This document shows, in pieces, positions 1 through 64,000 of a stretch of DNA of 64,000 bases (the stretch's first letter is position 1; every line of letters starts with the position of its first letter). The notes beneath the pieces are model-generated. The model made no database searches. It was not told the DNA's origin and saw only the letters and a program-made list of their open reading frames with translations. The DNA is from Mesorhizobium sp. 65-26 (GTDB lineage Bacteria > Pseudomonadota > Alphaproteobacteria > Rhizobiales > Rhizobiaceae): NCBI GenBank assembly GCA_001899205.1, contig MKVL01000015.1, forward strand, positions 244,705 to 308,704. The letters are read 5' to 3'. A program made the position numbers and the translations under genes.

Positions 1-1
1 G

Positions 2-646
2 CACGAGCATGGCGTCGAGGCCAGCGGCTCGCCCTGCATCTGGCAGGACGGGCTGGACATCCCCTTCGTCAACGCCATGGAAGCAAATTTCTACGAGGTC
101 CATCCGGACCTGCGGCAGGCCGTCGGCTACGCTGTCGACGACATGACCAAGACCTGGGGCAATCCCGGCCTCAAGCCGATGGGCGATGCGTGGACGAAGG
201 GCTACAGCCCGATGTTCAAATATGAATGGGCGCCGACCTACGAGTCTCTGCTCAAATACGCCGGCTGCACCGACGGCTCGCCCTTCGACGGCGTGCTGAT
301 GGAATATGTGAACCCGGTGACCAACGGGCCTGTCATGCAGACCATGGGCGCTTCGATGCAGATGCTGCGTCCGGGCGAGCACACCCGCGCCCATCGCCAC
401 ACCGGCAGCGGGCTCTACCACGTCGCCAAGGGCGAGGGTCATTCGATCATCGACGGCAAGCGCTACGACTGGCGCGAGCATGACATCTTCTGCGTTCCGT
501 CCTGGGCATGGCACGAGCATGTGAATGGCTCGGCCAGCGAGGACGCCTGCCTGTTCTGCCTGTCCGACCTGCCGGTGATGCGGGCGCTCGGCCTCTATCG
601 CGAGCAGGCCTTCGGCGAGAACGGCGGCCATCAACCGACGCTTTGA
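2..646 (+). CDS. Gentisate 1,2-dioxygenase-like cupin, C-terminal part (5' end outside window)
   Basis: The reading frame is open from base 2, so the gene begins before the window; the first in-frame ATG (77) is internal. About 214 residues remain. The first residues (HEHG, then IWQDGLDIPF) match the end of the first cupin of gentisate/1-hydroxy-2-naphthoate dioxygenases. A second cupin follows, with HRHTGSGLYHV, G..IIDG and WAWHEHVN. The family (usually about 350 aa) opens gentisate-type rings with Fe(II) and O2 to give maleylpyruvate-type products. A FAH-family hydrolase starts 13 bases downstream, which fits a gentisate-type route. The exact substrate (gentisate, salicylate derivative or a pyridine analogue) cannot be read from the sequence. 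Confidence 0.8.
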   Translation, partial: HEHGVEASGSPCIWQDGLDIPFVNAMEANFYEVHPDLRQAVGYAVDDMTKTWGNPGLKPMGDAWTKGYSPMFKYEWAPTYESLLKYAGCTDGSPFDGVLMEYVNPVTNGPVMQTMGASMQMLRPGEHTRAHRHTGSGLYHVAKGEGHSIIDGKRYDWREHDIFCVPSWAWHEHVNGSASEDACLFCLSDLPVMRALGLYREQAFGENGGHQPTL

Positions 647-659
647 AAGGCAAGCAAGC

Positions 660-1580
660 ATGAAACTGGTAACCTATCGCGCCGCCGTCGAGGCGGCGGC
701 GAAGCTCGGCGTGATCGTCGATGATCTCGTCGTCGACGTCGAGGCGATCGGCGCCGCGCATGGCGAGGACCTGCCCGGCACGATGCTCGATTTCATCGAT
801 GCCGGCCGCCCGGCGCTGGAGACGCTGCGCGACTGCCTGGAGCGCAGCGAGGGCCGCTTCTCGGCCGGGCTGGCCATCGCGCTCGCCAATGTGAAGCTGC
901 TGGCCCCGATCCCGCGGCCGCGCAAGAACATCTTCGGCGTCGGCCTGAACTATGTCGAGCATGTCGCCGAGAGCGCCAAGTCGCTGGACACTTCCAAGGA
1001 TCTGCCCAAGCAGCCGGTCATCTTCTCCAAGCCGCCGACCACCGTGATCGGCCCCGGCGAGGGCATCGAGCACAACAGGAAGATGACCCAGCAGCTCGAC
1101 TGGGAGGTCGAGCTCGCCGTCATCATCGGCACGACGGCGCGGCGGGTAAGCAAGAAGGACGCGCTCGGCCACGTCTTCGGCTATTCGGTGATGATCGACG
1201 TTTCGGCTCGCGACAACCGGCGCGCCGGCCAGTGGATCTTCTCCAAGGGCCAGGATACCTACGCGCCGTTCGGCCCCTGCATCGTCACCGCCGACGAGAT
1301 TCCCGATCCACAGGTGCTCGACCTCTGGCTGACGCTGAACGGCGTCGAGAAGCAGCGCTCCAACACACGCCACATGCTGTTCAAGGTCGACGACCTGATC
1401 GCCGACATCTCGTCCGGCATCACGCTGGAGCCGGGCGACGTCATCGCCAGCGGCACACCGGAGGGCGTCGGCGCCGGGCGCAGCCCGCAGGAATGGATGT
1501 GGCCGGGCGATGTCGTCACCGCCTGCGTCGAGGGCATAGGCAGCCTGCGCCATCCGATCGTCGACGCCACGCCGGAGTGA
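660..1580 (+). CDS. Fumarylacetoacetate hydrolase (FAH) family protein, fumarylpyruvate hydrolase-like
   Basis: 306 aa. The FAH fold is recognisable from about residue 80: NIFGVGLNYVEH, PVIFSKPPTTVIGPGE, an acidic metal site in QLDWEVELAVIIG, then GYSVMIDVSARD, KGQDTYAPFGP and SGTPEGVG. Members hydrolyse C-C bonds of acylpyruvates; beside a gentisate-dioxygenase-like gene the expected job is cleaving maleyl- or fumarylpyruvate to pyruvate plus maleate or fumarate. It starts 13 bases after the cupin stop and ends 4 bases before the nitrilase start, so it belongs to the same operon. Decarboxylase or isomerase activity is also possible in this superfamily. Confidence 0.8.
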   Translation: MKLVTYRAAVEAAAKLGVIVDDLVVDVEAIGAAHGEDLPGTMLDFIDAGRPALETLRDCLERSEGRFSAGLAIALANVKLLAPIPRPRKNIFGVGLNYVEHVAESAKSLDTSKDLPKQPVIFSKPPTTVIGPGEGIEHNRKMTQQLDWEVELAVIIGTTARRVSKKDALGHVFGYSVMIDVSARDNRRAGQWIFSKGQDTYAPFGPCIVTADEIPDPQVLDLWLTLNGVEKQRSNTRHMLFKVDDLIADISSGITLEPGDVIASGTPEGVGAGRSPQEWMWPGDVVTACVEGIGSLRHPIVDATPE

Positions 1581-1584
1581 GGCA

Positions 1585-2514
1585 ATGAACGCGCCTTTCA
1601 AGGCCGCCGTCGTGCAGATGGCCTCGATACCCGACGATGCGCTGGCCACCGCCGAAAGCGCGGCCGCGCGCCTGCGCGAGGCGGCGGCGAACGGCGCGCG
1701 CCTGGCGGTCTTTCCCGAGGCGCTGGTCGGCGGCTACCCGAAAGGCGCCAGCTTCGGCGCGCCCATAGGCATGCGCAAGCCGGAAGGGCGCGACGCCTTC
1801 GCGCGGTACCACGCCGCGGCCGTCGACCTCGACGGGCCGGAAGTGGCCGTGCTGGCCGAGGCGGCGGCCGAGACCGGCACGTTCGCCGTTGTCGGGGTGA
1901 TCGAGCGCGACGGCGCGACGCTTTACTGCACGGTGCTCTATTTCGACGGCGAAAGAGGGCTCGTCGGTAAGCACAGGAAGCTGATGCCGACGGCGGGCGA
2001 GCGGCTGATCTGGGGCTTTGGCGATGGCTCGACCATGCCTGTCTTTCGCACCGCCTTGGGCACGGTCGGCGCGGTGATCTGCTGGGAAAACTACATGCCG
2101 GCTCTGCGCATGCACATGTATCATCAGGGCGTCAGCCTCTATTGCGCGCCGACCGCCGACGATCGCGACACCTGGCTGCCGACGATGCGCCACATCGCGC
2201 TCGAGGGCCGCACCTTTGTGCTCACCGCCTGTCAGCACATAACACGGAAGGCCTTCGGGCCCGACCACGAGAGCGCGCTGGGCGATGAACCGGACCGGGT
2301 GATGATGCGCGGCGGCTCGGCGATCGTCGATCCGATGGGCCGTGTGTTGGCCGGACCGGATTTCGACGGCGAGACGATCCTCTATGCCGACATCGACCCG
2401 GCGGCGGTCATGCGCGCCAAGTTCGACTTCGACGTCACCGGCCACTATGCGCGCCCGGACGTGTTCAGCCTCACCGTGGACACGCGCGCCAAGCCTGCCG
2501 TGCGCGAGGTCTGA
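1585..2514 (+). CDS. Nitrilase-superfamily carbon-nitrogen hydrolase
   Basis: 309 aa, the usual nitrilase length. The Glu-Lys-Cys triad is visible: Glu45 in FPEALVGGYP, Lys132 in KHRKLMPT and Cys166 in ICWENYMP. The aromatic-rich pattern around Cys resembles true nitrilases and cyanide dihydratases more than omega-amidases. It would hydrolyse a nitrile to acid plus ammonia, or an amide. Here, beside a dihydroxypyridine-dioxygenase homologue, an amide such as maleamate is an attractive but unproven substrate. Its TGA overlaps the next gene's ATG by one base, implying coupled translation. Confidence 0.85.
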   Translation: MNAPFKAAVVQMASIPDDALATAESAAARLREAAANGARLAVFPEALVGGYPKGASFGAPIGMRKPEGRDAFARYHAAAVDLDGPEVAVLAEAAAETGTFAVVGVIERDGATLYCTVLYFDGERGLVGKHRKLMPTAGERLIWGFGDGSTMPVFRTALGTVGAVICWENYMPALRMHMYHQGVSLYCAPTADDRDTWLPTMRHIALEGRTFVLTACQHITRKAFGPDHESALGDEPDRVMMRGGSAIVDPMGRVLAGPDFDGETILYADIDPAAVMRAKFDFDVTGHYARPDVFSLTVDTRAKPAVREV

Positions 2515-3161
2515 TGCGCTTCGATCTGGAGGAAGTGGGCACCCAGAACGCCTACAAGCTTCTGGCCGCCACCGTCATGCCCCGGCCCATCGCCTGGGTG
2601 GTGACGCAGGATGCCGAGGGCCGGATCAACGCGGCGCCCTTCAGCTTCTTCAACGTCATGGGCTCGGCGCCGCCGACGGTCGCCATCGGCCTGCTCGCCG
2701 ACCCGGAGCGCGGCTTCAAGGACACCGCGCGCAACATCCTCGACACCGGCGAGTTCGTGGTGAACCTGGTGCCGGAGCGACTGGTGCGAGCGATGAACGT
2801 CACCGCCATCGACGCGCCGCGCGGCGTGGAGGAGCTGTCGCTTGCCGGCCTCGCCACCGAGCCGTCGGCGCGCGTGCGTCCCCCCCGCATCGCCGAGAGC
2901 CCTGTCGCCTTCGAATGCGTGTCGCTGTCCTCGGTCGAGACGGGCCCTTTCCAGGTCGTCGTCATCGGCCACGTGCTGACCGTCCATATCGCCGACGACT
3001 GCGTGCTGGATGCCGAGCGGGCCCATATCGACACGCCCAGGCTCGACCTCGTCGCCCGCTCCTATGGCAGCGACTATGTCCGCAGCCGCGACACGTTCAG
3101 CCTGGCGCGTCCCAAATGGCGCGAGTGGCTGGCCGAACGGGACGGGAAGATCATCGAATAA
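2514..3161 (+). CDS. Flavin reductase-like FMN-binding domain protein
   Basis: 215 aa. Conserved flavin-reductase-like features are PRPIAWVVTQDAEGRINAAP near residue 24, FNVMGSAPPTVAIG and the D-T..N....GEFVVNLV block near 80. Proteins of this class bind FMN and supply reduced flavin to a separate monooxygenase, or act as flavoproteins themselves. Neighbours include an acyl-CoA-dehydrogenase-fold flavoprotein two genes downstream, so the pair may form a two-component monooxygenase. It overlaps the nitrilase stop by one base. Confidence 0.8.
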   Translation: MRFDLEEVGTQNAYKLLAATVMPRPIAWVVTQDAEGRINAAPFSFFNVMGSAPPTVAIGLLADPERGFKDTARNILDTGEFVVNLVPERLVRAMNVTAIDAPRGVEELSLAGLATEPSARVRPPRIAESPVAFECVSLSSVETGPFQVVVIGHVLTVHIADDCVLDAERAHIDTPRLDLVARSYGSDYVRSRDTFSLARPKWREWLAERDGKIIE

Positions 3162-3263
3162 ATCAGAATCTTCGAAAATCCTGTTGACACCGGAGCCAAA
3201 ACAAGAAACTTTACTCCCCAGTTAAGAAATTCGCAAAAGCGCGGTTCGTCAAGGGGAGGTTCC

Positions 3264-4316
3264 ATGCTGCAGGAGCGCGTCGAGGGACGTTGGCTGGACA
3301 GTTTCCGCCGCGTCTTCGCCCTGAACGCCATCGGCAAGGGCACCAAGGTCGCCATCCTTTCGGAGACCCAGTCGCGCCCGGTGCTCGTCCATATGTCGGA
3401 CCTCGCCTGCCACGACCTCGGCGCCGAATACTGCATGATCCAGATGCCCACGCCGCGCCAGACGGCGCCGGTGCCGGTCAAGTCGACGGGCACGTCCTGG
3501 GCGATCCAGCAGAACCGCGCCGTCATCGAGGCGCTGAAGCGCGTCGAGGTGATCGTCGACTGCACGGTCGAGGGCCTGATCCACGCGCCCGAATGGCCGG
3601 AGATCGAGGAGGCCGGCAACACGCGCCTTCTGGTGGTCTGCAACGAGCATCCCGAGATCCTCGAGCGCACCGAGCCGATGGCCGAGCTTGGCCCCAAGGT
3701 CGCGCTCGGCGTGGAGATGCTGCGCGCGGCAAGCGAGATGCGCGTCACCTCCGCCGCCGGTACCGATCTGGTCATCGACCTGCGCAATGCCCCTTGCGGC
3801 GGCACGCCGGGTTTCGGCACCAGGCCGGGCGCCGTGGCGCACTGGCCGGGCGGCCTGTGCCTGGCTTTCCCCGGCAAGAACTGCGTCAACGGCCGCATCG
3901 TCATGGACGTCGGCGACATGAACCTGACCTTCAAGACGACGCTGACGAGCCGCATCGACTTCACCGTCGAGAACGACTTCGTCACCGCCATCAAGGGCGA
4001 CGGCGTCGATGCCATCCATTTCCGCGAGTACATGGAAGCCTGGGACGACCGCAACGCCTACGGCATGAGCCATGTCGGCTGGGGCATGCACCCGCGCGCC
4101 CGCTGGGTGTCGGCGGCGATGTACGACAAGCGCGACATGCAGGCGGTGGAGTTCAGGGCGCTCGCCGGCTCCTTCCTCTGGTCCACCGGCGCCAACCAGT
4201 ATGCCGGCCGCTACACGCTCGGCCATTTCGACCTGCCGATGCGCAACTGCACCATCGCGCTGGATGGAAAGGTCGTCGTCAGGCAGGGCGTCCTGCAGGG
4301 GGAACTGGTTCTTTGA
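3264..4316 (+). CDS. NicX-like 2,5-dihydroxypyridine 5,6-dioxygenase homologue
   Basis: 350 aa, the same length as Pseudomonas putida NicX. From memory of that family, shared blocks include VMDVGD..L.FK, YGMSHVGWGMHPRARW, GSFLWSTGAN and GHFDLPMRNC. The family's Fe(II) ligands (two His and an Asp) are matched by His270, His321 and Asp323. NicX opens 2,5-dihydroxypyridine to N-formylmaleamate; the fold is related to M29 aminopeptidases rather than to other extradiol enzymes. The ATG follows AGGGGAGG-like sequence (3253-3259). A 102-base gap upstream carries a TTGACA (3184-3189) but no convincing -10 box, so a new promoter here is only possible. The substrate may be a dihydroxypyridine analogue. 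Confidence 0.8.
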   Translation: MLQERVEGRWLDSFRRVFALNAIGKGTKVAILSETQSRPVLVHMSDLACHDLGAEYCMIQMPTPRQTAPVPVKSTGTSWAIQQNRAVIEALKRVEVIVDCTVEGLIHAPEWPEIEEAGNTRLLVVCNEHPEILERTEPMAELGPKVALGVEMLRAASEMRVTSAAGTDLVIDLRNAPCGGTPGFGTRPGAVAHWPGGLCLAFPGKNCVNGRIVMDVGDMNLTFKTTLTSRIDFTVENDFVTAIKGDGVDAIHFREYMEAWDDRNAYGMSHVGWGMHPRARWVSAAMYDKRDMQAVEFRALAGSFLWSTGANQYAGRYTLGHFDLPMRNCTIALDGKVVVRQGVLQGELVL

Positions 4317-4436
4317 CCGCCACGGCGCGGCGTGCCCGATAGGGCACCGGCCGCGTCCTGGCATTTCGAATTCGCGCACGAGCCTTCGGGGACCGGTTTT
4401 CCGGCCTTGCCGGCCCTGCGTCAGGGAGATGCAAGC

Positions 4437-5747
4437 ATGAGTGAAATTTCCGACTACTACGACCTGTCGCGCATCCGGCCGCAGGTGCAGGAGGTTCTCA
4501 ACCGGGTGAACGAGCTCGGCCGCGAGAAGTTCGCCGGGCGCGCCAAGGCGGTCGACGATGACGCCTCCTTCCCGGTCGAGAACTACAGGGACCTGGCGGC
4601 GGAAGGCTTCCTCGGCCTGTGCATCCCCGAGGAGTTCGGCGGCTGGGGCTTCTCGATGTTCGAATACGCCATGGTCGGCGCCGAGATCGGCAAGTATTGC
4701 GGTGCCACCGCGCTGACCTTCAACATGCACAATTCCTCGATGGCCTGGTCGCGCTTCATGTTCGAGATGCCGAACCTGACGCTCGAGGAGAAGGCGACCT
4801 TCGCGCCGCTGCGCGAGCGGCAGTTCCGCCGCGCCATCGCCGAGAAGGCGATCTTCTCGCAGCCGATTTCCGAAGGCGGCCAGAACTGGACCTCGAAGCC
4901 GAACCAGACCCAGTGCCGCAAGGTGGATGGCGGCTGGAAGATCAACGGCTTCAAGAAGTTCGCCTCGCTTGCCGGCTATTGCGACTACTACACCATCGTC
5001 TGCACCGAGGTGTTCGAGGGCCAGGAGCCGCGCCATGAGGACACCATGCTGTTCGTCGTCCACAAGGACACGCCCGGCCTCACCGTGAAGGGCGAGTGGG
5101 ATCCGCTCGGCATGCGCGGCACCAACAGCCGCGACCTCATCCTGAAGGATGTCTTCGTCGCCGCCGACGACCTGCTGATGCCGCGCGGCATCTTCAACAA
5201 GACGCTGCCCAACTGGCCGCACATGATGATCACGCTGTCGCCCACCTACATGGGCGTGGCGCAGGGCGCCTACGATTTCATGGTCGACTACCTGAAGGGC
5301 AAGATTCCCGGCCAGCCGCCGATCGACCGGCGCATGTACGCCACCAAGCGCATCGCCGTAGGCAAGATGTATGCGCGTCTCGCCAACATCCGCGCCCTGT
5401 GGTGGCAGGCCTTCGGTGAGTCCAAGGGCTTCCCCTCCAAGGCGGAGGTGCTGCGCATGTACGCCGCTCAGTACAACGTCATGGAAGGCGCCGCCGAGAT
5501 GACGTCGATGGCGATCCGCACCTGCGGCGGCCAGTCGATGCTGAAGTCGCTGCCGCTGGAGCGCATGTATCGCGACAGCCGCTGCGGCGCCCTGATGCTG
5601 CCCTTCACCTCGGAGATCATGGAGGACTATCTGGGCGTGCTCGCCCTCTACGAGATGGACGAGCTCGACCACGCTCCCGGCGACGAGGGCGGCGCGCGCA
5701 ACTCGCTCTGGCGCGGCGATTCCAGCGCCGCCCGCGCGGTGAGGTGA
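4437..5747 (+). CDS. Acyl-CoA-dehydrogenase-fold flavoprotein lacking the usual catalytic Glu
   Basis: 436 aa from the ATG at 4437, which has GGGAGA just upstream; an earlier in-frame ATG at 4332 lacks support. N-, middle and C-terminal ACAD domains are recognisable: GFLGLCIPEEFGGWG, FSQPISEGGQNW, DPLGMRGTNSRDLI, and near the C-terminus CGGQSM and YRDSRCGALMLPFTSEI. In acyl-CoA dehydrogenases the last block normally reads IYEGT with the catalytic Glu. Here it is LMLPFTS, so the base is absent at that place. With flavin reductases at 2514 and 9063, a flavin-dependent monooxygenase (DszC/nitrososynthase-like use of the fold) is a reasonable alternative to a dehydrogenase. Confidence 0.75.
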   Translation: MSEISDYYDLSRIRPQVQEVLNRVNELGREKFAGRAKAVDDDASFPVENYRDLAAEGFLGLCIPEEFGGWGFSMFEYAMVGAEIGKYCGATALTFNMHNSSMAWSRFMFEMPNLTLEEKATFAPLRERQFRRAIAEKAIFSQPISEGGQNWTSKPNQTQCRKVDGGWKINGFKKFASLAGYCDYYTIVCTEVFEGQEPRHEDTMLFVVHKDTPGLTVKGEWDPLGMRGTNSRDLILKDVFVAADDLLMPRGIFNKTLPNWPHMMITLSPTYMGVAQGAYDFMVDYLKGKIPGQPPIDRRMYATKRIAVGKMYARLANIRALWWQAFGESKGFPSKAEVLRMYAAQYNVMEGAAEMTSMAIRTCGGQSMLKSLPLERMYRDSRCGALMLPFTSEIMEDYLGVLALYEMDELDHAPGDEGGARNSLWRGDSSAARAVR

Positions 5748-5754
5748 TTTCGCC

Positions 5755-7047
5755 GTGCCGCGCGATCAGGTCGAGGTCCTCGGGCATTGCCAGGCGTCCG
5801 CCGACGCCGTCTGGGCGATCGCCGGCGATTTCTGCGGGCGGTGGCATCCGGCCATCGCCACGATCCGCGCCGAGCGTGACGCGCTCGGATCGTTGATCCG
5901 CGCCTTCACCGTGCACGGCGAGGACACGCTCTATCGCGAGCGCCTCACCTGGCTGAGCGACAGCGACCACGCGCTCGCCTACACCCATCTGCAGGGCATT
6001 GCCTCGGTCGAGGCCTACGACGCCGCCTTCACGGTGGAAGCCGCGCCCGACGGCGGCAGCCTCATCCGCTGGACCGCCACGGTCGACGCCCCCGTCGAGC
6101 GGCTGGCACCGATCTGCGGAGGCACGCGCGTCGTTTTCGAAATGGGCATCGAGGCCCTGCGTGAGCGCGCCGGCCAGGCAGCTTCAGCGCCGCGTCCCGA
6201 AGCGGTGCCGGCGCCGGCGGCTGTCGCGGACGTCGTCCTCGATGGAGCGCCCCGGCTGGCGCTCAGCGTGACGCCGCCGCGCAAGGGCCCGCTTTGCCTG
6301 TTCCTGCATGGCATCGGCGGCAACCGCCGGAACTGGCTGCCGCAACTGGGCGCCGCCGGCAATCTGATGCGCGCCGCCGCCCTCGACCTCAGGGGCTATG
6401 GCGGCAGCACGCTCGGATCGAACCAGTCGACCGTCGAGGATTATTGCGACGACATCCTGCGCGTCGCCGGGGCGCTCGGCCACGACCGGTTGGTGCTGGT
6501 CGGCCTGTCCTACGGGTCCTGGATCGCCACCTCCTTCGCCATGCGCCATCCCGATAGGCTGGCGGGGCTGGTGCTCTCAGGCGGCTGCACCGGCATGTCC
6601 GAGGCGGGCGCGGCGGAGCGCGAGGCGTTCCGCATCAGCCGCGAGGTGCCGCTGGATGCCGGCCAGACCCCTGCCGATTTCGCCCCTTCCGTGGTCAAGG
6701 TGCTGGCCGGGCCGGATGCGACCGAGGCGGTGCGCGGCGAGCTCTTCGATTCCATGGCGGCCATCCCGGCGCGCACCTATCGAGATGCGCTGGTGTGCTT
6801 CACCAACCCGCCGGAAAAGTTCGACTTCTCGCGCCTGGCCATGCCGGTGCTGATGATGACGGGCGCGCACGACCGGCTGGCCTCGCCGGACGAGATCCGC
6901 GGCGTCGCGAGGCGCATCTGGCGGCAGGCCGCGCGGCCCGACGCGCGCTACGAGACGATTGCCGGTGCCGGCCACGTCTGCAATGTCGAGCGGCCGGATG
7001 ACTATAATCGCCTGCTCGTCGATTTCCTCGGAAGGCTGCCGCAATGA
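5755..7047 (+). CDS. SRPBCC domain fused to alpha/beta-hydrolase
   Basis: 430 aa from a GTG start 7 bases after the preceding stop. Residues about 1-140 (EVLGHCQASADAVWAIAGDF, then DTLYRERLTW and LIRWTATVD) are a START/SRPBCC-type ligand-binding domain. Residues about 165-430 are an alpha/beta-hydrolase with LFLHGIGGNRRNW, nucleophile elbow GLSYGS, acid in MTGAHDRL and His in GAGHVCNVERP. In nicotinate breakdown the step after NicX is the alpha/beta-hydrolase NicD, which deformylates N-formylmaleamate; the hydrolase half could do this, but I infer it only from context. The N-terminal lipid/aromatic-binding domain is not part of classical NicD. Confidence 0.8.
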   Translation: MPRDQVEVLGHCQASADAVWAIAGDFCGRWHPAIATIRAERDALGSLIRAFTVHGEDTLYRERLTWLSDSDHALAYTHLQGIASVEAYDAAFTVEAAPDGGSLIRWTATVDAPVERLAPICGGTRVVFEMGIEALRERAGQAASAPRPEAVPAPAAVADVVLDGAPRLALSVTPPRKGPLCLFLHGIGGNRRNWLPQLGAAGNLMRAAALDLRGYGGSTLGSNQSTVEDYCDDILRVAGALGHDRLVLVGLSYGSWIATSFAMRHPDRLAGLVLSGGCTGMSEAGAAEREAFRISREVPLDAGQTPADFAPSVVKVLAGPDATEAVRGELFDSMAAIPARTYRDALVCFTNPPEKFDFSRLAMPVLMMTGAHDRLASPDEIRGVARRIWRQAARPDARYETIAGAGHVCNVERPDDYNRLLVDFLGRLPQ

Positions 7048-7736
7048 CATCAGCCCTTCCGCGCCGCCAGCAGAACCGCATAGACCGTGAGCGGCGCATC
7101 CTCGAGGCCGGGCTGAAGGTCTTTGCCGAGACCGGCTATTCGGGCGCCACCATGGACGCCGTGGCGGCCGAGGCCGGCCTGTCCAAGCCGACGCTCTACC
7201 AGTATTTCGCATCCAAGGAAGCGCTGTTCGCCGCCATGATGCTCGGCAAGCGCGACCAGATGCTGGAGCTGTTCGAGCATCCCTCCGGCGGCGGCATGGT
7301 GGCTGATCTCCTCGGCTTCGCCTGGGACTACGCCGACACCGTCATGCGCCCCGACCTGCTCTCGCTTGCCCGGCTCATCATCGGCGAGGTGCAGCGCTTC
7401 CCCGAGATCGGCCGCGCCTACCAGGCGTCCGGACCGGACCACCTCCTGCGCGGCATCATGGATTATCTTTCCGGCCAGCGGCGCGCCGGCACGCTCGCCT
7501 TCGACGATGCCGAGCTCGCCGCGCAGGATCTGTGGGGCCTCATCCTCTCGGCGCCCCGCACCCAGGCCCTCTACATGCCGGACAGCATGCCGAGCCGCGC
7601 CGAAGTGGCGCGTTACGTCAACAACGGATTGCGGGTTTTCCTGAAGGCCTATTCGACCCGGCCGGCGGAAGACCTTGCCACATTAGAGGCGCTGATAAAC
7701 GCCCAATCCCTTCAGCAGGTGGAACATGACAATTGA
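7044..7736 (+). CDS. TetR/AcrR-family transcriptional regulator
   Basis: 230 aa. The N-terminal helix-turn-helix is typical (RERRILEAGLKVFAETGY, MDAVAAEAGLSKPTLYQYF, SKEALFAAM; residues about 15-62), followed by an AefR-type C-terminal ligand domain. The ATG overlaps the previous TGA (ATGA) and its end overlaps the next gene by 11 bases, so it is embedded in the operon and probably regulates it. No palindrome is seen close by; the operon promoter lies outside the window. Confidence 0.9.
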   Translation: MTSALPRRQQNRIDRERRILEAGLKVFAETGYSGATMDAVAAEAGLSKPTLYQYFASKEALFAAMMLGKRDQMLELFEHPSGGGMVADLLGFAWDYADTVMRPDLLSLARLIIGEVQRFPEIGRAYQASGPDHLLRGIMDYLSGQRRAGTLAFDDAELAAQDLWGLILSAPRTQALYMPDSMPSRAEVARYVNNGLRVFLKAYSTRPAEDLATLEALINAQSLQQVEHDN

Positions 7737-9066
7737 CGAATACCTGGCCGATCCGGCCAGCCGCTTTGCCACGGTCGCGATGGTCGACACCAACGGGCTT
7801 CTGCGCGGGCAGATGGTCTCCGCGGGCAGCCTTCGCGGCATCGCCCGCAACGGCATGGGCATGTCGCCGGTGACGCTGGCACTCGACCCCACCGACGTGG
7901 TGCAGGTCATTCCCGGCATCTCCGACGGCAGCTCCGATTTCCACGACGATCCGCTGGTCATCGATCCCGCCACGACGCGCCGCCTGCCCTGGTCGAAGCC
8001 GGGCCACGACATGCTGGTGCTTGCGAATTATTCCGGCGGCACGGCGGAGCTTTGCACGCGTTCGATCCTGAAGCGGGTCCTCGATCGCGCCGGCGAGGCA
8101 GGCTTGCGTCCGCGCTACGGCATGGAGCTCGAATACACGCTGTTCGACGAGACGCCCGAAAGCGCCCGCGCCAAGGGCTATCGCAACCTCAAGACCGCGA
8201 CCCAGCACAACAGCCACGACCTCGTCCTCTACCAGGTGCAGCAGACCGAATGGTACGAGGCCGTGGCCGCGATGTGCGAGGCGTTGCGCATCGACCTGGC
8301 CAAGATGCACGAGGAGATCGGCGGCGGCTTCCTCGAGGCCTGCATTTCCGCCGGCGAGGGGCTGGAGCCGGCCGACCAGCTCATCCTGCTCAAGAATTTC
8401 CTGCGCGCGCTGGCGCAGCGGCAGGGCAAGTGCGTCACCTTCATGCCGCGCTGGACAGAGGCCGCCGACAGCCAGTCGATCCACGTCCACATTTCGCTGA
8501 AGGACAAGGACGGCAAGTCGGTCTTCCACGACCCGTCGCAGAAGAACGGCGTCTCGCAGACGTTCCGCCACTTCATCGGTGGCATGCAGGCCTATGTCGG
8601 CGACATGACGCTGATCTTCCAGCCGACGGTCAATTCCTATCGCCGCTTCGCGCCGGGCACTTTCGCGCCGCCCGGCCTCACCTGGGGCTTCGAGAACCGC
8701 ACGACCTGTTTCCGCATCGTCGGCCATGACGCCGGCTCGCTGCGCGTCGAGAACCGCCTGCCCGGCGCCGACACCAACCCGTATCTCACCGTCGCCGCCA
8801 CCATTGCGGCGGGCATCGCCGGCATCATCGACAAGATCGAGCCGGAGCCGGAGACCCTCGGCAATGGCTATTCGCAGGAGGCGCCGCGCGACTTCGCGCG
8901 CTCCATGCCCGAGGCGATCGACCGCCTGCGCCGCTCGACCTTCGCCGGCGACTGGCTCGGCGCGCGCTTCGTCGAGGCCTTCTGCTCGACGCGCGAGAGC
9001 CAGCACAACGAATTCCGTCGCAAGGTACCCGACGTGGAACTGGAACGCTTCTTCGACCTGGGGTGA
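7726..9066 (+). CDS. Glutamine-synthetase-family gamma-glutamyl ligase
   Basis: 446 aa. GS catalytic features are present: YGMELEYTLFDE (metal site), MHEEIGGGFLEA, the His-rich SIHVHISLKD, and ENRLPGADTNPYL near the C-terminus. It lacks the GlnA tyrosine-adenylylation context and resembles PuuA/GlnT-type or aromatic-amine glutamylating enzymes. Such ligases join glutamate to an amine using ATP, as PuuA does for putrescine and GS-like proteins do in aniline degradation. With an APC permease two genes downstream, an imported amine or aminated aromatic is the likely acceptor. Starts 11 bases inside the TetR gene and ends in an overlap with the next gene. Confidence 0.8.
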   Translation: MTIDEYLADPASRFATVAMVDTNGLLRGQMVSAGSLRGIARNGMGMSPVTLALDPTDVVQVIPGISDGSSDFHDDPLVIDPATTRRLPWSKPGHDMLVLANYSGGTAELCTRSILKRVLDRAGEAGLRPRYGMELEYTLFDETPESARAKGYRNLKTATQHNSHDLVLYQVQQTEWYEAVAAMCEALRIDLAKMHEEIGGGFLEACISAGEGLEPADQLILLKNFLRALAQRQGKCVTFMPRWTEAADSQSIHVHISLKDKDGKSVFHDPSQKNGVSQTFRHFIGGMQAYVGDMTLIFQPTVNSYRRFAPGTFAPPGLTWGFENRTTCFRIVGHDAGSLRVENRLPGADTNPYLTVAATIAAGIAGIIDKIEPEPETLGNGYSQEAPRDFARSMPEAIDRLRRSTFAGDWLGARFVEAFCSTRESQHNEFRRKVPDVELERFFDLG

Positions 9067-10232
9067 ACGACATGACCGCCGATCTGCGAACCCGCTTCCT
9101 GGAAGGCATGAGCCGCGTCGCGTCGGCCGTCACCGTCGTGACCACCGACGGGGACGCGGGCCGGTTCGGCGTCACCGTTTCGTCCATGACCTCGGTATCG
9201 GCCGACTCCAGCCGGCCCTCGCTGTTGGTCAGCGTCCATCACCTCAGCCCCGCCTGCGAGGCGATCAAGAAGAACCGGCGCTTCTGCGCCAATGTGCTGA
9301 GCGGCAACCAGAGCTTCGTCTCCGATCTCTTCTCCGGCCGCCTCAAGCATCTCAACGAGGACAGGTTCGGCGCCATCGCCTGGCATGCCGGCGCCACCGG
9401 CGCGCCGATCATCGACGGCGCCGTCGTCTCGCTCGACTGCGAGGTGAAGACCGCGCTTTTGTGGGGCACGCATTTCATCTTCATCGGCGAGGTCGAGCAG
9501 ATCGAGCTGTCGGCCCAGCGCTCGCCGCTCGTCTACGCCAACAGGGGCTACCGGCGCGCCGTTCCGATCGCGCCGGACGAGCATCAGCCGCATCGTCCGG
9601 AAAGCCAGATCAGCATCGGCTTCTTCATCACGTTGGGCCCGCAATTCGTGCCGGGCCTCGTCGCCGATTTCGCCGGCCAGCGGCCCGACGTCGACATCCG
9701 GCTGCTTGAGGCCGATCATGACGACCTCGTCGAGCAGATGCGCGCCGGCAGGATCGACGCGGCCATCACCTTCGGCCAGGTGAGCGAGCCCGACCTCGAT
9801 GTCGAGTTGGTGTGCCCTCCGGCGCCGCACGTGCTGCTGGGCACCAGCCATCCGCTGGCCTCGCGCGCCAGCCTGCGGCTCGCTGATCTTGCCGACCAGC
9901 CGATGATCCTGCTCGACTTCCCGTCCGTGCGCTCGGCCAACGCGGCACTGTTCGGTCGCCACGGCCTGAAGCCGGTCATCCGCTTCCAGTCGCCGTCGCT
10001 TGCCATGGTGCGCGGCCTCGTCGCGCAGGGCCTGGGCTATTCGATCGTGCCGCAGGCGCCCCAGACCCGCAACGCGCCCGACGGCACGGAGATCCTGGCG
10101 ATACCGCTCGACGAGGAGTTTCCGGAGGGCGCGGTGGTGTCGATCGCGCAGCGCGCCGACCGGCGCAGCGAGCTGGCGAAGGACTTTCTTGCCCGCTGCC
10201 GGGCCTCTTTCGGACAGGCGGGCCGGCAATGA
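9063..10232 (+). CDS. Flavin reductase fused to LysR-type substrate-binding domain
   Basis: 389 aa from GTG 9063 (overlapping the previous TGA); ATG 9072 is an in-frame alternative. Residues about 8-165 are a HpaC-like flavin reductase (SRVASAVTVVTTDGD, GVTVSSMTSVSADSSRPSLL, NRRFCANVLS, HFIFIGEVEQIE). Residues about 178-385 are a LysR effector-binding domain (PQFVPGLVADFAGQRPDVDI, DAAITFGQ, VRGLVAQGLGYSIVPQ). No winged-helix DNA-binding domain is present. The two parts are in one uninterrupted frame, so this is a real fusion in the sequence as given. The LysR-like half may sense substrate or product and control the reductase; it cannot act as a classical LysR regulator. Confidence 0.85.
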   Translation: MNDMTADLRTRFLEGMSRVASAVTVVTTDGDAGRFGVTVSSMTSVSADSSRPSLLVSVHHLSPACEAIKKNRRFCANVLSGNQSFVSDLFSGRLKHLNEDRFGAIAWHAGATGAPIIDGAVVSLDCEVKTALLWGTHFIFIGEVEQIELSAQRSPLVYANRGYRRAVPIAPDEHQPHRPESQISIGFFITLGPQFVPGLVADFAGQRPDVDIRLLEADHDDLVEQMRAGRIDAAITFGQVSEPDLDVELVCPPAPHVLLGTSHPLASRASLRLADLADQPMILLDFPSVRSANAALFGRHGLKPVIRFQSPSLAMVRGLVAQGLGYSIVPQAPQTRNAPDGTEILAIPLDEEFPEGAVVSIAQRADRRSELAKDFLARCRASFGQAGRQ

Positions 10233-10325
10233 GACGGCGCGGGGGACCGAAGCCGGCAAATGGTGAGGCAACAAGGCGCGAAACGCGCCGGAGCGAATTT
10301 GGGGAACACAGGAGGAGAATGACAG

Positions 10326-11759
10326 ATGAGTATCGCGGGGACAAACGAGCTTCGTAGGAATTCCCTCGGCCTGCTGGCCGTGACATTCATGGTGATTTCG
10401 GCTGCGGCGCCACTGACCGGCGTCGCGGGCGCCATGCCGCTGGCCTTCATGCTGGGCAACGGCGCCGGCATCCCGGCAACCTTCGTCTTCGTGACGCTGG
10501 TGATGCTGGCCTTCTCTGCCGGTTACGTCGCCATGTCGCGGCACGTCACCAATGCGGGCGCCTTCTATGCCTACGCCGCGCGCGGCCTTGGCGGGCGCAC
10601 CGCCGGCGCCATCGCCATCGTGGCGCTCGTCGCCTATAACGCCATGCAGTTCGGCTTGATCGGCCTGCTCGGCGGCATCGCGTCCGGCGTCTTCGGCGAA
10701 CTCGGTCTGACGCTTCCCTGGTGGGGCTGGAGCCTGATCGCGGTGCTTCTCGTCGGCATCCTCGGCTATCGCCAGGTCGACCTGTCGGCCAAGGTCCTGG
10801 TCGCGGCGGTGGTGCTGGAATACGTGGTCGTGCTGATCGTCGACTTTGCTATCCTGAGCAAGGGCGGCGCCAGCGGCCTGGCGCTGAACATCTTCGATCC
10901 GAAGGCCATGTTCTCCGGCTCGCTGACGGCGGCCGTACTGTTCTGCCTGGGATCCTTCATCGGCTTCGAGGCGACGACGATCTATGCCGAGGAGGCTCGC
11001 GAGCCGGAAAAGACCATCCCGCGCGCCACTTACCTCTCGGTCCTCATGATCGGCGTGTTCTTCGTCTTTACCACCTGGCTGATGATCGTCGGCGTCGGCG
11101 CCGACAAGCTGGTGCCGACCATCCAGGCGCTGCCCGATCCGTCGGCGTTCTTCTTCAACCTCGCCGCTGAATATGTCGGTGGCCCGGTGCCGACCATCGC
11201 CGGCCTGTTGCTGGTCTCCAGCCTGTTCGCGGCGCTGTCGGCCTTCCACAATTACATCGCCCGCTACAGCTACGTCGCCGGCCGCGAGGGACTGCTACCG
11301 GCTGCCTTCGGCCGCACCCACGACGCCCACCAGAGCCCGCATGTCGGCTCCGTGGTCCAGACCATCGGCGCGCTCATCGTGCTGGCCATTTTCGCCGGCC
11401 TCGGGCTTGATCCGGTGCTCAACATGTTCACCTGGATCAGCCAGATCGGCACGCTCGGCGTGCTCGGCATGATGACGGTCACCTCGCTCGCGGTCATCGT
11501 CTTCTTCCTCCGTCAGGGCTCTGGTGGGTCGGCGTTGACGACGCTGGTGCTGCCGCTGGTTTCCGGCATCGTGATGGCGGGGCTGTTCGTCTACATCTTC
11601 CTGAACTTCGGCGATCTCACCGGCACCACCGGTGGCGCGCTCGGCATCATCCTGCCGGCGCTGATCCCGGCTGCGGCCATCGTCGGCTACCTCTTGGCGC
11701 TCCGCCTGGAAAAGGCCGACCCGGCGCGCTTCGCCAACATGGGGCGCAACCGCAACTGA
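10326..11759 (+). CDS. APC-superfamily amino acid/polyamine permease
   Basis: 477 aa with about 12 predicted membrane segments. Typical APC features are MVISAAAPLTGVAGAMPL in helix 1, NAGAFYAYAARGLG and FIGFEATTIYAEEAREPEKT. A good AGGAG lies at 10311-10316. It closes the plus-strand operon and is a close relative of the permease at 33012-34463. Probable substrate: an amine or amino acid consumed by the nearby GS-like ligase. Confidence 0.85.
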   Translation: MSIAGTNELRRNSLGLLAVTFMVISAAAPLTGVAGAMPLAFMLGNGAGIPATFVFVTLVMLAFSAGYVAMSRHVTNAGAFYAYAARGLGGRTAGAIAIVALVAYNAMQFGLIGLLGGIASGVFGELGLTLPWWGWSLIAVLLVGILGYRQVDLSAKVLVAAVVLEYVVVLIVDFAILSKGGASGLALNIFDPKAMFSGSLTAAVLFCLGSFIGFEATTIYAEEAREPEKTIPRATYLSVLMIGVFFVFTTWLMIVGVGADKLVPTIQALPDPSAFFFNLAAEYVGGPVPTIAGLLLVSSLFAALSAFHNYIARYSYVAGREGLLPAAFGRTHDAHQSPHVGSVVQTIGALIVLAIFAGLGLDPVLNMFTWISQIGTLGVLGMMTVTSLAVIVFFLRQGSGGSALTTLVLPLVSGIVMAGLFVYIFLNFGDLTGTTGGALGIILPALIPAAAIVGYLLALRLEKADPARFANMGRNRN

Positions 11760-11845
11760 TCGATGCGAAACGTGCCGCGCCGCTCCGCGGCGACGGCGAC
11801 ATATCTTATGACGAAGCGCGGCGCCCGGCCGGTTTCGGTCCAACA

Positions 11846-11873
11846 TGGGGCTCGGCTCGCAAGCCGGGCCCCA
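11846..11873 (+). terminator. Probable terminator hairpin after the first operon
   Basis: Arms TGGGGCTCGGCT (11846-11857) and AGCCGGGCCCCA (11862-11873) pair over 12 bp with one G-U and a 4-base loop. The T-tract after it is weak (TTGCTATTTG), so Rho-independent strength is uncertain. It lies 87 bases after the permease stop, inside the 363-base gap 11760-12122. Confidence 0.55.
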
Positions 11874-12029
11874 TTGCTATTTGAAGTCGGTTTCCTCGAC
11901 CGGGCCGTGTCCCGGCACAGGCATCCGCGACCCAGGCGCGTCGTCGGCGGCGTGCCGTCGGTGGGCAAGCTTTCCCGGACGGCGCGACGCGCGCGAACAA
12001 TGCCGGATATGCCGCATGATTTGCCTTGT

Positions 12030-12072
12030 CGTGCAAAAAAACCGTTGCACGTCGCGTCGCTTGCGCTAAAGT
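12030..12072 (+). promoter_or_regulatory. Candidate promoter with inverted-repeat operator for the peptide-type ABC operon
   Basis: A perfect inverted repeat CGTGCAA-N8-TTGCACG occupies 12030-12051. Its right arm overlaps a possible -35 TTGCAC (12045-12050), which is followed after 16 bases by TAAAGT (12067-12072). The transporter ATG is at 12123, preceded by AAAAGGGGAA. Size and symmetry suit a MarR-family repressor, and the MarR gene at the far end of the same cluster (20311-20784) is the natural candidate; this link is inferred. Apart from this site and the terminator-like hairpin, I see nothing in the gap 11760-12122. Confidence 0.45.
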
Positions 12073-12122
12073 CAATTACACGAATATTCCATGGAAATGG
12101 ACATAAAAAAGGGGAACATCAA

Positions 12123-13724
12123 ATGACCGACCAGAACAAGGAATCCGTCAAGGACGCTGCCGGCTCCCAGTTGCGTCTCGGCCGTCGAACCGTGCTGAAG
12201 GGTGGCGTCGCCACCGGCCTGATGCTCGGCGCGGCCAGTTTCATGAAATTCTCCGAAACGGCGGCGGCGGCGACGCAGGAACCCAAGCGTGGCGGGACGC
12301 TGCGCCTGGCCTACACGAGTGGCACCGTTCGCGAGACGCTGGATCCGGCGCGCCTGCGCGAAGGCAACGAATCCATGTACTGCGCCAACATCTATGACCG
12401 TTTGCTGCGGATCGAGAACGATTTCAGCGTGTCCGCCGAGCTTGCCGAGAAGTGGGACGCCAACGCGGATGGCTCGGCCTGGACCTTTGTGCTTCGCGAC
12501 GGCCTCAAATTCTCCGACGGGACTCCGCTGACGTCGGAGGATGTCGCCTACAGTTTTTCAAGGCTGCTCGATGCGGCGACGAAATCCCCCAGCTTTGCCG
12601 GCCTGTCGCAGATGCTGGATACCAGCGGCATAGAGGTTCGCGACGCCCGCACCATCGCTTTCAAGCTGAAGAGCGCAAACACTGTTTTTCCGCAACAGAT
12701 TGCCACCCGCAACTTCGCGGTGGTGAAAAAGGGTACCACGGAGTTCAAGGTCGAGACTGCCATCGGCTCCGGCCCGTTCAAGATCGCCAGCTTCGCGCCG
12801 GGCGAGAGCTGGGAACTGGTCCGCAATCCGAACTACTGGCGCGCCGGGCTGCCCTATCTCGACGGTATCCGGCAGGTAAAGATCGACGAGCCGGCCACCT
12901 TGGTCCAGTCGCTGCTGTCGGGCCAGTCGGATGTCATAGGCCAGGTCGGACCCGCCCAGGTGCGCCAGGTCGACGGTTCGCCAGGAGCACACATCGTATC
13001 CAGCCCGAATTCCGGCTTCATGTATGTGGTCATGGACATGACCCAGGCCCCGTTCGACGACCCCAAGGTCATCAAGGCGGTCAAGGCGGCGGTCGACAGG
13101 CAGGCTTTGTTGAATATCGTCTTCCAGGGACACGGCACTCTCACCAGCGATGTCAATGTCTGGCCCGGGCATCCGTCCTATCCGCCTGGCCTTGGCGTTC
13201 GCGCGCAGAACATCGAGGAAGCCAAGCGGCTCCTCGCTGAGGCAGGCCATCCGAACGGGATCGACCTCCAGCTTTACACATCGCCAAGTCTCTCCGGAAT
13301 GGTGGAGATGGCCACGGCCTTCGCCGAGATAGTGAGGCCGGCCGGCATTCGCGTCGCCATTCAGCAGGAAAATTCCGGCACCTATTGGAGCCAGGTCTGG
13401 CAGACCAAGCCCATGTACATCAGCTACAGCGGCGCTCGTCCTCCGGTCGCGACGATAGGCAATCTCTACGTCACCAAGCCTGCCTACGCGGAGACCAAGA
13501 TCAGCAATCCCGAGATCGACAAGCTGCTTGCGGAGGTGTGCGCCTCCCTCGACGAGAACAAGCAGAACGAGCTCCTCCAGGAGGCCTGGTCAATCGTCGC
13601 CGACCAGGCTGGCGCGAGCATATCCTTTGCGCTCAACCAGCTTTGGGGCATGCGGAAGACGGTGCAGGGCGTCAAACCGCACAGCGAGGACAATCTGCAG
13701 TTTCACGAGGCGCACATCGCCTAG
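12123..13724 (+). CDS. Peptide/nickel-type (family 5) ABC substrate-binding protein
   Basis: 533 aa from ATG 12123, chosen for its AGGGGA ribosome site; the open frame upstream lacks one. The N-terminus carries a twin-arginine signal (GRRTVLKGG, residues about 21-29), so the protein is probably Tat-exported to the periplasm. SBP_bac_5 features follow: KRGGTLRLAYT, YDRLLRIENDF..SAELAEKW, FVLRDGLKFSDGTPLTSEDVAYSF and GSGPFKI. It feeds the permeases and ATPase just downstream. The ligand is unknown; the linked dehydrogenase and creatinase-like genes suggest a small N-containing organic compound rather than ordinary peptides. Confidence 0.9.
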   Translation: MTDQNKESVKDAAGSQLRLGRRTVLKGGVATGLMLGAASFMKFSETAAAATQEPKRGGTLRLAYTSGTVRETLDPARLREGNESMYCANIYDRLLRIENDFSVSAELAEKWDANADGSAWTFVLRDGLKFSDGTPLTSEDVAYSFSRLLDAATKSPSFAGLSQMLDTSGIEVRDARTIAFKLKSANTVFPQQIATRNFAVVKKGTTEFKVETAIGSGPFKIASFAPGESWELVRNPNYWRAGLPYLDGIRQVKIDEPATLVQSLLSGQSDVIGQVGPAQVRQVDGSPGAHIVSSPNSGFMYVVMDMTQAPFDDPKVIKAVKAAVDRQALLNIVFQGHGTLTSDVNVWPGHPSYPPGLGVRAQNIEEAKRLLAEAGHPNGIDLQLYTSPSLSGMVEMATAFAEIVRPAGIRVAIQQENSGTYWSQVWQTKPMYISYSGARPPVATIGNLYVTKPAYAETKISNPEIDKLLAEVCASLDENKQNELLQEAWSIVADQAGASISFALNQLWGMRKTVQGVKPHSEDNLQFHEAHIA

Positions 13725-13790
13725 GGCGGGATGGATTGAGAATGGGTTGGCCTTCCCGACCGATCTCTTGGATCCAGCCGCATTCGTGCT

Positions 13791-13815
13791 GCGCCGGGTG
13801 GTGCCACCCGGTCGC
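13791..13815 (+). other. Intercistronic hairpin between binding-protein and permease genes
   Basis: CCGGGTGG (13794-13801) and CCACCCGG (13804-13811) form a perfect 8-bp stem; pairing may extend with a bulge. It lies in the 121-base gap between the binding protein and the first permease. Such stem-loops commonly stabilise the binding-protein mRNA relative to the rest of the operon; that role is inferred. Confidence 0.4.
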
Positions 13816-13845
13816 AGGATTCCCCAGGCACGTGCCAAGACAGCC

Positions 13846-14841
13846 ATGACCGCAAAGAAAATCACGGAGTTCCTGGCCCATTTGCGCGGCGCGCCTGGGC
13901 AGAGGGTCGTCTTGTCGAGGCTTGGCTTCGCCCTCGCCACACTGCTGCTCATGTCCCTGATCACGTTCGCGGCGACCAGCATCGCTCCCGAGGATGTCGC
14001 GCGAAACGCCCTCGGACGTGAAGTCACCCAGGGGCAGGTGGAGTTGTTCATCCACGATAAGGGTCTCGATCGCCCGTTCGCCGTCCGCTACGCAGAGTGG
14101 CTGGCTGGCGCCGCCACGGGCGATTTCGGCGTGTCCGCGGTCACCGGGCGGGATGTTCGCGCCGACGTCATGCCGCGGCTGGGCAACACGGTCGTCCTTG
14201 CCCTGCTGGCCCTCGTCATAGGGGTCCCGCTCTCGCTCGGCGTCGCCGTCTACATGGCGCTCAGGATGGGTGGCTGGCAGGATGTGTCCCTGCTGGCGGG
14301 AACGACGGTTCTGACGGCCCTGCCCGAGTTCGTGACCGGCATGGGTCTCGTCCTGCTCTTCGGAGTCACGCTCGGGTGGCTGCCGATCGACAGCACGGCG
14401 CTGCTGTTCGGCTCCGCATTCGACAATCTCAGCGCCTATGTGCTGCCGGTCACCACGATGGTCCTGGTGACCGCGCCCTATACGATCCGGATAGCGCGGT
14501 CGTCGATCTGCGAGTCGCTTGCTTCGGCCCATACGCGAGCCGCGATCCTCAACGGCCTGTCGCGACGCCGCATCCTGTGGGCTTACGCCGTATTGCCTGC
14601 CGCGACCCCGATCATCAACACCCTCGCGCTGAACCTCGTCTATCTCATCAGCGGGGTGGTGGTGATCGAGAATGTGTTCAATTTCCCGGGCATCGGCCGC
14701 CGCCTCGTCGAGGCGATCACGACAGGGGACACCTATACGGTGCAAGCCGTAGCCCTGCTGATGGGCGCGATGTTCATCATCATCAACCTCGCGGCGGACC
14801 TGATGGCCGCCTACGTGAATCCGAGGCTTCGCGCGAGATGA
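13846..14841 (+). CDS. DppB-type ABC transporter permease
   Basis: 331 aa from ATG 13846; a frame open further upstream has no convincing ribosome site. Six membrane segments are expected. FAATSIAPEDVARNALGREV after helix 1 is typical of DppB/OppB proteins, and the EAA loop is seen in HTRAAILNGLSRRRILWAYAVLPA. C-terminal NVFNFPGIGRRLVEAI is characteristic. Forms a heteromeric inner-membrane channel with the next gene, whose ATG overlaps this stop (ATGA). Confidence 0.9.
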   Translation: MTAKKITEFLAHLRGAPGQRVVLSRLGFALATLLLMSLITFAATSIAPEDVARNALGREVTQGQVELFIHDKGLDRPFAVRYAEWLAGAATGDFGVSAVTGRDVRADVMPRLGNTVVLALLALVIGVPLSLGVAVYMALRMGGWQDVSLLAGTTVLTALPEFVTGMGLVLLFGVTLGWLPIDSTALLFGSAFDNLSAYVLPVTTMVLVTAPYTIRIARSSICESLASAHTRAAILNGLSRRRILWAYAVLPAATPIINTLALNLVYLISGVVVIENVFNFPGIGRRLVEAITTGDTYTVQAVALLMGAMFIIINLAADLMAAYVNPRLRAR

Positions 14842-15752
14842 GCGTCAACTACTTGCAGGGATCGGATGCGATTGCGCCAGGCCGGGTACGTACCCCCGGT
14901 CTCTGGCGAACGCTGGCGGCGAGCGGCGGCGGCCGTATCGGCCTGGGTCTCGCCGCCGCGATGGTCGCGGTCATAGCATTGGGTCCGTCGATGGCTCCGT
15001 ATTCGCCGACCCAGATCGGCCTGGGCCTGCCGAACGATCCCCCTTCGAGCGCGTTTCTGTTCGGCACGGATGAACTCGGGCGCGACATTCTGAGCCGGTT
15101 CCTGTTCGGAGGCAGGTCGGTTGTCCTGATGCCGCTGGCCGCCGTCACGCTCGCCATGCTTGTCGGCGGCGGCCTCGGCGTGCTGGGCGCATATGTTCAG
15201 GTGCGGCCAGGCCTTGAATGGCTGGATCGCCTGATAAGCAGTCTGTTCGACCTCGCGCTGGCGCTGCCGCCTCTGCTGTTGGCGCTCGTCCTGATCGCCG
15301 GCTTCGGCACTTCGCCCCTGGTGATGATCCTTGCGGTGGCCGTCATATTCGCGCCGCGCACGGGCAGGATTCTTCGCGGCGCGGCGCAGGCGGTTGTCAC
15401 CAGCGACTATGTCGCGGCGGCGCAGGCGCGCGGCGAAAGCGTCCTTTACATTCTGGTCCGGGAACTCCTGCCCAATATTGCCGCGACGGTCATCGCCGAA
15501 TTCACCTTGCGCATGACCTGGGCCGTGATCTTCGTGGCGGCGCTCAGTTTCCTCGGCCTCGGCGCCCAGCCACCTTCTTCGGACTGGGGGCTGATGGTGG
15601 CGCAAGCACGATCCTTCATCACCGTTTCCCCACTCGGGGTCGCGGCTCCCGCGCTTGGCATAGCTGTCCTGTCGGTCTCGCTCAATCTCATCGCGGACGC
15701 GTTGGCTCGCTATCTCGATCCCGCGTCCGGCAAGCCGGGTGTCTCGCTGTGA
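14838..15752 (+). CDS. DppC-type ABC transporter permease
   Basis: 304 aa. Recognisable DppC features: PSSAFLFGTDELGRDILSRFLFGGRSV, the EAA loop YVAAAQARGESVLYILVRELLPN, and AALSFLGLGAQPPSSDWGLMV. Starts within the stop of the partner permease, and its TGA overlaps the ATG of the ATPase gene by one base, so the channel and ATPase are translated together. Confidence 0.9.
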   Translation: MSVNYLQGSDAIAPGRVRTPGLWRTLAASGGGRIGLGLAAAMVAVIALGPSMAPYSPTQIGLGLPNDPPSSAFLFGTDELGRDILSRFLFGGRSVVLMPLAAVTLAMLVGGGLGVLGAYVQVRPGLEWLDRLISSLFDLALALPPLLLALVLIAGFGTSPLVMILAVAVIFAPRTGRILRGAAQAVVTSDYVAAAQARGESVLYILVRELLPNIAATVIAEFTLRMTWAVIFVAALSFLGLGAQPPSSDWGLMVAQARSFITVSPLGVAAPALGIAVLSVSLNLIADALARYLDPASGKPGVSL

Positions 15753-17605
15753 TGAGGTTCCCGATGGGAGAGATCGGCGCAATGAAATCGACCGTGTCCG
15801 CGGGCGTCGCGGATAATGCGCTCCTGCGCATCAGCGATCTTTCACTAGCCTATGCGACACCAGGTGGTGCGTTCAACGAGGTCGTGCGAGGTGTCGATCT
15901 CACCCTCCGGCGCGGCGAGGTTCTCGGGCTGGTGGGAGAGTCCGGTTGCGGGAAATCGACGACAGCCCTGGCGGCGATGGGTTACCGCAGTCCTGGAGTT
16001 CGAGTTCTCGGTGGGCAGGTATGGCTTGGCGGAACGGACCTGATGAGCCTGCCGCTGGCGGAGCTGCGAACGATCTGGGGGCGCAAGGCAGCCTTCGTCT
16101 CTCAACAGGCGAATCTTGCCCTCAATCCGTCGCTGCGAATTGGACAGCAGATCGCCGATCCGTTGCGCCGTCATATGGGCTTGCGTGGCGCAGCGCTCCT
16201 GCGGCGCCAGATCGAACTGTTGCGGCGGGTGGAGATTCCCGACCCCGAGCGCGCCATCCGGCGCTATCCCTTCGAGTTCAGCGGCGGTCAGCAGCAGCGC
16301 ATCGCGATAGCCGTGGCACTCTCCTGCGAGCCCGAACTTCTGATCCTGGACGAGCCGACCACCGGTCTCGACGCGACCACCCAGGCCCACATATCGGTGT
16401 TGCTCGGCGGGCTTGTCCGGGAGAAAGGCGTAAGCGTCATATATGTCAGCCACGACCTCGCTCTGCTGCATTCGATCGCCGACAGGATAGCGGTCATGTA
16501 TGCTGGCCAGATCGTCGAGGTCGGTACCGCGCGAGCTGTCGTCACCGCGGCGCTTCACCCCTATACCCGCGCCCTGATGCTGGCCGCGCCAAGCCTTGAG
16601 CGTCCCGGCATGGTCTCCGGTATTCCGGGGCGGCCACCCTCGTCGACCGTAAAGGACGCGTGCGCCTTCGCCGATCGGTGCAGTCAGGTAAGGGATGCCT
16701 GTATTTCGGCGGACGTGCCGCTCACGGTCAGCGATGGTGGCCACGTCGTCCGCTGCCTGCAGGCGAACGAACGGTCCGCCGCCGCATCCTTGCTCAGGCC
16801 CTTGTCGCCAGCGATCGCCGGCGAGCCCGTTCTGGCTGTCCGGGGTCTTGTCTGCACGCACCGCAATGCCTCGGCGCCGACGATACGCCATATCGACCTC
16901 GATCTGCGACGCGGCGAGACGCTTGGCATCGTCGGCGAAAGCGGCAGCGGAAAGTCCACGCTGCTGCGTGCCATCGCCGGGCTGCTGCCGCCCACGGCCG
17001 GCAGCATCGAGTTTCGCGGCGAGACGCTCGCCGCCACGGTTTCAGGGCGGCCGCGTGCGCAGCGCGGCGAACTGCAGATGGTGTTCCAGAACCCGGACAG
17101 TTCGCTCAATCCCAGGCACACGGTCCGCGCCATTCTGAGCCGGCCGCTCCGCCTGTTTCGTGAGGGCCTGGGCAGATCCGGAGAAACAGCCGAGATCGAA
17201 CGGCTGCTCGACGCGGTGCAACTGCCTCGCCTCGTGCTCGACCGGCGGCCGTCGGAACTCTCGGGCGGCCAGAAGCAGCGCATCGCCATCGCCCGAGCCT
17301 TCGCGGCGCGGCCTGCCGTCCTTCTGTGCGACGAGATCACGTCGGCGCTTGATGTCTCCGTCCAGGCATCGATCCTGGAGCTGCTGGGCGAACTGGCGGC
17401 GCAACGTGGCGTCGCGACGATCTTCGTGAGCCACGATCTTGCTGTCGTCCGCATGCTCGCCAGCCGTACGATGGTCATGCGGCATGGCGTGGTGCTGGAA
17501 TCGGGCCCGACGGCCGAGCTCTTCTCGGCGCCCCGACATGACTACACCAGGACCCTGCTGGCAGCGGTCCACGATCTGCCACGTTGCGAGGTGCCAACAC
17601 AGTAA
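15752..17605 (+). CDS. Dual-domain peptide-type ABC transporter ATP-binding protein
   Basis: 617 aa if started at ATG 15752 (TGATG overlap); ATG 15782 with GGGAGAG upstream is an equally good start and would drop ten residues. Two complete ATPase modules, DppD-like then DppF-like, are fused. The first has GESGCGKST, FSGGQQQRIAIA and LILDEPTTGLD; the second has GESGSGKST, LSGGQKQRIAIA and [11 protein letters not shown]. The oligopeptide-type Cys-containing linker (CAFADRCSQVRDAC) lies between them near residue 295. One gene thus supplies both ATPases of the importer. Confidence 0.9.
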   Translation: MRFPMGEIGAMKSTVSAGVADNALLRISDLSLAYATPGGAFNEVVRGVDLTLRRGEVLGLVGESGCGKSTTALAAMGYRSPGVRVLGGQVWLGGTDLMSLPLAELRTIWGRKAAFVSQQANLALNPSLRIGQQIADPLRRHMGLRGAALLRRQIELLRRVEIPDPERAIRRYPFEFSGGQQQRIAIAVALSCEPELLILDEPTTGLDATTQAHISVLLGGLVREKGVSVIYVSHDLALLHSIADRIAVMYAGQIVEVGTARAVVTAALHPYTRALMLAAPSLERPGMVSGIPGRPPSSTVKDACAFADRCSQVRDACISADVPLTVSDGGHVVRCLQANERSAAASLLRPLSPAIAGEPVLAVRGLVCTHRNASAPTIRHIDLDLRRGETLGIVGESGSGKSTLLRAIAGLLPPTAGSIEFRGETLAATVSGRPRAQRGELQMVFQNPDSSLNPRHTVRAILSRPLRLFREGLGRSGETAEIERLLDAVQLPRLVLDRRPSELSGGQKQRIAIARAFAARPAVLLCDEITSALDVSVQASILELLGELAAQRGVATIFVSHDLAVVRMLASRTMVMRHGVVLESGPTAELFSAPRHDYTRTLLAAVHDLPRCEVPTQ

Positions 17606-17706
17606 CCCCTGACAATCGAAGCCTTCCATCACTTCGGCCGTCCCGGCCGGAGACGGATGATTGCTGTCGAAAATTACCTTTCAGCCGACCAACAAAGGAG
17701 AAACCC

Positions 17707-18042
17707 ATGGTCGTTATCGATCCCGCCAAGAAGCTGCTCACCCTGATCAACGTCGTCGAGGTCGAGCCCGACAGATGCGACGAGGTCGTGCGGATGTTCG
17801 TTGCGGCGACGGAGAACGTCATCTCCGGCCTCGACGGCTTCGTGTCGTCCTCCATCCATCGCAGCATCGATGGCACTCGCGTCATCAACTATGCGCAGTG
17901 GGAGAGCGAGGCCGCGCTCGAGGCATCCCGGAACCATCCCGACACGCAGATCTATTACGAGCAGGTGGATGCCGCCGCCAAGAGCCTGTCACCGACATTG
18001 ACCGTCGTCGTCGACAGCAAGCTGCACCGGTCGGTCGGCTAG
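17707..18042 (+). CDS. Small ABM-domain (antibiotic biosynthesis monooxygenase-like) protein
   Basis: 111 aa from an ATG preceded by AAGGAG (17694-17699). The pattern LLTLINVVEVEPDRCDEVVRMF, LDGFVSSSIHRSIDGTRVINYAQWESEAALEA and a final Y..V/A pattern fits the dimeric ferredoxin-like ABM fold. These proteins are cofactor-free oxygenases, isomerases or small binding proteins. Sits 101 bases after the ABC ATPase and 67 before the dehydrogenase, in the same direction. The reaction is not predictable. Confidence 0.75.
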   Translation: MVVIDPAKKLLTLINVVEVEPDRCDEVVRMFVAATENVISGLDGFVSSSIHRSIDGTRVINYAQWESEAALEASRNHPDTQIYYEQVDAAAKSLSPTLTVVVDSKLHRSVG

Positions 18043-18109
18043 TCGCCGGCGACTTCGGGCCGGGCGCGCCGGCGCCCGGCATGCATTCATCTCAGGAAAA
18101 GGATTTCAA

Positions 18110-19120
18110 ATGACCAGCCATCCAAGCACCATCGACTTTCTCGGCGGCGACGATTTCAGCGGCATCTTCGAGGACGCGATACGCGGCCTGAAAGCACAGG
18201 GCCACGACGTTGGCCGTTTCACCGACGGTCGCGCCTATCTGGCGTCGAACCGCCTCGCCCGCGCCGATGTCATCGTGGACGTGGATGTGCTGCCGATCGG
18301 CGCCGCCGAGATGGATGCCGCTCCTCGCCTGCGCGCGCTCATCTCGCCGGTGATCGGGACGGAAGAATTTGATCATTCCGCGGCGACCGCCCGCAACATT
18401 CTCATCGCCAACGGGCAGACCGTCGAGAATTATACCAGCATGGCCGAGGCGGCCGTGATGCTCATCCTGGCATCGCTTTACGAGTTCGACCGGGCTTTGA
18501 CCTACATGGCGGATGGAAGCCGCCGCCCGGACTACCCACGTGCCCGCACGCTGATGAACCGCAAGGTCGGCATCATCGGGCTCGGAAAGATCGGACAGGC
18601 CCTGGTCGAGCGGCTGCGGCCCTTCGGTTGCGCCCTGGGAGCGTTCGTGCGCACGGCGCGCGCCCTGCCGGATGGGGTCGCCGCGATGTCGTTGGAGGAA
18701 TTGCTGCGCACCAGCGACGTGGTGGTCGTCGCGACGGAACTGAACGACCGCACGCGTGGCATGCTCGGCGCCGGCGAACTTGCGCTGATGAAGCCCGACG
18801 TCGTGTTCGTGAACATCGCCCGAGGTGCGATTTCGAACGATCATGCCCTGGCGCGGCTTGCCGCCGAGCGGCCGGCCATGCGGCTGGCGCTCGACGTCTT
18901 CGATCCGGAACCGCTCGACATATCGAGCCCCCTGCGTGCGCTTGGCAACGCGATCCTGACGCCGCATATGGTCGGCCATACCAGAGACACGTTCGACAGG
19001 ATGCCCTTGATCCTCCTGGAAAACGTCGAGCGAGCACTGGTCGGCGAAGTCCCTCAATTCGTCTGCAATCCCGCCGTCGTCGAAGGCTGGAGCGGCAAGT
19101 GGCGAGAGGGCGCCGTCTGA
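18110..19120 (+). CDS. D-isomer-specific 2-hydroxyacid dehydrogenase (NAD-binding)
   Basis: 336 aa with AAGGA before the ATG. Rossmann motif GIIGLGKIGQ near residue 155; catalytic Arg in VNIARGA, Glu in DVFDPEPL and His in LTPHMVGHT. Family members interconvert 2-hydroxyacids and 2-oxoacids with NAD(P); phosphoglycerate-dehydrogenase-like architecture. It would process a hydroxyacid derived from the imported ligand of this cluster. Its TGA overlaps the next ATG by one base. Confidence 0.85.
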   Translation: MTSHPSTIDFLGGDDFSGIFEDAIRGLKAQGHDVGRFTDGRAYLASNRLARADVIVDVDVLPIGAAEMDAAPRLRALISPVIGTEEFDHSAATARNILIANGQTVENYTSMAEAAVMLILASLYEFDRALTYMADGSRRPDYPRARTLMNRKVGIIGLGKIGQALVERLRPFGCALGAFVRTARALPDGVAAMSLEELLRTSDVVVVATELNDRTRGMLGAGELALMKPDVVFVNIARGAISNDHALARLAAERPAMRLALDVFDPEPLDISSPLRALGNAILTPHMVGHTRDTFDRMPLILLENVERALVGEVPQFVCNPAVVEGWSGKWREGAV

Positions 19121-20307
19121 TGGCACGGTCCCGCTTCGCCCATATGACGGCGGCCGAGATCGGCCGGCGCCACGCCCTGCTTGGCGCGGCGGCACAGGAT
19201 GGAAGGGTCGATGCGTTGGTGGCCCTCGGCAATGAAGATGACATGTCGGGCTATATCAGGTGGTTCATCGACGAGCCTGTCAGTTCCTACCGTACCGTGG
19301 TGATGTTCGTGCCGGGCGACGGCGTGACGGTGATCGAACATGGCGCCGCTGGCGGCGCGCATCGGCACGATCCCGAAGCCGACGAATACCACGGGGTCAG
19401 TTCGATCCACACGGTCGCCTCGTTCCAGTCCGCCGCCTATACCGCTGGCTACGAAGCCGAAACGCTGACGCATCTCATCCGCAAGCGCGCCTTTGTCCGG
19501 GTCGGATTGGTCGGCGGCGCGAACATGCCGTATCGGTTCCTTCGCCAGCTCATGGAAAATCTGGAGGGGGTCGTTGAATTCGTCGATGCCACGGATGCGG
19601 TAGACGCCATGATGATGGTCAAGAGCCCCGAGGAGCAGATCCATATTCGCGCCACGGCCGCGCTCCAGGACGAAGTGTTCGCCGCCGTCCTCGCGGAGGC
19701 GAAGCCGGGTATGCGCGAGATCGATGTGACGGCTCTCGCGCGATCTGCCTCGCTGCGCCTGGGAGGTTCCGCCGGCGTCATACTGGCTGGGTCCGCGCGG
19801 CAGGGCGCCTTCGCGCCTTTCAAGCTGACATGGAACCAGAACCGGGTCATCCGCGAGGGCGACTACCTCTCACTGCTGATCGAAAACGCGGGACCCTCGG
19901 GGCACTTCACCGAGGTCGCTCGCAACATCGTCTTCGGCAAGGCGGGCTCCGGACTGCTCGAAGCATGCGAGCAGGCCCGCACCCTCCAGGAACAGATCCT
20001 GCCTTCTATGCGGCCTGGCGCATCATGCGCCGACGTGTTTCGTCAGCATAACGACCAGCGCATCGCGTTGCGGCATCCGGCGGAAAATCGCATCTTCGCG
20101 CATGGCCAGGGCTACAATCTTGTCGAACGGCCGCTGGTCCGTGCCGACGAGCCCAGGTCGCTCGAAGCCGGCATGAACCTCGCCGTGCACCCGACGCTGG
20201 CCGATGGGCACAGCTGCTTCGCCGTCATGTGCGACAACTTCCTGTTGTCGGAAGGCGGAGAGATAGTGCGGCTGCACCGGACGGAGCAGAAGGTCTTCGA
20301 AATCTAG
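19120..20307 (+). CDS. M24-family (creatinase/Xaa-Pro peptidase-like) protein with altered metal site
   Basis: 395 aa, starting in the overlap TGATG. The C-terminal half has the pita-bread fold pattern: LTWNQNRVIREGDYLSLLIENAGP, GHFTEVARNIVFG, FAHGQGYNLVERP and EAGMNLAVHP. In metallo-aminopeptidases the five ligands are Asp, Asp, His, Glu, Glu; by my alignment these positions hold Glu255, Glu265, His328, then His and Cys. The dinuclear site is therefore probably lost, as in creatinase, whose catalytic His is retained here (His328). A hydrolase of a small guanidino or amide compound is more likely than a peptidase. Confidence 0.75.
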   Translation: MARSRFAHMTAAEIGRRHALLGAAAQDGRVDALVALGNEDDMSGYIRWFIDEPVSSYRTVVMFVPGDGVTVIEHGAAGGAHRHDPEADEYHGVSSIHTVASFQSAAYTAGYEAETLTHLIRKRAFVRVGLVGGANMPYRFLRQLMENLEGVVEFVDATDAVDAMMMVKSPEEQIHIRATAALQDEVFAAVLAEAKPGMREIDVTALARSASLRLGGSAGVILAGSARQGAFAPFKLTWNQNRVIREGDYLSLLIENAGPSGHFTEVARNIVFGKAGSGLLEACEQARTLQEQILPSMRPGASCADVFRQHNDQRIALRHPAENRIFAHGQGYNLVERPLVRADEPRSLEAGMNLAVHPTLADGHSCFAVMCDNFLLSEGGEIVRLHRTEQKVFEI

Positions 20308-20323
20308 AAGCTAGATTTCGAGG
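20295..20323. terminator. Palindrome spanning both stop codons of convergent genes
   Basis: CGAAATCTAG (20298-20307) and CTAGATTTCG (20311-20320) are perfect arms around AAG, extendable to about 13 bp with a G-U pair. It contains the stop codon of the M24 gene and the stop of the convergent marR gene, which are only 3 bases apart; both proteins end in Glu-Ile. It may act as a bidirectional, T-poor terminator. Confidence 0.5.
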
Positions 20324-20784
20324 TTCGCGTACATCTTCCTGGTGGTTGCATTCAGCGCGTCGATGTCGGTTTCCGGCACGTCGAGAAATGACCTCGCCGC
20401 CACCGCATCGACCTTCCTTTGCACCACCGCCAATGTCTCCGCTCCCAACGGGGTAAGCGAGACCTCCACCGACCGCGCGTCCCGCTGGGACACGGATGTT
20501 CCGACCAGGCCCTGGTCGGCCATCCTGCGGATGATCTTGGCGGTCGTCGACATCAGCATGACGGCTTCCTCGGAAACCTCGGTCACCGAGGCGGTGCCGC
20601 GCTTGGCGAGGATGCTGAGGATTCTCCAGCGGGGAGTATCGATCCCGAGCGGCTTCAGGGCGACGTCGAGCCGCCGATGGTAAAGCGATATCAGCCGGGA
20701 CATATTGTAGAACGGCCACTGGTCGAATTCGAAGTTGTCATGGGCGAACTCGAACTTCGTTCGCGACCTTTGGTGGTCGTTCAT
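20311..20784 (-). CDS. MarR-family transcriptional regulator
   Basis: 157 aa from the ATG at 20784, which has GGAGA 8 bases upstream; an open extension to 20880 is possible. Winged-helix features: LKPLGIDTPRWRILSILAKRGTASVTEVSEEAVMLMSTTAKIIRRM and the wing SQRDARSVEVSLTPLG. Placed convergent to the transporter/M24 cluster, it is the likely regulator of that cluster, perhaps through the palindrome at 12030-12051. That assignment is by position only. Confidence 0.85.
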   Translation of the reverse strand: MNDHQRSRTKFEFAHDNFEFDQWPFYNMSRLISLYHRRLDVALKPLGIDTPRWRILSILAKRGTASVTEVSEEAVMLMSTTAKIIRRMADQGLVGTSVSQRDARSVEVSLTPLGAETLAVVQRKVDAVAARSFLDVPETDIDALNATTRKMYANLEI

Positions 20785-20900
20785 TATTGGGCGTCTCCAT
20801 TTTGTTGAATTTTCCACGATTCTTGAAGTCAAGTCCATAGAAGGCAGGCTTGTAGAACTGTGTCCCGGCGAGCGCGCCACAGCCTTTGCCGATTGCGCGC

Positions 20901-21425
20901 ATGGCTAATTTGCTCGATAGAAGCTGGATGAAGAACGAGCGGCTTTCCCAGACCGATACGTCCCCAGCCGGCGAGCAGCGTCGCGAACGCCGGCGCTCGC
21001 TTGCCATCGGCTTGCTGCGGGCGCGCGAGGCGGTGATGAGCCATTTCCGCCCGATCCTGGCCGCCCATGACGTGACCGAGCAGCAGTGGCGGGTGATCAG
21101 GGTGCTGGCCGAGGCTGGCATGCTCGACGCTTCCGAGGTGGCCGAGAAAGCCTTCATCCTGGCGCCGAGCCTGACGCGCATGATCCGTTCGCTCGAGGAG
21201 CGAGGCTTCATCACCAAGCACAAGGACAAGGCCGACGGCCGGCGCGTCCTGCTGCAGATCGCGCCTGCCGGCCGCGCCGTCATCGAGGAGGTCATGCCGG
21301 AAAGCCTGAAGGCCTATGCCGGCATCGACGCGCGCTTCGGCGCCGAGCGCGTCGAGAAGCTGCTCGACATGCTGGAGGAACTGGCGAGCCTGAAGCAGGC
21401 CGGCCGGCCCGGCGAACAGGATTGA
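20901..21425 (+). CDS. hpaR: HpaR-type MarR-family repressor of homoprotocatechuate genes
   Basis: 174 aa from ATG 20901; TTG 20886 and ATG 20928 are alternatives and no ribosome site decides. The core LLRAREAVMSHFRPIL..HDVTEQQWRVIRVLAEAG, AFILAPSLTRMIRSLEERGFI matches HpaR/HpcR, the MarR-type repressor of the meta-cleavage operon. The gene converges on hpaH, the last gene of hpaFEDGH. Its probable operator is the TTAACATGTTAA palindrome at 26332-26345 in the hpaF promoter. Confidence 0.88.
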   Translation: MANLLDRSWMKNERLSQTDTSPAGEQRRERRRSLAIGLLRAREAVMSHFRPILAAHDVTEQQWRVIRVLAEAGMLDASEVAEKAFILAPSLTRMIRSLEERGFITKHKDKADGRRVLLQIAPAGRAVIEEVMPESLKAYAGIDARFGAERVEKLLDMLEELASLKQAGRPGEQD

Positions 21426-21508
21426 TCGCACAGGCACGCCGCCGCTATCCCGAAAAGCCGCGAACCTTTCCGGCGGGATCGCGCTTCAGGACAAAGCTTC
21501 AGACAGGC

Positions 21509-22312
21509 TCAGGCGAAGAACAGGCTGACCGACCCGTAAGGGCCGAAGTCGGCGATGATCGTGTCGCCATGCCGGGCCTCGATCGGCCGGATGAAGGAGC
21601 CGGCGAGCACGAGCTGCCCGGCCTCGATGGCGCCGCCATATTCGGCCAGCCTGTTGGCGAGCCAGGCAATGCCGCGCGCCGGCTGGTTGAGGACGCCGGC
21701 GCCGAGCCCGGTCTCCTCGACCTCAGCATTGCGCGACACGATCGCGCCCATCCAGCGCATGTCGATCTGGTCCGGCCGCACCGCGCGGCCGCCGGCCACG
21801 ACGCCGGCGTTGGCGGCATTGTCGGAGATCGTGTCGAAGACGTTGCGGGCCTTCTTCGTCTCGGGATCGACGCGCAGGATGCGCGTGTCGAGGATCTCCA
21901 GCGCCGGCGTCACATAGTCGGTGGCGTTGAGCACATCGAACACCGTCACGCCGGGGCCTCGCAGCGGCGCCTTCATGATGAAGGCGATCTCGGCCTCGAC
22001 GCGCGGCTGGATGAAGCGGTCGGCCGGCACGACGGCGCCGTCCTCGAACACCATGTCGTCGAACAGCACGCCCGAATCCGGGATGTTGATGTTGAGCGCC
22101 GATTGCATCGCCTTCGACGTCAGGCCGATCTTCCAGCCGATCGTCCCGCGGCCGGCGGCGAGCTTCCGCTCCACCCAGGCAGCCTGGATCGCATAGGCAT
22201 CGGCCATGTCGATGGCCGGATGTTTCAGCGACAGGAGCCCGATCTGCGCCCTCGTGCGCTCGGCCTTGTCCAGGCTTTCGGCCGCCACTTCGATCTCTTG
22301 CTTGCTCAGCAT
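21509..22312 (-). CDS. hpaH: 2-oxo-hept-3-ene-1,7-dioate hydratase HpaH
   Basis: 267 aa, standard length. Hydratase/decarboxylase family motifs: GWKIGLTSKAMQ, FIQPRVEAEIAFIMKAPLRG and DNAANAGVVAGGR, where the Glu residues bind the metal. It hydrates 2-oxo-hept-3-ene-1,7-dioate to 2,4-dihydroxyhept-2-ene-1,7-dioate in 4-hydroxyphenylacetate breakdown. Last gene of the minus-strand operon, one base after the hpaG stop. The following aldolase gene hpaI is not found in the window. Confidence 0.92.
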   Translation of the reverse strand: MLSKQEIEVAAESLDKAERTRAQIGLLSLKHPAIDMADAYAIQAAWVERKLAAGRGTIGWKIGLTSKAMQSALNINIPDSGVLFDDMVFEDGAVVPADRFIQPRVEAEIAFIMKAPLRGPGVTVFDVLNATDYVTPALEILDTRILRVDPETKKARNVFDTISDNAANAGVVAGGRAVRPDQIDMRWMGAIVSRNAEVEETGLGAGVLNQPARGIAWLANRLAEYGGAIEAGQLVLAGSFIRPIEARHGDTIIADFGPYGSVSLFFA

Positions 22313-22313
22313 C

Positions 22314-23183
22314 TCATGCCTCGTCGGCGATGGTGTTTCTCAACGTGCCGATACCCTCGGCCTCGACCTCGACGACATCGCCGGGCTTGAGCCAGACCGG
22401 CGGGTCGAAGCGGGCGCCGGCGCCGGTCGGCGTGCCGGTGACGATCACGTCGCCGGCGGCGAGCGTGGTGAAGGTCGAGATATAGTTGATGATCTTGCGG
22501 AAGGAAAAGATCATCCGGCTCGTGCGGTCCTGCTGGCGCACCTCGCCGTTGACACGCGTCTCGAGCCTGATGTCGGCGAGCTGTGCCTCGTCCTCATAGG
22601 GGACCAGCCATGGGCCGATCGAGCCGCTGCGGTCGAAATTCTTGCCCTGCGTGACGTTGAACTTGGCGTGCCGCACCCAGTCGCGGATCGTGCCCTCGTT
22701 GCAGAGCGAGAGCGCCGCTATGTGGTCGAGCGCCGTGTCCTCGCCGATGCGCCGGCCGCCCTTGCCGATGACGATGACGATCTCGCCCTCGTAGTCGAGC
22801 TGCGGGCTTTCCGGCGGCCGCATCAAGGGCTGCTGGTGGCCGGTGAAGGAGCGCGGGAAGCGAACGAACAGCGACGGGTTGGAAGGGGCGGCCTGCCCAT
22901 CCTTGTACTCCTCGTTGCGATCCGGGAAGTTGACGCCGACGCAGATGATCTTCTCCGGCGCCGGGATCGGGATTTCGTAGCGTATCTCGCTGACCGGGAA
23001 GTCGGCCGGCAGGCTGGACGATTCCCGGGCGAGCTTCGCCAGGGCGCCGTCGGCGATCACCTCGCGCAGGCTCGGCCAGCGCTGGCCATGCCGCGCCGAC
23101 AGGTCGACGACGCCATCGCCGGACAGCAGTCCGTAGCCTGCCTTGCCGTTGCGTGAAAAGCTGATCAGACGTGGACGGGACAT
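22314..23183 (-). CDS. hpaG: HpaG-type FAH-fold isomerase/decarboxylase (single domain)
   Basis: 289 aa with one FAH domain (IICVGVNFPDRNEEY, SLFVRFPRSFTGHQQPL, QLDYEGEIVIVIG, KNFDRSGSIGPWLV, VTGTPTGAGAR). In Escherichia coli, HpaG is a tandem two-domain protein of about 430 aa that both decarboxylates and isomerises; here only one domain length is present. It should act on 5-carboxymethyl-2-oxo-hex-3-ene-1,7-dioate. Start ATG at 23183 follows GAGG. Whether one domain does both steps cannot be told. Confidence 0.87.
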   Translation of the reverse strand: MSRPRLISFSRNGKAGYGLLSGDGVVDLSARHGQRWPSLREVIADGALAKLARESSSLPADFPVSEIRYEIPIPAPEKIICVGVNFPDRNEEYKDGQAAPSNPSLFVRFPRSFTGHQQPLMRPPESPQLDYEGEIVIVIGKGGRRIGEDTALDHIAALSLCNEGTIRDWVRHAKFNVTQGKNFDRSGSIGPWLVPYEDEAQLADIRLETRVNGEVRQQDRTSRMIFSFRKIINYISTFTTLAAGDVIVTGTPTGAGARFDPPVWLKPGDVVEVEAEGIGTLRNTIADEA

Positions 23184-23238
23184 GCGATCCTCATAAAACA
23201 GCCTTGGTCGAAATGCGCTATCTCGATCCGTCGTCCAC

Positions 23239-24219
23239 TCAGGGGGCGATGATCGGCTGCGCGGCCAGCATGGAATCCCTGACCGGCGTATCGGCGAACA
23301 GGCTGCCGTGCTCGAACCATGACTTCGGCGCCGGCGCGCCCCACAGCGTCTGCCGCTGCGGGTCCTTGAGGTCCCACTTGATCGGCTCGAGATCGGGATC
23401 GACCGTCTGGTAGTCTGAGCAATAGATCTCGATGCGATGACCGTCCGGGTCGAGCACGTAGAGGAAGAAGGCGTTGGAGATGCCGTGCCGGCCGGGGCCG
23501 CGCTCGATATTGGCCACCCAGCCGGTCGTCGCCATCAGGTCGAGCAGGTCGATGATGTTGAGCGGCGTCGGCACCCAGAAGGCGGTGTGGTGCAGCCGCG
23601 GGCCACGGCCGTTGGTGAAGGCGATGTCGTGCACGCCGCCCTTGCGGTGCGTCCAGGCCGCCCATAGCCGCCCGCTTTCCTCGTCCTGCGTGTATTCGGT
23701 CACGCGGAAGCCGATCTCGTTGTAGAAGGCGACGGAGGCGTCGACGTCGGGCGAGAAGCAGTTGAAGTGGTCGATGCGCAGTGGCTTCACGCCGCGATAG
23801 AGTGCGTATTTCTGGTGGATCGGCGGTAGCCGGTCCATGCGACTGTAGAATTCGAGCGGGATGCCGAGCGGATCCCGGGTGCGGAAGGTGCGCGACTGGT
23901 AGGGCCGCTCGACCCATTCCACAGGCAGGCCCTTGCCGCCGAAGAAGTGCGCGGCCTTGTCGAGATGCTCGTCGTCGAACACCTTGAAGCCGAGCTCGCG
24001 CGCCTCGGCCTTGTCGGATTTCTTCAGCACGATGCAGTGGTGGCCGCGCTCTTCCATGGCGCGCAGGTAGATCCGGTCGGCCGTCTCGTCCGTCACCTGC
24101 AGGCCAAGCGTGTCGACATAGAAGGCCCGCGACCGCGCGAGGTCGGTCACGCCGTATTCGACATGGCTGAGCCGCACGATGTTGAAGGGCGGGTAGAGAT
24201 TGGGTTGCGGTATCGACAT
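23239..24219 (-). CDS. hpaD: 3,4-dihydroxyphenylacetate 2,3-dioxygenase HpaD (type I extradiol)
   Basis: 326 aa. Two vicinal-oxygen-chelate modules; the C-terminal one holds the metal triad: His151 (RIDHFNCF), His210 or 211 (LHHTAFW) and Glu264 (HRIEIYCSD). This is the Brevibacterium/Arthrobacter-type enzyme, not the LigB-type HpaD of E. coli. It opens homoprotocatechuate to 5-carboxymethyl-2-hydroxymuconate semialdehyde. A strong GGAGGAAA precedes the ATG. Confidence 0.93.
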   Translation of the reverse strand: MSIPQPNLYPPFNIVRLSHVEYGVTDLARSRAFYVDTLGLQVTDETADRIYLRAMEERGHHCIVLKKSDKAEARELGFKVFDDEHLDKAAHFFGGKGLPVEWVERPYQSRTFRTRDPLGIPLEFYSRMDRLPPIHQKYALYRGVKPLRIDHFNCFSPDVDASVAFYNEIGFRVTEYTQDEESGRLWAAWTHRKGGVHDIAFTNGRGPRLHHTAFWVPTPLNIIDLLDLMATTGWVANIERGPGRHGISNAFFLYVLDPDGHRIEIYCSDYQTVDPDLEPIKWDLKDPQRQTLWGAPAPKSWFEHGSLFADTPVRDSMLAAQPIIAP

Positions 24220-24276
24220 CGGTTTCCTCCTCCGGCCCGTTCGCGCGCGGCGGGGCCATGATCATGCTGCCGGGCG

Positions 24277-25794
<1,518 letters not shown>

Positions 25795-25884
25795 TCCTGT
25801 TCTCCGATCGTCATGCATGGCTGCCGGCATGCGGCCGCCGCTATCTTGTACTGCGTGGAAGGCTGGTGGGCCCAACCTTCGGCG

Positions 25885-26277
25885 TCATCGTTCCTTCGCT
25901 CGCAGGCGCGGGTGGATCGCGTTCTTCTTCCAGCTGAGCTGCGGGTCGATCTCGCGGATCTCCAGCGTCAGCGCGAAATGCGGCGTCTCGAAAAGGTCGG
26001 CCAGCTCGGCGCAGACCGTCTCGAAGATCGCTTCGCCGGTCGCCTTCTTCTCGGTGTCGCTGCGGCCCCGGCCGATGCGGAACGACATGTCGATGAAGGC
26101 ATTCTCCGGCAGCAGGTCGGCGATCGCGTAGTGCTCGCTGCGGATGGTGCGCACGCGCACCGCGCCGATCTCGAACAGTCCGGTCTCGAGGATCGTCTCG
26201 CGCACGGCGCGGCACAGCCTGTCGAAGTCGACGCGGCCGTCGAGGTTGGCCGAATATTCGAAAGTGAAGTGCGGCAT
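25885..26277 (-). CDS. hpaF: 5-carboxymethyl-2-hydroxymuconate delta-isomerase HpaF
   Basis: 130 aa from ATG 26277. The mature protein starts with Pro2 (MPHFTFEYSANL), the catalytic base of tautomerase-superfamily CHMI enzymes; this fixes the start. It isomerises 5-carboxymethyl-2-hydroxymuconate. First gene of the hpaFEDGH operon, with the promoter/operator immediately upstream. Confidence 0.9.
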   Translation of the reverse strand: MPHFTFEYSANLDGRVDFDRLCRAVRETILETGLFEIGAVRVRTIRSEHYAIADLLPENAFIDMSFRIGRGRSDTEKKATGEAIFETVCAELADLFETPHFALTLEIREIDPQLSWKKNAIHPRLRAKER

Positions 26278-26331
26278 GCCTCCCTCTCCCCGGGGCGAAG
26301 TCACGATCTCCGGGACGTGTCCCGCTCTTTA

Positions 26332-26365
26332 TTTAACATGTTAAAAATAATGGTGCGAATGTCAA
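26332..26365 (-). promoter_or_regulatory. hpaF promoter with HpaR-type operator palindrome
   Basis: On the minus strand a consensus TTGACA (26365-26360) is followed after 16 bases by TAACAT (26343-26338). The -10 lies inside a perfect 14-bp palindrome TTTAACATGTTAAA (26345-26332). A repressor bound there would block RNA polymerase; HpaR, encoded at the other end of the operon, is the obvious candidate. Expected transcription start is about 55 bases before the hpaF ATG. The -35 box overlaps the stop codon of the upstream kinase gene. Confidence 0.7.
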
Positions 26366-27375
26366 GGCCCGCGATCGAGCCGACCGGCCAGTTCCAGGCT
26401 TTCCTCGACCGTGCGCGCCAGCCGTTCGGCCGCGCCGGGCATCTCCGGCCGTTCGGAGTTCCAGCCTATGTAGGTGAGGCTACGAAGGACGAGGAACAGC
26501 GGCAGCAGCGAGACCGCCGCTTCCGGCAGCTCGCGCTGGCTGCGATAGCCGGCGATCAGCGCGCGCTCGATCGTCGCATAGTGCGGCTCCAGCCTGTTCT
26601 TCAGCAGCGTCGTGGCGAGGTCGAAAAGGCGAAAGCCGTATCCGGCATCGTCGAAATCGATGAACGACACGCCGGTCTCGGTGACGAGCACGTTCTCGCG
26701 CACGAGATCGGCGTGGATCAGGCCATAGTCCAGGGCCTTCACCTCAGCGTTCTCGACGGCGCGGAGCAGCCGCTGGCGTAGGTCCCGCAGCAGCGGCGCC
26801 CTGGTGGGCACGACGCCGGCGCAATCCCAGAACCGTCCCCATACGGGGCGCTCGCCGAGCAGTCCGTCCACATCCCAGGAGGGACGTTGAAAATGCCGGG
26901 GCGGCTGCCAGGCGTCGGCAAGATTGTGCATCCGCGCCATCGCGGCGCCGAGCTGGAAGAAGATCTCGGCCTGGCGTTCGGGCGACTGCGCCAGCGGCAC
27001 GCCCGACTGTCCGAGCTGGTCGCCTTCGACCCAGCTGACCACGTCGACATGCTGTTCGCCGAACTGGCCGTTCGCCGCGAGGCGTACCAGCGCGCGCCCA
27101 TCGCCGGCGGGCACTGGCGACGGCACGGGAAGGCCGCCCAGACGCAGCGCCGTCATCCAGTCCAGTTCCGAGCGCAGCGCCGCCTCGTCATGATAGCCGG
27201 CGCGGTGCAGCCGCAGCACGGCGGGCGTGCCGTCGGCGAGCGCGATGCGGAAGATCGCATTCTCGCGATACTTCAGCAGCGCCGGCTGCTGGGCGGGCGC
27301 CGGCCAGTGCCGTAGCGCCTCGGCGGCGCGGCCGCGCAGGGCGTCATGGTCCAGCTCGGGCGGTCGGTCCGTCAT
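26362..27375 (-). CDS. APH-family small-molecule kinase (hydroxylysine/homoserine kinase II-like)
   Basis: 337 aa from ATG 27375 (MTDRPPELDH). Kinase-fold catalytic loop LIHADLVRENVLV (HxDxxxxN) and metal motif IDFDDAGYG are intact, as in aminoglycoside phosphotransferase/choline kinase relatives. It phosphorylates a hydroxyl of a small molecule. Starts 7 bases after a PLP enzyme of the AGXT2L (phospho-lyase) type, the same pairing as hydroxylysine kinase and 5-phosphohydroxylysine phospho-lyase in animals. A role in phosphorylating an amino alcohol or hydroxy-amino acid is inferred from that. Confidence 0.82.
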   Translation of the reverse strand: MTDRPPELDHDALRGRAAEALRHWPAPAQQPALLKYRENAIFRIALADGTPAVLRLHRAGYHDEAALRSELDWMTALRLGGLPVPSPVPAGDGRALVRLAANGQFGEQHVDVVSWVEGDQLGQSGVPLAQSPERQAEIFFQLGAAMARMHNLADAWQPPRHFQRPSWDVDGLLGERPVWGRFWDCAGVVPTRAPLLRDLRQRLLRAVENAEVKALDYGLIHADLVRENVLVTETGVSFIDFDDAGYGFRLFDLATTLLKNRLEPHYATIERALIAGYRSQRELPEAAVSLLPLFLVLRSLTYIGWNSERPEMPGAAERLARTVEESLELAGRLDRGP

Positions 27376-27382
27376 CGCGCGC

Positions 27383-28666
27383 CTACAGGCCGGACAGGAC
27401 GTCATCGAACGTCGACAGCATCAGGTCGGCATTCTCCCGGGAGAACGGCATCGGCGGGCGGATCTTGGTGCTGCATTCATGGACGCCGATCTTGCCCATC
27501 AGCACGCCGCGCTCACGCATGGCGTTGATGATCCGCGTCGCGATTTCCGGGGCCGGCGTCCTCGCATTCCGGTCGAGCACGAATTCGGTGCCCATGAACA
27601 GGCCGCTGCCGCGCACGTCGCCGATGATGGCGTGCTTTTCGGCCAGCCGGTGGAAGGCCGCGCGCGTGTACTCGCCCACGCGTCGCGCGTTCTCGACCAG
27701 CCCCTCGTCCTCGATCACGTCGAGCACGGCCATCGCCGCCGCGCAGGAGACGGGGTTGCCGCCGAAGGTGTTGAAGTAGCGGAAGGCCTTGCGGAAGGCA
27801 TTGACGGTGTCGATGTTGGCGACCACGCCGCCGATCGGGTGTCCGTTGCCCATCGGCTTGCCCAGCGTCACGATGTCGGCGACGATGCCGGCGCGCTGGT
27901 GCCCCCACATATGCGTGCCGGTGCGGCCGAAGCCTGGCTGCACCTCGTCGCAGATCACCAGGCCGCCGGCCTTGCGCACGGCGGCAACGGTCTTGTCGAG
28001 GAAGCCGGCCGGCAGGTCCGGAAATCCTTCGTTGGCAAAGAATGGATCGATGATCAGCGCGGAAAACCCGTGCGGGCCGGCCTGGAGCGAGGCGATCGCC
28101 TTTTCGACCTCGGCGGCGAAGGCGGTGGCGAACGGCTCGCCCGGCTGCCCGCCAAGCGGCCGATAGCTGTCGGGCGCCGGTACGTGGCGCACATGCCCGC
28201 CATAGCCGCCGACCGGCGGCATGCGGGTGGAGAGCTGCGAAACGGCCGTCGTGTTGCCGTGATAGGTGTGGTTCGTGGCGATGACGCCCGTCCTGCCGGT
28301 CACCGCCTGCGCCATGCGCAGCGCCACGTCGTTGGCCTCGCTGCCGGTGCAGGTCAGGATCGCCGCGTCGAGCGACGGGTCGAACGTCGCCGTCAGCCGC
28401 TCGACATAGTCGAGTATGCCTTCGTGCAGGTAGCGCGTGTGGGTGTTGAGCGTCGCCGCCTGCCGGGCGATGGCCTCGACCACGCGCGGGTGGCAGTGGC
28501 CGACATGCGGCACGTTGTTGTAGCAGTCGAGGTAGCGCTTGCCGTCCGCGTCCCACACGAACACGCCCTCGCCGCGCACCAGATGCACCGGGTCCTGGTA
28601 GAAGGTGGCCATGTTCTTGCCGAGCAGGCGCTCGCGCCGGGCAAGCAACGCGCTGTTGGACGCCAT
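27383..28666 (-). CDS. Class III PLP enzyme of the AGXT2L phospho-lyase group
   Basis: 427 aa. PLP lysine Lys270 in TLGKPMGNGHP and Asp240 in VICDEVQPGFGRTG. From memory, YLDCYNNVPHVGHCHP, FNTFGGNPVSCA and GDVRGSGLFMG closely resemble human ETNPPL/PHYKPL, which eliminate phosphate and ammonia from O-phosphoethanolamine or 5-phosphohydroxylysine to give an aldehyde. The adjacent APH kinase would make such a phospho-substrate. An ordinary aminotransferase role remains possible. One base separates it from the upstream aminotransferase gene. Confidence 0.82.
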   Translation of the reverse strand: MASNSALLARRERLLGKNMATFYQDPVHLVRGEGVFVWDADGKRYLDCYNNVPHVGHCHPRVVEAIARQAATLNTHTRYLHEGILDYVERLTATFDPSLDAAILTCTGSEANDVALRMAQAVTGRTGVIATNHTYHGNTTAVSQLSTRMPPVGGYGGHVRHVPAPDSYRPLGGQPGEPFATAFAAEVEKAIASLQAGPHGFSALIIDPFFANEGFPDLPAGFLDKTVAAVRKAGGLVICDEVQPGFGRTGTHMWGHQRAGIVADIVTLGKPMGNGHPIGGVVANIDTVNAFRKAFRYFNTFGGNPVSCAAAMAVLDVIEDEGLVENARRVGEYTRAAFHRLAEKHAIIGDVRGSGLFMGTEFVLDRNARTPAPEIATRIINAMRERGVLMGKIGVHECSTKIRPPMPFSRENADLMLSTFDDVLSGL

Positions 28667-28667
28667 C

Positions 28668-30026
28668 TCAGCCGGCCCTCGCGGCGGTCAGGCCGGCATC
28701 GAGCGCCTCGACGATGCGGGCGACGTCGCCGGCGGTGACGATCAGCGGCGGCGAGATGATGACATTGGCGCCGGAGGTGCGCATCATCACGCCGGCATCG
28801 TAGGCGACGTCCTGAACCTTCTGGACGACGTCCTTGGCCGCCGGTGTCTTCCTGGCGCGGTCGCTGACCAGTTCCACCGCGCACATCAGGCCCTTGCCGC
28901 GCGCGTCGCCGACCAGCTCGTGCTTGTCCTGCAGGCCCTTCAGCCCCGCCAGCAATTCCTCGCCGCGCGCGCCGGCATTGGCGGCGACATCGAGCCGCCG
29001 GGTCTCCCGTAGCGTTGCCAGAGCGGCCGCGGCGCCCACCGGATGGCCGGAATAGGTGTAGCCGTGGCCGATTGCGCCGAGACCGTTCTTGTTGCTCTCG
29101 AAGGCCTGTGCGACCTTGTCGGCGATCATCACCGCGCCGAACGGGTAGTAGCCATTGGTGATCGCCTTGGCCGTCGACATCATGTCGGGCTTCACGCCCC
29201 ACAGGCGTGAGCCCGACCAGGCTCCGGTGCGGCCGAAGGCGGTGATCACCTCGTCGGCGATCAGCAGGATGCCGTGGCGGTCGCAGATCGCGCGCATCAG
29301 CGGCAGGAAGGTCTCGTGCGGAACGATGACGCCGCCGGCGCCCAGCACCGGCTCGACGATCAGCGCCGCGATCGTGTCGGCCCCCTGGAAGGCGATCTCG
29401 TCCTCGAACAGGCGGCCGATCGCGGCCGCGATCTCGGCGCCGTCGCTGGTGCCGAACGGGTTGCGGTAGGTCCACGGCGCAGGCAGATGGAAAACGCCCG
29501 GCAACAGCGGCTCGTAGTTGCGGCGGAAATTCTGGTTGCCGTTGACAGAGGCGCCGCCGAAATGCGTGCCGTGGTAGCCCTTCTTCAGCGCGATGAACTT
29601 GGTGCGCTCGGGCTGGCCGTTGACCTTGTGGTACTGGCGCGCCAGCCGCAGGCACGTCTCCACCGAGTCCGAGCCGCCGCTGGTGAAGAAGGAGCGGGTG
29701 AGCCCATCTTCCCGAAACCATTCGGCGAGCTCGTAGGAAAGCTCGATCAGCGGCGAATTGGTCGTGCCGCGAAATGTCGAATAATAGGGCAGCTCGTCGA
29801 GCTGGTCGCGGATCGCCTTCTTCACCGGCTCGCAGGAATAGCCCAGGTTGACGTTCCACAGGCCGCCGACGGCGTCGAGCACCTTCTTGCCGTTTATGTC
29901 GACGATCTCTACGCCCTGGCCGGCATTGATGATGCGCGGCGGATGCGCCTGCATTTCGGCCGGATGCGCCATCGGATGCCACATATGGCGGGCATTGTTC
30001 TCGATCAGGAAGTTGGTCTCACGCAT
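28668..30026 (-). CDS. Class III aminotransferase (omega-amino acid/putrescine-pyruvate type)
   Basis: 452 aa. Lys287 in MMSTAKAITNGYYPFGA and Asp258 in LLIADEVITAFGRTG; N-terminal HMWHPMAHPAEM and FFTSGGSDSVET are typical of omega-amino-acid:pyruvate and putrescine:pyruvate aminotransferases. It would convert a terminal amine to an aldehyde. The divergent PuuC-like aldehyde dehydrogenase (34529-36007) could oxidise the product. Confidence 0.87.
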   Translation of the reverse strand: MRETNFLIENNARHMWHPMAHPAEMQAHPPRIINAGQGVEIVDINGKKVLDAVGGLWNVNLGYSCEPVKKAIRDQLDELPYYSTFRGTTNSPLIELSYELAEWFREDGLTRSFFTSGGSDSVETCLRLARQYHKVNGQPERTKFIALKKGYHGTHFGGASVNGNQNFRRNYEPLLPGVFHLPAPWTYRNPFGTSDGAEIAAAIGRLFEDEIAFQGADTIAALIVEPVLGAGGVIVPHETFLPLMRAICDRHGILLIADEVITAFGRTGAWSGSRLWGVKPDMMSTAKAITNGYYPFGAVMIADKVAQAFESNKNGLGAIGHGYTYSGHPVGAAAALATLRETRRLDVAANAGARGEELLAGLKGLQDKHELVGDARGKGLMCAVELVSDRARKTPAAKDVVQKVQDVAYDAGVMMRTSGANVIISPPLIVTAGDVARIVEALDAGLTAARAG

Positions 30027-30042
30027 CGGTCGTTCCTTTTGG

Positions 30043-30693
30043 TCAGAGCCCGAGCATGGCGAGCGCGCGGGCGTAGCCCTCGGCGGGCCGGGTGACGTCG
30101 AAATGCACGTGCGGCAGCCGCACCGCCTCGGCGCCTTCGATGTTTTTCTTCTGGTCGTCGACGAAAACGCAGTCCGTCCGGGGCAGGCCGAGCTGCGAGA
30201 TCACCAGCTCATAGGCGCGCGGATCGGGCTTGAGAATACCCGTATAGGTGGCGTCGACGATGATGTCGAAGAGGTCGATCAGCGGAAAACGCTTGCGGAA
30301 CTCGATGCCGTAGAACAGGTCGAGCTCGTTGGACAGGATGGCGAGCCTGAGGCCGGCGGCCTTGGCCCTGGTGATGGCGTCGCGCGCTTCGGGCCGCAGC
30401 ACCAGTTCGGCATCGGCGCCACGCGCGCGGCGCACGAAGGTCTGCATGTCGGACCATTCCTCGCCGACCAGCCGGCCGACCTCCGCCGCGCGGGTGAGCC
30501 AGTAGTCGCGTTCGGTGATCCTGCGGTCCTGCATCGCCACCCAGAGCGGGTCCGTCGCCGGATCGAAGGGGCCGCGCCAGGTGAGCGAGCCCGCCGGCAG
30601 GCCAAGCGCGCGCTCGGTGATGTCATGCGTCTCGAACATCGTACGGGTGACGACGCCGCCGAAGTCGAGGATGAGCGCTTTCCGGCCGTTCAT
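30043..30693 (-). CDS. HAD-superfamily (IA) hydrolase
   Basis: 216 aa from ATG 30693, overlapping the upstream gene's stop by 4 bases. Motifs: ALILDFGGV (nucleophile Asp10; the second Asp is Gly, as in the DFGGV subfamily), LAILSNE, GILKPDPRAYEL and CVFVDDQKKN. Probably a phosphatase or dehalogenase-like hydrolase of a small molecule. In an operon that also has a kinase, it could remove phosphate from a stalled or downstream intermediate. Confidence 0.85.
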   Translation of the reverse strand: MNGRKALILDFGGVVTRTMFETHDITERALGLPAGSLTWRGPFDPATDPLWVAMQDRRITERDYWLTRAAEVGRLVGEEWSDMQTFVRRARGADAELVLRPEARDAITRAKAAGLRLAILSNELDLFYGIEFRKRFPLIDLFDIIVDATYTGILKPDPRAYELVISQLGLPRTDCVFVDDQKKNIEGAEAVRLPHVHFDVTRPAEGYARALAMLGL

Positions 30694-31937
30694 GGCTTGC
30701 CACCCGGGATGACCCCTTGCGAGACCCAGGCGTCGAAGATCGCCAGCGCCCTGGCCGAGAAAGCCTCGGAATTGATGTGCGCGTCGACCTCCTCGACGGT
30801 GACGGGGGCGGGCAGTGTCCGCCGCATCTCGTCCATCAGCGCGTCGAGCCCCTCCGGATCGTGCAGCGGCTCCTCCGGCTTGTCCCACTCCTGCACGCCC
30901 TGCAGCGGCAGCAGCATCGCCACCCGCGCGCCGGCATTGCCGAGCTTCTCGCCCACCAGCCGCGCCACCTCGCGGCGCCGCTCGGGCGAGCTGGTGATCG
31001 AGCCGATGAGCCGGTTGTGCGCATGATAGGGGCGTTCGGCGAAAGCTTCCGGTAGCGTCTGCCATGCGGGCAGGTCGACCATGTCGACCGCGCCCGGCGC
31101 AACGATCTGCGGGATGCCGACACGGCCGGCATTCTCGAGACGGTCCGGCCCGGAGGTAACGACCGTGCCGTGGTGATGGTTGCTCACCTCCTGGATGCAG
31201 AAATCGAAGACGGCGGCGAAGCCGTTCTGCGCGGCGATCGCCTCGAAGGCGCGGCCGCCCATGCCGGTGGCATGGAAGACCGCCACGTCGTAGCCGCGCC
31301 GTTCCAGCTCGGGCTTCAGGTACTTCATGTATTTGAGGCAGCTCGACCCAAGCGACGTCATGCCGATCAGCGGCCGACTGTTGTCGGGCCGGATACCGGA
31401 GCGGGCCGCGCCGACGACGGCGCCGCAGGCCTGCGAGAGCACGGCCTTGCAGATCGGGTTGAGGCCGTAGAGGCCGCCTGCCCACAGGATCATCATCAGG
31501 TCCGGCGCGATCCGCTCCGGCGGCAGGAGATGGGAATAGGCGATGGTCGAGACGACGAATTTGGGCAGGCCGAGCGGCAGCGCCGCGGCGACGTCGAGCG
31601 CCAGGTCGGTGCCCATCGAGCCGCCGAGCACGATCATGCCGTCGACCTGTCCGGCCTCGTTGAGGCTGCGCGCCAGTTCGGCCGCGCCGCGTGACATCAG
31701 CGCCATGGCGCTGTTCTCGTCACCGCTCGTGGCAATGGCCTCGATGGTCGTGCCGGCCGCGGCGGCGACGTCGTGGCGGGAATATTCGGGCTGGTAGGGC
31801 GGGTCGCCGAGAATGCTGACGTCCATCATCACCGGCACGCCGCCGGCGTCGCGGATGATGGCGGCCATGAACTGCAGCTCATCGCTCTTGGTGTCCCCGG
31901 TGCCGATCACCAGGATGCTGGGGGTCCTGGCGCTCAT
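30690..31937 (-). CDS. UPF0261 / Tm-1-like ATP-binding protein
   Basis: 415 aa from ATG 31937 (TGATG overlap with the IclR stop). Characteristic blocks: LVIGTGDTKSDELQFMAAIIRDAGG, VLGGSMGTDLALDVAAALPLGLPKFVVST, GMTSLGSSCLKYMK, VFHATGMGGRAFEAI and HNHHHGT-like EVSNHHHGTVV. The N-terminal half is the ATP-binding domain known from tomato Tm-1. Biochemical role in bacteria is not known to me. It sits second in the IclR operon, upstream of HAD and PLP-enzyme genes. Confidence 0.85.
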   Translation of the reverse strand: MSARTPSILVIGTGDTKSDELQFMAAIIRDAGGVPVMMDVSILGDPPYQPEYSRHDVAAAAGTTIEAIATSGDENSAMALMSRGAAELARSLNEAGQVDGMIVLGGSMGTDLALDVAAALPLGLPKFVVSTIAYSHLLPPERIAPDLMMILWAGGLYGLNPICKAVLSQACGAVVGAARSGIRPDNSRPLIGMTSLGSSCLKYMKYLKPELERRGYDVAVFHATGMGGRAFEAIAAQNGFAAVFDFCIQEVSNHHHGTVVTSGPDRLENAGRVGIPQIVAPGAVDMVDLPAWQTLPEAFAERPYHAHNRLIGSITSSPERRREVARLVGEKLGNAGARVAMLLPLQGVQEWDKPEEPLHDPEGLDALMDEMRRTLPAPVTVEEVDAHINSEAFSARALAIFDAWVSQGVIPGGKP

Positions 31938-32716
31938 CAGCCTGCCTTCCGCGACAGCGTCGGAGCGGGTTGCCCGAGGCCGAAGAATGCGTCCGAGATC
32001 TGCCCGGCCGCCTCGGCGACCTGCTGTCCCAGCTCCAGGATCCGCACTGCGTTGACACGCACCAGCGGCGCGGCGATGGCGACCGTCCCGATGGGGGTTC
32101 CGTCCGGCGCGCGAACCGGCGCCGCCGTGCTGACGACGCCGGCTTCCAGCCCCTGCCGGCTGATCGAGAAGCCTCGTTCGGCCGTCTCGGCCAGCATCGC
32201 GCGCAGGTCCGGGGCGCGGGTCAGCGTGTATCTGGTGAAGGCCTGCAATGGCTCGGCCAGCATCTGCTCGGCAAGCCCGGCCGGGCTGAAGGCCAGGAAA
32301 GCCAATCCCGACGCGGTGGCGTGGAAGGGCAGGACGGAGCCGACATCGACGGTGACGCAATGCGCGCGCGGCGACATCTCGACATGGATGTTCGAGAGCC
32401 GGCCCGCCGAATATTCCGCCAGATGCACCGTTTCGGTCGATGCGGCGGCGAGGTCCCGGAGCACCGGGACGGCGAGGCTGAGGAAGGGGAAGCGCGCCTC
32501 GCGGATGCGCGCCAGCCTGACGGGCTCGGCGCCGATGCGATATTTGCGCGTCTCGGCGTCCTGCTCGACGAAGCCGTGGCGCTCCAGCTCGACCAGGAAA
32601 CGGCGCGTCGTCGCCTTGTCCAGCGCGCAGAGCCGCGCGATGTCGCTGAGGCCGTGCTCCCTGTCGAGGCGCGATATCGCGTCCAGAAGGCCAAGCGCCT
32701 TGCCGATCGTACTCAT
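31937..32716 (-). CDS. IclR-family transcriptional regulator
   Basis: 259 aa. N-terminal winged helix (IGKALGLLDAISR, LSDIARLCALDKATTRRFLVELERHGFV) and C-terminal effector domain (LPFHATASGLAFLAF, ERGFSISRQGLEAGVVSTAAPV). First gene of the minus-strand six-gene operon and divergent from the APC permease. It likely controls both directions through the inverted repeat at 32877-32893. Confidence 0.9.
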   Translation of the reverse strand: MSTIGKALGLLDAISRLDREHGLSDIARLCALDKATTRRFLVELERHGFVEQDAETRKYRIGAEPVRLARIREARFPFLSLAVPVLRDLAAASTETVHLAEYSAGRLSNIHVEMSPRAHCVTVDVGSVLPFHATASGLAFLAFSPAGLAEQMLAEPLQAFTRYTLTRAPDLRAMLAETAERGFSISRQGLEAGVVSTAAPVRAPDGTPIGTVAIAAPLVRVNAVRILELGQQVAEAAGQISDAFFGLGQPAPTLSRKAG

Positions 32717-32876
32717 CCGTTCCTCCCTGGCTTCGTGCCGCCGGTTTCCGCGTCGTGCCTCCCGGCGGGGAACCGTTTTCCGAAGTCCGTTCCGGGCCTT
32801 GGTGGCCCTATTTACTTAACATGCGAATTAACTTGACAGGTCGGGACCTTATTTGCAAGTCTATATTTGAAGCGTC

Positions 32877-32893
32877 GGTTCAAATAGTGAACC
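32877..32893. promoter_or_regulatory. Candidate IclR operator upstream of the APC permease
   Basis: Perfect inverted repeat GGTTCA-N5-TGAACC in the divergent interval (32717-33011). Ten bases upstream is TATATT (32862-32867), a plausible -10, and TTGACA is at 32833-32838, but the 23-base spacing between them is too long for one promoter. The dyad would overlap or follow the transcription start of the permease. Attribution to the neighbouring IclR protein is by proximity. Confidence 0.5.
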
Positions 32894-33011
32894 AATTCGC
32901 CGCTTTGGCCAAGAACAACGACAAGGGCCGGGGCGTCGAGGCGTCGAGAGGAGAACCTCGGGAGCGACATTCCGGGGTGGTTGGCGAACGCAGCCAGAGA
33001 GGGGAATCGAC

Positions 33012-34463
33012 ATGCAGACTCAATCCTCGCCCGAAACAGGCATAAACCAATTGCGCAAGAACGCGCTCGGCGTCGGCGCCGTCACCTTTCTTGTGGTGTC
33101 GGCCGCGGCCCCGCTTACCGCCGTCGCCGGCGGCGTCCCGCTTTCCATGCTGCTCGGCAACGGCCCGGGCATCCCGCTTACCTTCCTGCTGGTGACAGTG
33201 GTGCTGCTGCTGTTTTCCGTCGGCTATGTCGCCATGGCGCGGCACATCCGCAATGCCGGCGCCTTCTACGCCTATACGGCGCAGGGGCTGGGCGGCCTGA
33301 TGGGCGGCGCGGCCGCCCTCATCGCCATCCTCGCCTACAACGCCATGCAGATCGGCGTGTTCGGCATGTTTGGCGCCATTACCTCCGGCTTCTTCGCCAG
33401 CCTCGGCTTCAGCATGCCCTGGTGGGCATGGACCTATCTCGGCATCGCCGTCGTCGCTGTCTTCGGCTACCGGCGCGTCGACCTGTCGGCCAAGGTGCTG
33501 ACGGCGCTGGTCATCCTCGAATACCTGGTCGTGCTCGTCATCGACGCCGCGATCCTGCTCAAGGGCGGCGATGCAGGCCTGTCGATCGCGCCCTTCACGC
33601 CCGCCGCCTTCTGGAGCGGCACGCCGGCCATCGGCATCCTGTTCTGCTTCGCCGCGTTCATCGGCTTCGAGGCCACCACGATCTATAGCGAGGAAGCCCG
33701 CGAGCCGAACAAGACGGTGCCGCGCGCCACCTACATCTCAGTGCTGATCATCGGCGTGTTCTACATGCTCACCTCGTGGCTGATGGTGAACGGCGCCGGC
33801 GTCGACAAGCTGGTGCCGCAGCTCCAGGGCCTCCAGGATCCCACCACCTTCCTCTTCGGCCTCGCCGAGCGCTATGTCGGCCACTGGATCACCGTCGTGA
33901 TGAACATCCTCTTCATCACCAGCCTGTTTGCCGGCGTGCTCGCCTTCCACAACGGCGTCGCGCGTTACATGTATGTCGCCGGCCGCGAGGGCCTGCTGCC
34001 GAAGTCGGTCGGTGTCACCCATTCGCAGTTCCAGAGCCCGCATGTCGGCTCGTTGATCCAGACGGTCATCGCCGCGCTGGTGGTGGCGCTGTTCGCCGCG
34101 ACGGGCCAGGATCCGGTCCTGGCGCTGTTCTCGTGGCTGACCAATGTTGGCACGCTGGCGATCATCCTGCTGATGGCCTTCACCGCCTTCGCCATCGTCG
34201 CCTTCTTCGGCCGCAATCCCGGCCTGGAGAGCAATCCGGTGGTGACCAAGGTGCTGCCGATCGTGACCGGCTTGATCCTTCTGGTGCTGGTCTATTACAT
34301 CTCGGTCAACTTCGGCGCCATCGCCGGCGCCAACGGCGTGCTGGCGGTGCTGCTGCCCGGCCTGGTGGTGATTGCCGCGCTGATCGGCTTCCTCGCCGCC
34401 ATTCGCCTGCGCTCGTTCGACGCGGCCGGCTTCGCCCGCCTCGGCGCCGGCCAGGAGGCCTGA
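33012..34463 (+). CDS. APC-superfamily amino acid/amine permease
   Basis: 483 aa, about 12 membrane segments; LVVSAAAPLTAVAGGVPLSMLLG, NAGAFYAYTAQGLGG and FIGFEATTIYSEEAREPNKT are closely similar to the permease at 10326-11759. AGGGGA precedes the ATG. Divergent from the IclR operon and followed by a PuuC-like aldehyde dehydrogenase, so it probably imports the amine or amino alcohol degraded by those enzymes. Confidence 0.87.
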   Translation: MQTQSSPETGINQLRKNALGVGAVTFLVVSAAAPLTAVAGGVPLSMLLGNGPGIPLTFLLVTVVLLLFSVGYVAMARHIRNAGAFYAYTAQGLGGLMGGAAALIAILAYNAMQIGVFGMFGAITSGFFASLGFSMPWWAWTYLGIAVVAVFGYRRVDLSAKVLTALVILEYLVVLVIDAAILLKGGDAGLSIAPFTPAAFWSGTPAIGILFCFAAFIGFEATTIYSEEAREPNKTVPRATYISVLIIGVFYMLTSWLMVNGAGVDKLVPQLQGLQDPTTFLFGLAERYVGHWITVVMNILFITSLFAGVLAFHNGVARYMYVAGREGLLPKSVGVTHSQFQSPHVGSLIQTVIAALVVALFAATGQDPVLALFSWLTNVGTLAIILLMAFTAFAIVAFFGRNPGLESNPVVTKVLPIVTGLILLVLVYYISVNFGAIAGANGVLAVLLPGLVVIAALIGFLAAIRLRSFDAAGFARLGAGQEA

Positions 34464-34484
34464 CGGCAAACTGAATCGACCCAT

Positions 34485-34508
34485 GATGGCGGGCCGGTGC
34501 CCGCCATC
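34485..34508 (+). terminator. Hairpin between permease and aldehyde dehydrogenase genes
   Basis: GATGGCGGGC (34485-34494) and GCCCGCCATC (34499-34508) form a perfect 10-bp stem with a CGGT loop, followed by TCCATTTT. Could be a partial terminator or attenuator after the permease; the dehydrogenase starts 20 bases later. Confidence 0.5.
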
Positions 34509-34528
34509 TCCATTTTGAGAAGAGTGGC

Positions 34529-36007
34529 ATGCAGGACAAAATCGACCAGATCCGGACCCTTCCCGTCGCCGCGCAGGCGCTGTTCATCGGCGGCGCCTGG
34601 CGCCAGCCGGTCGAAGGCGCCACCATGGACGTCGTCTCGCCGATCGACGGCAACAGGCTGACCACCATCGCCAGTGGCACCGCGCTCGACGTCGACCTCG
34701 CCGTCAGGGCGGCGCGCGCGGCCTTCGAGAAGGGCACGTGGTCGAGGGCGGCGCCAGCCGAGCGCAAGAAGGTGCTGCTCAGGATCGCCGAGCTGATCGA
34801 GAAGAACGCGCTGGAGCTCGCCGTGCTCGGCGTGCGCGACAACGGCACCGAGATATCGATGGCGCTCAAGGCCGAACCGGGCAGCGCTGCAGGCACCTTC
34901 CGCTACTATGCCGAGGCCGTCGACAAGGTCTATGGCGAGATCGCGCCGACGCCGCAAAACGTGCTCGGCCTCGTCCATCGCGAGCCGGTCGGTGTGGTGG
35001 CGGCGATCGTGCCGTGGAATTTCCCGATGATGATCGGCGCCTGGAAGATCGCGCCGGCGCTCGCCGCCGGCAATTCGGTCGTCGTCAAGCCGGCCGAGGT
35101 GGCGTCCCTTACCCTGCTGAGGCTGGCCGAGCTTTGCGCCGAGGCGGGCCTGCCCGAGGGCGTGCTCAATGTCGTCACCGGCAGCGGGTCGGTGGCGGGC
35201 GAGGCGATCGGCCTGCATGGCGACATCGACGTGCTCGCCTTCACCGGGTCCGGCCCGGTCGGCCGCCGGCTGCTCGAATATTCGGCGCGCTCGAACCTGA
35301 AGCGCGTCTATCTCGAACTGGGCGGCAAGTCGCCCAACATCGTCTTCGCCGACGCGCCGGATCTCGGCCAGGTCGCGAAGGTGTCGGCCTATGGCATCTT
35401 CCGCAATTCGGGCCAGGTCTGCGTGGCCGGCTCGCGGCTGCTGGTCGAGCGGTCGATCCATGCCGAAGTCGCGGAAAAGGTCGCCGCGATCGCCGCCGGC
35501 ATGAAGGTCGGCGATCCGCTGCAGGTCACCACCGAGGCGGGCGCGATCTCCAGCGAGGCGCAGCTGCGCAAGAACCTTGGCTATGCCGAGCGGGCGCTCG
35601 GCGAGGGCGCCTCGTTGCGCACTGGCGGCCAGCGCATCCTTCAGGAAACCGGCGGCTTCTACATGCAGCCGACCGTCTTCGACGTCGATCCGGGCATGAC
35701 GCTGGCCAGGGAAGAGGTGTTCGGGCCGATCCTGTCGATCATTCCCTTCGACACGGAAGACGAGGCGCTTCGCATCGCCAACGCCACGGAGTATGGGCTG
35801 GCCTCGGCCGTCTGGACCTCGAACCTGTCGCGCGCCCACCGCATGGTGCGCGGCGTCAAGGCCGGTGTGGTGCACGTCAACACCTATGGCGGCGCCGACA
35901 ACACCGTGCCGCTCGGCGGCGTGAAGCAGTCCGGCAACGGCCACGACAAGTCGCTGCACGCGCTCGAAAAATATGTCGACCTGAAGACCGCCTGGATCCA
36001 GCTCTGA
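34529..36007 (+). CDS. PuuC-like NAD-dependent aldehyde dehydrogenase
   Basis: 492 aa. VPWNFPMMIGAWKIAPALAAGN, AFTGSGPVG, Glu263 in LELGGKSPN and catalytic Cys298 in NSGQVCVAGSR. The sequence style matches gamma-glutamyl-gamma-aminobutyraldehyde/aminoaldehyde dehydrogenases. It would oxidise the aldehyde formed by the class III PLP enzymes of the divergent operon or by amine catabolism generally. Symbol not assigned because the true substrate is not known. Confidence 0.85.
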   Translation: MQDKIDQIRTLPVAAQALFIGGAWRQPVEGATMDVVSPIDGNRLTTIASGTALDVDLAVRAARAAFEKGTWSRAAPAERKKVLLRIAELIEKNALELAVLGVRDNGTEISMALKAEPGSAAGTFRYYAEAVDKVYGEIAPTPQNVLGLVHREPVGVVAAIVPWNFPMMIGAWKIAPALAAGNSVVVKPAEVASLTLLRLAELCAEAGLPEGVLNVVTGSGSVAGEAIGLHGDIDVLAFTGSGPVGRRLLEYSARSNLKRVYLELGGKSPNIVFADAPDLGQVAKVSAYGIFRNSGQVCVAGSRLLVERSIHAEVAEKVAAIAAGMKVGDPLQVTTEAGAISSEAQLRKNLGYAERALGEGASLRTGGQRILQETGGFYMQPTVFDVDPGMTLAREEVFGPILSIIPFDTEDEALRIANATEYGLASAVWTSNLSRAHRMVRGVKAGVVHVNTYGGADNTVPLGGVKQSGNGHDKSLHALEKYVDLKTAWIQL

Positions 36008-36012
36008 GACGG

Positions 36013-36069
36013 GCTTCGGCGGCGGGCCGGCTGGCGCCGGCCCTCTTCGCGATTATTAGCCGCCGAAGC
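36013..36069. terminator. Nested inverted repeats between convergent genes
   Basis: Outer arms GCTTCGGCGGC (36013-36023) and GCCGCCGAAGC (36059-36069) are perfect; within them GGGCCGGC (36024-36031) and GCCGGCCC (36036-36043) form another perfect stem. The right outer arm lies in the last codons of hpaC. The structure separates the plus-strand dehydrogenase from minus-strand hpaC and probably ends transcription in both directions. Confidence 0.55.
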
Positions 36070-36568
36070 TTCCGGCTTGGGTCGGGACGTGCACGTAGTT
36101 GCGGTCGAAATAGAGCAGCGCGTGGCCGTCCTTGCGGGCACGGATGTCGACCACCTCCCCGGTGAAGATGTTGTGCGTGCCGATGCGCCTTGCATCGCTC
36201 ATGCGGCAGTCGAAGGAGACGATGGCGTCGGCCAGCGCCTGGTTGCCTGACGGCAGGCCGATCCAGTGGGCGGCGGCGTAGCGGGCATCCATGTCGCTCT
36301 GCTGGCCGGCGAAACAGGCGGCAAGGCCCCTGTGTTCTTGCGTCAGCACATTGACGCAGAAACGGCCATTGTCGATGAACAGAGCGGTCTGCGCCGAGCG
36401 GCTGTTCATGCACACAAGCAGCGTCGGCGGCTCGTCGGTGACGGAGCACATCGCCGTGGCGGTGAAGCCGCCGCGCCCGGCGGGGCCGTTGGTCGTCACG
36501 ACGTTCACCGGCGCGCAGACCCTGGCCATGGCGTCGCGGAATTCGGTCCTTGAAACGAACTCTGCCAT
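36056..36568 (-). CDS. hpaC: HpaC flavin reductase component of 4-hydroxyphenylacetate 3-monooxygenase
   Basis: 170 aa, standard length. Flavin-reductase motifs: CAPVNVVTTNGPAGRGGFTATAMCSVTDEPPTL split around residues 18-50, NGRFCVNVLTQEH and HNIFTGEVVDI. It supplies reduced FAD to HpaB, whose stop lies 7 bases upstream. Cytosolic. Downstream end carries an inverted repeat shared with the convergent gene. Confidence 0.9.
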   Translation of the reverse strand: MAEFVSRTEFRDAMARVCAPVNVVTTNGPAGRGGFTATAMCSVTDEPPTLLVCMNSRSAQTALFIDNGRFCVNVLTQEHRGLAACFAGQQSDMDARYAAAHWIGLPSGNQALADAIVSFDCRMSDARRIGTHNIFTGEVVDIRARKDGHALLYFDRNYVHVPTQAGSFGG

Positions 36569-36575
36569 GACAGCC

Positions 36576-38141
36576 TCACTCGGCCGCCTTGCGCAGGCCG
36601 CCCGGCGCGTCGAGGGGCGCCAGCCAGGTGTCGCCCGTCCAGCCGTTCTCGTCGTAGTCGGCCATGCATTGGTCGACCAGCGCCTCCATCTCCTTCAGCC
36701 GTCCGCCGCGTTCGGCGCCCTTCAGCACCTGCAGCCGCACCTCTTCCGGCGCGCCGGCGTAATTGAGCTCGTAGAGCGCGTGGCGGCCGCCGAACTCGGT
36801 GCCGGTCGCGTCCCACAGCAGCTTCATGATCTTGATGCGCTCGACATGGCCCATGTCGTTCGAGCCGCGCACATATTGCGCGAGGTAGCGGTCGATCTCC
36901 GGGTTGCCGAAATCGGCGGCCGAGGAGGGGAGATAGATCAGTCCCGAGGCGATCACCCGGCGCACCGTGTCGATGACGCGCGGATAGGCTTCCGACATGA
37001 AGGTGCGATAGGACAGCGCCGCTTCCAGGTTGGGCAGCACCGCGCCATTGGCCCAGGGAAGCGGATTGCAGGCCATGGCGTTGGAGAAGCTCCAGAACAT
37101 GTGCCTGAGCGCGATCACCTCGCCCAGCGCCGCCTGGTTGCCGCGGAAGGCGTCGCCACCGGTGGCGCGCAGCGCCTTGGCCAGCAACCCGGCCAGGAAG
37201 TCGAGCTTCACCGCGAAGCGCGTGCAGCCCTGGAAGCAATAGCCGTGCATGAAGCCGGACGCCGGATGGAAGGAGAGGATCTTCGCCGCGTCCCGCAGCA
37301 CCAGCACGTCCTCCCAGGGCACGAAGACATTGTCGAGCACCAGGATCGCGTCGTTCTCGTCGAAGCGCGACGACAGCGGATAATCGAAAGGGTGGCCGAC
37401 CGTGTTGGCCGTCTGCTCGTAGGAGACGCGGCAGAACATCTTTATCCCCGGCGCATTCATCGGCACGATGAACATCACCGACAGCGACGGATCCTCGGTC
37501 ACCGTCGCCGAGCTCTGGGCGAGGAAATTGTAGTGCGTCAGCGCCGAGGAGGTCGCCACCACCTTGGCGCCCGAGACGTAGATGCCGGCGTCAGTCTCCC
37601 TGGTGATGTGCACGAACACGTCCTTGACCGCGTCGGCCGGCTTGTGGCGGTCGATCGGCGGATTGACGATGGCGTGGTTCATGAACAGGACCGATTCCTG
37701 GGCGCGCTTGTGCCAGGCGAGCGCATTGTCCTTGAACGGGCCGTACCAGTCGGCATTGGCGCCCAGCGTGTTCATCAGCGCCGCCTTGTAGTCCGCCGTC
37801 CGGCCCATCCAGCCATAGGACATGCGCGCCCAGTCGGCGATCGCTCCCTGCTGCGCGACGAGCTCGGCCGAGGAACGGGCGACGCGGAAATATTTGTGCG
37901 TGTAGCCGTCGGAGCCGGTGTCGGTCGGCGCGGTCAGCCTGTCCCTGCTCTTGGGATCGTGCAGGGCATCGTAGAGGCGCGCCAGCGAGCGCACGGAATT
38001 GCGCATCGCCGGATGCGCGGTGACGTCGGCGATCCGCTCGCCGTTGATATAGACCTCGCGGCCGTCGCGCAGGCTTTCCAGATATTCCGCGCCGGTGAAC
38101 GGGCGGGTCTTGTCGCGGCGATAGTCCTCGGCTCGCATCAT
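36576..38141 (-). CDS. hpaB: 4-hydroxyphenylacetate 3-monooxygenase oxygenase HpaB
   Basis: 521 aa, matching E. coli HpaB (520 aa). Recognisable blocks: RPFTGAEYLESLRDGREVYINGERI, DVTAHPAMRNSVRSLARLYDALHD, SYGWMGRTADYKAAL, FMNHAIVNPPIDRHKP and TGSDGYTHKYFRVARSSAELVAQ (in pieces). It hydroxylates 4-hydroxyphenylacetate to homoprotocatechuate using reduced flavin. Forms the hpaBC operon; the AraC-type activator hpaA is divergent across an 89-base gap. Lies 10 kb from the ring-cleavage operon rather than next to it. Confidence 0.94.
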   Translation of the reverse strand: MMRAEDYRRDKTRPFTGAEYLESLRDGREVYINGERIADVTAHPAMRNSVRSLARLYDALHDPKSRDRLTAPTDTGSDGYTHKYFRVARSSAELVAQQGAIADWARMSYGWMGRTADYKAALMNTLGANADWYGPFKDNALAWHKRAQESVLFMNHAIVNPPIDRHKPADAVKDVFVHITRETDAGIYVSGAKVVATSSALTHYNFLAQSSATVTEDPSLSVMFIVPMNAPGIKMFCRVSYEQTANTVGHPFDYPLSSRFDENDAILVLDNVFVPWEDVLVLRDAAKILSFHPASGFMHGYCFQGCTRFAVKLDFLAGLLAKALRATGGDAFRGNQAALGEVIALRHMFWSFSNAMACNPLPWANGAVLPNLEAALSYRTFMSEAYPRVIDTVRRVIASGLIYLPSSAADFGNPEIDRYLAQYVRGSNDMGHVERIKIMKLLWDATGTEFGGRHALYELNYAGAPEEVRLQVLKGAERGGRLKEMEALVDQCMADYDENGWTGDTWLAPLDAPGGLRKAAE

Positions 38142-38230
38142 GTTCTCCTCCTCGAGATCCGGCGAGCCTAGGCCCGGAGCATCCGCCGGGCCATGGACAA
38201 AGCCGGCAATTCGCTTGTACTTTTTCCGGC

Positions 38231-39097
38231 ATGGTGGAGAGAAACCAGGTTCCGGCGTTCTTCGTCTATGGCGAGCCGAGCCGCGCGCTCGACATCGGCT
38301 TCCTGCATGTCGAAACCGTGATGGCGCGCAAGAGCCTGCACCTCGGCCACGTCGCCGCCCACAAGCATCCGCTGATGGGCCAGATCACCTACTGGTTCGA
38401 GGGCGGGGGCACCTATCGCATAGAGGAACGGACTTGGAGTTTTTCGGCACCCGCCATCAGCTTCGTGCCGAGCAACGTGGTCCACGCCTTTGATGTCGGC
38501 GAACATTCCGACGCCGTCGTGGTGTCGATCTCCGACGACCTGCTCGGCGCCATGGCGCCGCTTGTCGATCTTGCGCTCGACGCGCCGGTGCTGCTGGGCG
38601 GCGAGGCGTCCGATCCGACCTGGCAGCGCATCGCCGCGCTGCTCGACATGATCGCGCAGGAATATCGTGGCGGGGCCGGCGCCAGCCAGCGGATGCTGTC
38701 CAACCTGATCGGCGCCGTGCTGTCGCTGATGGCGCGGCTCGGCGGCGGCGCGGGCGGCGACGCGGCCGCGCCGTCCGTCGCGCTCGGCTTTGCCCTGCGC
38801 CGCGCGATCGATCGTCATTTTCGCGAGGACTGGCCGGTGGCGCGCTATGTCGAGCTGCTGGCGACGACGGCGCATTTGCTCGACCGGGCGGCCCGCGAGA
38901 CCTTCGGGCAGACGGTGAAGGGCATGGTGCTGGAGCGCCGGCTGCTGGAGGCCAAGCGGCTGCTGGTGTTCACCGTGCGGCCGGTCGAGGATATCGGCCG
39001 TGAGCTGGGTTTCGAGGATCCGGCCTATTTCTCGCGCTTCTTCCGCAACCGTGTCGGCGAGGCGCCCGCCGTCTGGCGACGCGGCCATATGCGCTGA
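38231..39097 (+). CDS. hpaA: HpaA-type AraC-family regulator
   Basis: 288 aa. N-terminal cupin-like sensor (HLGHVAAHKHPLMGQITYWFEGGGTYRI, split around residue 40-65) and C-terminal double HTH (VARYVELLATTAHLLDRAARETFGQTVKGMVLERRLLEAKRLL.., DIGRELGFEDPAYFSRFFRNRVGEAP; about 200-285). HpaA activates hpaBC in response to 4-hydroxyphenylacetate in enterobacteria. The divergent position here supports the same role. Confidence 0.88.
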   Translation: MVERNQVPAFFVYGEPSRALDIGFLHVETVMARKSLHLGHVAAHKHPLMGQITYWFEGGGTYRIEERTWSFSAPAISFVPSNVVHAFDVGEHSDAVVVSISDDLLGAMAPLVDLALDAPVLLGGEASDPTWQRIAALLDMIAQEYRGGAGASQRMLSNLIGAVLSLMARLGGGAGGDAAAPSVALGFALRRAIDRHFREDWPVARYVELLATTAHLLDRAARETFGQTVKGMVLERRLLEAKRLLVFTVRPVEDIGRELGFEDPAYFSRFFRNRVGEAPAVWRRGHMR

Positions 39098-39238
39098 AGG
39101 TCCGTGGGTGATCTGGACGTGACAGGGGGCGCCGTCCTACGTACAAGCTGGTGTCGTGATGATCGAAGACGGATTTCGAAACAGGGGCACTGGAATGCGA
39201 TGCGCCATGCGGCGCTTGCGACAGGTCCGTAAAAACCC

Positions 39239-40018
39239 ATGACAACGCCACCCAAGACCAAACTTCGCGAGAGCGGGCTCGACCGCGCGATCGACATACT
39301 GGAATGCCTGCACCAGGCGGGCGAGCCGCTGTCGATCGCCGACATCGCGCAGAGGCTCGATGCGCCGCGCTCGACGATCTACAACATCGTCAACCGCTTC
39401 ATCAGATCCGACATACTCGAGGATTATGGGCCGCGCGGCCGGATTTTCTTCGGTCGCGCCGTGCATTTCTACGCGGCCGATTACCTCAGGCGCAACGACC
39501 TCATGCGCCGTGCGCGCGAAGAGGTCGACAGGCTGGCGCGCGAGGTCGGCGAGACGTTCGAATTCTGCACGCTCCAGGGCAACAAATACACCATCGCCTA
39601 TGTGCGCACGGGCGCGCGTATGTTCCGCATCAGCTCCGAGGTCGGCGTCAGGCTGCCGATCCCGTGGACGGCCTCCGGGCGGCTCCTGCTGGCGGGCATG
39701 ACGCGCGAAGAGATCATCGACCTCATTCCGCCGGAGGACTTCGTCCTGCCCGACGGCCGCAGGATCGGCGTCGACGATTTCTGCCGCGAGGTGATCGCTG
39801 CGGGATCGGTCGGCTATGCCACTACGTCGGGGTTGATCGACGGGCTGACCCAGTGCCTGGCGGCACCCATCCGCGACACGACCGGCAAGGCGATGGCGAC
39901 GCTTTGCGCGGTGGTGACGATCGACCGCACCCCCGAAGAGGTGCAGGCATTGCTCTCACGCCTGAGGGCAAGCGCCGACCGCTTGTCGCTGGCGGCGCTC
40001 CCAAGCGCCGCGGAATAG
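39239..40018 (+). CDS. IclR-family transcriptional regulator
   Basis: 259 aa. HTH at about 12-65 (LDRAIDILECLHQAGEPLSIADIAQRL, PRSTIYNIVNRFIRSDIL) and effector domain (RLPIPWTASGRLLLAGMTREEI, GYATTSGLIDGLTQCLAAPIRD). No strong ribosome site is seen before the ATG. Converges on the RidA/PLP-enzyme/ABC importer group, which it may regulate; the tandem dyads at 45014-45049 upstream of that importer are candidate targets. Confidence 0.85.
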   Translation: MTTPPKTKLRESGLDRAIDILECLHQAGEPLSIADIAQRLDAPRSTIYNIVNRFIRSDILEDYGPRGRIFFGRAVHFYAADYLRRNDLMRRAREEVDRLAREVGETFEFCTLQGNKYTIAYVRTGARMFRISSEVGVRLPIPWTASGRLLLAGMTREEIIDLIPPEDFVLPDGRRIGVDDFCREVIAAGSVGYATTSGLIDGLTQCLAAPIRDTTGKAMATLCAVVTIDRTPEEVQALLSRLRASADRLSLAALPSAAE

Positions 40019-40042
40019 GGCCGGCCCAACCGCGACCGTCGC

Positions 40043-40405
40043 CTATTTGGGCGCGAGATCGGCCACGCAATCGATCTCGACCATGATGTCGAGCAACTGG
40101 CAGCCGACGGTGGTTCGGGCCGGCGGCTCGCCGGGGAAGAACTCGCTGTAGACCCTGTTGAATTCCGCGAAGTTGGCGAGGTCGCTCAGATAGGCGTTGA
40201 TCTTGACCGCGTGCTTCAGCTCGGTGCCCACGCCGCGCAGGATGATGTCCAGGTTGCGCATCGTCTGGCGCACCTGCCCGGAGAAGCTCGACGACATGTC
40301 TCCGGTCTCGGGATCGACCGGTCCCTGTCCCGAGACGAACACGAGACCGTTGCTGATGACGGCGTGCGAATAGTGCCCCGCCGGCTTGACGGCATCCTCG
40401 ACCAT
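40043..40405 (-). CDS. RidA/YjgF-family enamine/imine deaminase
   Basis: 120 aa from ATG 40405. RidA features: KPAGHYSHAVISNGLVFVSGQ near residue 8, the Arg in EPPARTTVGCQLL and terminal MVEIDCVA. RidA proteins hydrolyse reactive 2-aminoacrylate-type enamines released by PLP dehydratases. The gene lies downstream of a threonine-synthase-like PLP enzyme, which strongly suggests they work together. A trimeric cytosolic protein is expected. Confidence 0.88.
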   Translation of the reverse strand: MVEDAVKPAGHYSHAVISNGLVFVSGQGPVDPETGDMSSSFSGQVRQTMRNLDIILRGVGTELKHAVKINAYLSDLANFAEFNRVYSEFFPGEPPARTTVGCQLLDIMVEIDCVADLAPK

Positions 40406-40555
40406 CGCTGTTTTTCGCAAACCAAAGTCTCCTTCTGCAATTCGTGAGCCGTCCACAGGCGCGTCGGCGTCGGCCGTTTCCTCGGGGCGCTTTTCCGGCC
40501 CGCGAACGGTGGCCGGCGCCGCGCGACGAATGTCCTTTGAGGGCCGTGGGATGGT

Positions 40556-41806
40556 TCAGGCCGTCGTGCCGGCGGCGAAGTTCTTTCTGGCGGCCGCGAC
40601 GAAGTCGAGCGGTCCGATATCCCTGCCCGCCTTGAGGCGCGGCGATGCGCCGGGCAGCGCGCCGGGGTCCTTCAGGGCATGGCCCGAGATGACCAACGTA
40701 ATCGGGCGCGGCAGCGCGTGGTTGCGCATCAGCCGGCGCAGCGCCGCAAGCGGCGCCGCCGCGGCCGGCTCGGCGGCGATGCCTTCGAAGTGGGCGAGGT
40801 CGCTCATGGCGTCGCGGATCTCGGCGTCATCCACCGCCACCGCGAACCCGTCGGTCCTGCGGATATCGCGCAGCGTGCGGGTGCCGTCGGCCGGATAGCC
40901 GCGCAACGGATCGTTGATCGATCCGGCCATGCCGAAATCGTTCTCTTCCCACTCGCGCACGGTCTCGTCGCCATTGTCGAAGGCGCGCGCGATCGGCGCG
41001 CAACCGGCGGACTGCACGCCGATCAGCACCGGCAGGCGGTCGATGGCGCCCTGCCGCAGCAGGCGGTCCGCGCCCTGAAGCAGGCCAGCCAGCATCGGTC
41101 CGGCGCCGATCGGCATGATGATCGTGCCCGGCTGTTCGCCGAGCTGGCGCAGGAGCTCGTAGTAGATCGTGGCATGCGCGGCGGTCATGTAGGGGTTGGC
41201 GAAGGTCGAGGTCAGGTTCGCCCATCCCTGTGCGGTCCGCCGGATCGTTTCGGCCATGTGGTAGGCGTCGCTGAAGGTGCCGTCGACCTCGACCAGCGTC
41301 GCGCCATAGGCCCGCGCATGGGCAACCTTGCTGGGAGGGGTCGATGACGAGAGTGTGATGATGCAGGGCAGGCCGGCGCGCGCCGCGTAGGCGCTGACCG
41401 AGGTGGCGTTGTTGCCGGTCGACGCGCAGACCACACCCTCGGCGCCGAGCCCGAGCGCCGCCGACACCGCGACGGCGGCGCCCCGGTCCTTGAACGAGCC
41501 GGTGGGATTCATCCAGTCTGCCTTGGCGTGCACCGCGTCGTCGCCGAACAGACGCGAGAGGCGCACGAGCGGCGTTCCGCCCTCGCCCAGGCTGACGGGG
41601 GTGTCGCCGCCGGGAAGCAGGGATGCGATGTCGGCAAAGGATCGCCAGCTTGCGGGCAGCGGCGCGTCGCCGTCAGCCTCCGCCGCCAGCGAGCCGCCGC
41701 AGACATGGCACCAGGGGTCGAGATCGGCGCCGCGACTGGCGCCGCACCAGACGCAGGTCAGCCGAACGTTCTCGAAGCCGGGTCCATGAACTATGCTGGC
41801 CATCAT
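40556..41806 (-). CDS. Threonine-synthase-like PLP-dependent beta-family enzyme with zinc ribbon
   Basis: 416 aa from ATG 41806 (GGAGG 5 bases upstream); an open extension to 41878 is ignored. N-terminal zinc ribbon Cys18-x2-Cys21...Cys33-x2-Cys36, PLP lysine Lys106 in NPTGSFKDRGA, and the phosphate-binding GNNATSV segment. Fold type II. Could be threonine synthase, but placement between an amino-acid importer and RidA favours an ammonia-lyase or dehydratase acting on an imported hydroxy- or diamino acid. The C-terminus (LVISGHALKDPGAL) is standard. Confidence 0.8.
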   Translation of the reverse strand: MMASIVHGPGFENVRLTCVWCGASRGADLDPWCHVCGGSLAAEADGDAPLPASWRSFADIASLLPGGDTPVSLGEGGTPLVRLSRLFGDDAVHAKADWMNPTGSFKDRGAAVAVSAALGLGAEGVVCASTGNNATSVSAYAARAGLPCIITLSSSTPPSKVAHARAYGATLVEVDGTFSDAYHMAETIRRTAQGWANLTSTFANPYMTAAHATIYYELLRQLGEQPGTIIMPIGAGPMLAGLLQGADRLLRQGAIDRLPVLIGVQSAGCAPIARAFDNGDETVREWEENDFGMAGSINDPLRGYPADGTRTLRDIRRTDGFAVAVDDAEIRDAMSDLAHFEGIAAEPAAAAPLAALRRLMRNHALPRPITLVISGHALKDPGALPGASPRLKAGRDIGPLDFVAAARKNFAAGTTA

Positions 41807-41920
41807 CGTCGCCTCCGCCGCTGTGGTCGCGTCGCTTCGAAATGAATTCCGGCGACACCTCAAGTCTTTTGTTGTCACGCAAATCCGGACGGAATTGTCA
41901 TACCTGCCCGGACATGCTCG

Positions 41921-42706
41921 CTAGCGGTGCAGCACCGCGCCGAGAAACGCCTTGGTGCGGTCGCTGCGCGGATTGCCGAACACCTGCTCGGGTTCGCCAT
42001 CCTCGACGATATGGCCGCCCTCCATGAACAGCACGCGGTTCGCGACCTCGCGGGCGAACCCCATCTCATGGGTGACGATCAGCATCGTCATGCCGGTCTC
42101 GTGCGCCAGCTCGCGCACGATCGCCAGCACCTCGCCGACCAGCTCGGGGTCGAGCGCCGAGGTGATCTCGTCGAACAGCATGATCTTCGGTTCCATGGCC
42201 AGCGCGCGGGCGATCGCCACCCGCTGCTGCTGGCCGCCGGAAAGCTGGCGCGGCAGCGAGTCGGCCTTGTTGCGCAAGCCGACCTTGGCGAGCAGGTCGA
42301 GCGCCCGCTCTCGCGCCTGGTCCTTTGACAGGCCGCGCACATGCACCGGCCCGTCCATGATGTTCTGCAGCGCGCTCATATGCGGGAACAGGTTGAAGTG
42401 CTGGAACACCATGCCGATCTTGCCGCGCACGGAACGCAGATGCGCGCCGCTGTCCTTGACCAGCCGGTCGCCGACGCGCCGCAGGCCGAGCAATTCGCCC
42501 TCGACCTCGATCGTGCCGTCCTCCGGCGTCTCCAGCGTCATCACCAGCCGCAGCAGCGTGGTCTTGCCCGAGCCGCTCGGGCCGATCAGCGCGATGCGCT
42601 GCCCGGCTTCCACGTCGAGGTCGATGCCGCGCAGGATCTGCACGGCGCCATAGGATTTCGACACGCCCTGCATGCGCAGGATCGGTTGACGGGGATCAGC
42701 GCCCAT
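41921..42706 (-). CDS. Polar amino acid ABC transporter ATP-binding protein (EhuA/GlnQ-like)
   Basis: 261 aa. Walker [11 protein letters not shown]-loop [11 protein letters not shown], signature [12 protein letters not shown], Walker [13 protein letters not shown] and [10 protein letters not shown]. Energises import with the two permeases upstream; overlaps the second permease gene by 11 bases. The gene set resembles ectoine (Ehu) importers, but ligand identity is not established. Confidence 0.9.
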
Positions 42707-43364
42707 TGCGGTTCTCCGCGCGAATGCGATTTTCGATGAGCCGCACCAGCGATGCCGAGGGCCAGCTCAGGACGAGGAAGATCAGTCCGACCAGCGTGTA
42801 AGGCTCGAGGTAGCGGTAGGAGATGGCGGCTTCCGCCTGGGCGGTGCCGAGCAGTTCCAGAAGGGTTATCGTCGCCAGCAGCGGCGTGTCCTTGAACATG
42901 GCGATCAGATAGTTGCCGAACACCGGCAGCATCGGCGGCACGGCTTGCGGCAGGATGATGCGCAGCCAGGTGTGCGTGCGCGACGCGTTGAGCGCGGTCG
43001 CCGCCTCCCACTGCCCCTTAGGCACCCCGTCTATGCCGGCGCGATAGACCTCCGACAGATAGGCGCCATAGTGCAGGCCGAGGCCGAGGATGCCAGTCTC
43101 CATCGTCTCCAGCGACAGGCCGTAGAGCGGCAGCACGTAGTAGAGAAAATAGAGCTGGATCAGCAGCGGCGTGCCGCGCACGAAGGAGACGAAGCCCTTC
43201 GTCGCGTAGACGACGGGCTTGACGCCGGAGCGGCGCAGCAGCTCCAGCGCCAGGCCGACGATCATGGCCAGCACCATGCCGCCGACCGTCGCCTGGAAGG
43301 TTATCACCGTGGCGCGCAGCAGCGTCGGCAGGATCTGCAGCGCGTAGTCGAAGTCGAAATTCAT
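42696..43364 (-). CDS. Polar amino acid ABC transporter permease (EhuD-like)
   Basis: 222 aa from ATG 43364. HisMQ-type permease: [53 protein letters not shown] and [27 protein letters not shown] (each a typical block). About five membrane segments. ATGA overlap with the upstream permease gene. Confidence 0.9.
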
Positions 43365-44017
43365 CGGCCGCCTCCCGCCGTCGCGCCCGGCACGCGCCGC
43401 TCGGCGGCCTGCATCAGCCGGCCGAGCATCAGTGCCATGACGAAATAGAACACCAGCACCAGCGTATAGATCGCCGTGACGTGGCCCTGGCTCTGCACCA
43501 GCGATTTGCCGGCAAAGGTCAGGTCGCCGATGGTGATGAGCGAGAGCAGCGATGTCGCCTTCAGGAGATCGATCAGCAGATTGCCGAAGGGCGGCAGCAT
43601 CGCCGCCAGCGCCTGCGGGAAGATGATGCGGCGCATCGCCAGTCCTGGCGGATAGTTCAGCGCCACCGCGGCCTCGTGCTGTCCGCGCGGCACGTTGAGC
43701 ACGGCGGCGCGCACCACTTCCGATCCATAGGAGCCGAAGTTCAGGCCGAGCGCGATGACGCCGGCCGCCATCGGCGAGAGATCGATGCCGAAGATCGGCA
43801 GCACGAAGAAGAAATAGAACAGCTGGACCAGCGCGGAGGTGCCGCGGAAGATCTCGACATAGACGAGGGCGGCGCCCCGTAGCAGGCGGAAGCGCGACAG
43901 CCTGACGAGGCCGACGACGACCGACACCACAAGCGCGACGGCCGCCGAGAGCAGCGTGGCCTCGAGCGTGACAAGGGCGCCCTTGAGCAGGGCGGGGAGG
44001 AAAACGGTAAGGTTCAT
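43361..44017 (-). CDS. Polar amino acid ABC transporter permease (EhuC-like)
   Basis: 218 aa. VYVEIFRGTSALVQLFYFFFVLP, NFGSYGSEVVRAAVLNVPRGQHEAAVAL and IIFPQALAAMLPPFGNLLIDLLKATSLL are HisMQ-family signatures. Pairs with the permease at 42696-43364. Starts 57 bases after the binding-protein stop. Confidence 0.9.
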   Translation of the reverse strand: MNLTVFLPALLKGALVTLEATLLSAAVALVVSVVVGLVRLSRFRLLRGAALVYVEIFRGTSALVQLFYFFFVLPIFGIDLSPMAAGVIALGLNFGSYGSEVVRAAVLNVPRGQHEAAVALNYPPGLAMRRIIFPQALAAMLPPFGNLLIDLLKATSLLSLITIGDLTFAGKSLVQSQGHVTAIYTLVLVFYFVMALMLGRLMQAAERRVPGATAGGGR

Positions 44018-44074
44018 TGGCCCCGGTGCAAGGATCGGGCGGCACGGCCGATGCCGTGCCGCCTCATGACTGTA

Positions 44075-44962
44075 TCAGGCCTTGCAGAGTTGCGCCGCCG
44101 TGACGTCGGCGGCCGGAACCTGCGCGGCGGTGAAGCCATAGGGCTCCATCAGTTCGAGCAGCTTGCCGCTGGCGTTGATCTCGGCAAGTTTGCCGTTATA
44201 GGCGGCGACAAGGTCCTCGTCCTCGCGGCGGAACCAGGCCGCGCCGTAACCGCGCGTCGGCTTGCCGTTCTCGTCGAGCGGGTCCTCGAACGGATTGACC
44301 AGCTCGATCCCCGGATCATTGGTCTTGCGCAGCACGTCCTGCAGCGAAATGATGCTCATGGTGACGCCGTCGACGCGACCGCCCTGCAGGCCGGCTATGG
44401 CCGAAGGCAGGTCCGGGAAAAGCACGATCCGGCTGGTCGGCACCTTGGCGGTGGCCAGGTACTGCGTGTTGATGGAGCCGGCCAGCGTGCCGATCTTGAT
44501 GCTGTCGTCCTTGGCGATGTCGGCGTAGCTGTGGATGTTCTTCGGATTGCCCTTCTTCACGGCGATCGACTCCGTGACGACATATTGCGGGTTGCTGGCG
44601 GCAACCTGCTTGCAGCGCACCGGCGTGACGTAGAGGCCGGCGCCGAGAATGTCGAAGCGCTTGGCCAGCAGGCCGGGGATGAGGCCGCCGAAGTCGGTCA
44701 ATACGCCTTCGAGGTCGCCGATGCCCAGTTCCTTCATGATGTGGCCGATCACGTCCGGCATCAGGCCTGTCAGCTTGCCGTCCGGCGAGGCGAACGCATA
44801 GGGCGCCTCGTTGGCGAAGCCGACCCGGATGCGGCCGTCCTTCTTGGCGTCCGTCAGCAAGGTGCCGGCCGACGCGATGCCCGAGGTGAGGCCCGTTGCC
44901 GCGAGGCACAGGCCGCCGGCCCCCAAAAGGACACTTCTTCTGTTGAAGATAAACTTCTCCAT
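44075..44962 (-). CDS. Extracellular amino-acid-binding protein (EhuB-like, family 3)
   Basis: 295 aa from ATG 44962; GGAGAATG just upstream favours this over the in-frame GTG at 44974. Twin-arginine-like leader (NRRSVLLGAGG) then family 3 fold: IRVGFANEAPYAFASPDGKLTGLMPDV (in part), FGGLIPGLLAKRFDILGAGLYVTP, IGTLAGSINTQYL and GRVDGVTMS. NEAPYA and the following acidic/aromatic pattern recall EhuB. Captures a polar amino acid or betaine in the periplasm. Tandem dyads lie 50-90 bases upstream. Confidence 0.87.
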   Translation of the reverse strand: MEKFIFNRRSVLLGAGGLCLAATGLTSGIASAGTLLTDAKKDGRIRVGFANEAPYAFASPDGKLTGLMPDVIGHIMKELGIGDLEGVLTDFGGLIPGLLAKRFDILGAGLYVTPVRCKQVAASNPQYVVTESIAVKKGNPKNIHSYADIAKDDSIKIGTLAGSINTQYLATAKVPTSRIVLFPDLPSAIAGLQGGRVDGVTMSIISLQDVLRKTNDPGIELVNPFEDPLDENGKPTRGYGAAWFRREDEDLVAAYNGKLAEINASGKLLELMEPYGFTAAQVPAADVTAAQLCKA

Positions 44963-45013
44963 CCCATTCTCCACGAGCGATCCCGCCTGCCGCGGGTGTT
45001 GTCAAATCCATTT

Positions 45014-45049
45014 GTCCACTATAATGGACTTAAGTCTACAACAGTGGAC
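45014..45049. promoter_or_regulatory. Tandem inverted-repeat operators upstream of the Ehu-like importer
   Basis: Two imperfect 16-bp dyads of the form GTCyAC-N4-rTGGAC: 45014-45029 (GTCCACTATAATGGAC) and 45034-45049 (GTCTACAACAGTGGAC), with centres 20 bp apart, two helical turns. The outer arms GTCCACT (45014-45020) and AGTGGAC (45043-45049) are also mutually complementary. Located 52-87 bases before the binding-protein start, they look like cooperative sites for one regulator, perhaps the IclR protein at 39239. The gap 44963-45326 (364 bases) contains these, the promoter at 45161-45206 and no gene. Confidence 0.5.
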
Positions 45050-45160
45050 GAATGCTATTTAGCCGTGCCGGCGCGCCGACGCAACAGATTGTTTCGCGCA
45101 TCGCGCCGCAGGCCCGGATCGACGCCTCGAATCTCGCCCGTGAAGCGAATTCCGACGCGA

Positions 45161-45206
45161 TTGACAGATTGTTAGATCACCCATAATCTCGTTTGAACAC
45201 AAACAA
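45161..45206 (+). promoter_or_regulatory. Promoter with 20-bp-spaced direct repeats (shared motif, copy 1)
   Basis: TTGACA at 45161-45166, then TTAGATCACCCATAA (45172-45186) and TTTGAACACAAACAA (45192-45206), direct repeats 20 bp apart. CATAAT (45182-45187) is a possible -10 with a short 15-base spacer. The 50 bases 45161-45210 match 55961-56010 without gaps at 36 of 50 positions by my count. It drives the Liv-type importer starting at 45327. A short dyad GTTTG-N4-CAAAC also lies at 45191-45204. Confidence 0.6.
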
Positions 45207-45326
45207 ACTGCCGGCCACCGGGGAGCCGGCGCGAAGCGTCGCGGATCGCGTGGCGCGAGCAGGAAAACATCGTCGTCGACCGTGGGACGGTTGGCGGGTG
45301 GGCATACAGATCGGGAGGAGAACGAC

Positions 45327-46508
45327 ATGAATCTGAATTCGAGAATCTCGCGCCGCAACGTGCTGTTGACCGGCGCCGCCGGGGCCCTCGCCGGCCTCGC
45401 AATGCCTTACGTCGCGCGCGCTGCCGGCGATCCCATCAAGGTCGGCATCCTGCAGCCGTTCTCAGGCGGTCTCGAGGTGCTAGGCCAGCAGGGCTTCCAG
45501 GGCGCGGAAATGGCGCTGCTGGAGGCCAACGAGGCGGGCGGCGTGCTGGGCGGGCGGATGTTCGAGATCGTCAAGGCCGACGACCGCACCGATCCCAAGA
45601 CGGCGGTCGAGCGTACCAGCGAACTGATCCGCCGCGACAAGGTCACCGCCATCATCGGCCCGGTCACCAGCGCCAACCGCGATGCCATGCTGCCGACCAT
45701 CGAGCGCTACAAGACGCCATTGCTCTACGCCACCGACTATGAGGGCGGCGTGTGCAGCCCGTATGTCGCCTGCTACAGCGCGTTGCCCGCGCATTGGGTG
45801 AATCCGCTCGTGCCCTATGCGGTCGAGAACCTGGGCAAGGCCTTCTATCTCGTCGGCAGCGACTATGTCTGGCCGCAGAAGATGAACAAGGCCTTCCGCG
45901 AGGAGGTCGAGAAGGCGAAGGCGAAGGTCGTCGGCGAGGAATACACCCCCTGGGGCGCCAAGGACTACGCCGCCACGCTGCGCAAGATCGAAAGCTCGGG
46001 CACCGACGTGGTGGTCATCACCATCGTCGGCGCCGACGCCATCACCTTCGTCAAGCAGTTCGCCGCCGCCGGCCTGCAAAGCAAGATCAAGATCATCTTC
46101 TTCGGTTTCAACGAGAACTACGTCGCCGGCCTCTCGCAGGCGGAATCGAACGGCATCGTCGCGCCGTCGAACTTCATCGCCAATCTCGACAAGCCCGAAG
46201 CCAAGGCCTTCGTCGAGCGCTTCCACGCCCGCTACGGCGCGAACTCCGTGGTCTCAAACACCACCGACGCGCACTACACGCTTACCCGCTTCTTCATCGA
46301 GGGCATCAAGAAGGCCGGCTCCGACGACAAGCAGAAGATCCTGGCCTCGATGGTCGGCCAGTCGCTCATGTCGGGCAATGGCGAGGTGGATCTGCGCGCC
46401 TCGGACCGTCACGCCGACCTCAACGTGCTGATCGTCCAGGTCGACAACGGCCAGCTCAAGGTGCTCAAGGATCTCGGCCGCATCGTCGCGCCAAGCCAGT
46501 GCGGCTGA
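45327..46508 (+). CDS. LivK/amide-type ABC substrate-binding protein (type I periplasmic)
   Basis: 393 aa from ATG 45327 with GGGAGGAG upstream; a longer frame from 45282 is unnecessary. Tat signal SRRNVLLTGAAG. Peripla_BP_6 fold: IKVGILQPFSGGLEVLGQQGFQGAEMAL, VTAIIGPVTSANRDAMLP, LLYATDYEGGVCSPYVACYSALP. The Tyr/Cys-rich segment is typical of urea/short-amide-binding relatives (UrtA/AmiC) rather than leucine-binding proteins. First gene of a five-gene importer operon controlled by the direct-repeat promoter. Confidence 0.88.
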   Translation: MNLNSRISRRNVLLTGAAGALAGLAMPYVARAAGDPIKVGILQPFSGGLEVLGQQGFQGAEMALLEANEAGGVLGGRMFEIVKADDRTDPKTAVERTSELIRRDKVTAIIGPVTSANRDAMLPTIERYKTPLLYATDYEGGVCSPYVACYSALPAHWVNPLVPYAVENLGKAFYLVGSDYVWPQKMNKAFREEVEKAKAKVVGEEYTPWGAKDYAATLRKIESSGTDVVVITIVGADAITFVKQFAAAGLQSKIKIIFFGFNENYVAGLSQAESNGIVAPSNFIANLDKPEAKAFVERFHARYGANSVVSNTTDAHYTLTRFFIEGIKKAGSDDKQKILASMVGQSLMSGNGEVDLRASDRHADLNVLIVQVDNGQLKVLKDLGRIVAPSQCG

Positions 46509-46512
46509 CGCG

Positions 46513-47271
46513 GTGAGCGAGCCGAACGGCCCCATCCTGCAGCTTGCGGGCGTCACCAAGCGCTTCGGCGGGCTCGTCGTCCTCGACGGGCTCGACCTGA
46601 CGCTGCCCAAGGGCGCGATGCAATGCATCCTGGGGCCGAACGGCTGCGGCAAGACCACGCTGTTCAACGTCGTCACCGGCGAATTCCCACCCGATGGCGG
46701 CGAGGTCAGGCTCGGCGGCCGCAACGTCGCCGGCCTGTCGCCGCATCGCATCTCGCGGCTCGGCGTGGCGCGAAAGTTCCAGGTTCCGGGCGTCTATCCC
46801 GAACTCAGCGTGGCCGAGAACATCGAGATCCCGCTCGCCGCCGGCGCTGGGCGCTACGGGCCGCTTTCGCTGCTCGGCTACCGCCCGGACGCCGCCCGCC
46901 GCGACCGGCTGCTCGACCTCTGTGGCCTGGCCGGCAAGGCCGGCGAGAAGGTCGGCGAGATCGCCCATGGCGAGAAGCAGCGGCTGGAAATCGCCATGCT
47001 GCTGGCGCGCGACGCCGAGCTCATCCTGCTCGACGAGCCGACGGCCGGCATGTCGGGCGCGGAGACCAGCGCCGTGGCGAGCCTGATCCGCCGGCTGCGC
47101 GACGAGGAAGGCAAGTCGATCCTGGTGATCGAGCACGACATGAATTTCGTGCGCCAGCTCGAATGCCCGATCATCGTCATGGTCCGCGGCAAGATCATCG
47201 CCGAGGGTCGCTACGAAGAGGTCAGCCGCGACCCGCGCGTCATCGAATCCTATCTCGGGAAGCGCCACTGA
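46513..47271 (+). CDS. LivG-type ABC transporter ATP-binding protein
   Basis: 252 aa from GTG, 4 bases after the binding protein. Walker A GPNGCGKTT, signature IAHGEKQRLEIA, Walker B LILLDEPTAGMSG, His-loop IEHDMNF. One of two ATPases of the Liv/Urt-type importer. The TGA overlaps the next ATG by one base. Confidence 0.92.
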   Translation: MSEPNGPILQLAGVTKRFGGLVVLDGLDLTLPKGAMQCILGPNGCGKTTLFNVVTGEFPPDGGEVRLGGRNVAGLSPHRISRLGVARKFQVPGVYPELSVAENIEIPLAAGAGRYGPLSLLGYRPDAARRDRLLDLCGLAGKAGEKVGEIAHGEKQRLEIAMLLARDAELILLDEPTAGMSGAETSAVASLIRRLRDEEGKSILVIEHDMNFVRQLECPIIVMVRGKIIAEGRYEEVSRDPRVIESYLGKRH

Positions 47272-47978
47272 TGCTCGCGGTCGAAAATCTTGTTGCCGGC
47301 TATCCATCCGGCGGCAGCGTGCTGAAGGGCGTCACTTTCGATGTCGCCAAGGGCGAGGTCGTCGCCCTTCTCGGCCGCAACGGCATGGGCAAGACCACGC
47401 TGATGCGCGCGCTCGCCGGGCAGCTTGCCAAGCAGAGCGGCAGCTTTCGCCTGGACGGCCGCGACCTCGGCGGCTCTCCCTCCTACGCCATCGCCAATGC
47501 CGGCATAGGCTACGTGCCGCAGGGGCGCGAGATCTTCAAGGATTTCACCGTCGAGGAAAACCTGCTGATGGGCGTGCTCGGCAAGCCGAACCTGCCCAAG
47601 CGGCTGCCTGGCGACATCTACGATTTCTTCCCCATCCTCGGCGAGCGGCGCAAGCAGAAGGCCGGCACCATGTCGGGCGGCCAGCAGCAGCAGCTCGCCA
47701 TCATGCGCTGCCTCGTCGGTCAGCCCAAGCTGGTGCTGCTCGACGAGCCGTCCGAGGGCATCCAGCCTTCCATCGTCGACGAGATCGGTCGCACCTTGCA
47801 GACCATCGCCCGTTCCACCGGGCTGACCATCCTGGTGGTCGAGCAGAATCTGGATTTCGTCGAGACCCTCGCCGGGCGCGCGCTGTTCATGGAAAACGGC
47901 GTCATCGCCGACCGCGCCGACCATATCGGCGAACTACGCGACAAGCCCGAACTCGTCCATCGCTACCTGTCAATCTGA
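47271..47978 (+). CDS. LivF-type ABC transporter ATP-binding protein
   Basis: 235 aa from ATG 47271 (TGATG overlap). Walker A GRNGMGKTT, GYVPQGREIFKDFTVEENL typical of LivF/UrtE, signature MSGGQQQQLAI, Walker B LVLLDEPSEGIQPS, VEQNLDF. Second ATPase of the importer. Confidence 0.92.
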   Translation: MLAVENLVAGYPSGGSVLKGVTFDVAKGEVVALLGRNGMGKTTLMRALAGQLAKQSGSFRLDGRDLGGSPSYAIANAGIGYVPQGREIFKDFTVEENLLMGVLGKPNLPKRLPGDIYDFFPILGERRKQKAGTMSGGQQQQLAIMRCLVGQPKLVLLDEPSEGIQPSIVDEIGRTLQTIARSTGLTILVVEQNLDFVETLAGRALFMENGVIADRADHIGELRDKPELVHRYLSI

Positions 47979-47985
47979 GGCCGCC

Positions 47986-48840
47986 GTGGAAGCGACAATC
48001 GCCCTTCTGCTCGACACCGCGAACTTCACCCTCGCCCTGCTGCTGGTGACACTCGGCCTCGTCGTCATCTTCGGCCTGATGAACGTCATCAACATGGCCC
48101 ATGGCGAGTTCTTCCTGATCGGCGCCTATGTCGTCGTCGCGGTCAGCAATGCGACGGGGTCGTTCTGGCTGGGCCTGCTGCTGGCGCCCGCCGTGCTGGC
48201 CGTCGTCGGCCTGCTGGTGGAGTGGCTGATCATCCGCCACATCTACCATCGCTTCATCGACACCATCCTTGCCACCTGGGGCCTGTCGCTGGTCATCAAG
48301 CAGGGCGTGGTCGTGCTGTTCGGGCCGGGCGCGCAGAGCGTGCCCAATCCGATTCCCGCCGCCGTCGACGTGTTCGGCGTCCAGTATCCGGCCTACCGCC
48401 TGTTCATCATGGCGCTTTCGGCGGCGCTGGCGCTCGCCACCTACTACCTGTTTTTCCGCACCAGGCTCGGGCTGCAGATCCGTGGCGTCATCGCCAACCG
48501 CGCAATGGCCGCCTCGCTCGGCATCAACACGCGTCGCATGGACCGCGCCACCTTTGCCGTCGGCTCGGCGCTGGCCGGTTTCGCCGGCGCGGTCATGGCG
48601 CCGATCATGAGTGTCGACCCGCAGATGGGCGTCGGCTTCCTCATTCCGTCCTTCCTCTCCGTGCTGGTGGGCGGCGTCAATTCGCTGGTCGGCGCGCTCA
48701 TCGGCTCCGGCGTCATCGGCGGCGCCACCACCATCTTCTCGGCCGGCATCTCGCAGGCCGACGCCCAGATCCTGGTGTTCCTGCTCGCCATGATCATCAT
48801 CCGCTTCCTGCCCAACGGCATCACCGGAGGCCGCAAATGA
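47986..48840 (+). CDS. LivH-type ABC transporter permease
   Basis: 284 aa from GTG 47986. Hydrophobic with about eight membrane segments; VIFGLMNVINMAHGEFFLIGAY and RGVIANRAMAASLGINTRRM are LivH/UrtB signatures. Stop overlaps the next ATG (ATGA). Confidence 0.9.
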   Translation: MEATIALLLDTANFTLALLLVTLGLVVIFGLMNVINMAHGEFFLIGAYVVVAVSNATGSFWLGLLLAPAVLAVVGLLVEWLIIRHIYHRFIDTILATWGLSLVIKQGVVVLFGPGAQSVPNPIPAAVDVFGVQYPAYRLFIMALSAALALATYYLFFRTRLGLQIRGVIANRAMAASLGINTRRMDRATFAVGSALAGFAGAVMAPIMSVDPQMGVGFLIPSFLSVLVGGVNSLVGALIGSGVIGGATTIFSAGISQADAQILVFLLAMIIIRFLPNGITGGRK

Positions 48841-49835
48841 CGCGTCGTTCTTTGCGTGATGCCGGGCGTCTTGGCCTTGGCCTCACCATCCTCGCCTGGA
48901 TAGGGCTTGCGGCTGCCCCACTCGTGCTCGACGACTGGAACATCGGCCTGCTCACACAATACGTCACCTACGGCATCTTCGCGCTCAGCCTCGGGCTGAT
49001 CTGGGGGCAGGCCGGCATATTGTGCTTCGGCCAGGCCATCTTCTTCGGCATCGGCGCTTATTCCATGGCGCTGGTGACGCTTGGCAAGCTGCCCTGGCTT
49101 GGCGATAGCCAGTGGACGGGCCTGGCGCTCGCCGTGCTGCTGCCCATGCTGGTCGCCGCGGTGCTCGGCTGGATCCTGTTCCAGGGCCGTGCCCTGTCGG
49201 GCGCGCATCTCGCCATCGTCACGCTCTGCGCCGCCGTGGTGTGCGAGATCGCGGCGCGCCGCTGGGAATTCATCGGCGGCTTCAACGGCCTGTTCAACGT
49301 GCCGCCGCTGTCGGCGCCGAATGGCGATCCGCTCTCGACCAACGCGACGTATTTCTTCGTCGGCGTCGCCGCGCTGCTCACCTATCTGCTGTCGCTGTGG
49401 ATCGGGCGCTCGCCGCTTGGCACCGTGCTGGCGGCCATTCGCAACGACGAACGCCGCACGCTGCACTTCGGCTACGACGTGCGCCTGCACAAAATCTTCG
49501 TCTTCACCGTTTCGGGCGCCATGGCGGGTTTTGCCGGCGGCCTGTTCACCACCCAGTTCGGCTTCGTCTCGCCGCCGCTGGTCGGCTTCGCGCTTTCCAC
49601 GGAAGTGCTGATCTGGGTGGCCGTCGGTGGCCGTTCGGTGCTGATGGGCGCCTTCCTCGGCGCGCTCGCCGTGCGCGCCACGGAGAACGCCATGTCCTCC
49701 AGCCTCGACCAGTATTGGCTGATCGCGCTCGGCGCGCTGTTCATCATCGTGGTCGTCGTGCTGCCGCAGGGCCTGTTCGGCAAGCTGCTGGCGCTTGCGC
49801 CGCCGCGCCGGCTTGGCAGTAGCCAGGCGAAGTAA
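48837..49835 (+). CDS. LivM-type ABC transporter permease
   Basis: 332 aa. IWGQAGILCFGQAIFFGIGAYSMAL, AAIRNDERRTLHFGYDV and FVFTVSGAMAGFAGGLFTTQFGFVSP are LivM/UrtC features. Last gene of the importer operon, followed by a good terminator. Confidence 0.9.
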   Translation: MTRRSLRDAGRLGLGLTILAWIGLAAAPLVLDDWNIGLLTQYVTYGIFALSLGLIWGQAGILCFGQAIFFGIGAYSMALVTLGKLPWLGDSQWTGLALAVLLPMLVAAVLGWILFQGRALSGAHLAIVTLCAAVVCEIAARRWEFIGGFNGLFNVPPLSAPNGDPLSTNATYFFVGVAALLTYLLSLWIGRSPLGTVLAAIRNDERRTLHFGYDVRLHKIFVFTVSGAMAGFAGGLFTTQFGFVSPPLVGFALSTEVLIWVAVGGRSVLMGAFLGALAVRATENAMSSSLDQYWLIALGALFIIVVVVLPQGLFGKLLALAPPRRLGSSQAK

Positions 49836-49857
49836 ACCCGAGGCCGTCGAAGCGAAA

Positions 49858-49900
49858 GGGCGGATGCCCGACGCCGTCGGATGTACCCGCCCGCATTTTT
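49858..49900 (+). terminator. Rho-independent terminator of the Liv-type operon
   Basis: GGGCGG (49858-49863) pairs with CCGCCC (49887-49892), enclosing a second stem CCGAC/GTCGG (49868-49872, 49876-49880), and a five-T run ends at 49900. It is 23 bases after the livM-like stop. Confidence 0.65.
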
Positions 49901-49904
49901 AGTC

Positions 49905-49943
49905 AGCGCATGACCCCGAAAGCGGTTCTCGGGGCCATGCGCT
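49905..49943. repeat. Rhizobial-type intergenic palindrome (CATGCGCT element)
   Basis: Arms AGCGCATGACCCCGA (49905-49919) and TCGGGGCCATGCGCT (49929-49943) are complementary at 14 of 15 positions. Sequences of the form AGCGCATGA.CCCGAAA...TCGGG..CATGCGCT recur between genes in Mesorhizobium and relatives, as I recall. This copy lies between convergent operons. Only one clear copy is seen in the window. Confidence 0.6.
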
Positions 49944-49991
49944 GGGTCCGCCGCATCGCGGAACCGAATTCAGTCGTCCATGCGGGCCGTT

Positions 49992-50810
49992 CTAGCGCGC
50001 GTTGCGCCGCAGGTCGGGGAAGGTCGCGGCCTCGGGGGCGTTGGCCCAGCTTTGCAGCGTCTGGCCGCCATCGATCAGCCAGTCCACTCCCGTGACATGG
50101 CGTGCATCGTCGGAGGCGAGGAAGGCGACCGCGGCCGCCACGTCCTCCGGCTGGCCGATGCGCCGCAGCGGAATGCGATCGGCGAAGCGCTGCACGCCGG
50201 CCAGGTACTGCGCCTTGTCGGCGGCCGGCACGCCAAGCGTCGTCTCGATGACGCCCGGGCAGATGGCGTTGACGCGGATGCCGTAGGGCGCGGCGTCGAG
50301 CGCGGCGACGCGCGTCAGCCCCACCACGCCATGCTTGGTCGAGGCATAGCCGGCGCCGCCGGCAAGCACGTCCCAGCCGGCCATGGACGAACCCATGTTG
50401 ACGATCGAGCCTTCCACGCCGGCCTCGATCATCGCCTTCACCGAAGCCTTCAGCACCAGGAACATCGAGCGCAGGTTGACGCGCACGATGCGATCCCAGT
50501 CTTCCGTCGGCAGTTCGTGCACCGGCGCCACCTTGCCGGAGATGCCGGCATTGTTGAACACCGCGTCCAGCCGGCCGAAGGCCTTCACCGCCCTGGCCAC
50601 GGCTTCGCTGGCGGCCGCCTCATCGGAGACGTCGGCGGTGATGGCGATGGCGCCATTGCCGATCGCCGAGGCGATGTCTTCGGCGCGCCTTGCGTCGAGA
50701 TCCACGATCGCGACCCTGGCGCCCTCCTGGGCGAAGCGGCGCGCCGCCGCGCTGCCGATGGCGCCGCCGCCGCCGGTGACCAGCACGGCCTTGTCCACAA
50801 AACGGGTCAT
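49992..50810 (-). CDS. Short-chain dehydrogenase/reductase
   Basis: 272 aa from ATG 50810. Cofactor motif TGGGGAIG, NNAG at about residue 86-89, catalytic Ser141/142, Tyr155 and Lys159 (YASTK). Asp after the second strand (VAIVDLDARR) favours NAD(H). Ends with PGVIETTLG and the usual SDR C-terminus GQTLQSW. Second gene of a two-gene minus-strand unit with the epimerase-like protein; oxidises or reduces an unidentified alcohol/ketone of the pathway. Confidence 0.88.
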   Translation of the reverse strand: MTRFVDKAVLVTGGGGAIGSAAARRFAQEGARVAIVDLDARRAEDIASAIGNGAIAITADVSDEAAASEAVARAVKAFGRLDAVFNNAGISGKVAPVHELPTEDWDRIVRVNLRSMFLVLKASVKAMIEAGVEGSIVNMGSSMAGWDVLAGGAGYASTKHGVVGLTRVAALDAAPYGIRVNAICPGVIETTLGVPAADKAQYLAGVQRFADRIPLRRIGQPEDVAAAVAFLASDDARHVTGVDWLIDGGQTLQSWANAPEAATFPDLRRNAR

Positions 50811-50887
50811 CGTGTTTTCTCCTGTGTTACCGAGGCAATTCCGGGACGGCGAAGAGCGCTTTCCCGTGGGATTGCGACAACTGAGGC

Positions 50888-51730
50888 CTAGTTGCTGCCG
50901 TAGGCGCGCCACGAATGGCGCGGCTCGAAGCCCAGCGTCTCGCGGGCATGGCTGTTGTCGATCACCGACGCGTGGCCGTCGAGCGGCCGCTTGACCGGGA
51001 CTGAAGGGAAGGCGCCTTTCAGCAGCTCGGCCGTCGGCGTTTCCGAATAGGTGTCGGCGGCGCTGATGAAGGTGCGCAGATGCCCCTGTCCTTGCCAGGC
51101 CAGCGCCTTGAGGAAGGCGTCGGCCGCGTCGCGCGCGTCGAGATAGCCCCACAGGTCCCAGCCCGCGTCCTGCGTGCGCCGGCGCGGTCCGACGGTCTCG
51201 AAGAAGGTCTCCGGCATCTGGATCCAGGGCATGCGCAGGCTCACCGCCGAGAAGGCGCCTCGGCGCACAGCCGCCTCGACAACTTCCTCCCCCAGCCACT
51301 TCGACAGGCCGTACGCGTCCTGCGCGCCGATCGGATGGTTCTGGTCGATCGGCAGGTAGGCGGGCGGCGTCAGCTTCGGCGCGAAGGGATAGCCGAGCAC
51401 GGAAAAGGACGAGGCATAGATGAAGCGCGAGGTTCCCGAAAGCGCGGCCGCCTCGACCACATTGTAGGCGGCCGCCATGTTGGTGCGGAACACTTCGGCG
51501 GCGGCCTTTCCGGTCGGGCGCGGAATGGCCGCGACATGGATGACGGCGTCAGCGTCGCGCACGAGCTGCAGGGCAAGGCCGAGATCGGTCAGGTCGGCGC
51601 TGACATGCTTCCAGCCGCCGCGCGCTGGCGGGGCAAGGTCGATGCCCAGCACCTCGTGGCCGGCCGCCACGAAAGCCTCCGCCACGTGGTGGCCCAGCAG
51701 ACCGCTCGATCCCGTGACGATGACGTTCAT
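50888..51730 (-). CDS. NAD-dependent epimerase/dehydratase family protein (extended SDR)
   Basis: 280 aa from ATG 51730 (GGAGCAGG upstream). Rossmann motif VTGSSGLLGHHVAEAF, VIHVAAIPRP and the active-site YGLSKWLGEE (Tyr-x3-Lys). Short for a sugar epimerase; uronate dehydrogenases and related small extended SDRs have this size. Divergent from the isochorismatase-like gene across 284 bases that hold a copy of the shared regulatory motif. Confidence 0.82.
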   Translation of the reverse strand: MNVIVTGSSGLLGHHVAEAFVAAGHEVLGIDLAPPARGGWKHVSADLTDLGLALQLVRDADAVIHVAAIPRPTGKAAAEVFRTNMAAAYNVVEAAALSGTSRFIYASSFSVLGYPFAPKLTPPAYLPIDQNHPIGAQDAYGLSKWLGEEVVEAAVRRGAFSAVSLRMPWIQMPETFFETVGPRRRTQDAGWDLWGYLDARDAADAFLKALAWQGQGHLRTFISAADTYSETPTAELLKGAFPSVPVKRPLDGHASVIDNSHARETLGFEPRHSWRAYGSN

Positions 51731-51948
51731 GTCCTGCTCCTTCTCATGACCGGGCGCGGTCATGCCGCAAATATCGTTGATGGTCAAACGATCGGTCTCT
51801 CCAAACAGCGCGCTTGTCAACGGCTTTTTCGGCGGATACGTCCGGCAAAACCGCCGCCGGAACGTCTCTTCGGCCCGTCGAAATGCTCCTGGAGCGGGAT
51901 TTCCCCCGCTTCGTCATCCATCATGCCGGGGCAAAGCATCTGGAAGGA

Positions 51949-51989
51949 TTGACTTCGCGTCGCGCAGGGTTTTGTATGACCACCAACAA
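51949..51989 (+). promoter_or_regulatory. Promoter region with shared motif (copy 3, single)
   Basis: TTGACT (51949-51954) and TTGTAT (51972-51977) are 17 bases apart. TATGACCACCAACAA (51975-51989) differs at one base from the motif at 55992-56006. Only one motif copy is present. It overlaps the in-frame ATG at 51976, which supports translation starting at 52015 instead. Confidence 0.5.
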
Positions 51990-52014
51990 TCAATGGCTGC
52001 CGGGGAAATTTGCC

Positions 52015-52659
52015 ATGTCCTTGGATATATTCTCATCGCATCGACAGGAAGCTGGCGTCAGCATCGACACCAAGCGCGCGGCGGTCGTCGTGGTCGACAT
52101 GATCAACGACTTCTGCAAGCCGGGCGGCGCCATGGTGCTGCCGGGCTACGAAACGCTGGTCGGGCCACAGCTCGCCGTCATCGAGGCCGCGCGCGCCTCC
52201 GGCGTTCCGGTCATCTGGGTGCACGACGTCCATCGCGGCAACGTGCGCCAGGATCGTGAATGGCTGAAGCGCACGCCGCACTGCGTGGAAGGCACCTGGG
52301 GCGTCGAGATCATCGACGACCTCGGCGCGCGCGCCGACGAGATCCATGTCGTCAAGCGTCGCTATTCCTCCTTCTTCCAGACCGATCTCGACCTGACGCT
52401 CAAGGATCTCAAGGTCGACCAGATCATCGTCTTCGGCGTCGTCACCAACATCTGCGTGCGCTCGACCGTGCATGACGCCTTCTTCAACGGCTATGAGGTG
52501 GTGGTGCCGGCCGATTGCTGCGCGGCCACCGGCCCGCGCGAGCAGGAAAGCTCGCTCTACGACATCGCCACCCATTTCGGCGTGGTCAGCAACGCGGCTA
52601 GCGTGGTGCGGGCCTTCCGGGAAGGCGCGTTCGTGGAAAACACCAGCGTCGCGGCCTGA
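52015..52659 (+). CDS. Isochorismatase-fold cysteine amidohydrolase
   Basis: 214 aa from ATG 52015 (GGGGA 8 bases upstream); ATG 51976 lies in a promoter element. Catalytic triad Asp28 (VVVVDMINDF), Lys114 (VVKRRYSSF) and Cys147 (TNICVRSTVHDAF), with a cis-peptide-type GVVT before Cys. This family includes maleamate amidase NicF, ureidoacrylate amidase RutB and biuret hydrolase. Followed by a NicR-like MarR and an enamidase homologue, so an amide from N-heterocycle ring opening is the likely substrate. Confidence 0.87.
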   Translation: MSLDIFSSHRQEAGVSIDTKRAAVVVVDMINDFCKPGGAMVLPGYETLVGPQLAVIEAARASGVPVIWVHDVHRGNVRQDREWLKRTPHCVEGTWGVEIIDDLGARADEIHVVKRRYSSFFQTDLDLTLKDLKVDQIIVFGVVTNICVRSTVHDAFFNGYEVVVPADCCAATGPREQESSLYDIATHFGVVSNAASVVRAFREGAFVENTSVAA

Positions 52660-52706
52660 TTGCAAGGCAGCACCGAGAACAGGCCAGCCAGGAGTTCATT
52701 CACCCC

Positions 52707-53240
52707 GTGACGATGACCGACGACACAAGGCAGACCAAGCGGAAGGCGGCCGACGAGCAGTTGAGTCGCGATGAAGCGCTGGCCCGCTACGCTGCGACCG
52801 GATACGACCTTGACCTGCACCCTGCTCATATCGTACGGCGCGCCCATCAGCGCGCGACGTTGTGCTTCCAGCAGGAAATGGCCGGCGAGGATCTCTCGCC
52901 AACCCAGTACGCGGCCCTGGCCACTGTCTTGCGCTACGGTGAGGTTTCCCAGAACCATCTCGGGCGGCTGACGGCAATGGATCCGTCCACCATCAGCCTG
53001 GTGGTGCGCAAGCTCTTGCGGCAGGGGCTGGTCAAGCGCAGCGCCTCCAAGACCGACCAGCGCCTGGCCATCATCGCGCTCACCGACGCTGGCGTCCGCT
53101 ATACGCTCGATCGCCTGCACCGCAGCGTCGAGGTGGGACGCCGGCTGCTATCGCCGCTCTCGCCGGCCGAGCAGGCGACCCTTCTCAACCTGCTCCAGCG
53201 CATCAGCGGCGACGACCCGGGCGACACGGACGCCAAATGA
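52707..53240 (+). CDS. MarR-family regulator, NicR-like
   Basis: 177 aa from GTG 52707, with AGGAG at 52690-52694; ATG 52713 is possible. The segment LHPAHIVRRAHQRATLCFQQEM..LSPTQYAALATVLRYGEVSQNHLGRLTAMDPSTISLVVRKLL is typical of NicR-type MarR repressors of nicotinate genes. Wing SASKTDQRLAIIALT. Located between the amidohydrolase and enamidase-like genes, it probably represses one or more of the surrounding operons. Confidence 0.85.
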   Translation: MTMTDDTRQTKRKAADEQLSRDEALARYAATGYDLDLHPAHIVRRAHQRATLCFQQEMAGEDLSPTQYAALATVLRYGEVSQNHLGRLTAMDPSTISLVVRKLLRQGLVKRSASKTDQRLAIIALTDAGVRYTLDRLHRSVEVGRRLLSPLSPAEQATLLNLLQRISGDDPGDTDAK

Positions 53241-53344
53241 CCTTCTGACCCCAAACTAGAACGCAGCATACGGCGGACGCCACCGGGGTCGCTCGGCGGC
53301 GGGGTTCTCACCCCATGTCCGCGCCAGACGAAAGGAACCGTCCG

Positions 53345-54544
53345 ATGTCCTCCGAACCGCAAGCCAAGCCCGCCGCCGGCAAGACGGTCATCCGCAATGT
53401 CGGCCTGATGCTGAGCGGCGATATCGGTCGTCCGATCCTCGACGCCGACACCATCGTGGTGGTCGACGGTCTCATCGCCGCGGTCGGCAAGGAAAGCGAA
53501 CTCGATACGGCCGGCGCCACCAAGGTCATCGACGCGCAGGGCTGCGTCGTCACCCCCGGCCTCATCGACAACCACGTCCACACCGCCGCCGGCGACTGGA
53601 CGCCGCGCCAGAACCAGATCGGCTGGATCGATTCGACCGTGCATGGCGGCGTCACCACCATCATCTCGGCCGGCGAGGCGCACTATCCCGGCCGCCCGCG
53701 CGACATCGTCGGCATCAAGGCGCTCGGCATCGCCGCGCAGCGCAGCTTCGCCAATTTCCGCCCGAGCGGCATGAAGATCATCGCCGGCGCTCCCGTGCTG
53801 GAGCCCGGCATGACCGAGAATGACTTCCGCGAGCTCGCCGAAGCCGGCGTGACGCTGATCGGCGAGGTCGGGCTCGGCGGCGTGAAGGACGGCCCGACGG
53901 GTCGCCAGATGATCGCCTGGGCGCGCAAATACGGCATGACCTCGATGACCCATACCGGCGGTCCCTCGATTCCCGGTTCCGGCCGCATCGGCGCCGAGGT
54001 GGTGCTCGAGGTCGACGCCGACGTCGTGGCGCATGTCAATGGCGGTCCCACGGCGCTGCCCGACGACGAGATCCGCCGCATCTGCGAGGAGGGCACCCGC
54101 GCGCTCGAGATCGTCCACAACGGCAACCTGCGCACCGGCCTGTTTGTGCTCGGCATCGCCAAGGAACGCAACGAACTCGACCGCGTCATCCTCGGCACCG
54201 ATGGTCCCGCCGGCTCGGGCGTGCAGCCGCTCGGCATCCTGCGCACCATCTGCCACCTGGCCTCGCTCGGCGATGTGCCCACCGAAGTGGTCTTCTGCTT
54301 CGCCACCGGCAACACCGCGCGGGTTCGCAAGCTCGCCGACCGCGGCGTCATCGAAGCCGGCCGCGCCGCCGATCTCATCTTCATGGATCAGGCCGCCGGC
54401 GGCATTGGCAAGGATTTCCTGGAAAGCCTCGCGCTCGGCAACCTGCCGGGCATCGGCATGATCATGATCGACGGCGAGGTGCGCACCGCGCGCAGCCGCA
54501 ACACGCCGCCCGCCATCCGCGTACCCGAGATCGTCGCGGCCTGA
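53345..54544 (+). CDS. Enamidase-like amidohydrolase (6-oxo-1,4,5,6-tetrahydronicotinate hydrolase homologue)
   Basis: 399 aa from ATG 53345 with AAAGGA upstream. From memory of Eubacterium barkeri enamidase, extended similarity is clear: SGDIGRPILDADTIVVVDGL, HGGVTTIISAGEAHYPGRPRD, HTGGPSIPGSG, HVNGGPTALPDDEI and SRNTPPAIR. Amidohydrolase metal positions His77, His79, Glu174, His203, His230 and Asp286 are present. Enamidase hydrolyses 6-oxo-tetrahydronicotinate to 2-formylglutarate and ammonia. I infer ring opening of a reduced oxo-pyridine or a related cyclic enamide. A strong terminator follows. Confidence 0.83.
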   Translation: MSSEPQAKPAAGKTVIRNVGLMLSGDIGRPILDADTIVVVDGLIAAVGKESELDTAGATKVIDAQGCVVTPGLIDNHVHTAAGDWTPRQNQIGWIDSTVHGGVTTIISAGEAHYPGRPRDIVGIKALGIAAQRSFANFRPSGMKIIAGAPVLEPGMTENDFRELAEAGVTLIGEVGLGGVKDGPTGRQMIAWARKYGMTSMTHTGGPSIPGSGRIGAEVVLEVDADVVAHVNGGPTALPDDEIRRICEEGTRALEIVHNGNLRTGLFVLGIAKERNELDRVILGTDGPAGSGVQPLGILRTICHLASLGDVPTEVVFCFATGNTARVRKLADRGVIEAGRAADLIFMDQAAGGIGKDFLESLALGNLPGIGMIMIDGEVRTARSRNTPPAIRVPEIVAA

Positions 54545-54567
54545 TCCGCGTACCCGCCCTGAAACGA

Positions 54568-54609
54568 CAAAGCGGCCCCCAAATGCCATCTGGGGGCCGC
54601 TTTGTTTTT
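54568..54609 (+). terminator. Strong Rho-independent terminator
   Basis: CAAAGCGGCCCCCA (54568-54581) and TGGGGGCCGCTTTG (54591-54604) form a perfect 14-bp stem with a 9-base loop, followed by TTTTT (54605-54609). Ends the enamidase transcript. A second hairpin, GCCGCCCG/CGGGCGGC (54636-54643, 54648-54655), lies before the convergent DUF1185 gene and may end that transcript. Confidence 0.85.
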
Positions 54610-54667
54610 GCTTCGTCCTATTGGGTCCGGCGGGCGCCGCCCGTCGCCGGGCGGCATCCGGTCCGGT

Positions 54668-55252
54668 TCAGATCAGCCCGTCCTTGCCGACGACCTGTTC
54701 CTTGGCCAGCCCGCCGACGCGCGGGTGAGGCCGGCCCGAATCGGTGACGGCGATCGCCACGACGATCTCGTCGTCGCGCGGCGCGTCCGGCACGCGCACT
54801 TCCATGCCGTCGAAGTGGCTGCGAACCTTGGCGGCATCCTTGTGGCCGAGCGGGATGTCCAGCGGCACGCCGAGTCCGCCTCGCTTCTTCGACGACGGAA
54901 TGAGCGCCGCGCCGGTGCCGAGCACGTCGCGGAACGGCGCGCCGAGCTTGGGATGCAGGATGGCCGCGGCATGCTCCAGCTCGCCATTGGCGCCGACGGC
55001 GGCAGCCTTGCCGAAGCTCTCGATCTGGTCGCCCGGTATGCCGAGCGCCGCCACGGCGCGCTTCGGCAGGATGTCGCCGAGTTCGGCGCCGATGTCGCTG
55101 AGCGCGGAGAGATCGTCGACATAGCGCCCGGCGAACGGATTGCGGATGACGGCGACGGCGGCGGCGCGACGGGTCGGCGGATTGACCGGCTTGCCGCCTT
55201 CCTCGCGCGTTTCCTCGACGATGGTGATGATTCGACGGATCTCGACGCTCAT
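54668..55252 (-). CDS. DUF1185 / amino-acid-synthesis-family protein (second of tandem pair)
   Basis: 194 aa. Family blocks: AAVAVIRNPFAGRYVDDLS, GANGELEHAAAILHPKLG, ALIPSSKKRGGLGVPLDIPLGHKDAAKVRSHFDGMEV (as overlapping pieces) and DAPRDDEIVVAIAVT. The PF06684 name predicts amino acid synthesis, but I know of no firm biochemical function. It is a diverged paralogue of the upstream gene, which it overlaps by 4 bases (ATGA), so the two are co-translated and may form a mixed oligomer. Confidence 0.8.
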   Translation of the reverse strand: MSVEIRRIITIVEETREEGGKPVNPPTRRAAAVAVIRNPFAGRYVDDLSALSDIGAELGDILPKRAVAALGIPGDQIESFGKAAAVGANGELEHAAAILHPKLGAPFRDVLGTGAALIPSSKKRGGLGVPLDIPLGHKDAAKVRSHFDGMEVRVPDAPRDDEIVVAIAVTDSGRPHPRVGGLAKEQVVGKDGLI

Positions 55253-55833
55253 CTCAGGCCGTCCTCGCCCTTGATGTCCTTGGCTTCCAGGCCGCCGGCG
55301 CGGGCGTGCACGCGCGGACCCGTCGTCATGGCCAGCACAAGCAGCAGTTCGTTGGCGCGCGGCGCGTCGTTGATGCCCACCTCGATCGCGTCGAAATGGC
55401 TGCGCACATAGGATGCGTTGAGGTGCGTGACCGGGATGTCGATGCGCGCGCCGGGGCCGCCCACCTTCTTGGTCGACGGCACGATGGCCTTGGCGCCGCC
55501 GAGCAGTTCGCGCATCGCGTAGCCGCCCGGATTGTGCCACAGCGCGCCGTGCTCGAGTTCGCCGCCGCCGCCGACAATGGCGCCCTTGCCATAGCCCTCG
55601 ATCTTCGAGGCATCGCCGCCGAGCGCGTCGAGCAGGCGTCCCGCCATTTCAAGCCCGAGCGGCTTGAGGTCTTCCATGAAGCCGGTGATCTCTTCCACGT
55701 AGCGCCCGGCAAACGGGTTCTCGATCACTGCCAGCACCGCGCCGCGCTTGACCGGCTCGGCCCGGGCAGGTCCGCCCTCATGAAAAATCTCCTCGACCTG
55801 TACTACAAACTTCCTGACGACCGGCTTGGGCAT
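55249..55833 (-). CDS. DUF1185 / amino-acid-synthesis-family protein (first of tandem pair)
   Basis: 194 aa from ATG 55833, exactly the length of its neighbour. Blocks AVLAVIENPFAGRYVEEIT, GGGGELEHGALWHNPGGYAMREL, AIVPSTKKVGGPGARIDIPV and SHFDAIEVGINDAPRANELLL. Conserved His, Lys and acidic residues suggest an enzyme, but the reaction is unknown to me. Divergent from the BMP transporter operon; a perfect dyad lies 28 bases upstream. Confidence 0.8.
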   Translation of the reverse strand: MPKPVVRKFVVQVEEIFHEGGPARAEPVKRGAVLAVIENPFAGRYVEEITGFMEDLKPLGLEMAGRLLDALGGDASKIEGYGKGAIVGGGGELEHGALWHNPGGYAMRELLGGAKAIVPSTKKVGGPGARIDIPVTHLNASYVRSHFDAIEVGINDAPRANELLLVLAMTTGPRVHARAGGLEAKDIKGEDGLR

Positions 55834-55860
55834 CGGTTGCTCCCGACTATGGCATTGCGA

Positions 55861-55882
55861 AATTGTTAGAGTATCAACAATT
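55861..55882 (-). promoter_or_regulatory. Candidate operator upstream of the DUF1185 pair
   Basis: Perfect inverted repeat AATTGTT-N8-AACAATT, 28 bases before the ATG at 55833. Its left part ATTGTTAGA (55862-55870) also occurs at 45168-45176 in the Liv-type importer promoter. Suits a MarR-type dimer; the NicR-like protein at 52707 is a possible ligand. Confidence 0.45.
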
Positions 55883-55960
55883 ATCGATCCGGGCGCTTTG
55901 TCAAGCCGTCTCGGGCCGCAGTTTGCAAAACAAGCGCGTGGGACATCGCACGGCACCAGA

Positions 55961-56006
55961 TTGACAGGTCATTAGACCACTCATAAAGTCATATGATCAC
56001 CAACAA
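55961..56006 (+). promoter_or_regulatory. Promoter with 20-bp-spaced direct repeats (shared motif, copy 2)
   Basis: TTGACA (55961-55966), then TTAGACCACTCATAA (55972-55986) and TATGATCACCAACAA (55992-56006). Spacing of TTGACA and both repeats is identical to that at 45161-45206. CATAAA (55982-55987) is the corresponding -10 candidate. Drives the BMP-type transporter beginning at 56066. Confidence 0.6.
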
Positions 56007-56065
56007 GTTTTCCGGTACCCCTTGTGGGGCCGGCACTTGGGGCGACCTTCAACCAGGGGACTGAC

Positions 56066-57070
56066 ATGAAAAACATCCTTTCGAAGTGCATTATCACCGG
56101 CGCGGCGCTTGCCGCCTCGGTCAGCCTTGCCTGCGCGGAAACCAAGGTGTCCGTGGCCGCCATCTCCGGCTACTTCGCCCAGGGCTTCGGCGTTTCCATC
56201 GTCAACGGTCTCAACAAGGCCAAGACCGATTTCGGCATCGACCTCAAGCTGGTCGACACCGGCAACCGCGCCCTCGACTATGAAGAGCAGTTCGCCAACC
56301 TGGCGAAGGACGGCAAGTACGACCTCATCTTCGTCATGGGCTGGGAGCTGGTCGACGCGCTGCAGAAGGCCAGCCATGCCTATCCGAACCAGCGCTTCGT
56401 CTTCATCGACGGCGTGCTCGACAGCGACAAGATGATCTACGCCAACTTCGCCGAGGAGCAGGGCTCCTTCGTCGCCGGCGCGCTTGCCGGCATGATCGAG
56501 GCCAAGGGCAGCGCCTTCGACAAGATCGGCGACGGCAAGGCCATCGGCTTCGTCGGCGGCCGTGACATCCCGGTCATCCGCAACTTCCTCGGCGGCTACG
56601 AGCAGGGCGCGAAATACGCCGCTCCCGACATTGCCGTGAAGCCCGTTTTCGCCGGCACCTTCGATGACCCGGCCAAGGGCAGCGAGCTGACCCAGGCGCT
56701 CTACAATGAAGGCGCCGACATCGTCTACAACGTCGCCGGCCCGACGGGCGAGGGCGTCATGCAGGCCAGCGCCGCCGCCGACAAGTACTCGATCGGCGTC
56801 GACATCGACATGTGCTCCTCGGCTCCGGGCAACGTGCTCGCCTCGATGCTGAAGCGCGGCGACATCGCCGTCTACAGCCTGATCAAGGACGAGGTAGAAG
56901 GCCACAAGCTGACCGCCGGCACCCGCACCTTCGACCTCGCTTCGGGCGGCGTCGAGGTGAAGGTCTGCGACGACATCGCGCCGAAGATCCCCGAGGAGAT
57001 CAAGACCAAGCTCGACGCCATCAAGAAGGGCATCGTCGACGGCTCGATCAAGATCGCCAAGGCCAAGTAA
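56066..57070 (+). CDS. BMP-family nucleoside-binding lipoprotein/periplasmic protein
   Basis: 334 aa from ATG 56066 (AGGGGA upstream). Signal peptide of about 24 residues ending ACA-ET. BMP/PnrA fold: VSVAAISGYFAQGFGVSIVNGL, IFVMGWELVDAL, RFVFIDGVLDSD, EEQGSFVAGALAGM and GADIVYNVAGPTGEGVMQA. BMP proteins bind nucleosides in most characterised cases. Downstream genes encode the matching importer and two nucleoside hydrolases, supporting a nucleoside ligand. Confidence 0.9.
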   Translation: MKNILSKCIITGAALAASVSLACAETKVSVAAISGYFAQGFGVSIVNGLNKAKTDFGIDLKLVDTGNRALDYEEQFANLAKDGKYDLIFVMGWELVDALQKASHAYPNQRFVFIDGVLDSDKMIYANFAEEQGSFVAGALAGMIEAKGSAFDKIGDGKAIGFVGGRDIPVIRNFLGGYEQGAKYAAPDIAVKPVFAGTFDDPAKGSELTQALYNEGADIVYNVAGPTGEGVMQASAAADKYSIGVDIDMCSSAPGNVLASMLKRGDIAVYSLIKDEVEGHKLTAGTRTFDLASGGVEVKVCDDIAPKIPEEIKTKLDAIKKGIVDGSIKIAKAK

Positions 57071-57082
57071 GGCTTGAGCCTG

Positions 57083-57107
57083 CCCGGAGGCTGGTGCAGC
57101 CTCCGGG
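57083..57107 (+). other. Intercistronic hairpin after the BMP gene
   Basis: CCCGGAGGCT (57083-57092) and AGCCTCCGGG (57098-57107) form a perfect 10-bp stem with loop GGTGC and no T-run. It lies in the 158-base gap between the binding protein and the ATPase and may raise binding-protein mRNA relative to the membrane genes. Confidence 0.55.
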
Positions 57108-57228
57108 TCCTCTTGAAATCCGTGTTTCGGATGGGCCGGTTCGCCGGCTCGTTCAAATTTGTTTTCACGCAATTCCAGACGGCAGACCGTAGATTTTCCT
57201 GGAATTGCCCTGGAGCAGTGGAGCTTCC

Positions 57229-58812
57229 GTGTCCGAAGCGTCGCCATCCCCGGCACCAGCCACGCCGGCCGCCACCGCAGAGATGGCTGTCGAACTGATT
57301 GGCATCACGAAGCGGTTCAACGCCTTCGTCGCCAATGACAGCGTCTCGATCGCGGTGCGCCGTGGCGAGATCCACGCCATCATCGGCGAGAACGGCGCCG
57401 GCAAGACCACCCTGATGAACGTCCTGTTCGGCCTGCTGCAGCCCGACGAGGGCACGATCCGCATCGGCGGCCAGGACATGGTCATGGCCGATCCGGCCGC
57501 CGCCATCAATGCCGGGCTCGGCATGGTGCACCAGCACTTCAAGCTGGTTCCCTCGCTCTCCGTGGCGGACAACGTCTTCCTCGGCATGGAGATCCGCCGC
57601 AACGGGCTGATCGACCATGCAGCGCAGATCGAGAAGACGCGCGAACTGTCCGAGCGCTTCGGCCTGCGGGTCGACCCCACCGAGCGCGTCTCGCTGCTGT
57701 CGGTCGGCATCGAGCAGCGCATCGAAATCCTCAAGGTGCTGGCCCGCGGCGCGCGCACCATCATCCTGGACGAGCCGACGGCCGTGCTGACGCCCCAGGA
57801 AAGCCGCGAACTCTTCCAGACGCTGCGCGGCTTCGTCGCCGGTGGCATGACCGTCATCTTCATCTCCCATCACCTCGAGGAGGTGATGGAGGTTTCCGAC
57901 ACCGTCACCGTGCTGCGCCACGGCAAGCATGTCGCGACGCGCCCGACGGCCGAGCTGACCAAGGCCGATCTGGTGCGCATGATGGTCGGCCGCGATGTCA
58001 GCTTCGAGCGGCGACGCCGCGACAGGACGGCCGGCGAGGTCGTGCTCGATGTCAAGAACCTGTGGGCCCGCGACGATCGCCGGCTGCCGGCGCTGCGCGA
58101 TGCGAGCTTCACGGTGCGCGCCGGCGAGATCGTCGGCATCGCCGGCGTTGCCGGCAACGGCCAGACCGAGCTTGCCGAAGTGCTCGCCGGCCTGCGCCCC
58201 GCCAGCCATGGCTCGGCCATGCTCAAGGGCCGCGACCTGGCCACGCTGTCGCCGTCCCGGATCCGCGAGGCCGGCCTCGCCCATGTTCCCGGCGACCGCA
58301 TGGTGCGCGGTGTCGACGGCGGCGCCTCGATTTCGGCGAACCTGTTGATGGGCCGCCAGTCCAAGGCGCCATGGGCGCGCCACGGCGTCCTCGACTGGAA
58401 GGCCGCGGCCAGCCAGGCCGTCGACATGATCAAGCGTTTCGACATTCGCGCGCGCGGCCCGGAGGACACCGTCAAGCGGCTGTCCGGCGGCAACATCCAG
58501 AAAGTCGTGCTGGCGCGGGAATTCACCAACGACTCGGACTTCCTGCTCATCGACCAGCCGACGCGCGGCGTCGACATCGGCGCGCAGGAATCCATCCACG
58601 ACGAGATCATGCGCCAGCGCGCCGCGGGGCGCGCCGTTCTCGTCATATCGGTACAGCTCGATGAGCTCCTCACGCTCGCCGACCGTATCCTGGTCATGTT
58701 CAACGGCCGGATCATGGGCGAGGTCGAGGGCGATGGAGCCGACAGCGAAAGGATCGGCATGATGATGGCAGGTGTCGAAGCCGAGCCGGCGACAGGCGGA
58801 GCGGCATCATGA
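57229..58812 (+). CDS. Nucleoside/sugar ABC transporter ATP-binding protein (two-domain)
   Basis: 527 aa from GTG 57229 (GGAG 6 bases upstream); an upstream TTG at 57205 is less likely. First domain: Walker A GENGAGKTT, LSVGIEQRIEI, LDEPTAVLTP. Second domain has the degenerate Walker A GVAGNGQTE normal for this RbsA/NupO-like class, signature LSGGNIQKVVLARE and DQPTRGVDIGA. Partner of the two permeases that follow with overlaps of 4 and 13 bases. Confidence 0.92.
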   Translation: MSEASPSPAPATPAATAEMAVELIGITKRFNAFVANDSVSIAVRRGEIHAIIGENGAGKTTLMNVLFGLLQPDEGTIRIGGQDMVMADPAAAINAGLGMVHQHFKLVPSLSVADNVFLGMEIRRNGLIDHAAQIEKTRELSERFGLRVDPTERVSLLSVGIEQRIEILKVLARGARTIILDEPTAVLTPQESRELFQTLRGFVAGGMTVIFISHHLEEVMEVSDTVTVLRHGKHVATRPTAELTKADLVRMMVGRDVSFERRRRDRTAGEVVLDVKNLWARDDRRLPALRDASFTVRAGEIVGIAGVAGNGQTELAEVLAGLRPASHGSAMLKGRDLATLSPSRIREAGLAHVPGDRMVRGVDGGASISANLLMGRQSKAPWARHGVLDWKAAASQAVDMIKRFDIRARGPEDTVKRLSGGNIQKVVLAREFTNDSDFLLIDQPTRGVDIGAQESIHDEIMRQRAAGRAVLVISVQLDELLTLADRILVMFNGRIMGEVEGDGADSERIGMMMAGVEAEPATGGAAS

Positions 58813-59849
58813 GTGACAGGTTGCGTGCCGTTTACGGGCAGCTTCTCGCCGTCCTTTTCGCCCTCGCCATCGGCGCCGTGATCATCATCCTGGTGGATGA
58901 GAGCCCGGTGAAGGTGTTCATGACGCTGCTGCGCGGCGCCTTCGGCGACCAGTCCAAGATCGCCGGCACCCTCCTGCAGACCACGCCCATCCTGATCTGC
59001 GGCGTCGCCGCCTGCATCGGCCTGCGCGGCGGCATGTTCAACGTCGGCATCGAGGGACAGCTCTTCCTCGGCGGTTTCGCTGCCGCCTGGGTGGGCTTCG
59101 ACCTGCCGCTGCCGGCCGGCCTCCACATGCTGGTGGCCCTGGTGGTGGCGACCCTTGCCGGCGCCGCCTGGGTGTCCATCCCGGCCTTCTTCCGCGCCCG
59201 CTACAACACCAACGAGGTGGTCTCCACCATCCTGTCGAACTATGTCGCGGTGCTGCTGACCTCCTACTTCACGATCTTCCTGTTCAAGCGGCCCGGCGGC
59301 TGGTCGGAAACGCCGCCCATCCTGCCCACCGCCTACCTGCCCGAGCTGTTCTCCTTCTCGCGCCTCAACTGGGGCCTCATAATCGGGCTGGTGCTGGCGC
59401 TCTTCGTCGCCTGGTTCTTCCGCTACACCAGCAAGGGCTACTCCGTCTCGATGGTCGGCTCGGCGCCGAAGTTCGCCGAATATGGCGGTGTCGACGTCAA
59501 GCGGCAGGGCTTCCTGGTGCTGCTCGTCTCCGGCGCGGTCGGCGGCCTTGCCGGCGGCGTCGAGACGCTCGGCGTGCATCATCGCTTCATGGAGGGCTTC
59601 GCGCCCGGCTTCGGCTTCGACGGCCTGATCGCGGCCCTCCTCGCCAACGGTTCGCCCATCGGCACCATCGTCACGGCGCTGTTCTTCGGCGCGCTGCGCA
59701 GCGGCTCGCTGCTGCTCGAGGTCGAGACGACGGCGTCGCGCGAAATCATCACGGTCATCCAGGCCCTCATCATCCTCAGCGTATCCGCGCAGGTGCTGAT
59801 GAAGCGCCGCGGCGACAGCACGGCGGGAGAGCGTCGATGGAAGTTCTAG
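58809..59849 (+). CDS. Nucleoside-type ABC transporter permease (NupP-like)
   Basis: 346 aa, about eight to nine membrane segments. GLRGGMFNVGIEGQLFLGGF and RYNTNEVVSTILSNYVAVLL are family markers. ATGA overlap with the ATPase gene; its 3' end overlaps the second permease by 13 bases. Confidence 0.92.
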   Translation: MSDRLRAVYGQLLAVLFALAIGAVIIILVDESPVKVFMTLLRGAFGDQSKIAGTLLQTTPILICGVAACIGLRGGMFNVGIEGQLFLGGFAAAWVGFDLPLPAGLHMLVALVVATLAGAAWVSIPAFFRARYNTNEVVSTILSNYVAVLLTSYFTIFLFKRPGGWSETPPILPTAYLPELFSFSRLNWGLIIGLVLALFVAWFFRYTSKGYSVSMVGSAPKFAEYGGVDVKRQGFLVLLVSGAVGGLAGGVETLGVHHRFMEGFAPGFGFDGLIAALLANGSPIGTIVTALFFGALRSGSLLLEVETTASREIITVIQALIILSVSAQVLMKRRGDSTAGERRWKF

Positions 59850-60826
59850 ACAAGCTCCTCAACGTCGCGCTTCTGGTCGCGACGCTCAGGACCACCGCGC
59901 CGATCCTGCTGGTCGGCCTCGGCGGTTCCTTCACCACCAAGGCAGGCATCTTCAACATCGGCCTCGAGGGCCAGATGCTGGTCGGCGCGTTCTTCGCGGT
60001 GCTCGGCTCCATCTGGTCCGGCTCGGCCCTTGTCGGCGTGTTGTGCGGCGTGGCGGCGGCGCTCGTCTTCGCGCTCATCTTCGCGCTTCTGGTCGTCACC
60101 TTCCGCGCCAACGAGGTGGTGGTGGGCCTCGCGCTCAACATCCTCGCCGGCGGCATGACCATCTCGCTGATGAAGGCGATCTTCGGCACCCGCGGCTCGA
60201 TCGTCGGCCACGGCATCGTCGGCCTGCCCAAGGTGCAGATCCCGTGGGCCCGAGAACTGTTGGGATCATGGGCGCCGCTGATCTCCGGCTACACGCCCAT
60301 GGTCTACGTCGCCTTCATCGCCGTGCCGCTTCTGGTGCTGTTCTACAAGCGTACGAAGCTCGGCCTCTACATCCGCGTCGTCGGTGAAAAGCCCGAGGCG
60401 GCCGAGGCGCTGGGCATCTCCATCACCCGGGTCCGCTACATCGCCTCGCTGCTCTGCGGTCTGCTCGCGGGTCTTGCCGGCGCTCATCTGTCGCTGGGCT
60501 ACATCACCATGTTCACCGAGAACATGTCGTCGGGGCGCGGCTTCATGGCCGTGGCGATCCTGATCTTCTCCAACGGCGATCCGCTGAAGGTGCTGGGCGG
60601 CTGCCTGCTGTTCGGCTTCGCCGACGCCTTCTCGCTTCGGCTTCAGACCTTCGGCTTCCCGTCATACCTCATCCTGGCCGTGCCCTACGTGGTCGCGCTG
60701 GTGGCGCTGTTCGCGCTCTCCTATCGCGGCCGCCCGCGCATCATCCGCGAGACGCTCGACAGCATGAGGAAGCTGCTCTCGGTCGAGAACAAGCCGACGG
60801 AAAACGACAACACCCTCCCAAGGTAA
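59837..60826 (+). CDS. Nucleoside-type ABC transporter permease (NupQ-like)
   Basis: 329 aa. GGSFTTKAGIFNIGLEGQMLVGAF, FRANEVVVGLALNILAGG and VGEKPEAAEALGISITRVRY are typical. Completes the BMP-family importer; a nucleoside hydrolase starts 15 bases later. Confidence 0.92.
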   Translation: MEVLDKLLNVALLVATLRTTAPILLVGLGGSFTTKAGIFNIGLEGQMLVGAFFAVLGSIWSGSALVGVLCGVAAALVFALIFALLVVTFRANEVVVGLALNILAGGMTISLMKAIFGTRGSIVGHGIVGLPKVQIPWARELLGSWAPLISGYTPMVYVAFIAVPLLVLFYKRTKLGLYIRVVGEKPEAAEALGISITRVRYIASLLCGLLAGLAGAHLSLGYITMFTENMSSGRGFMAVAILIFSNGDPLKVLGGCLLFGFADAFSLRLQTFGFPSYLILAVPYVVALVALFALSYRGRPRIIRETLDSMRKLLSVENKPTENDNTLPR

Positions 60827-60841
60827 GGACGCAACACGCAT

Positions 60842-61858
60842 ATGGAACGCATAATCCTCGACGTGGATTCAGCCGGCGACGACATCCTCGCCGTGCTGTT
60901 TGCCGCAGCCAGCCCGAACGTCAAGCTGGAGGCGGTCACCACCGTCACCGGCGCGGCGGGGCCGATCGAGCAGGTCACGAACGTGGTGCTCAACACGCTC
61001 ACGCTCGCCGGCCGCGACGACATCCCGGTGCATGCCGGCGCCTGGCGGCCGATCGTCGGCCACGCCAAGGCCGACATGGAAGCGCCCGTGCATTTCGAGA
61101 AGCGGCTGACCGCGCGCTTCGGCGAGCGGCTGAAGAAGTTCAACCCGCCGGCCCCGGCGCCGAAGCGCCAGGCAACGCCGGGCCATGCCGTCGACTTCAT
61201 CATCGACACCGTCATGGCCAACCCCGGCGAGATCACCCTGGTCACCACCGGCCCGCTCACCAACGCCGCCATGGCCTTCCTGCAGGAGCCCCGGCTTGCC
61301 GGCGCGTTGAAGCGGCTGCTGGTGCTCGGCGGCACCTTCCAGACGCCCGGCAACATGACGCCGGTCAGCGAGTACAATATCTGGGCCGATCCCGAGGCCT
61401 CGCGCATCGTGCTGAACGCCGAGGTCGACAAGATCCTGGTGCCGCTCGACATCTGCGAGGACAACCGCGTCGCCACGTCGATGTTGACGCGCGACGACAT
61501 CGCCGACATGCAGGCAGTGGCGAAGGACAACCCGGTCCTCGACATGATCGCCGAGGTGTTCCCGATCTATATCGACATTTGGCGCGAGTTCTTCGGCCTC
61601 GTCGGCTTCCCGCTCGATGACGTCATCACCGTCGCGCTCGCCTTCGATCCCGGCCTTGCCACGCTCACCGAACCGCTTTTCGTCGACGTGCTGACTGAGG
61701 GCCATGTGGCGCGCGGCCAGACGGTCGCCTATCGCGGTTTCCAGATCCTGCCCGGCGGCGGCCCCAAGACCACCCGGATCGGAACGGACCTCGACGGACG
61801 CCGCTTCCTCAACATCTTCAAGGACACCATCGCCCGCTACGAGCGGTCGGTCCGCTAA
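60842..61858 (+). CDS. Nucleoside hydrolase-family protein lacking the usual catalytic His
   Basis: 338 aa. N-terminal Ca2+ site DVDSAGDD (residues 7-14) is a variant of DTDPGxDD. TTGPLTN and EYNIWADPEAS (Asn179, Asp183) are conserved. The classical C-terminal HDP is replaced by LDD: Asp259 stands where the leaving-group-activating His normally is, while Asp260 keeps the metal ligand. The enzyme may cleave a nucleoside-like substrate whose base needs no protonation by His, or act on a non-nucleoside. Forms one unit with the BMP importer. Confidence 0.83.
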   Translation: MERIILDVDSAGDDILAVLFAAASPNVKLEAVTTVTGAAGPIEQVTNVVLNTLTLAGRDDIPVHAGAWRPIVGHAKADMEAPVHFEKRLTARFGERLKKFNPPAPAPKRQATPGHAVDFIIDTVMANPGEITLVTTGPLTNAAMAFLQEPRLAGALKRLLVLGGTFQTPGNMTPVSEYNIWADPEASRIVLNAEVDKILVPLDICEDNRVATSMLTRDDIADMQAVAKDNPVLDMIAEVFPIYIDIWREFFGLVGFPLDDVITVALAFDPGLATLTEPLFVDVLTEGHVARGQTVAYRGFQILPGGGPKTTRIGTDLDGRRFLNIFKDTIARYERSVR

Positions 61859-61882
61859 GCAGCCGGCATAAAGAACATCACC

Positions 61883-62812
61883 ATGACCCCTACACCCATC
61901 CTTTTCGATTGCGACCCCGGTCACGACGACGCCATCGCGCTCGTCATGGCGCATCGCTCGCCGGCCGTGGAACTGCTTGGCGTCACCACCACCTGCGGCA
62001 ATGCCGAGCTGGAAAAGACGACCACCAATGCGCTGCGCATCCTGGAATATATCGGCGCCGGAGACGTGCCGGTGGCCGCCGGCTGCCATCGTCCGCTGGC
62101 GCGGCCGCTGGTGCTGGGCACCGCCGACGGCCCGAGCGGCCTGGAAGGTTCGCCCTACCTGCCGCAGGCCACCATCAAGCCGGTCGAGCAGCATGCCGTG
62201 GACTTCCTCGCCGAGAAGCTGCTGTCGCGTGACGAACCGACCGTCGTTGTCGCCACCGGTCCGCTCTGCAACATCGGCCTGCTGCTGCTCAAGCACCCGC
62301 ATGTCCTGCCCAAGATCAAGCAACTGATCTGGATGGGCGGCGTGTTCTACCGCAAGAGCGAGATCATCACGCCGACCGAGTTCAACGCCTTTTGCGATCC
62401 GGAAGCGCTGAAGATCGTTCTGGATTCAGGCGTGCCGATCACCATGGTCGGGCTCGACGTCACCATGCAGGTGCTGGTCGAGGCGCCGCAATATGCCGAG
62501 CTCGCCAAGATCGACACCCCGCTCGGCAAGCTGGTGAACGACTGGCTGCTGTTCTACGAGAAGCTGCATCGCAACTCGATGGGCGTCGGCGGCGCCATGC
62601 ACGATCCGCTGGCGTTGGCGCTGGTCATCGACCCGACCCTCGTCAGGACGCGCCCGGCGCATATCGGCGTCGATCTCAGCGGCAGCTACACGTTCGGCGC
62701 CACTGTGGCCGACTTCTGGGGCGAGCGTGGTCTGAAGGACAACGCGCTGATTGCCAACGAGGTCGATTCCGACCGCTTCTTCAAGCTGATGTTCGATCTG
62801 CTCAGGGATTGA
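61883..62812 (+). CDS. Nucleoside hydrolase (IU-type, complete active site)
   Basis: 309 aa. DCDPGHDD (residues 9-16), VATGPLCN, TEFNAFCDPEA and AMHDPLALAL (His240, Asp241) give the complete inosine-uridine nucleoside hydrolase set. It hydrolyses the N-glycosidic bond to base and ribose. 24 bases after the first hydrolase. Base released would be available to the surrounding catabolic enzymes. Confidence 0.92.
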   Translation: MTPTPILFDCDPGHDDAIALVMAHRSPAVELLGVTTTCGNAELEKTTTNALRILEYIGAGDVPVAAGCHRPLARPLVLGTADGPSGLEGSPYLPQATIKPVEQHAVDFLAEKLLSRDEPTVVVATGPLCNIGLLLLKHPHVLPKIKQLIWMGGVFYRKSEIITPTEFNAFCDPEALKIVLDSGVPITMVGLDVTMQVLVEAPQYAELAKIDTPLGKLVNDWLLFYEKLHRNSMGVGGAMHDPLALALVIDPTLVRTRPAHIGVDLSGSYTFGATVADFWGERGLKDNALIANEVDSDRFFKLMFDLLRD

Positions 62813-62858
62813 TCGCAAGCGCGCCGCGATCCCCGGATTCCGGCGCTCTTGCCTACAC

Positions 62859-62984
62859 GCATGTCCAGCCGGCAAGGCCGGTGTCCTTAGGAAGACATGC
62901 CTGTCTCATTGGGGCGCCCCGCCGGTGGCGTCCCGCCCGAAGGACCATGCCGCGCCTGGCATGGCGGCATGGTCCGTTCGGGCG
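62859..62984. repeat. Two stem-loops after the nucleoside hydrolase operon
   Basis: The first has arms GCATGTC (62859-62865) and GACATGC (62894-62900) with an inner CCGGC/GCCGG. The second is large: CGCCCGAA plus GGACCATGCCG (62934-62952) against CGGCATGGTCC plus TTCGGGCG (62965-62984), 19 paired bases with one bulged G at 62976 and a 12-base loop. No T-run follows directly. They occupy the 200-base gap between convergent genes and probably end transcription or are a small intergenic repeat. Confidence 0.6.
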
Positions 62985-63012
62985 AATGATTAGCCGGCTT
63001 TTTGCTGGCGGG

Positions 63013-63468
63013 CTATTTCGGCCCACCCTGGATGGTGATGACCTTGGCGTCGAAGTTCTTGCACGCCTTGTCCTTGCAGACGCCGTTGACCCACACCTGG
63101 CCGTCGCCGAACATGATGCCCGTGGCGTTCACGAACAGCTTCTCATAGTCCTGCTTGGTCACTGCATCGGTGATCTTGGGGGTCATGATCGCGTCGTAGT
63201 TCTTCACGAACGTCTTTGGCGACTTGACCAGGGTGTTCTTGCCCTTGATCTTCACGCGGATCGGATAGCTGACCAGCGCCGCGACACCGGGGGCGTCATG
63301 GGCCGCCACGGCCTTCTGCAGCTTGGTGATGACGGCTTCGTATTTCGTATGATCGCCGAGCAACTGGTCGATCTGCTGGTTGGTGGTCTGCCCGGCGGCG
63401 AAGGTTGGCAATGAGCTCGCCACCACGAACAGCGCGGCAAGATGAAGTCGGCGCAATCGAAAAGTCAT
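63013..63468 (-). CDS. Small exported protein of unknown function
   Basis: 151 aa. Clear Sec signal peptide (RLRRLHLAALFVVASSLPTFAAG, cleavage probably after AFA/AAG near residue 25). The mature part (IDQLLGDHTKYEAVITKLQKAVAAHD, VSYPIRVKIKGK, FGDGQVWVNGVC) resembles small periplasmic NTF2/SnoaL-like proteins in pattern, and has two Cys near the C-terminus (CKDKAC) that could form a disulfide. I do not recognise the family with certainty. Confidence 0.75.
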   Translation of the reverse strand: MTFRLRRLHLAALFVVASSLPTFAAGQTTNQQIDQLLGDHTKYEAVITKLQKAVAAHDAPGVAALVSYPIRVKIKGKNTLVKSPKTFVKNYDAIMTPKITDAVTKQDYEKLFVNATGIMFGDGQVWVNGVCKDKACKNFDAKVITIQGGPK

Positions 63469-63616
63469 ATGGCATTCCCCTCGGTAAGAAACCAGTAGAG
63501 GCTAGCATCGCGAAAGGCGAACGGCCATAGCACGATGCAGAAACGCGCCCATCGTTAATCGGATGCGGAAATAACGGCGATCGCTTGACCGGCTTGCCGT
63601 CAGGCGGCACCCATGG

Positions 63617-64000
63617 TCAGGCCGGCATGGCGAGGCCATCCGGGCCGAATCTGTGCAGCTTGGCGGGGTCTGGCGTGAGATAGATGGTGTCGCCATGCCT
63701 GACGGGGACCTCACCGTCGGCGCGCACGTTGATGGTGCCGAGGCCCTCGGTCTGCACATGCAGGAAGGTGTCGGAGCCGAGATGCTCGGCAACCCCAACC
63801 GTTCCCTTCCACGTTCCCTCCGTCGTCGAGATGCGCAGATGCTCCGGCCGGATGCCGATCGTCTTCGCACCATGCTTCGATGCCGGCTCGCCCTCGATCA
63901 GGTTCATCTTCGGCGAGCCGATGAAGCCGGCAACGAACAGGTTGCGCGGGCTGCGATAGAGCTCCAGCGGCGAGCCGACCTGTTCTATGTTGCCGGCGTT
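63617..64000 (-). CDS. UgpC/MalK-type sugar ABC transporter ATP-binding protein, C-terminal part
   Basis: The frame is open to the window edge at 64000, so the 5' part is missing; 127 residues remain. [29 protein letters not shown] is the end of the ATPase domain, followed by a TOBE/OB domain with [26 protein letters not shown] and [10 protein letters not shown]. This domain is typical of UgpC/MsmK-type ATPases of sugar or glycerol-phosphate importers. Confidence 0.88.

Follow-up and report, generated by a model that had tools for sequence, protein, structure and literature searches.

A conserved palindromic motif as the likely operator of a MarR-family regulator of uptake and catabolism genes in Mesorhizobium sp. 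65-26

The region analyzed in this work (hereafter, the window) is a stretch of 64,000 nt, corresponding to positions 244705-308704 of contig C15 (MKVL01000015.1) in the 6.84-Mb genome of Mesorhizobium sp. 65-26. Its genes, operator copies, and promoter boxes are listed in Table 1. The hydrolase encoded upstream of the MarR gene resembles RutB and N-carbamoylsarcosine amidase; the Liv-type importer has a binding protein whose closest match is 8tg1, with urea-binding proteins coming next, and the two adjacent PF06684 genes match the Pfam profile with 242-248 bits. The isochorismatase, MarR, and enamidase genes share one strand and are headed by a single operator copy, which places the MarR gene inside its own likely target operon. 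MarR-type genes are commonly found beside, and in, the operon that they control.

Table 1. Genes, putative operator copies, and -35-like boxes of the locus (window coordinates).
Feature	Position	Strand	Basis or remark
TTGACA, -35-like box, Liv promoter	45161-45166	+	sequence
Operator copy 1, Liv-type importer promoter	45168-45187	+	contains the 45172 site
Operator copy 2, Liv-type importer promoter	45188-45207	+	45192 site
Liv/urea-type ABC importer operon	45327-49832	+	binding protein by match; other genes from ORFs
Short-chain dehydrogenase (SDR)	49995-50837	-	profile match
NAD-dependent epimerase-family protein	50891-51730	-	Pfam
Operator, epimerase/SDR operon	51773-51792	-	ATCGTT-N8-AACGAT; ATCGTTTGACCATCAACGAT; overlooked earlier
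TTGACT, -35-like box, isochorismatase promoter	51949-51954	+	sequence
Operator, isochorismatase-MarR-enamidase operon	51971-51990	+	51975 site
Isochorismatase-family (RutB-like) hydrolase	52015-52656	+	profile and sequence matches
MarR-family regulator, predicted operator binder	52713-53237	+	Pfam, phmmer, co-occurrence
Enamidase-like amidohydrolase	53345-54541	+	PDB 2vun match
PF06684 protein 2	54671-55252	-	Pfam
PF06684 protein 1, first gene of the pair	55252-55839	-	Pfam
Operator, PF06684 pair (genes on -)	55862-55881	+	ATTGTT-N8-AACAAT; ATTGTTAGAGTATCAACAAT; overlooked earlier
TTGACA, -35-like box, BMP promoter	55961-55966	+	sequence
Operator copy 1, BMP importer promoter	55968-55987	+	55972 site; weakest copy, overlaps CATAAA stretch
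Operator copy 2, BMP importer promoter	55988-56007	+	55992 site
BMP-type ABC importer genes	56066-60823	+	binding protein by match; other genes from ORFs
Two nucleoside-hydrolase-like genes	60842-62809	+	first by match; second from ORF and own sequence

The initial annotation of this region had described a 15-bp motif, mostly as direct repeats, in three promoters. All five of its 15-mer sites (45172, 45192, 51975, 55972, and 55992) were recovered, with nine of the 15 columns invariant, as counted there; the site at 51975 does lie in the isochorismatase promoter, and the Liv and BMP promoters agree in how TTGACA, repeat 1, and repeat 2 are spaced. The ungapped alignment of the latter two promoters was also confirmed, but its count was corrected: the best pair of 50-mers shares 37 positions out of 50, not 36, the next best match on both strands of the window having 26 identities. 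The nature of the element itself had to be revised, since the motif is the core of an imperfect 20-bp palindrome, approximately ATTGTTTGAnCATCAACAAT (about ATYGTWWGAnYAYCAACRAT), that is, an inverted and not a direct repeat, and the 15-mer consists of the palindrome core plus the right arm. Nor do three promoters suffice: the window harbors seven copies in five promoters, and a further promoter lies on another contig. The two copies overlooked earlier, those of the epimerase/SDR operon and of the PF06684 pair, are the clearest palindromes. Conversely, the copy at 55968-55987 has the lowest matrix score in the window (17.1) and overlaps a conserved CATAAA, and is therefore the least certain operator. 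A CATAAA-like stretch is kept in BMP promoters with a degraded first operator copy (L018, L030, and L034), indicating that repeat 1 and a promoter element overlap.

The 15-mer consensus matches the genome exactly five times, always at the reported sites; with one mismatch, six further matches were obtained, versus four for a reversed control. Since this consensus was built from its own sites, the genome count is partly circular, and other genomes provide the fairer test. We thus used 52 related loci, fetched by a search with the MarR protein and extending 10 kb on each side, on which the window genes were mapped. The presence of MarR in these loci is by construction, and only the two surveys described further below (the PF06684 search of the order and the 119-genome count of the genus) are free of this selection. 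The loci span several genera, including Mesorhizobium, Aminobacter, and Kaistia. A matrix derived only from the five 15-mers was run on 51 of them (the nearest, L012, being excluded) and compared with 60 column-permuted matrices. At scores of at least 16, 14, 12, and 10, it retrieved 42, 131, 182, and 279 matches, respectively, versus permuted means of 1.4, 10.8, 23.9, and 82.5 and permuted maxima of 16, 102, 112, and 324. All 60 permuted matrices were beaten at score 12 and higher; not all were at 10, where the maximum of 324 implies that at least one permuted matrix did better at this loosest threshold. Chance-level counts genome-wide had been named as evidence that would speak against the regulon; the counts obtained, including those from the genomes of the genus given below, are well above chance.

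The same 51 loci were scanned with a matrix built from all seven window sites. At a score of at least 15, 152 matches fell in the 103,144 bp outside the mapped cluster genes and 0 in the 479,625 bp inside them. The best match reached 20 or more in 50 of the 51 loci, the exception being L056. In L056, MarR is present and the site absent; no further cluster gene was mapped on that contig.

A count by gene was then obtained (score of at least 17, within 400 bp upstream) on the window and on those fetched loci that exceed 5 kb, including further ones beyond the 52, leaving out gene matches without their first 60 residues or without 200 bp of upstream DNA. The operator was found upstream of all the genes for the sugar-type (28/28) and BMP (45/45) binding proteins, of 44 out of 54 isochorismatase genes, 38 out of 45 epimerase genes, 46 out of 59 first genes of the PF06684 pair, and three out of four Liv binding protein genes, and upstream of five out of 52 enamidase genes. 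The conservation in orthologous promoters foreseen by the initial annotation is thus seen in most related loci by gene count. All ten isochorismatase misses concern genes placed directly after the nucleoside hydrolases of the BMP operon, and five of the seven epimerase misses follow the sugar-importer operon. As for the 13 PF06684 misses, four (L045, L049, L050, and L063) come after the enamidase gene, which then has the operator; four (L120-L123) belong to genomes without MarR at E <= 1e-25; three (L124-L126) lie beside a MarR relative 45-47% identical; one (L117, genome G087) is a second PF06684 pair in a genome with MarR, and the remaining one is L060. The misses at L060 (AAs1 and epimerase) and L048 (epimerase) are at odds with operon rearrangement. 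Moreover, no site was found at the Liv genes of L059, which are 40-52% identical. Most misses are therefore genes internal to another operon or without a close MarR, so that the operators mostly track the heads of transcription units through rearrangement. Stray matches scoring 20-22 also occur at other places in three MarR-less loci (L089, L106, and L121).

MarR-type regulators recognize palindromic operators overlapping their target promoters. In 198 out of 209 operator-bearing genes, the 60 bases ahead of the operator contain a TTGAC(A/T) box, mostly 16-23 bases away, versus 1% of random 60-bp stretches (mostly coding) of the same loci. Six of the 44 operator-bearing isochorismatase genes have no such box ahead, and their operator is positioned like one serving the divergent gene. 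No convincing consensus was reached for a -10 box in these promoters. At 16-23 bases after the TTGAC box, the operator would cover the -10/start region, like a repressor site.

The tandem arrangement is a lineage-limited doubling of the operator. In the window it concerns the Liv and BMP promoters; among the relatives, pairs with both members scoring at least 17 were found in L012 (Liv) and in L013, L014, L015, L022, and L042 (BMP), while the remaining BMP promoters mostly have the downstream copy alone and single sites are the majority across the 52 loci. The phasing noticed earlier is thus exact, at 20 bp, wherever sites are paired, but pairs exist only in some lineages. This regular spacing, seen in the two window pairs as well as in the six found in relatives, is what would be expected if the true element were a 15-bp direct repeat spaced 20 bp and bound by a tandem-repeat binder, e.g., the AraC-type activator encoded at 38231-39094. 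AraC-type operators are conserved paired direct repeats upstream of the -35 box, as for a typical activator, whereas here the TTGAC box precedes the sites, and most of the sites are single; we rejected the direct-repeat reading on these two grounds. In addition, the strongest window copies are symmetric palindromes, and neither the AraC nor the IclR protein of the window gave a tblastn match at 1e-20 in the loci, within 10 kb on each side of MarR. Altogether, we regard recognition by such a binder as very improbable.

The association between the operator and MarR was checked in 119 genomes of the genus (close species not being independent) by calling MarR at E <= 1e-40 and counting the exact 18-mer TYRTWWGANYAYMAAYRA. 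Each of the 31 genomes with MarR has three to six copies (148 in total); each of the 88 without MarR has from zero to two, 45 of them having one or two (50 in total), and a reversed 18-mer gave three matches in all 119 genomes. Given its occurrence in 45 of the 88 MarR-less genomes, the 18-mer alone is not fully specific. Among the matches listed, those of MarR-less genomes are, with few exceptions, of the type T(C/T)(A/G)TTTGA(A/G)TACAAA(T/C)AA, which is also found outside the locus in some MarR-bearing genomes. This type resembles the second Liv site of the window and the operators of L046, and may be the site of another regulator.

A second survey started from PF06684, ignoring MarR: 46 of 199 genomes of the order matched, and 30 loci, one per genome, were taken. 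The operator was upstream in all four loci with a close MarR (G000, G087, G099, and G130; 25.7-32.5 bits) and in none of the 26 without (best score 11.6), three of which have a MarR 43-46% identical; the matrix used had been refined on the 52 MarR-relative loci, whose genomes apparently already included G099 and G130, and the window-only matrix agrees with this result for the loci that it covers.

These data bear on two other explanations. According to the first, the likeness would come down to promoter signals in common (TTGACA and an AT-rich -10) or to a duplication between the Liv and BMP promoters. These two share 37/50 positions, and the CATAAA-like stretch outlives the degraded first BMP copy. 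However, the window has the same palindrome in five promoter contexts and on either strand, and PF06684 genes that have no close MarR lack it upstream; we therefore consider this origin extremely improbable, although the Liv promoter could still be a copy of the BMP one. According to the second, the motif would be bound by a different regulator that travels with MarR and whose gene lies either in the locus or elsewhere. Co-occurrence does not separate MarR from the further genes of its locus, and a related 18-mer is kept in many MarR-less genomes. On the other hand, MarR alone among the three regulators of the window maps in the related loci (which were found by a MarR search), the palindrome, its promoter overlap, and the autoregulatory position suit a MarR repressor, and loci with the PF06684 pair and no close MarR have no operator; hence a different binder seems unlikely. 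The proposal of the MarR gene (given at 52707; ORF 52713-53237) as the candidate regulator is thus favored by the genome-wide co-occurrence with the operator.

The MarR protein matches PF12802 with 44.7 bits (cut-off 27) and PF01047 with 43.3 bits (cut-off 24.6). Its search against the PDB retrieved 41 sequences at E <= 0.001, mostly named as the MarR family or its members, with phmmer E-values of 2e-22 for 2nnn and 1.3e-15 for PcaV (4fht). None of the 11 NCBIfam equivalogs listed (HpaR, Saro_0803, OhrR, MarR, BilQ, and others) scored above its cut-off; among these matches, the best score was 52.4 bits, versus cut-offs of 200 (Saro_0803) and 230, and HpaR gave 30.7 versus 121.2. The stretch MDPSTIS, which we take to be the recognition helix, is identical in every row from L012 to L063 and in L116, L118, and L119; the MarR relatives of L124-L126 (45-47% identical) have MDPATI or IDPATM instead. 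A search for exact 7-bp inverted repeats as operators of L124-L126 gave only G+C-rich ones, none of them shared.

In the genome of Mesorhizobium sp. 65-26, exact 18-mers number six, five in the window and one at 10377-10394 of contig C41. The latter is an eighth operator copy and heads the gene for a solute-binding protein of the sugar type (SBP_bac_8); the genes behind it encode relatives of a TIM barrel protein resembling xylose isomerase, of two permeases, and of a Gfo/Idh oxidoreductase (the operon was mapped as L115, and families were assigned on its relative L018). In 25 of the 52 loci, from Mesorhizobium, Kaistia, and others, the sugar-type binding protein with its operator is inside the locus; in the window, the Liv operon occupies that place. 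Three 18-mers have one mismatch, i.e., the first Liv operator and two outside the locus. A wide genome regulon was not supported: beyond the locus, the exact 18-mer is found only on C41, and the two one-mismatch copies outside equal the number given by the reversed control. The regulon is most likely small, mostly local, and conserved.

On the basis of sequence comparison, site counts and conservation support the idea of one shared cis-element with a single likely regulator for uptake and breakdown genes, and we assign a probability of roughly 0.85 to the reading that the motif is the operator of the MarR encoded at 52713-53237, controlling genes for the uptake and catabolism of one class of compounds. 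In the mechanism that we propose, a MarR dimer would sit on the 20-bp imperfect palindrome, over the -10/start region, and block RNA polymerase, until a ligand from the pathway releases it and turns on all the target operons together. The predicted targets are the isochorismatase-MarR-enamidase operon (by autoregulation), the epimerase/SDR operon, the PF06684 pair, the BMP importer with the nucleoside hydrolases, the Liv/urea-type importer, and, in trans, the sugar-type importer operon on C41. Where the operator is doubled, at the Liv and BMP genes, the second copy 20 bp upstream would allow two dimers to bind on the same face of the DNA.

Read most simply, the gene set would serve to take up and degrade a nucleoside-like compound whose base is an N-heterocycle, and the substrate would be a nucleoside-like glycoside of such a heterocycle. 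More tentatively, and with somewhat less than even confidence, we can depict a previously undescribed MarR regulon for an undescribed pathway of N-heterocyclic N-glycosides, in which the BMP, Liv/urea-type, and sugar-type importers would be interchangeable entrances under one operator, even when one is on another contig, and the PF06684 pair would work in ring breakdown. As regulation, this would be ordinary, a local catabolic repressor of a well-known kind. Nevertheless, a motif spotted by eye becomes a testable set of regulator, operator, and targets, conserved over several genera, and the poorly understood PF06684 proteins come under one probable switch together with a RutB-like hydrolase, nucleoside hydrolases, and an enamidase. 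Knowing the ligand of this MarR would reveal which substrate the pathway as a whole acts on.

PF06684, which both genes of the pair match, corresponds to DUF1185 and has a chorismate-mutase-like fold. Genes of this family have been reported near those for branched-chain amino-acid import or metabolism (PMC2954203), and HcdD of coumarin degradation is related to the PF06684 family and to TgnF (PMC7913881); neither this locus nor the operator was found in the available portions of these two papers. A literature search, judged on its results alone, retrieved no published description of the MarR regulon. The amidohydrolase at 53345-54541 aligns with the enamidase 2vun across almost all of its length (403 bits, E 1.4e-119). 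The latter is the enamidase of nicotinate fermentation in Eubacterium barkeri; in contrast to that system, the enamidase-like gene of the window has nucleoside hydrolases, a RutB-like hydrolase, and the PF06684 pair as neighbors. Lastly, PcaV, HpaR, and NicR are MarR-family repressors of catabolic operons, and the regulator described here shares with them the MarR domain, the place in a likely target operon, and a palindrome over the promoter, differing in its own operator sequence and in its set of targets, which embeds three unrelated types of importers.

In a Rhizobiaceae MAG (L043), the PF06684 pair is directly adjoined by a Liv importer (66–73% identical), which occupies the place held by the BMP importer in other genomes, with operators lying between this importer and the pair. 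This suggests that importers may be interchangeable. One MarR-bearing genome (L117) has a second copy of both the enamidase gene and the PF06684 pair, with no MarR gene next to them. Some 120 bp ahead of this enamidase gene is a weak site (18.6), and no operator site was found in front of the pair.

Coordinates of the loci and of the palindromic or inverted-repeat-like elements
Feature	Position	Stretch
PF06684 pair with Liv importer	11834-16500	L043
Second enamidase and PF06684 pair	G087:C4, 3650-10269	L117
TCATTTGA(A/G)TACAAA(T/C)AA	G227:C1:123414, G244:C6:13067, G201:C1:1353000	L127-L129
Weaker copy, own genome	C10:923588	L070
GTCCACTATAATGGAC then AGTGGAC	45014-45049	window

The inverted-repeat-like element of the window lies upstream of a minus-strand amino-acid importer gene (start at about 44974); it may be the site of another regulator.

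Among the matches listed, many Mesorhizobium genomes that lack this particular MarR harbor one copy each of the related palindrome. Inspection by eye of three of these stretches revealed no common flanking gene; the palindrome is perhaps the site of a different regulator.
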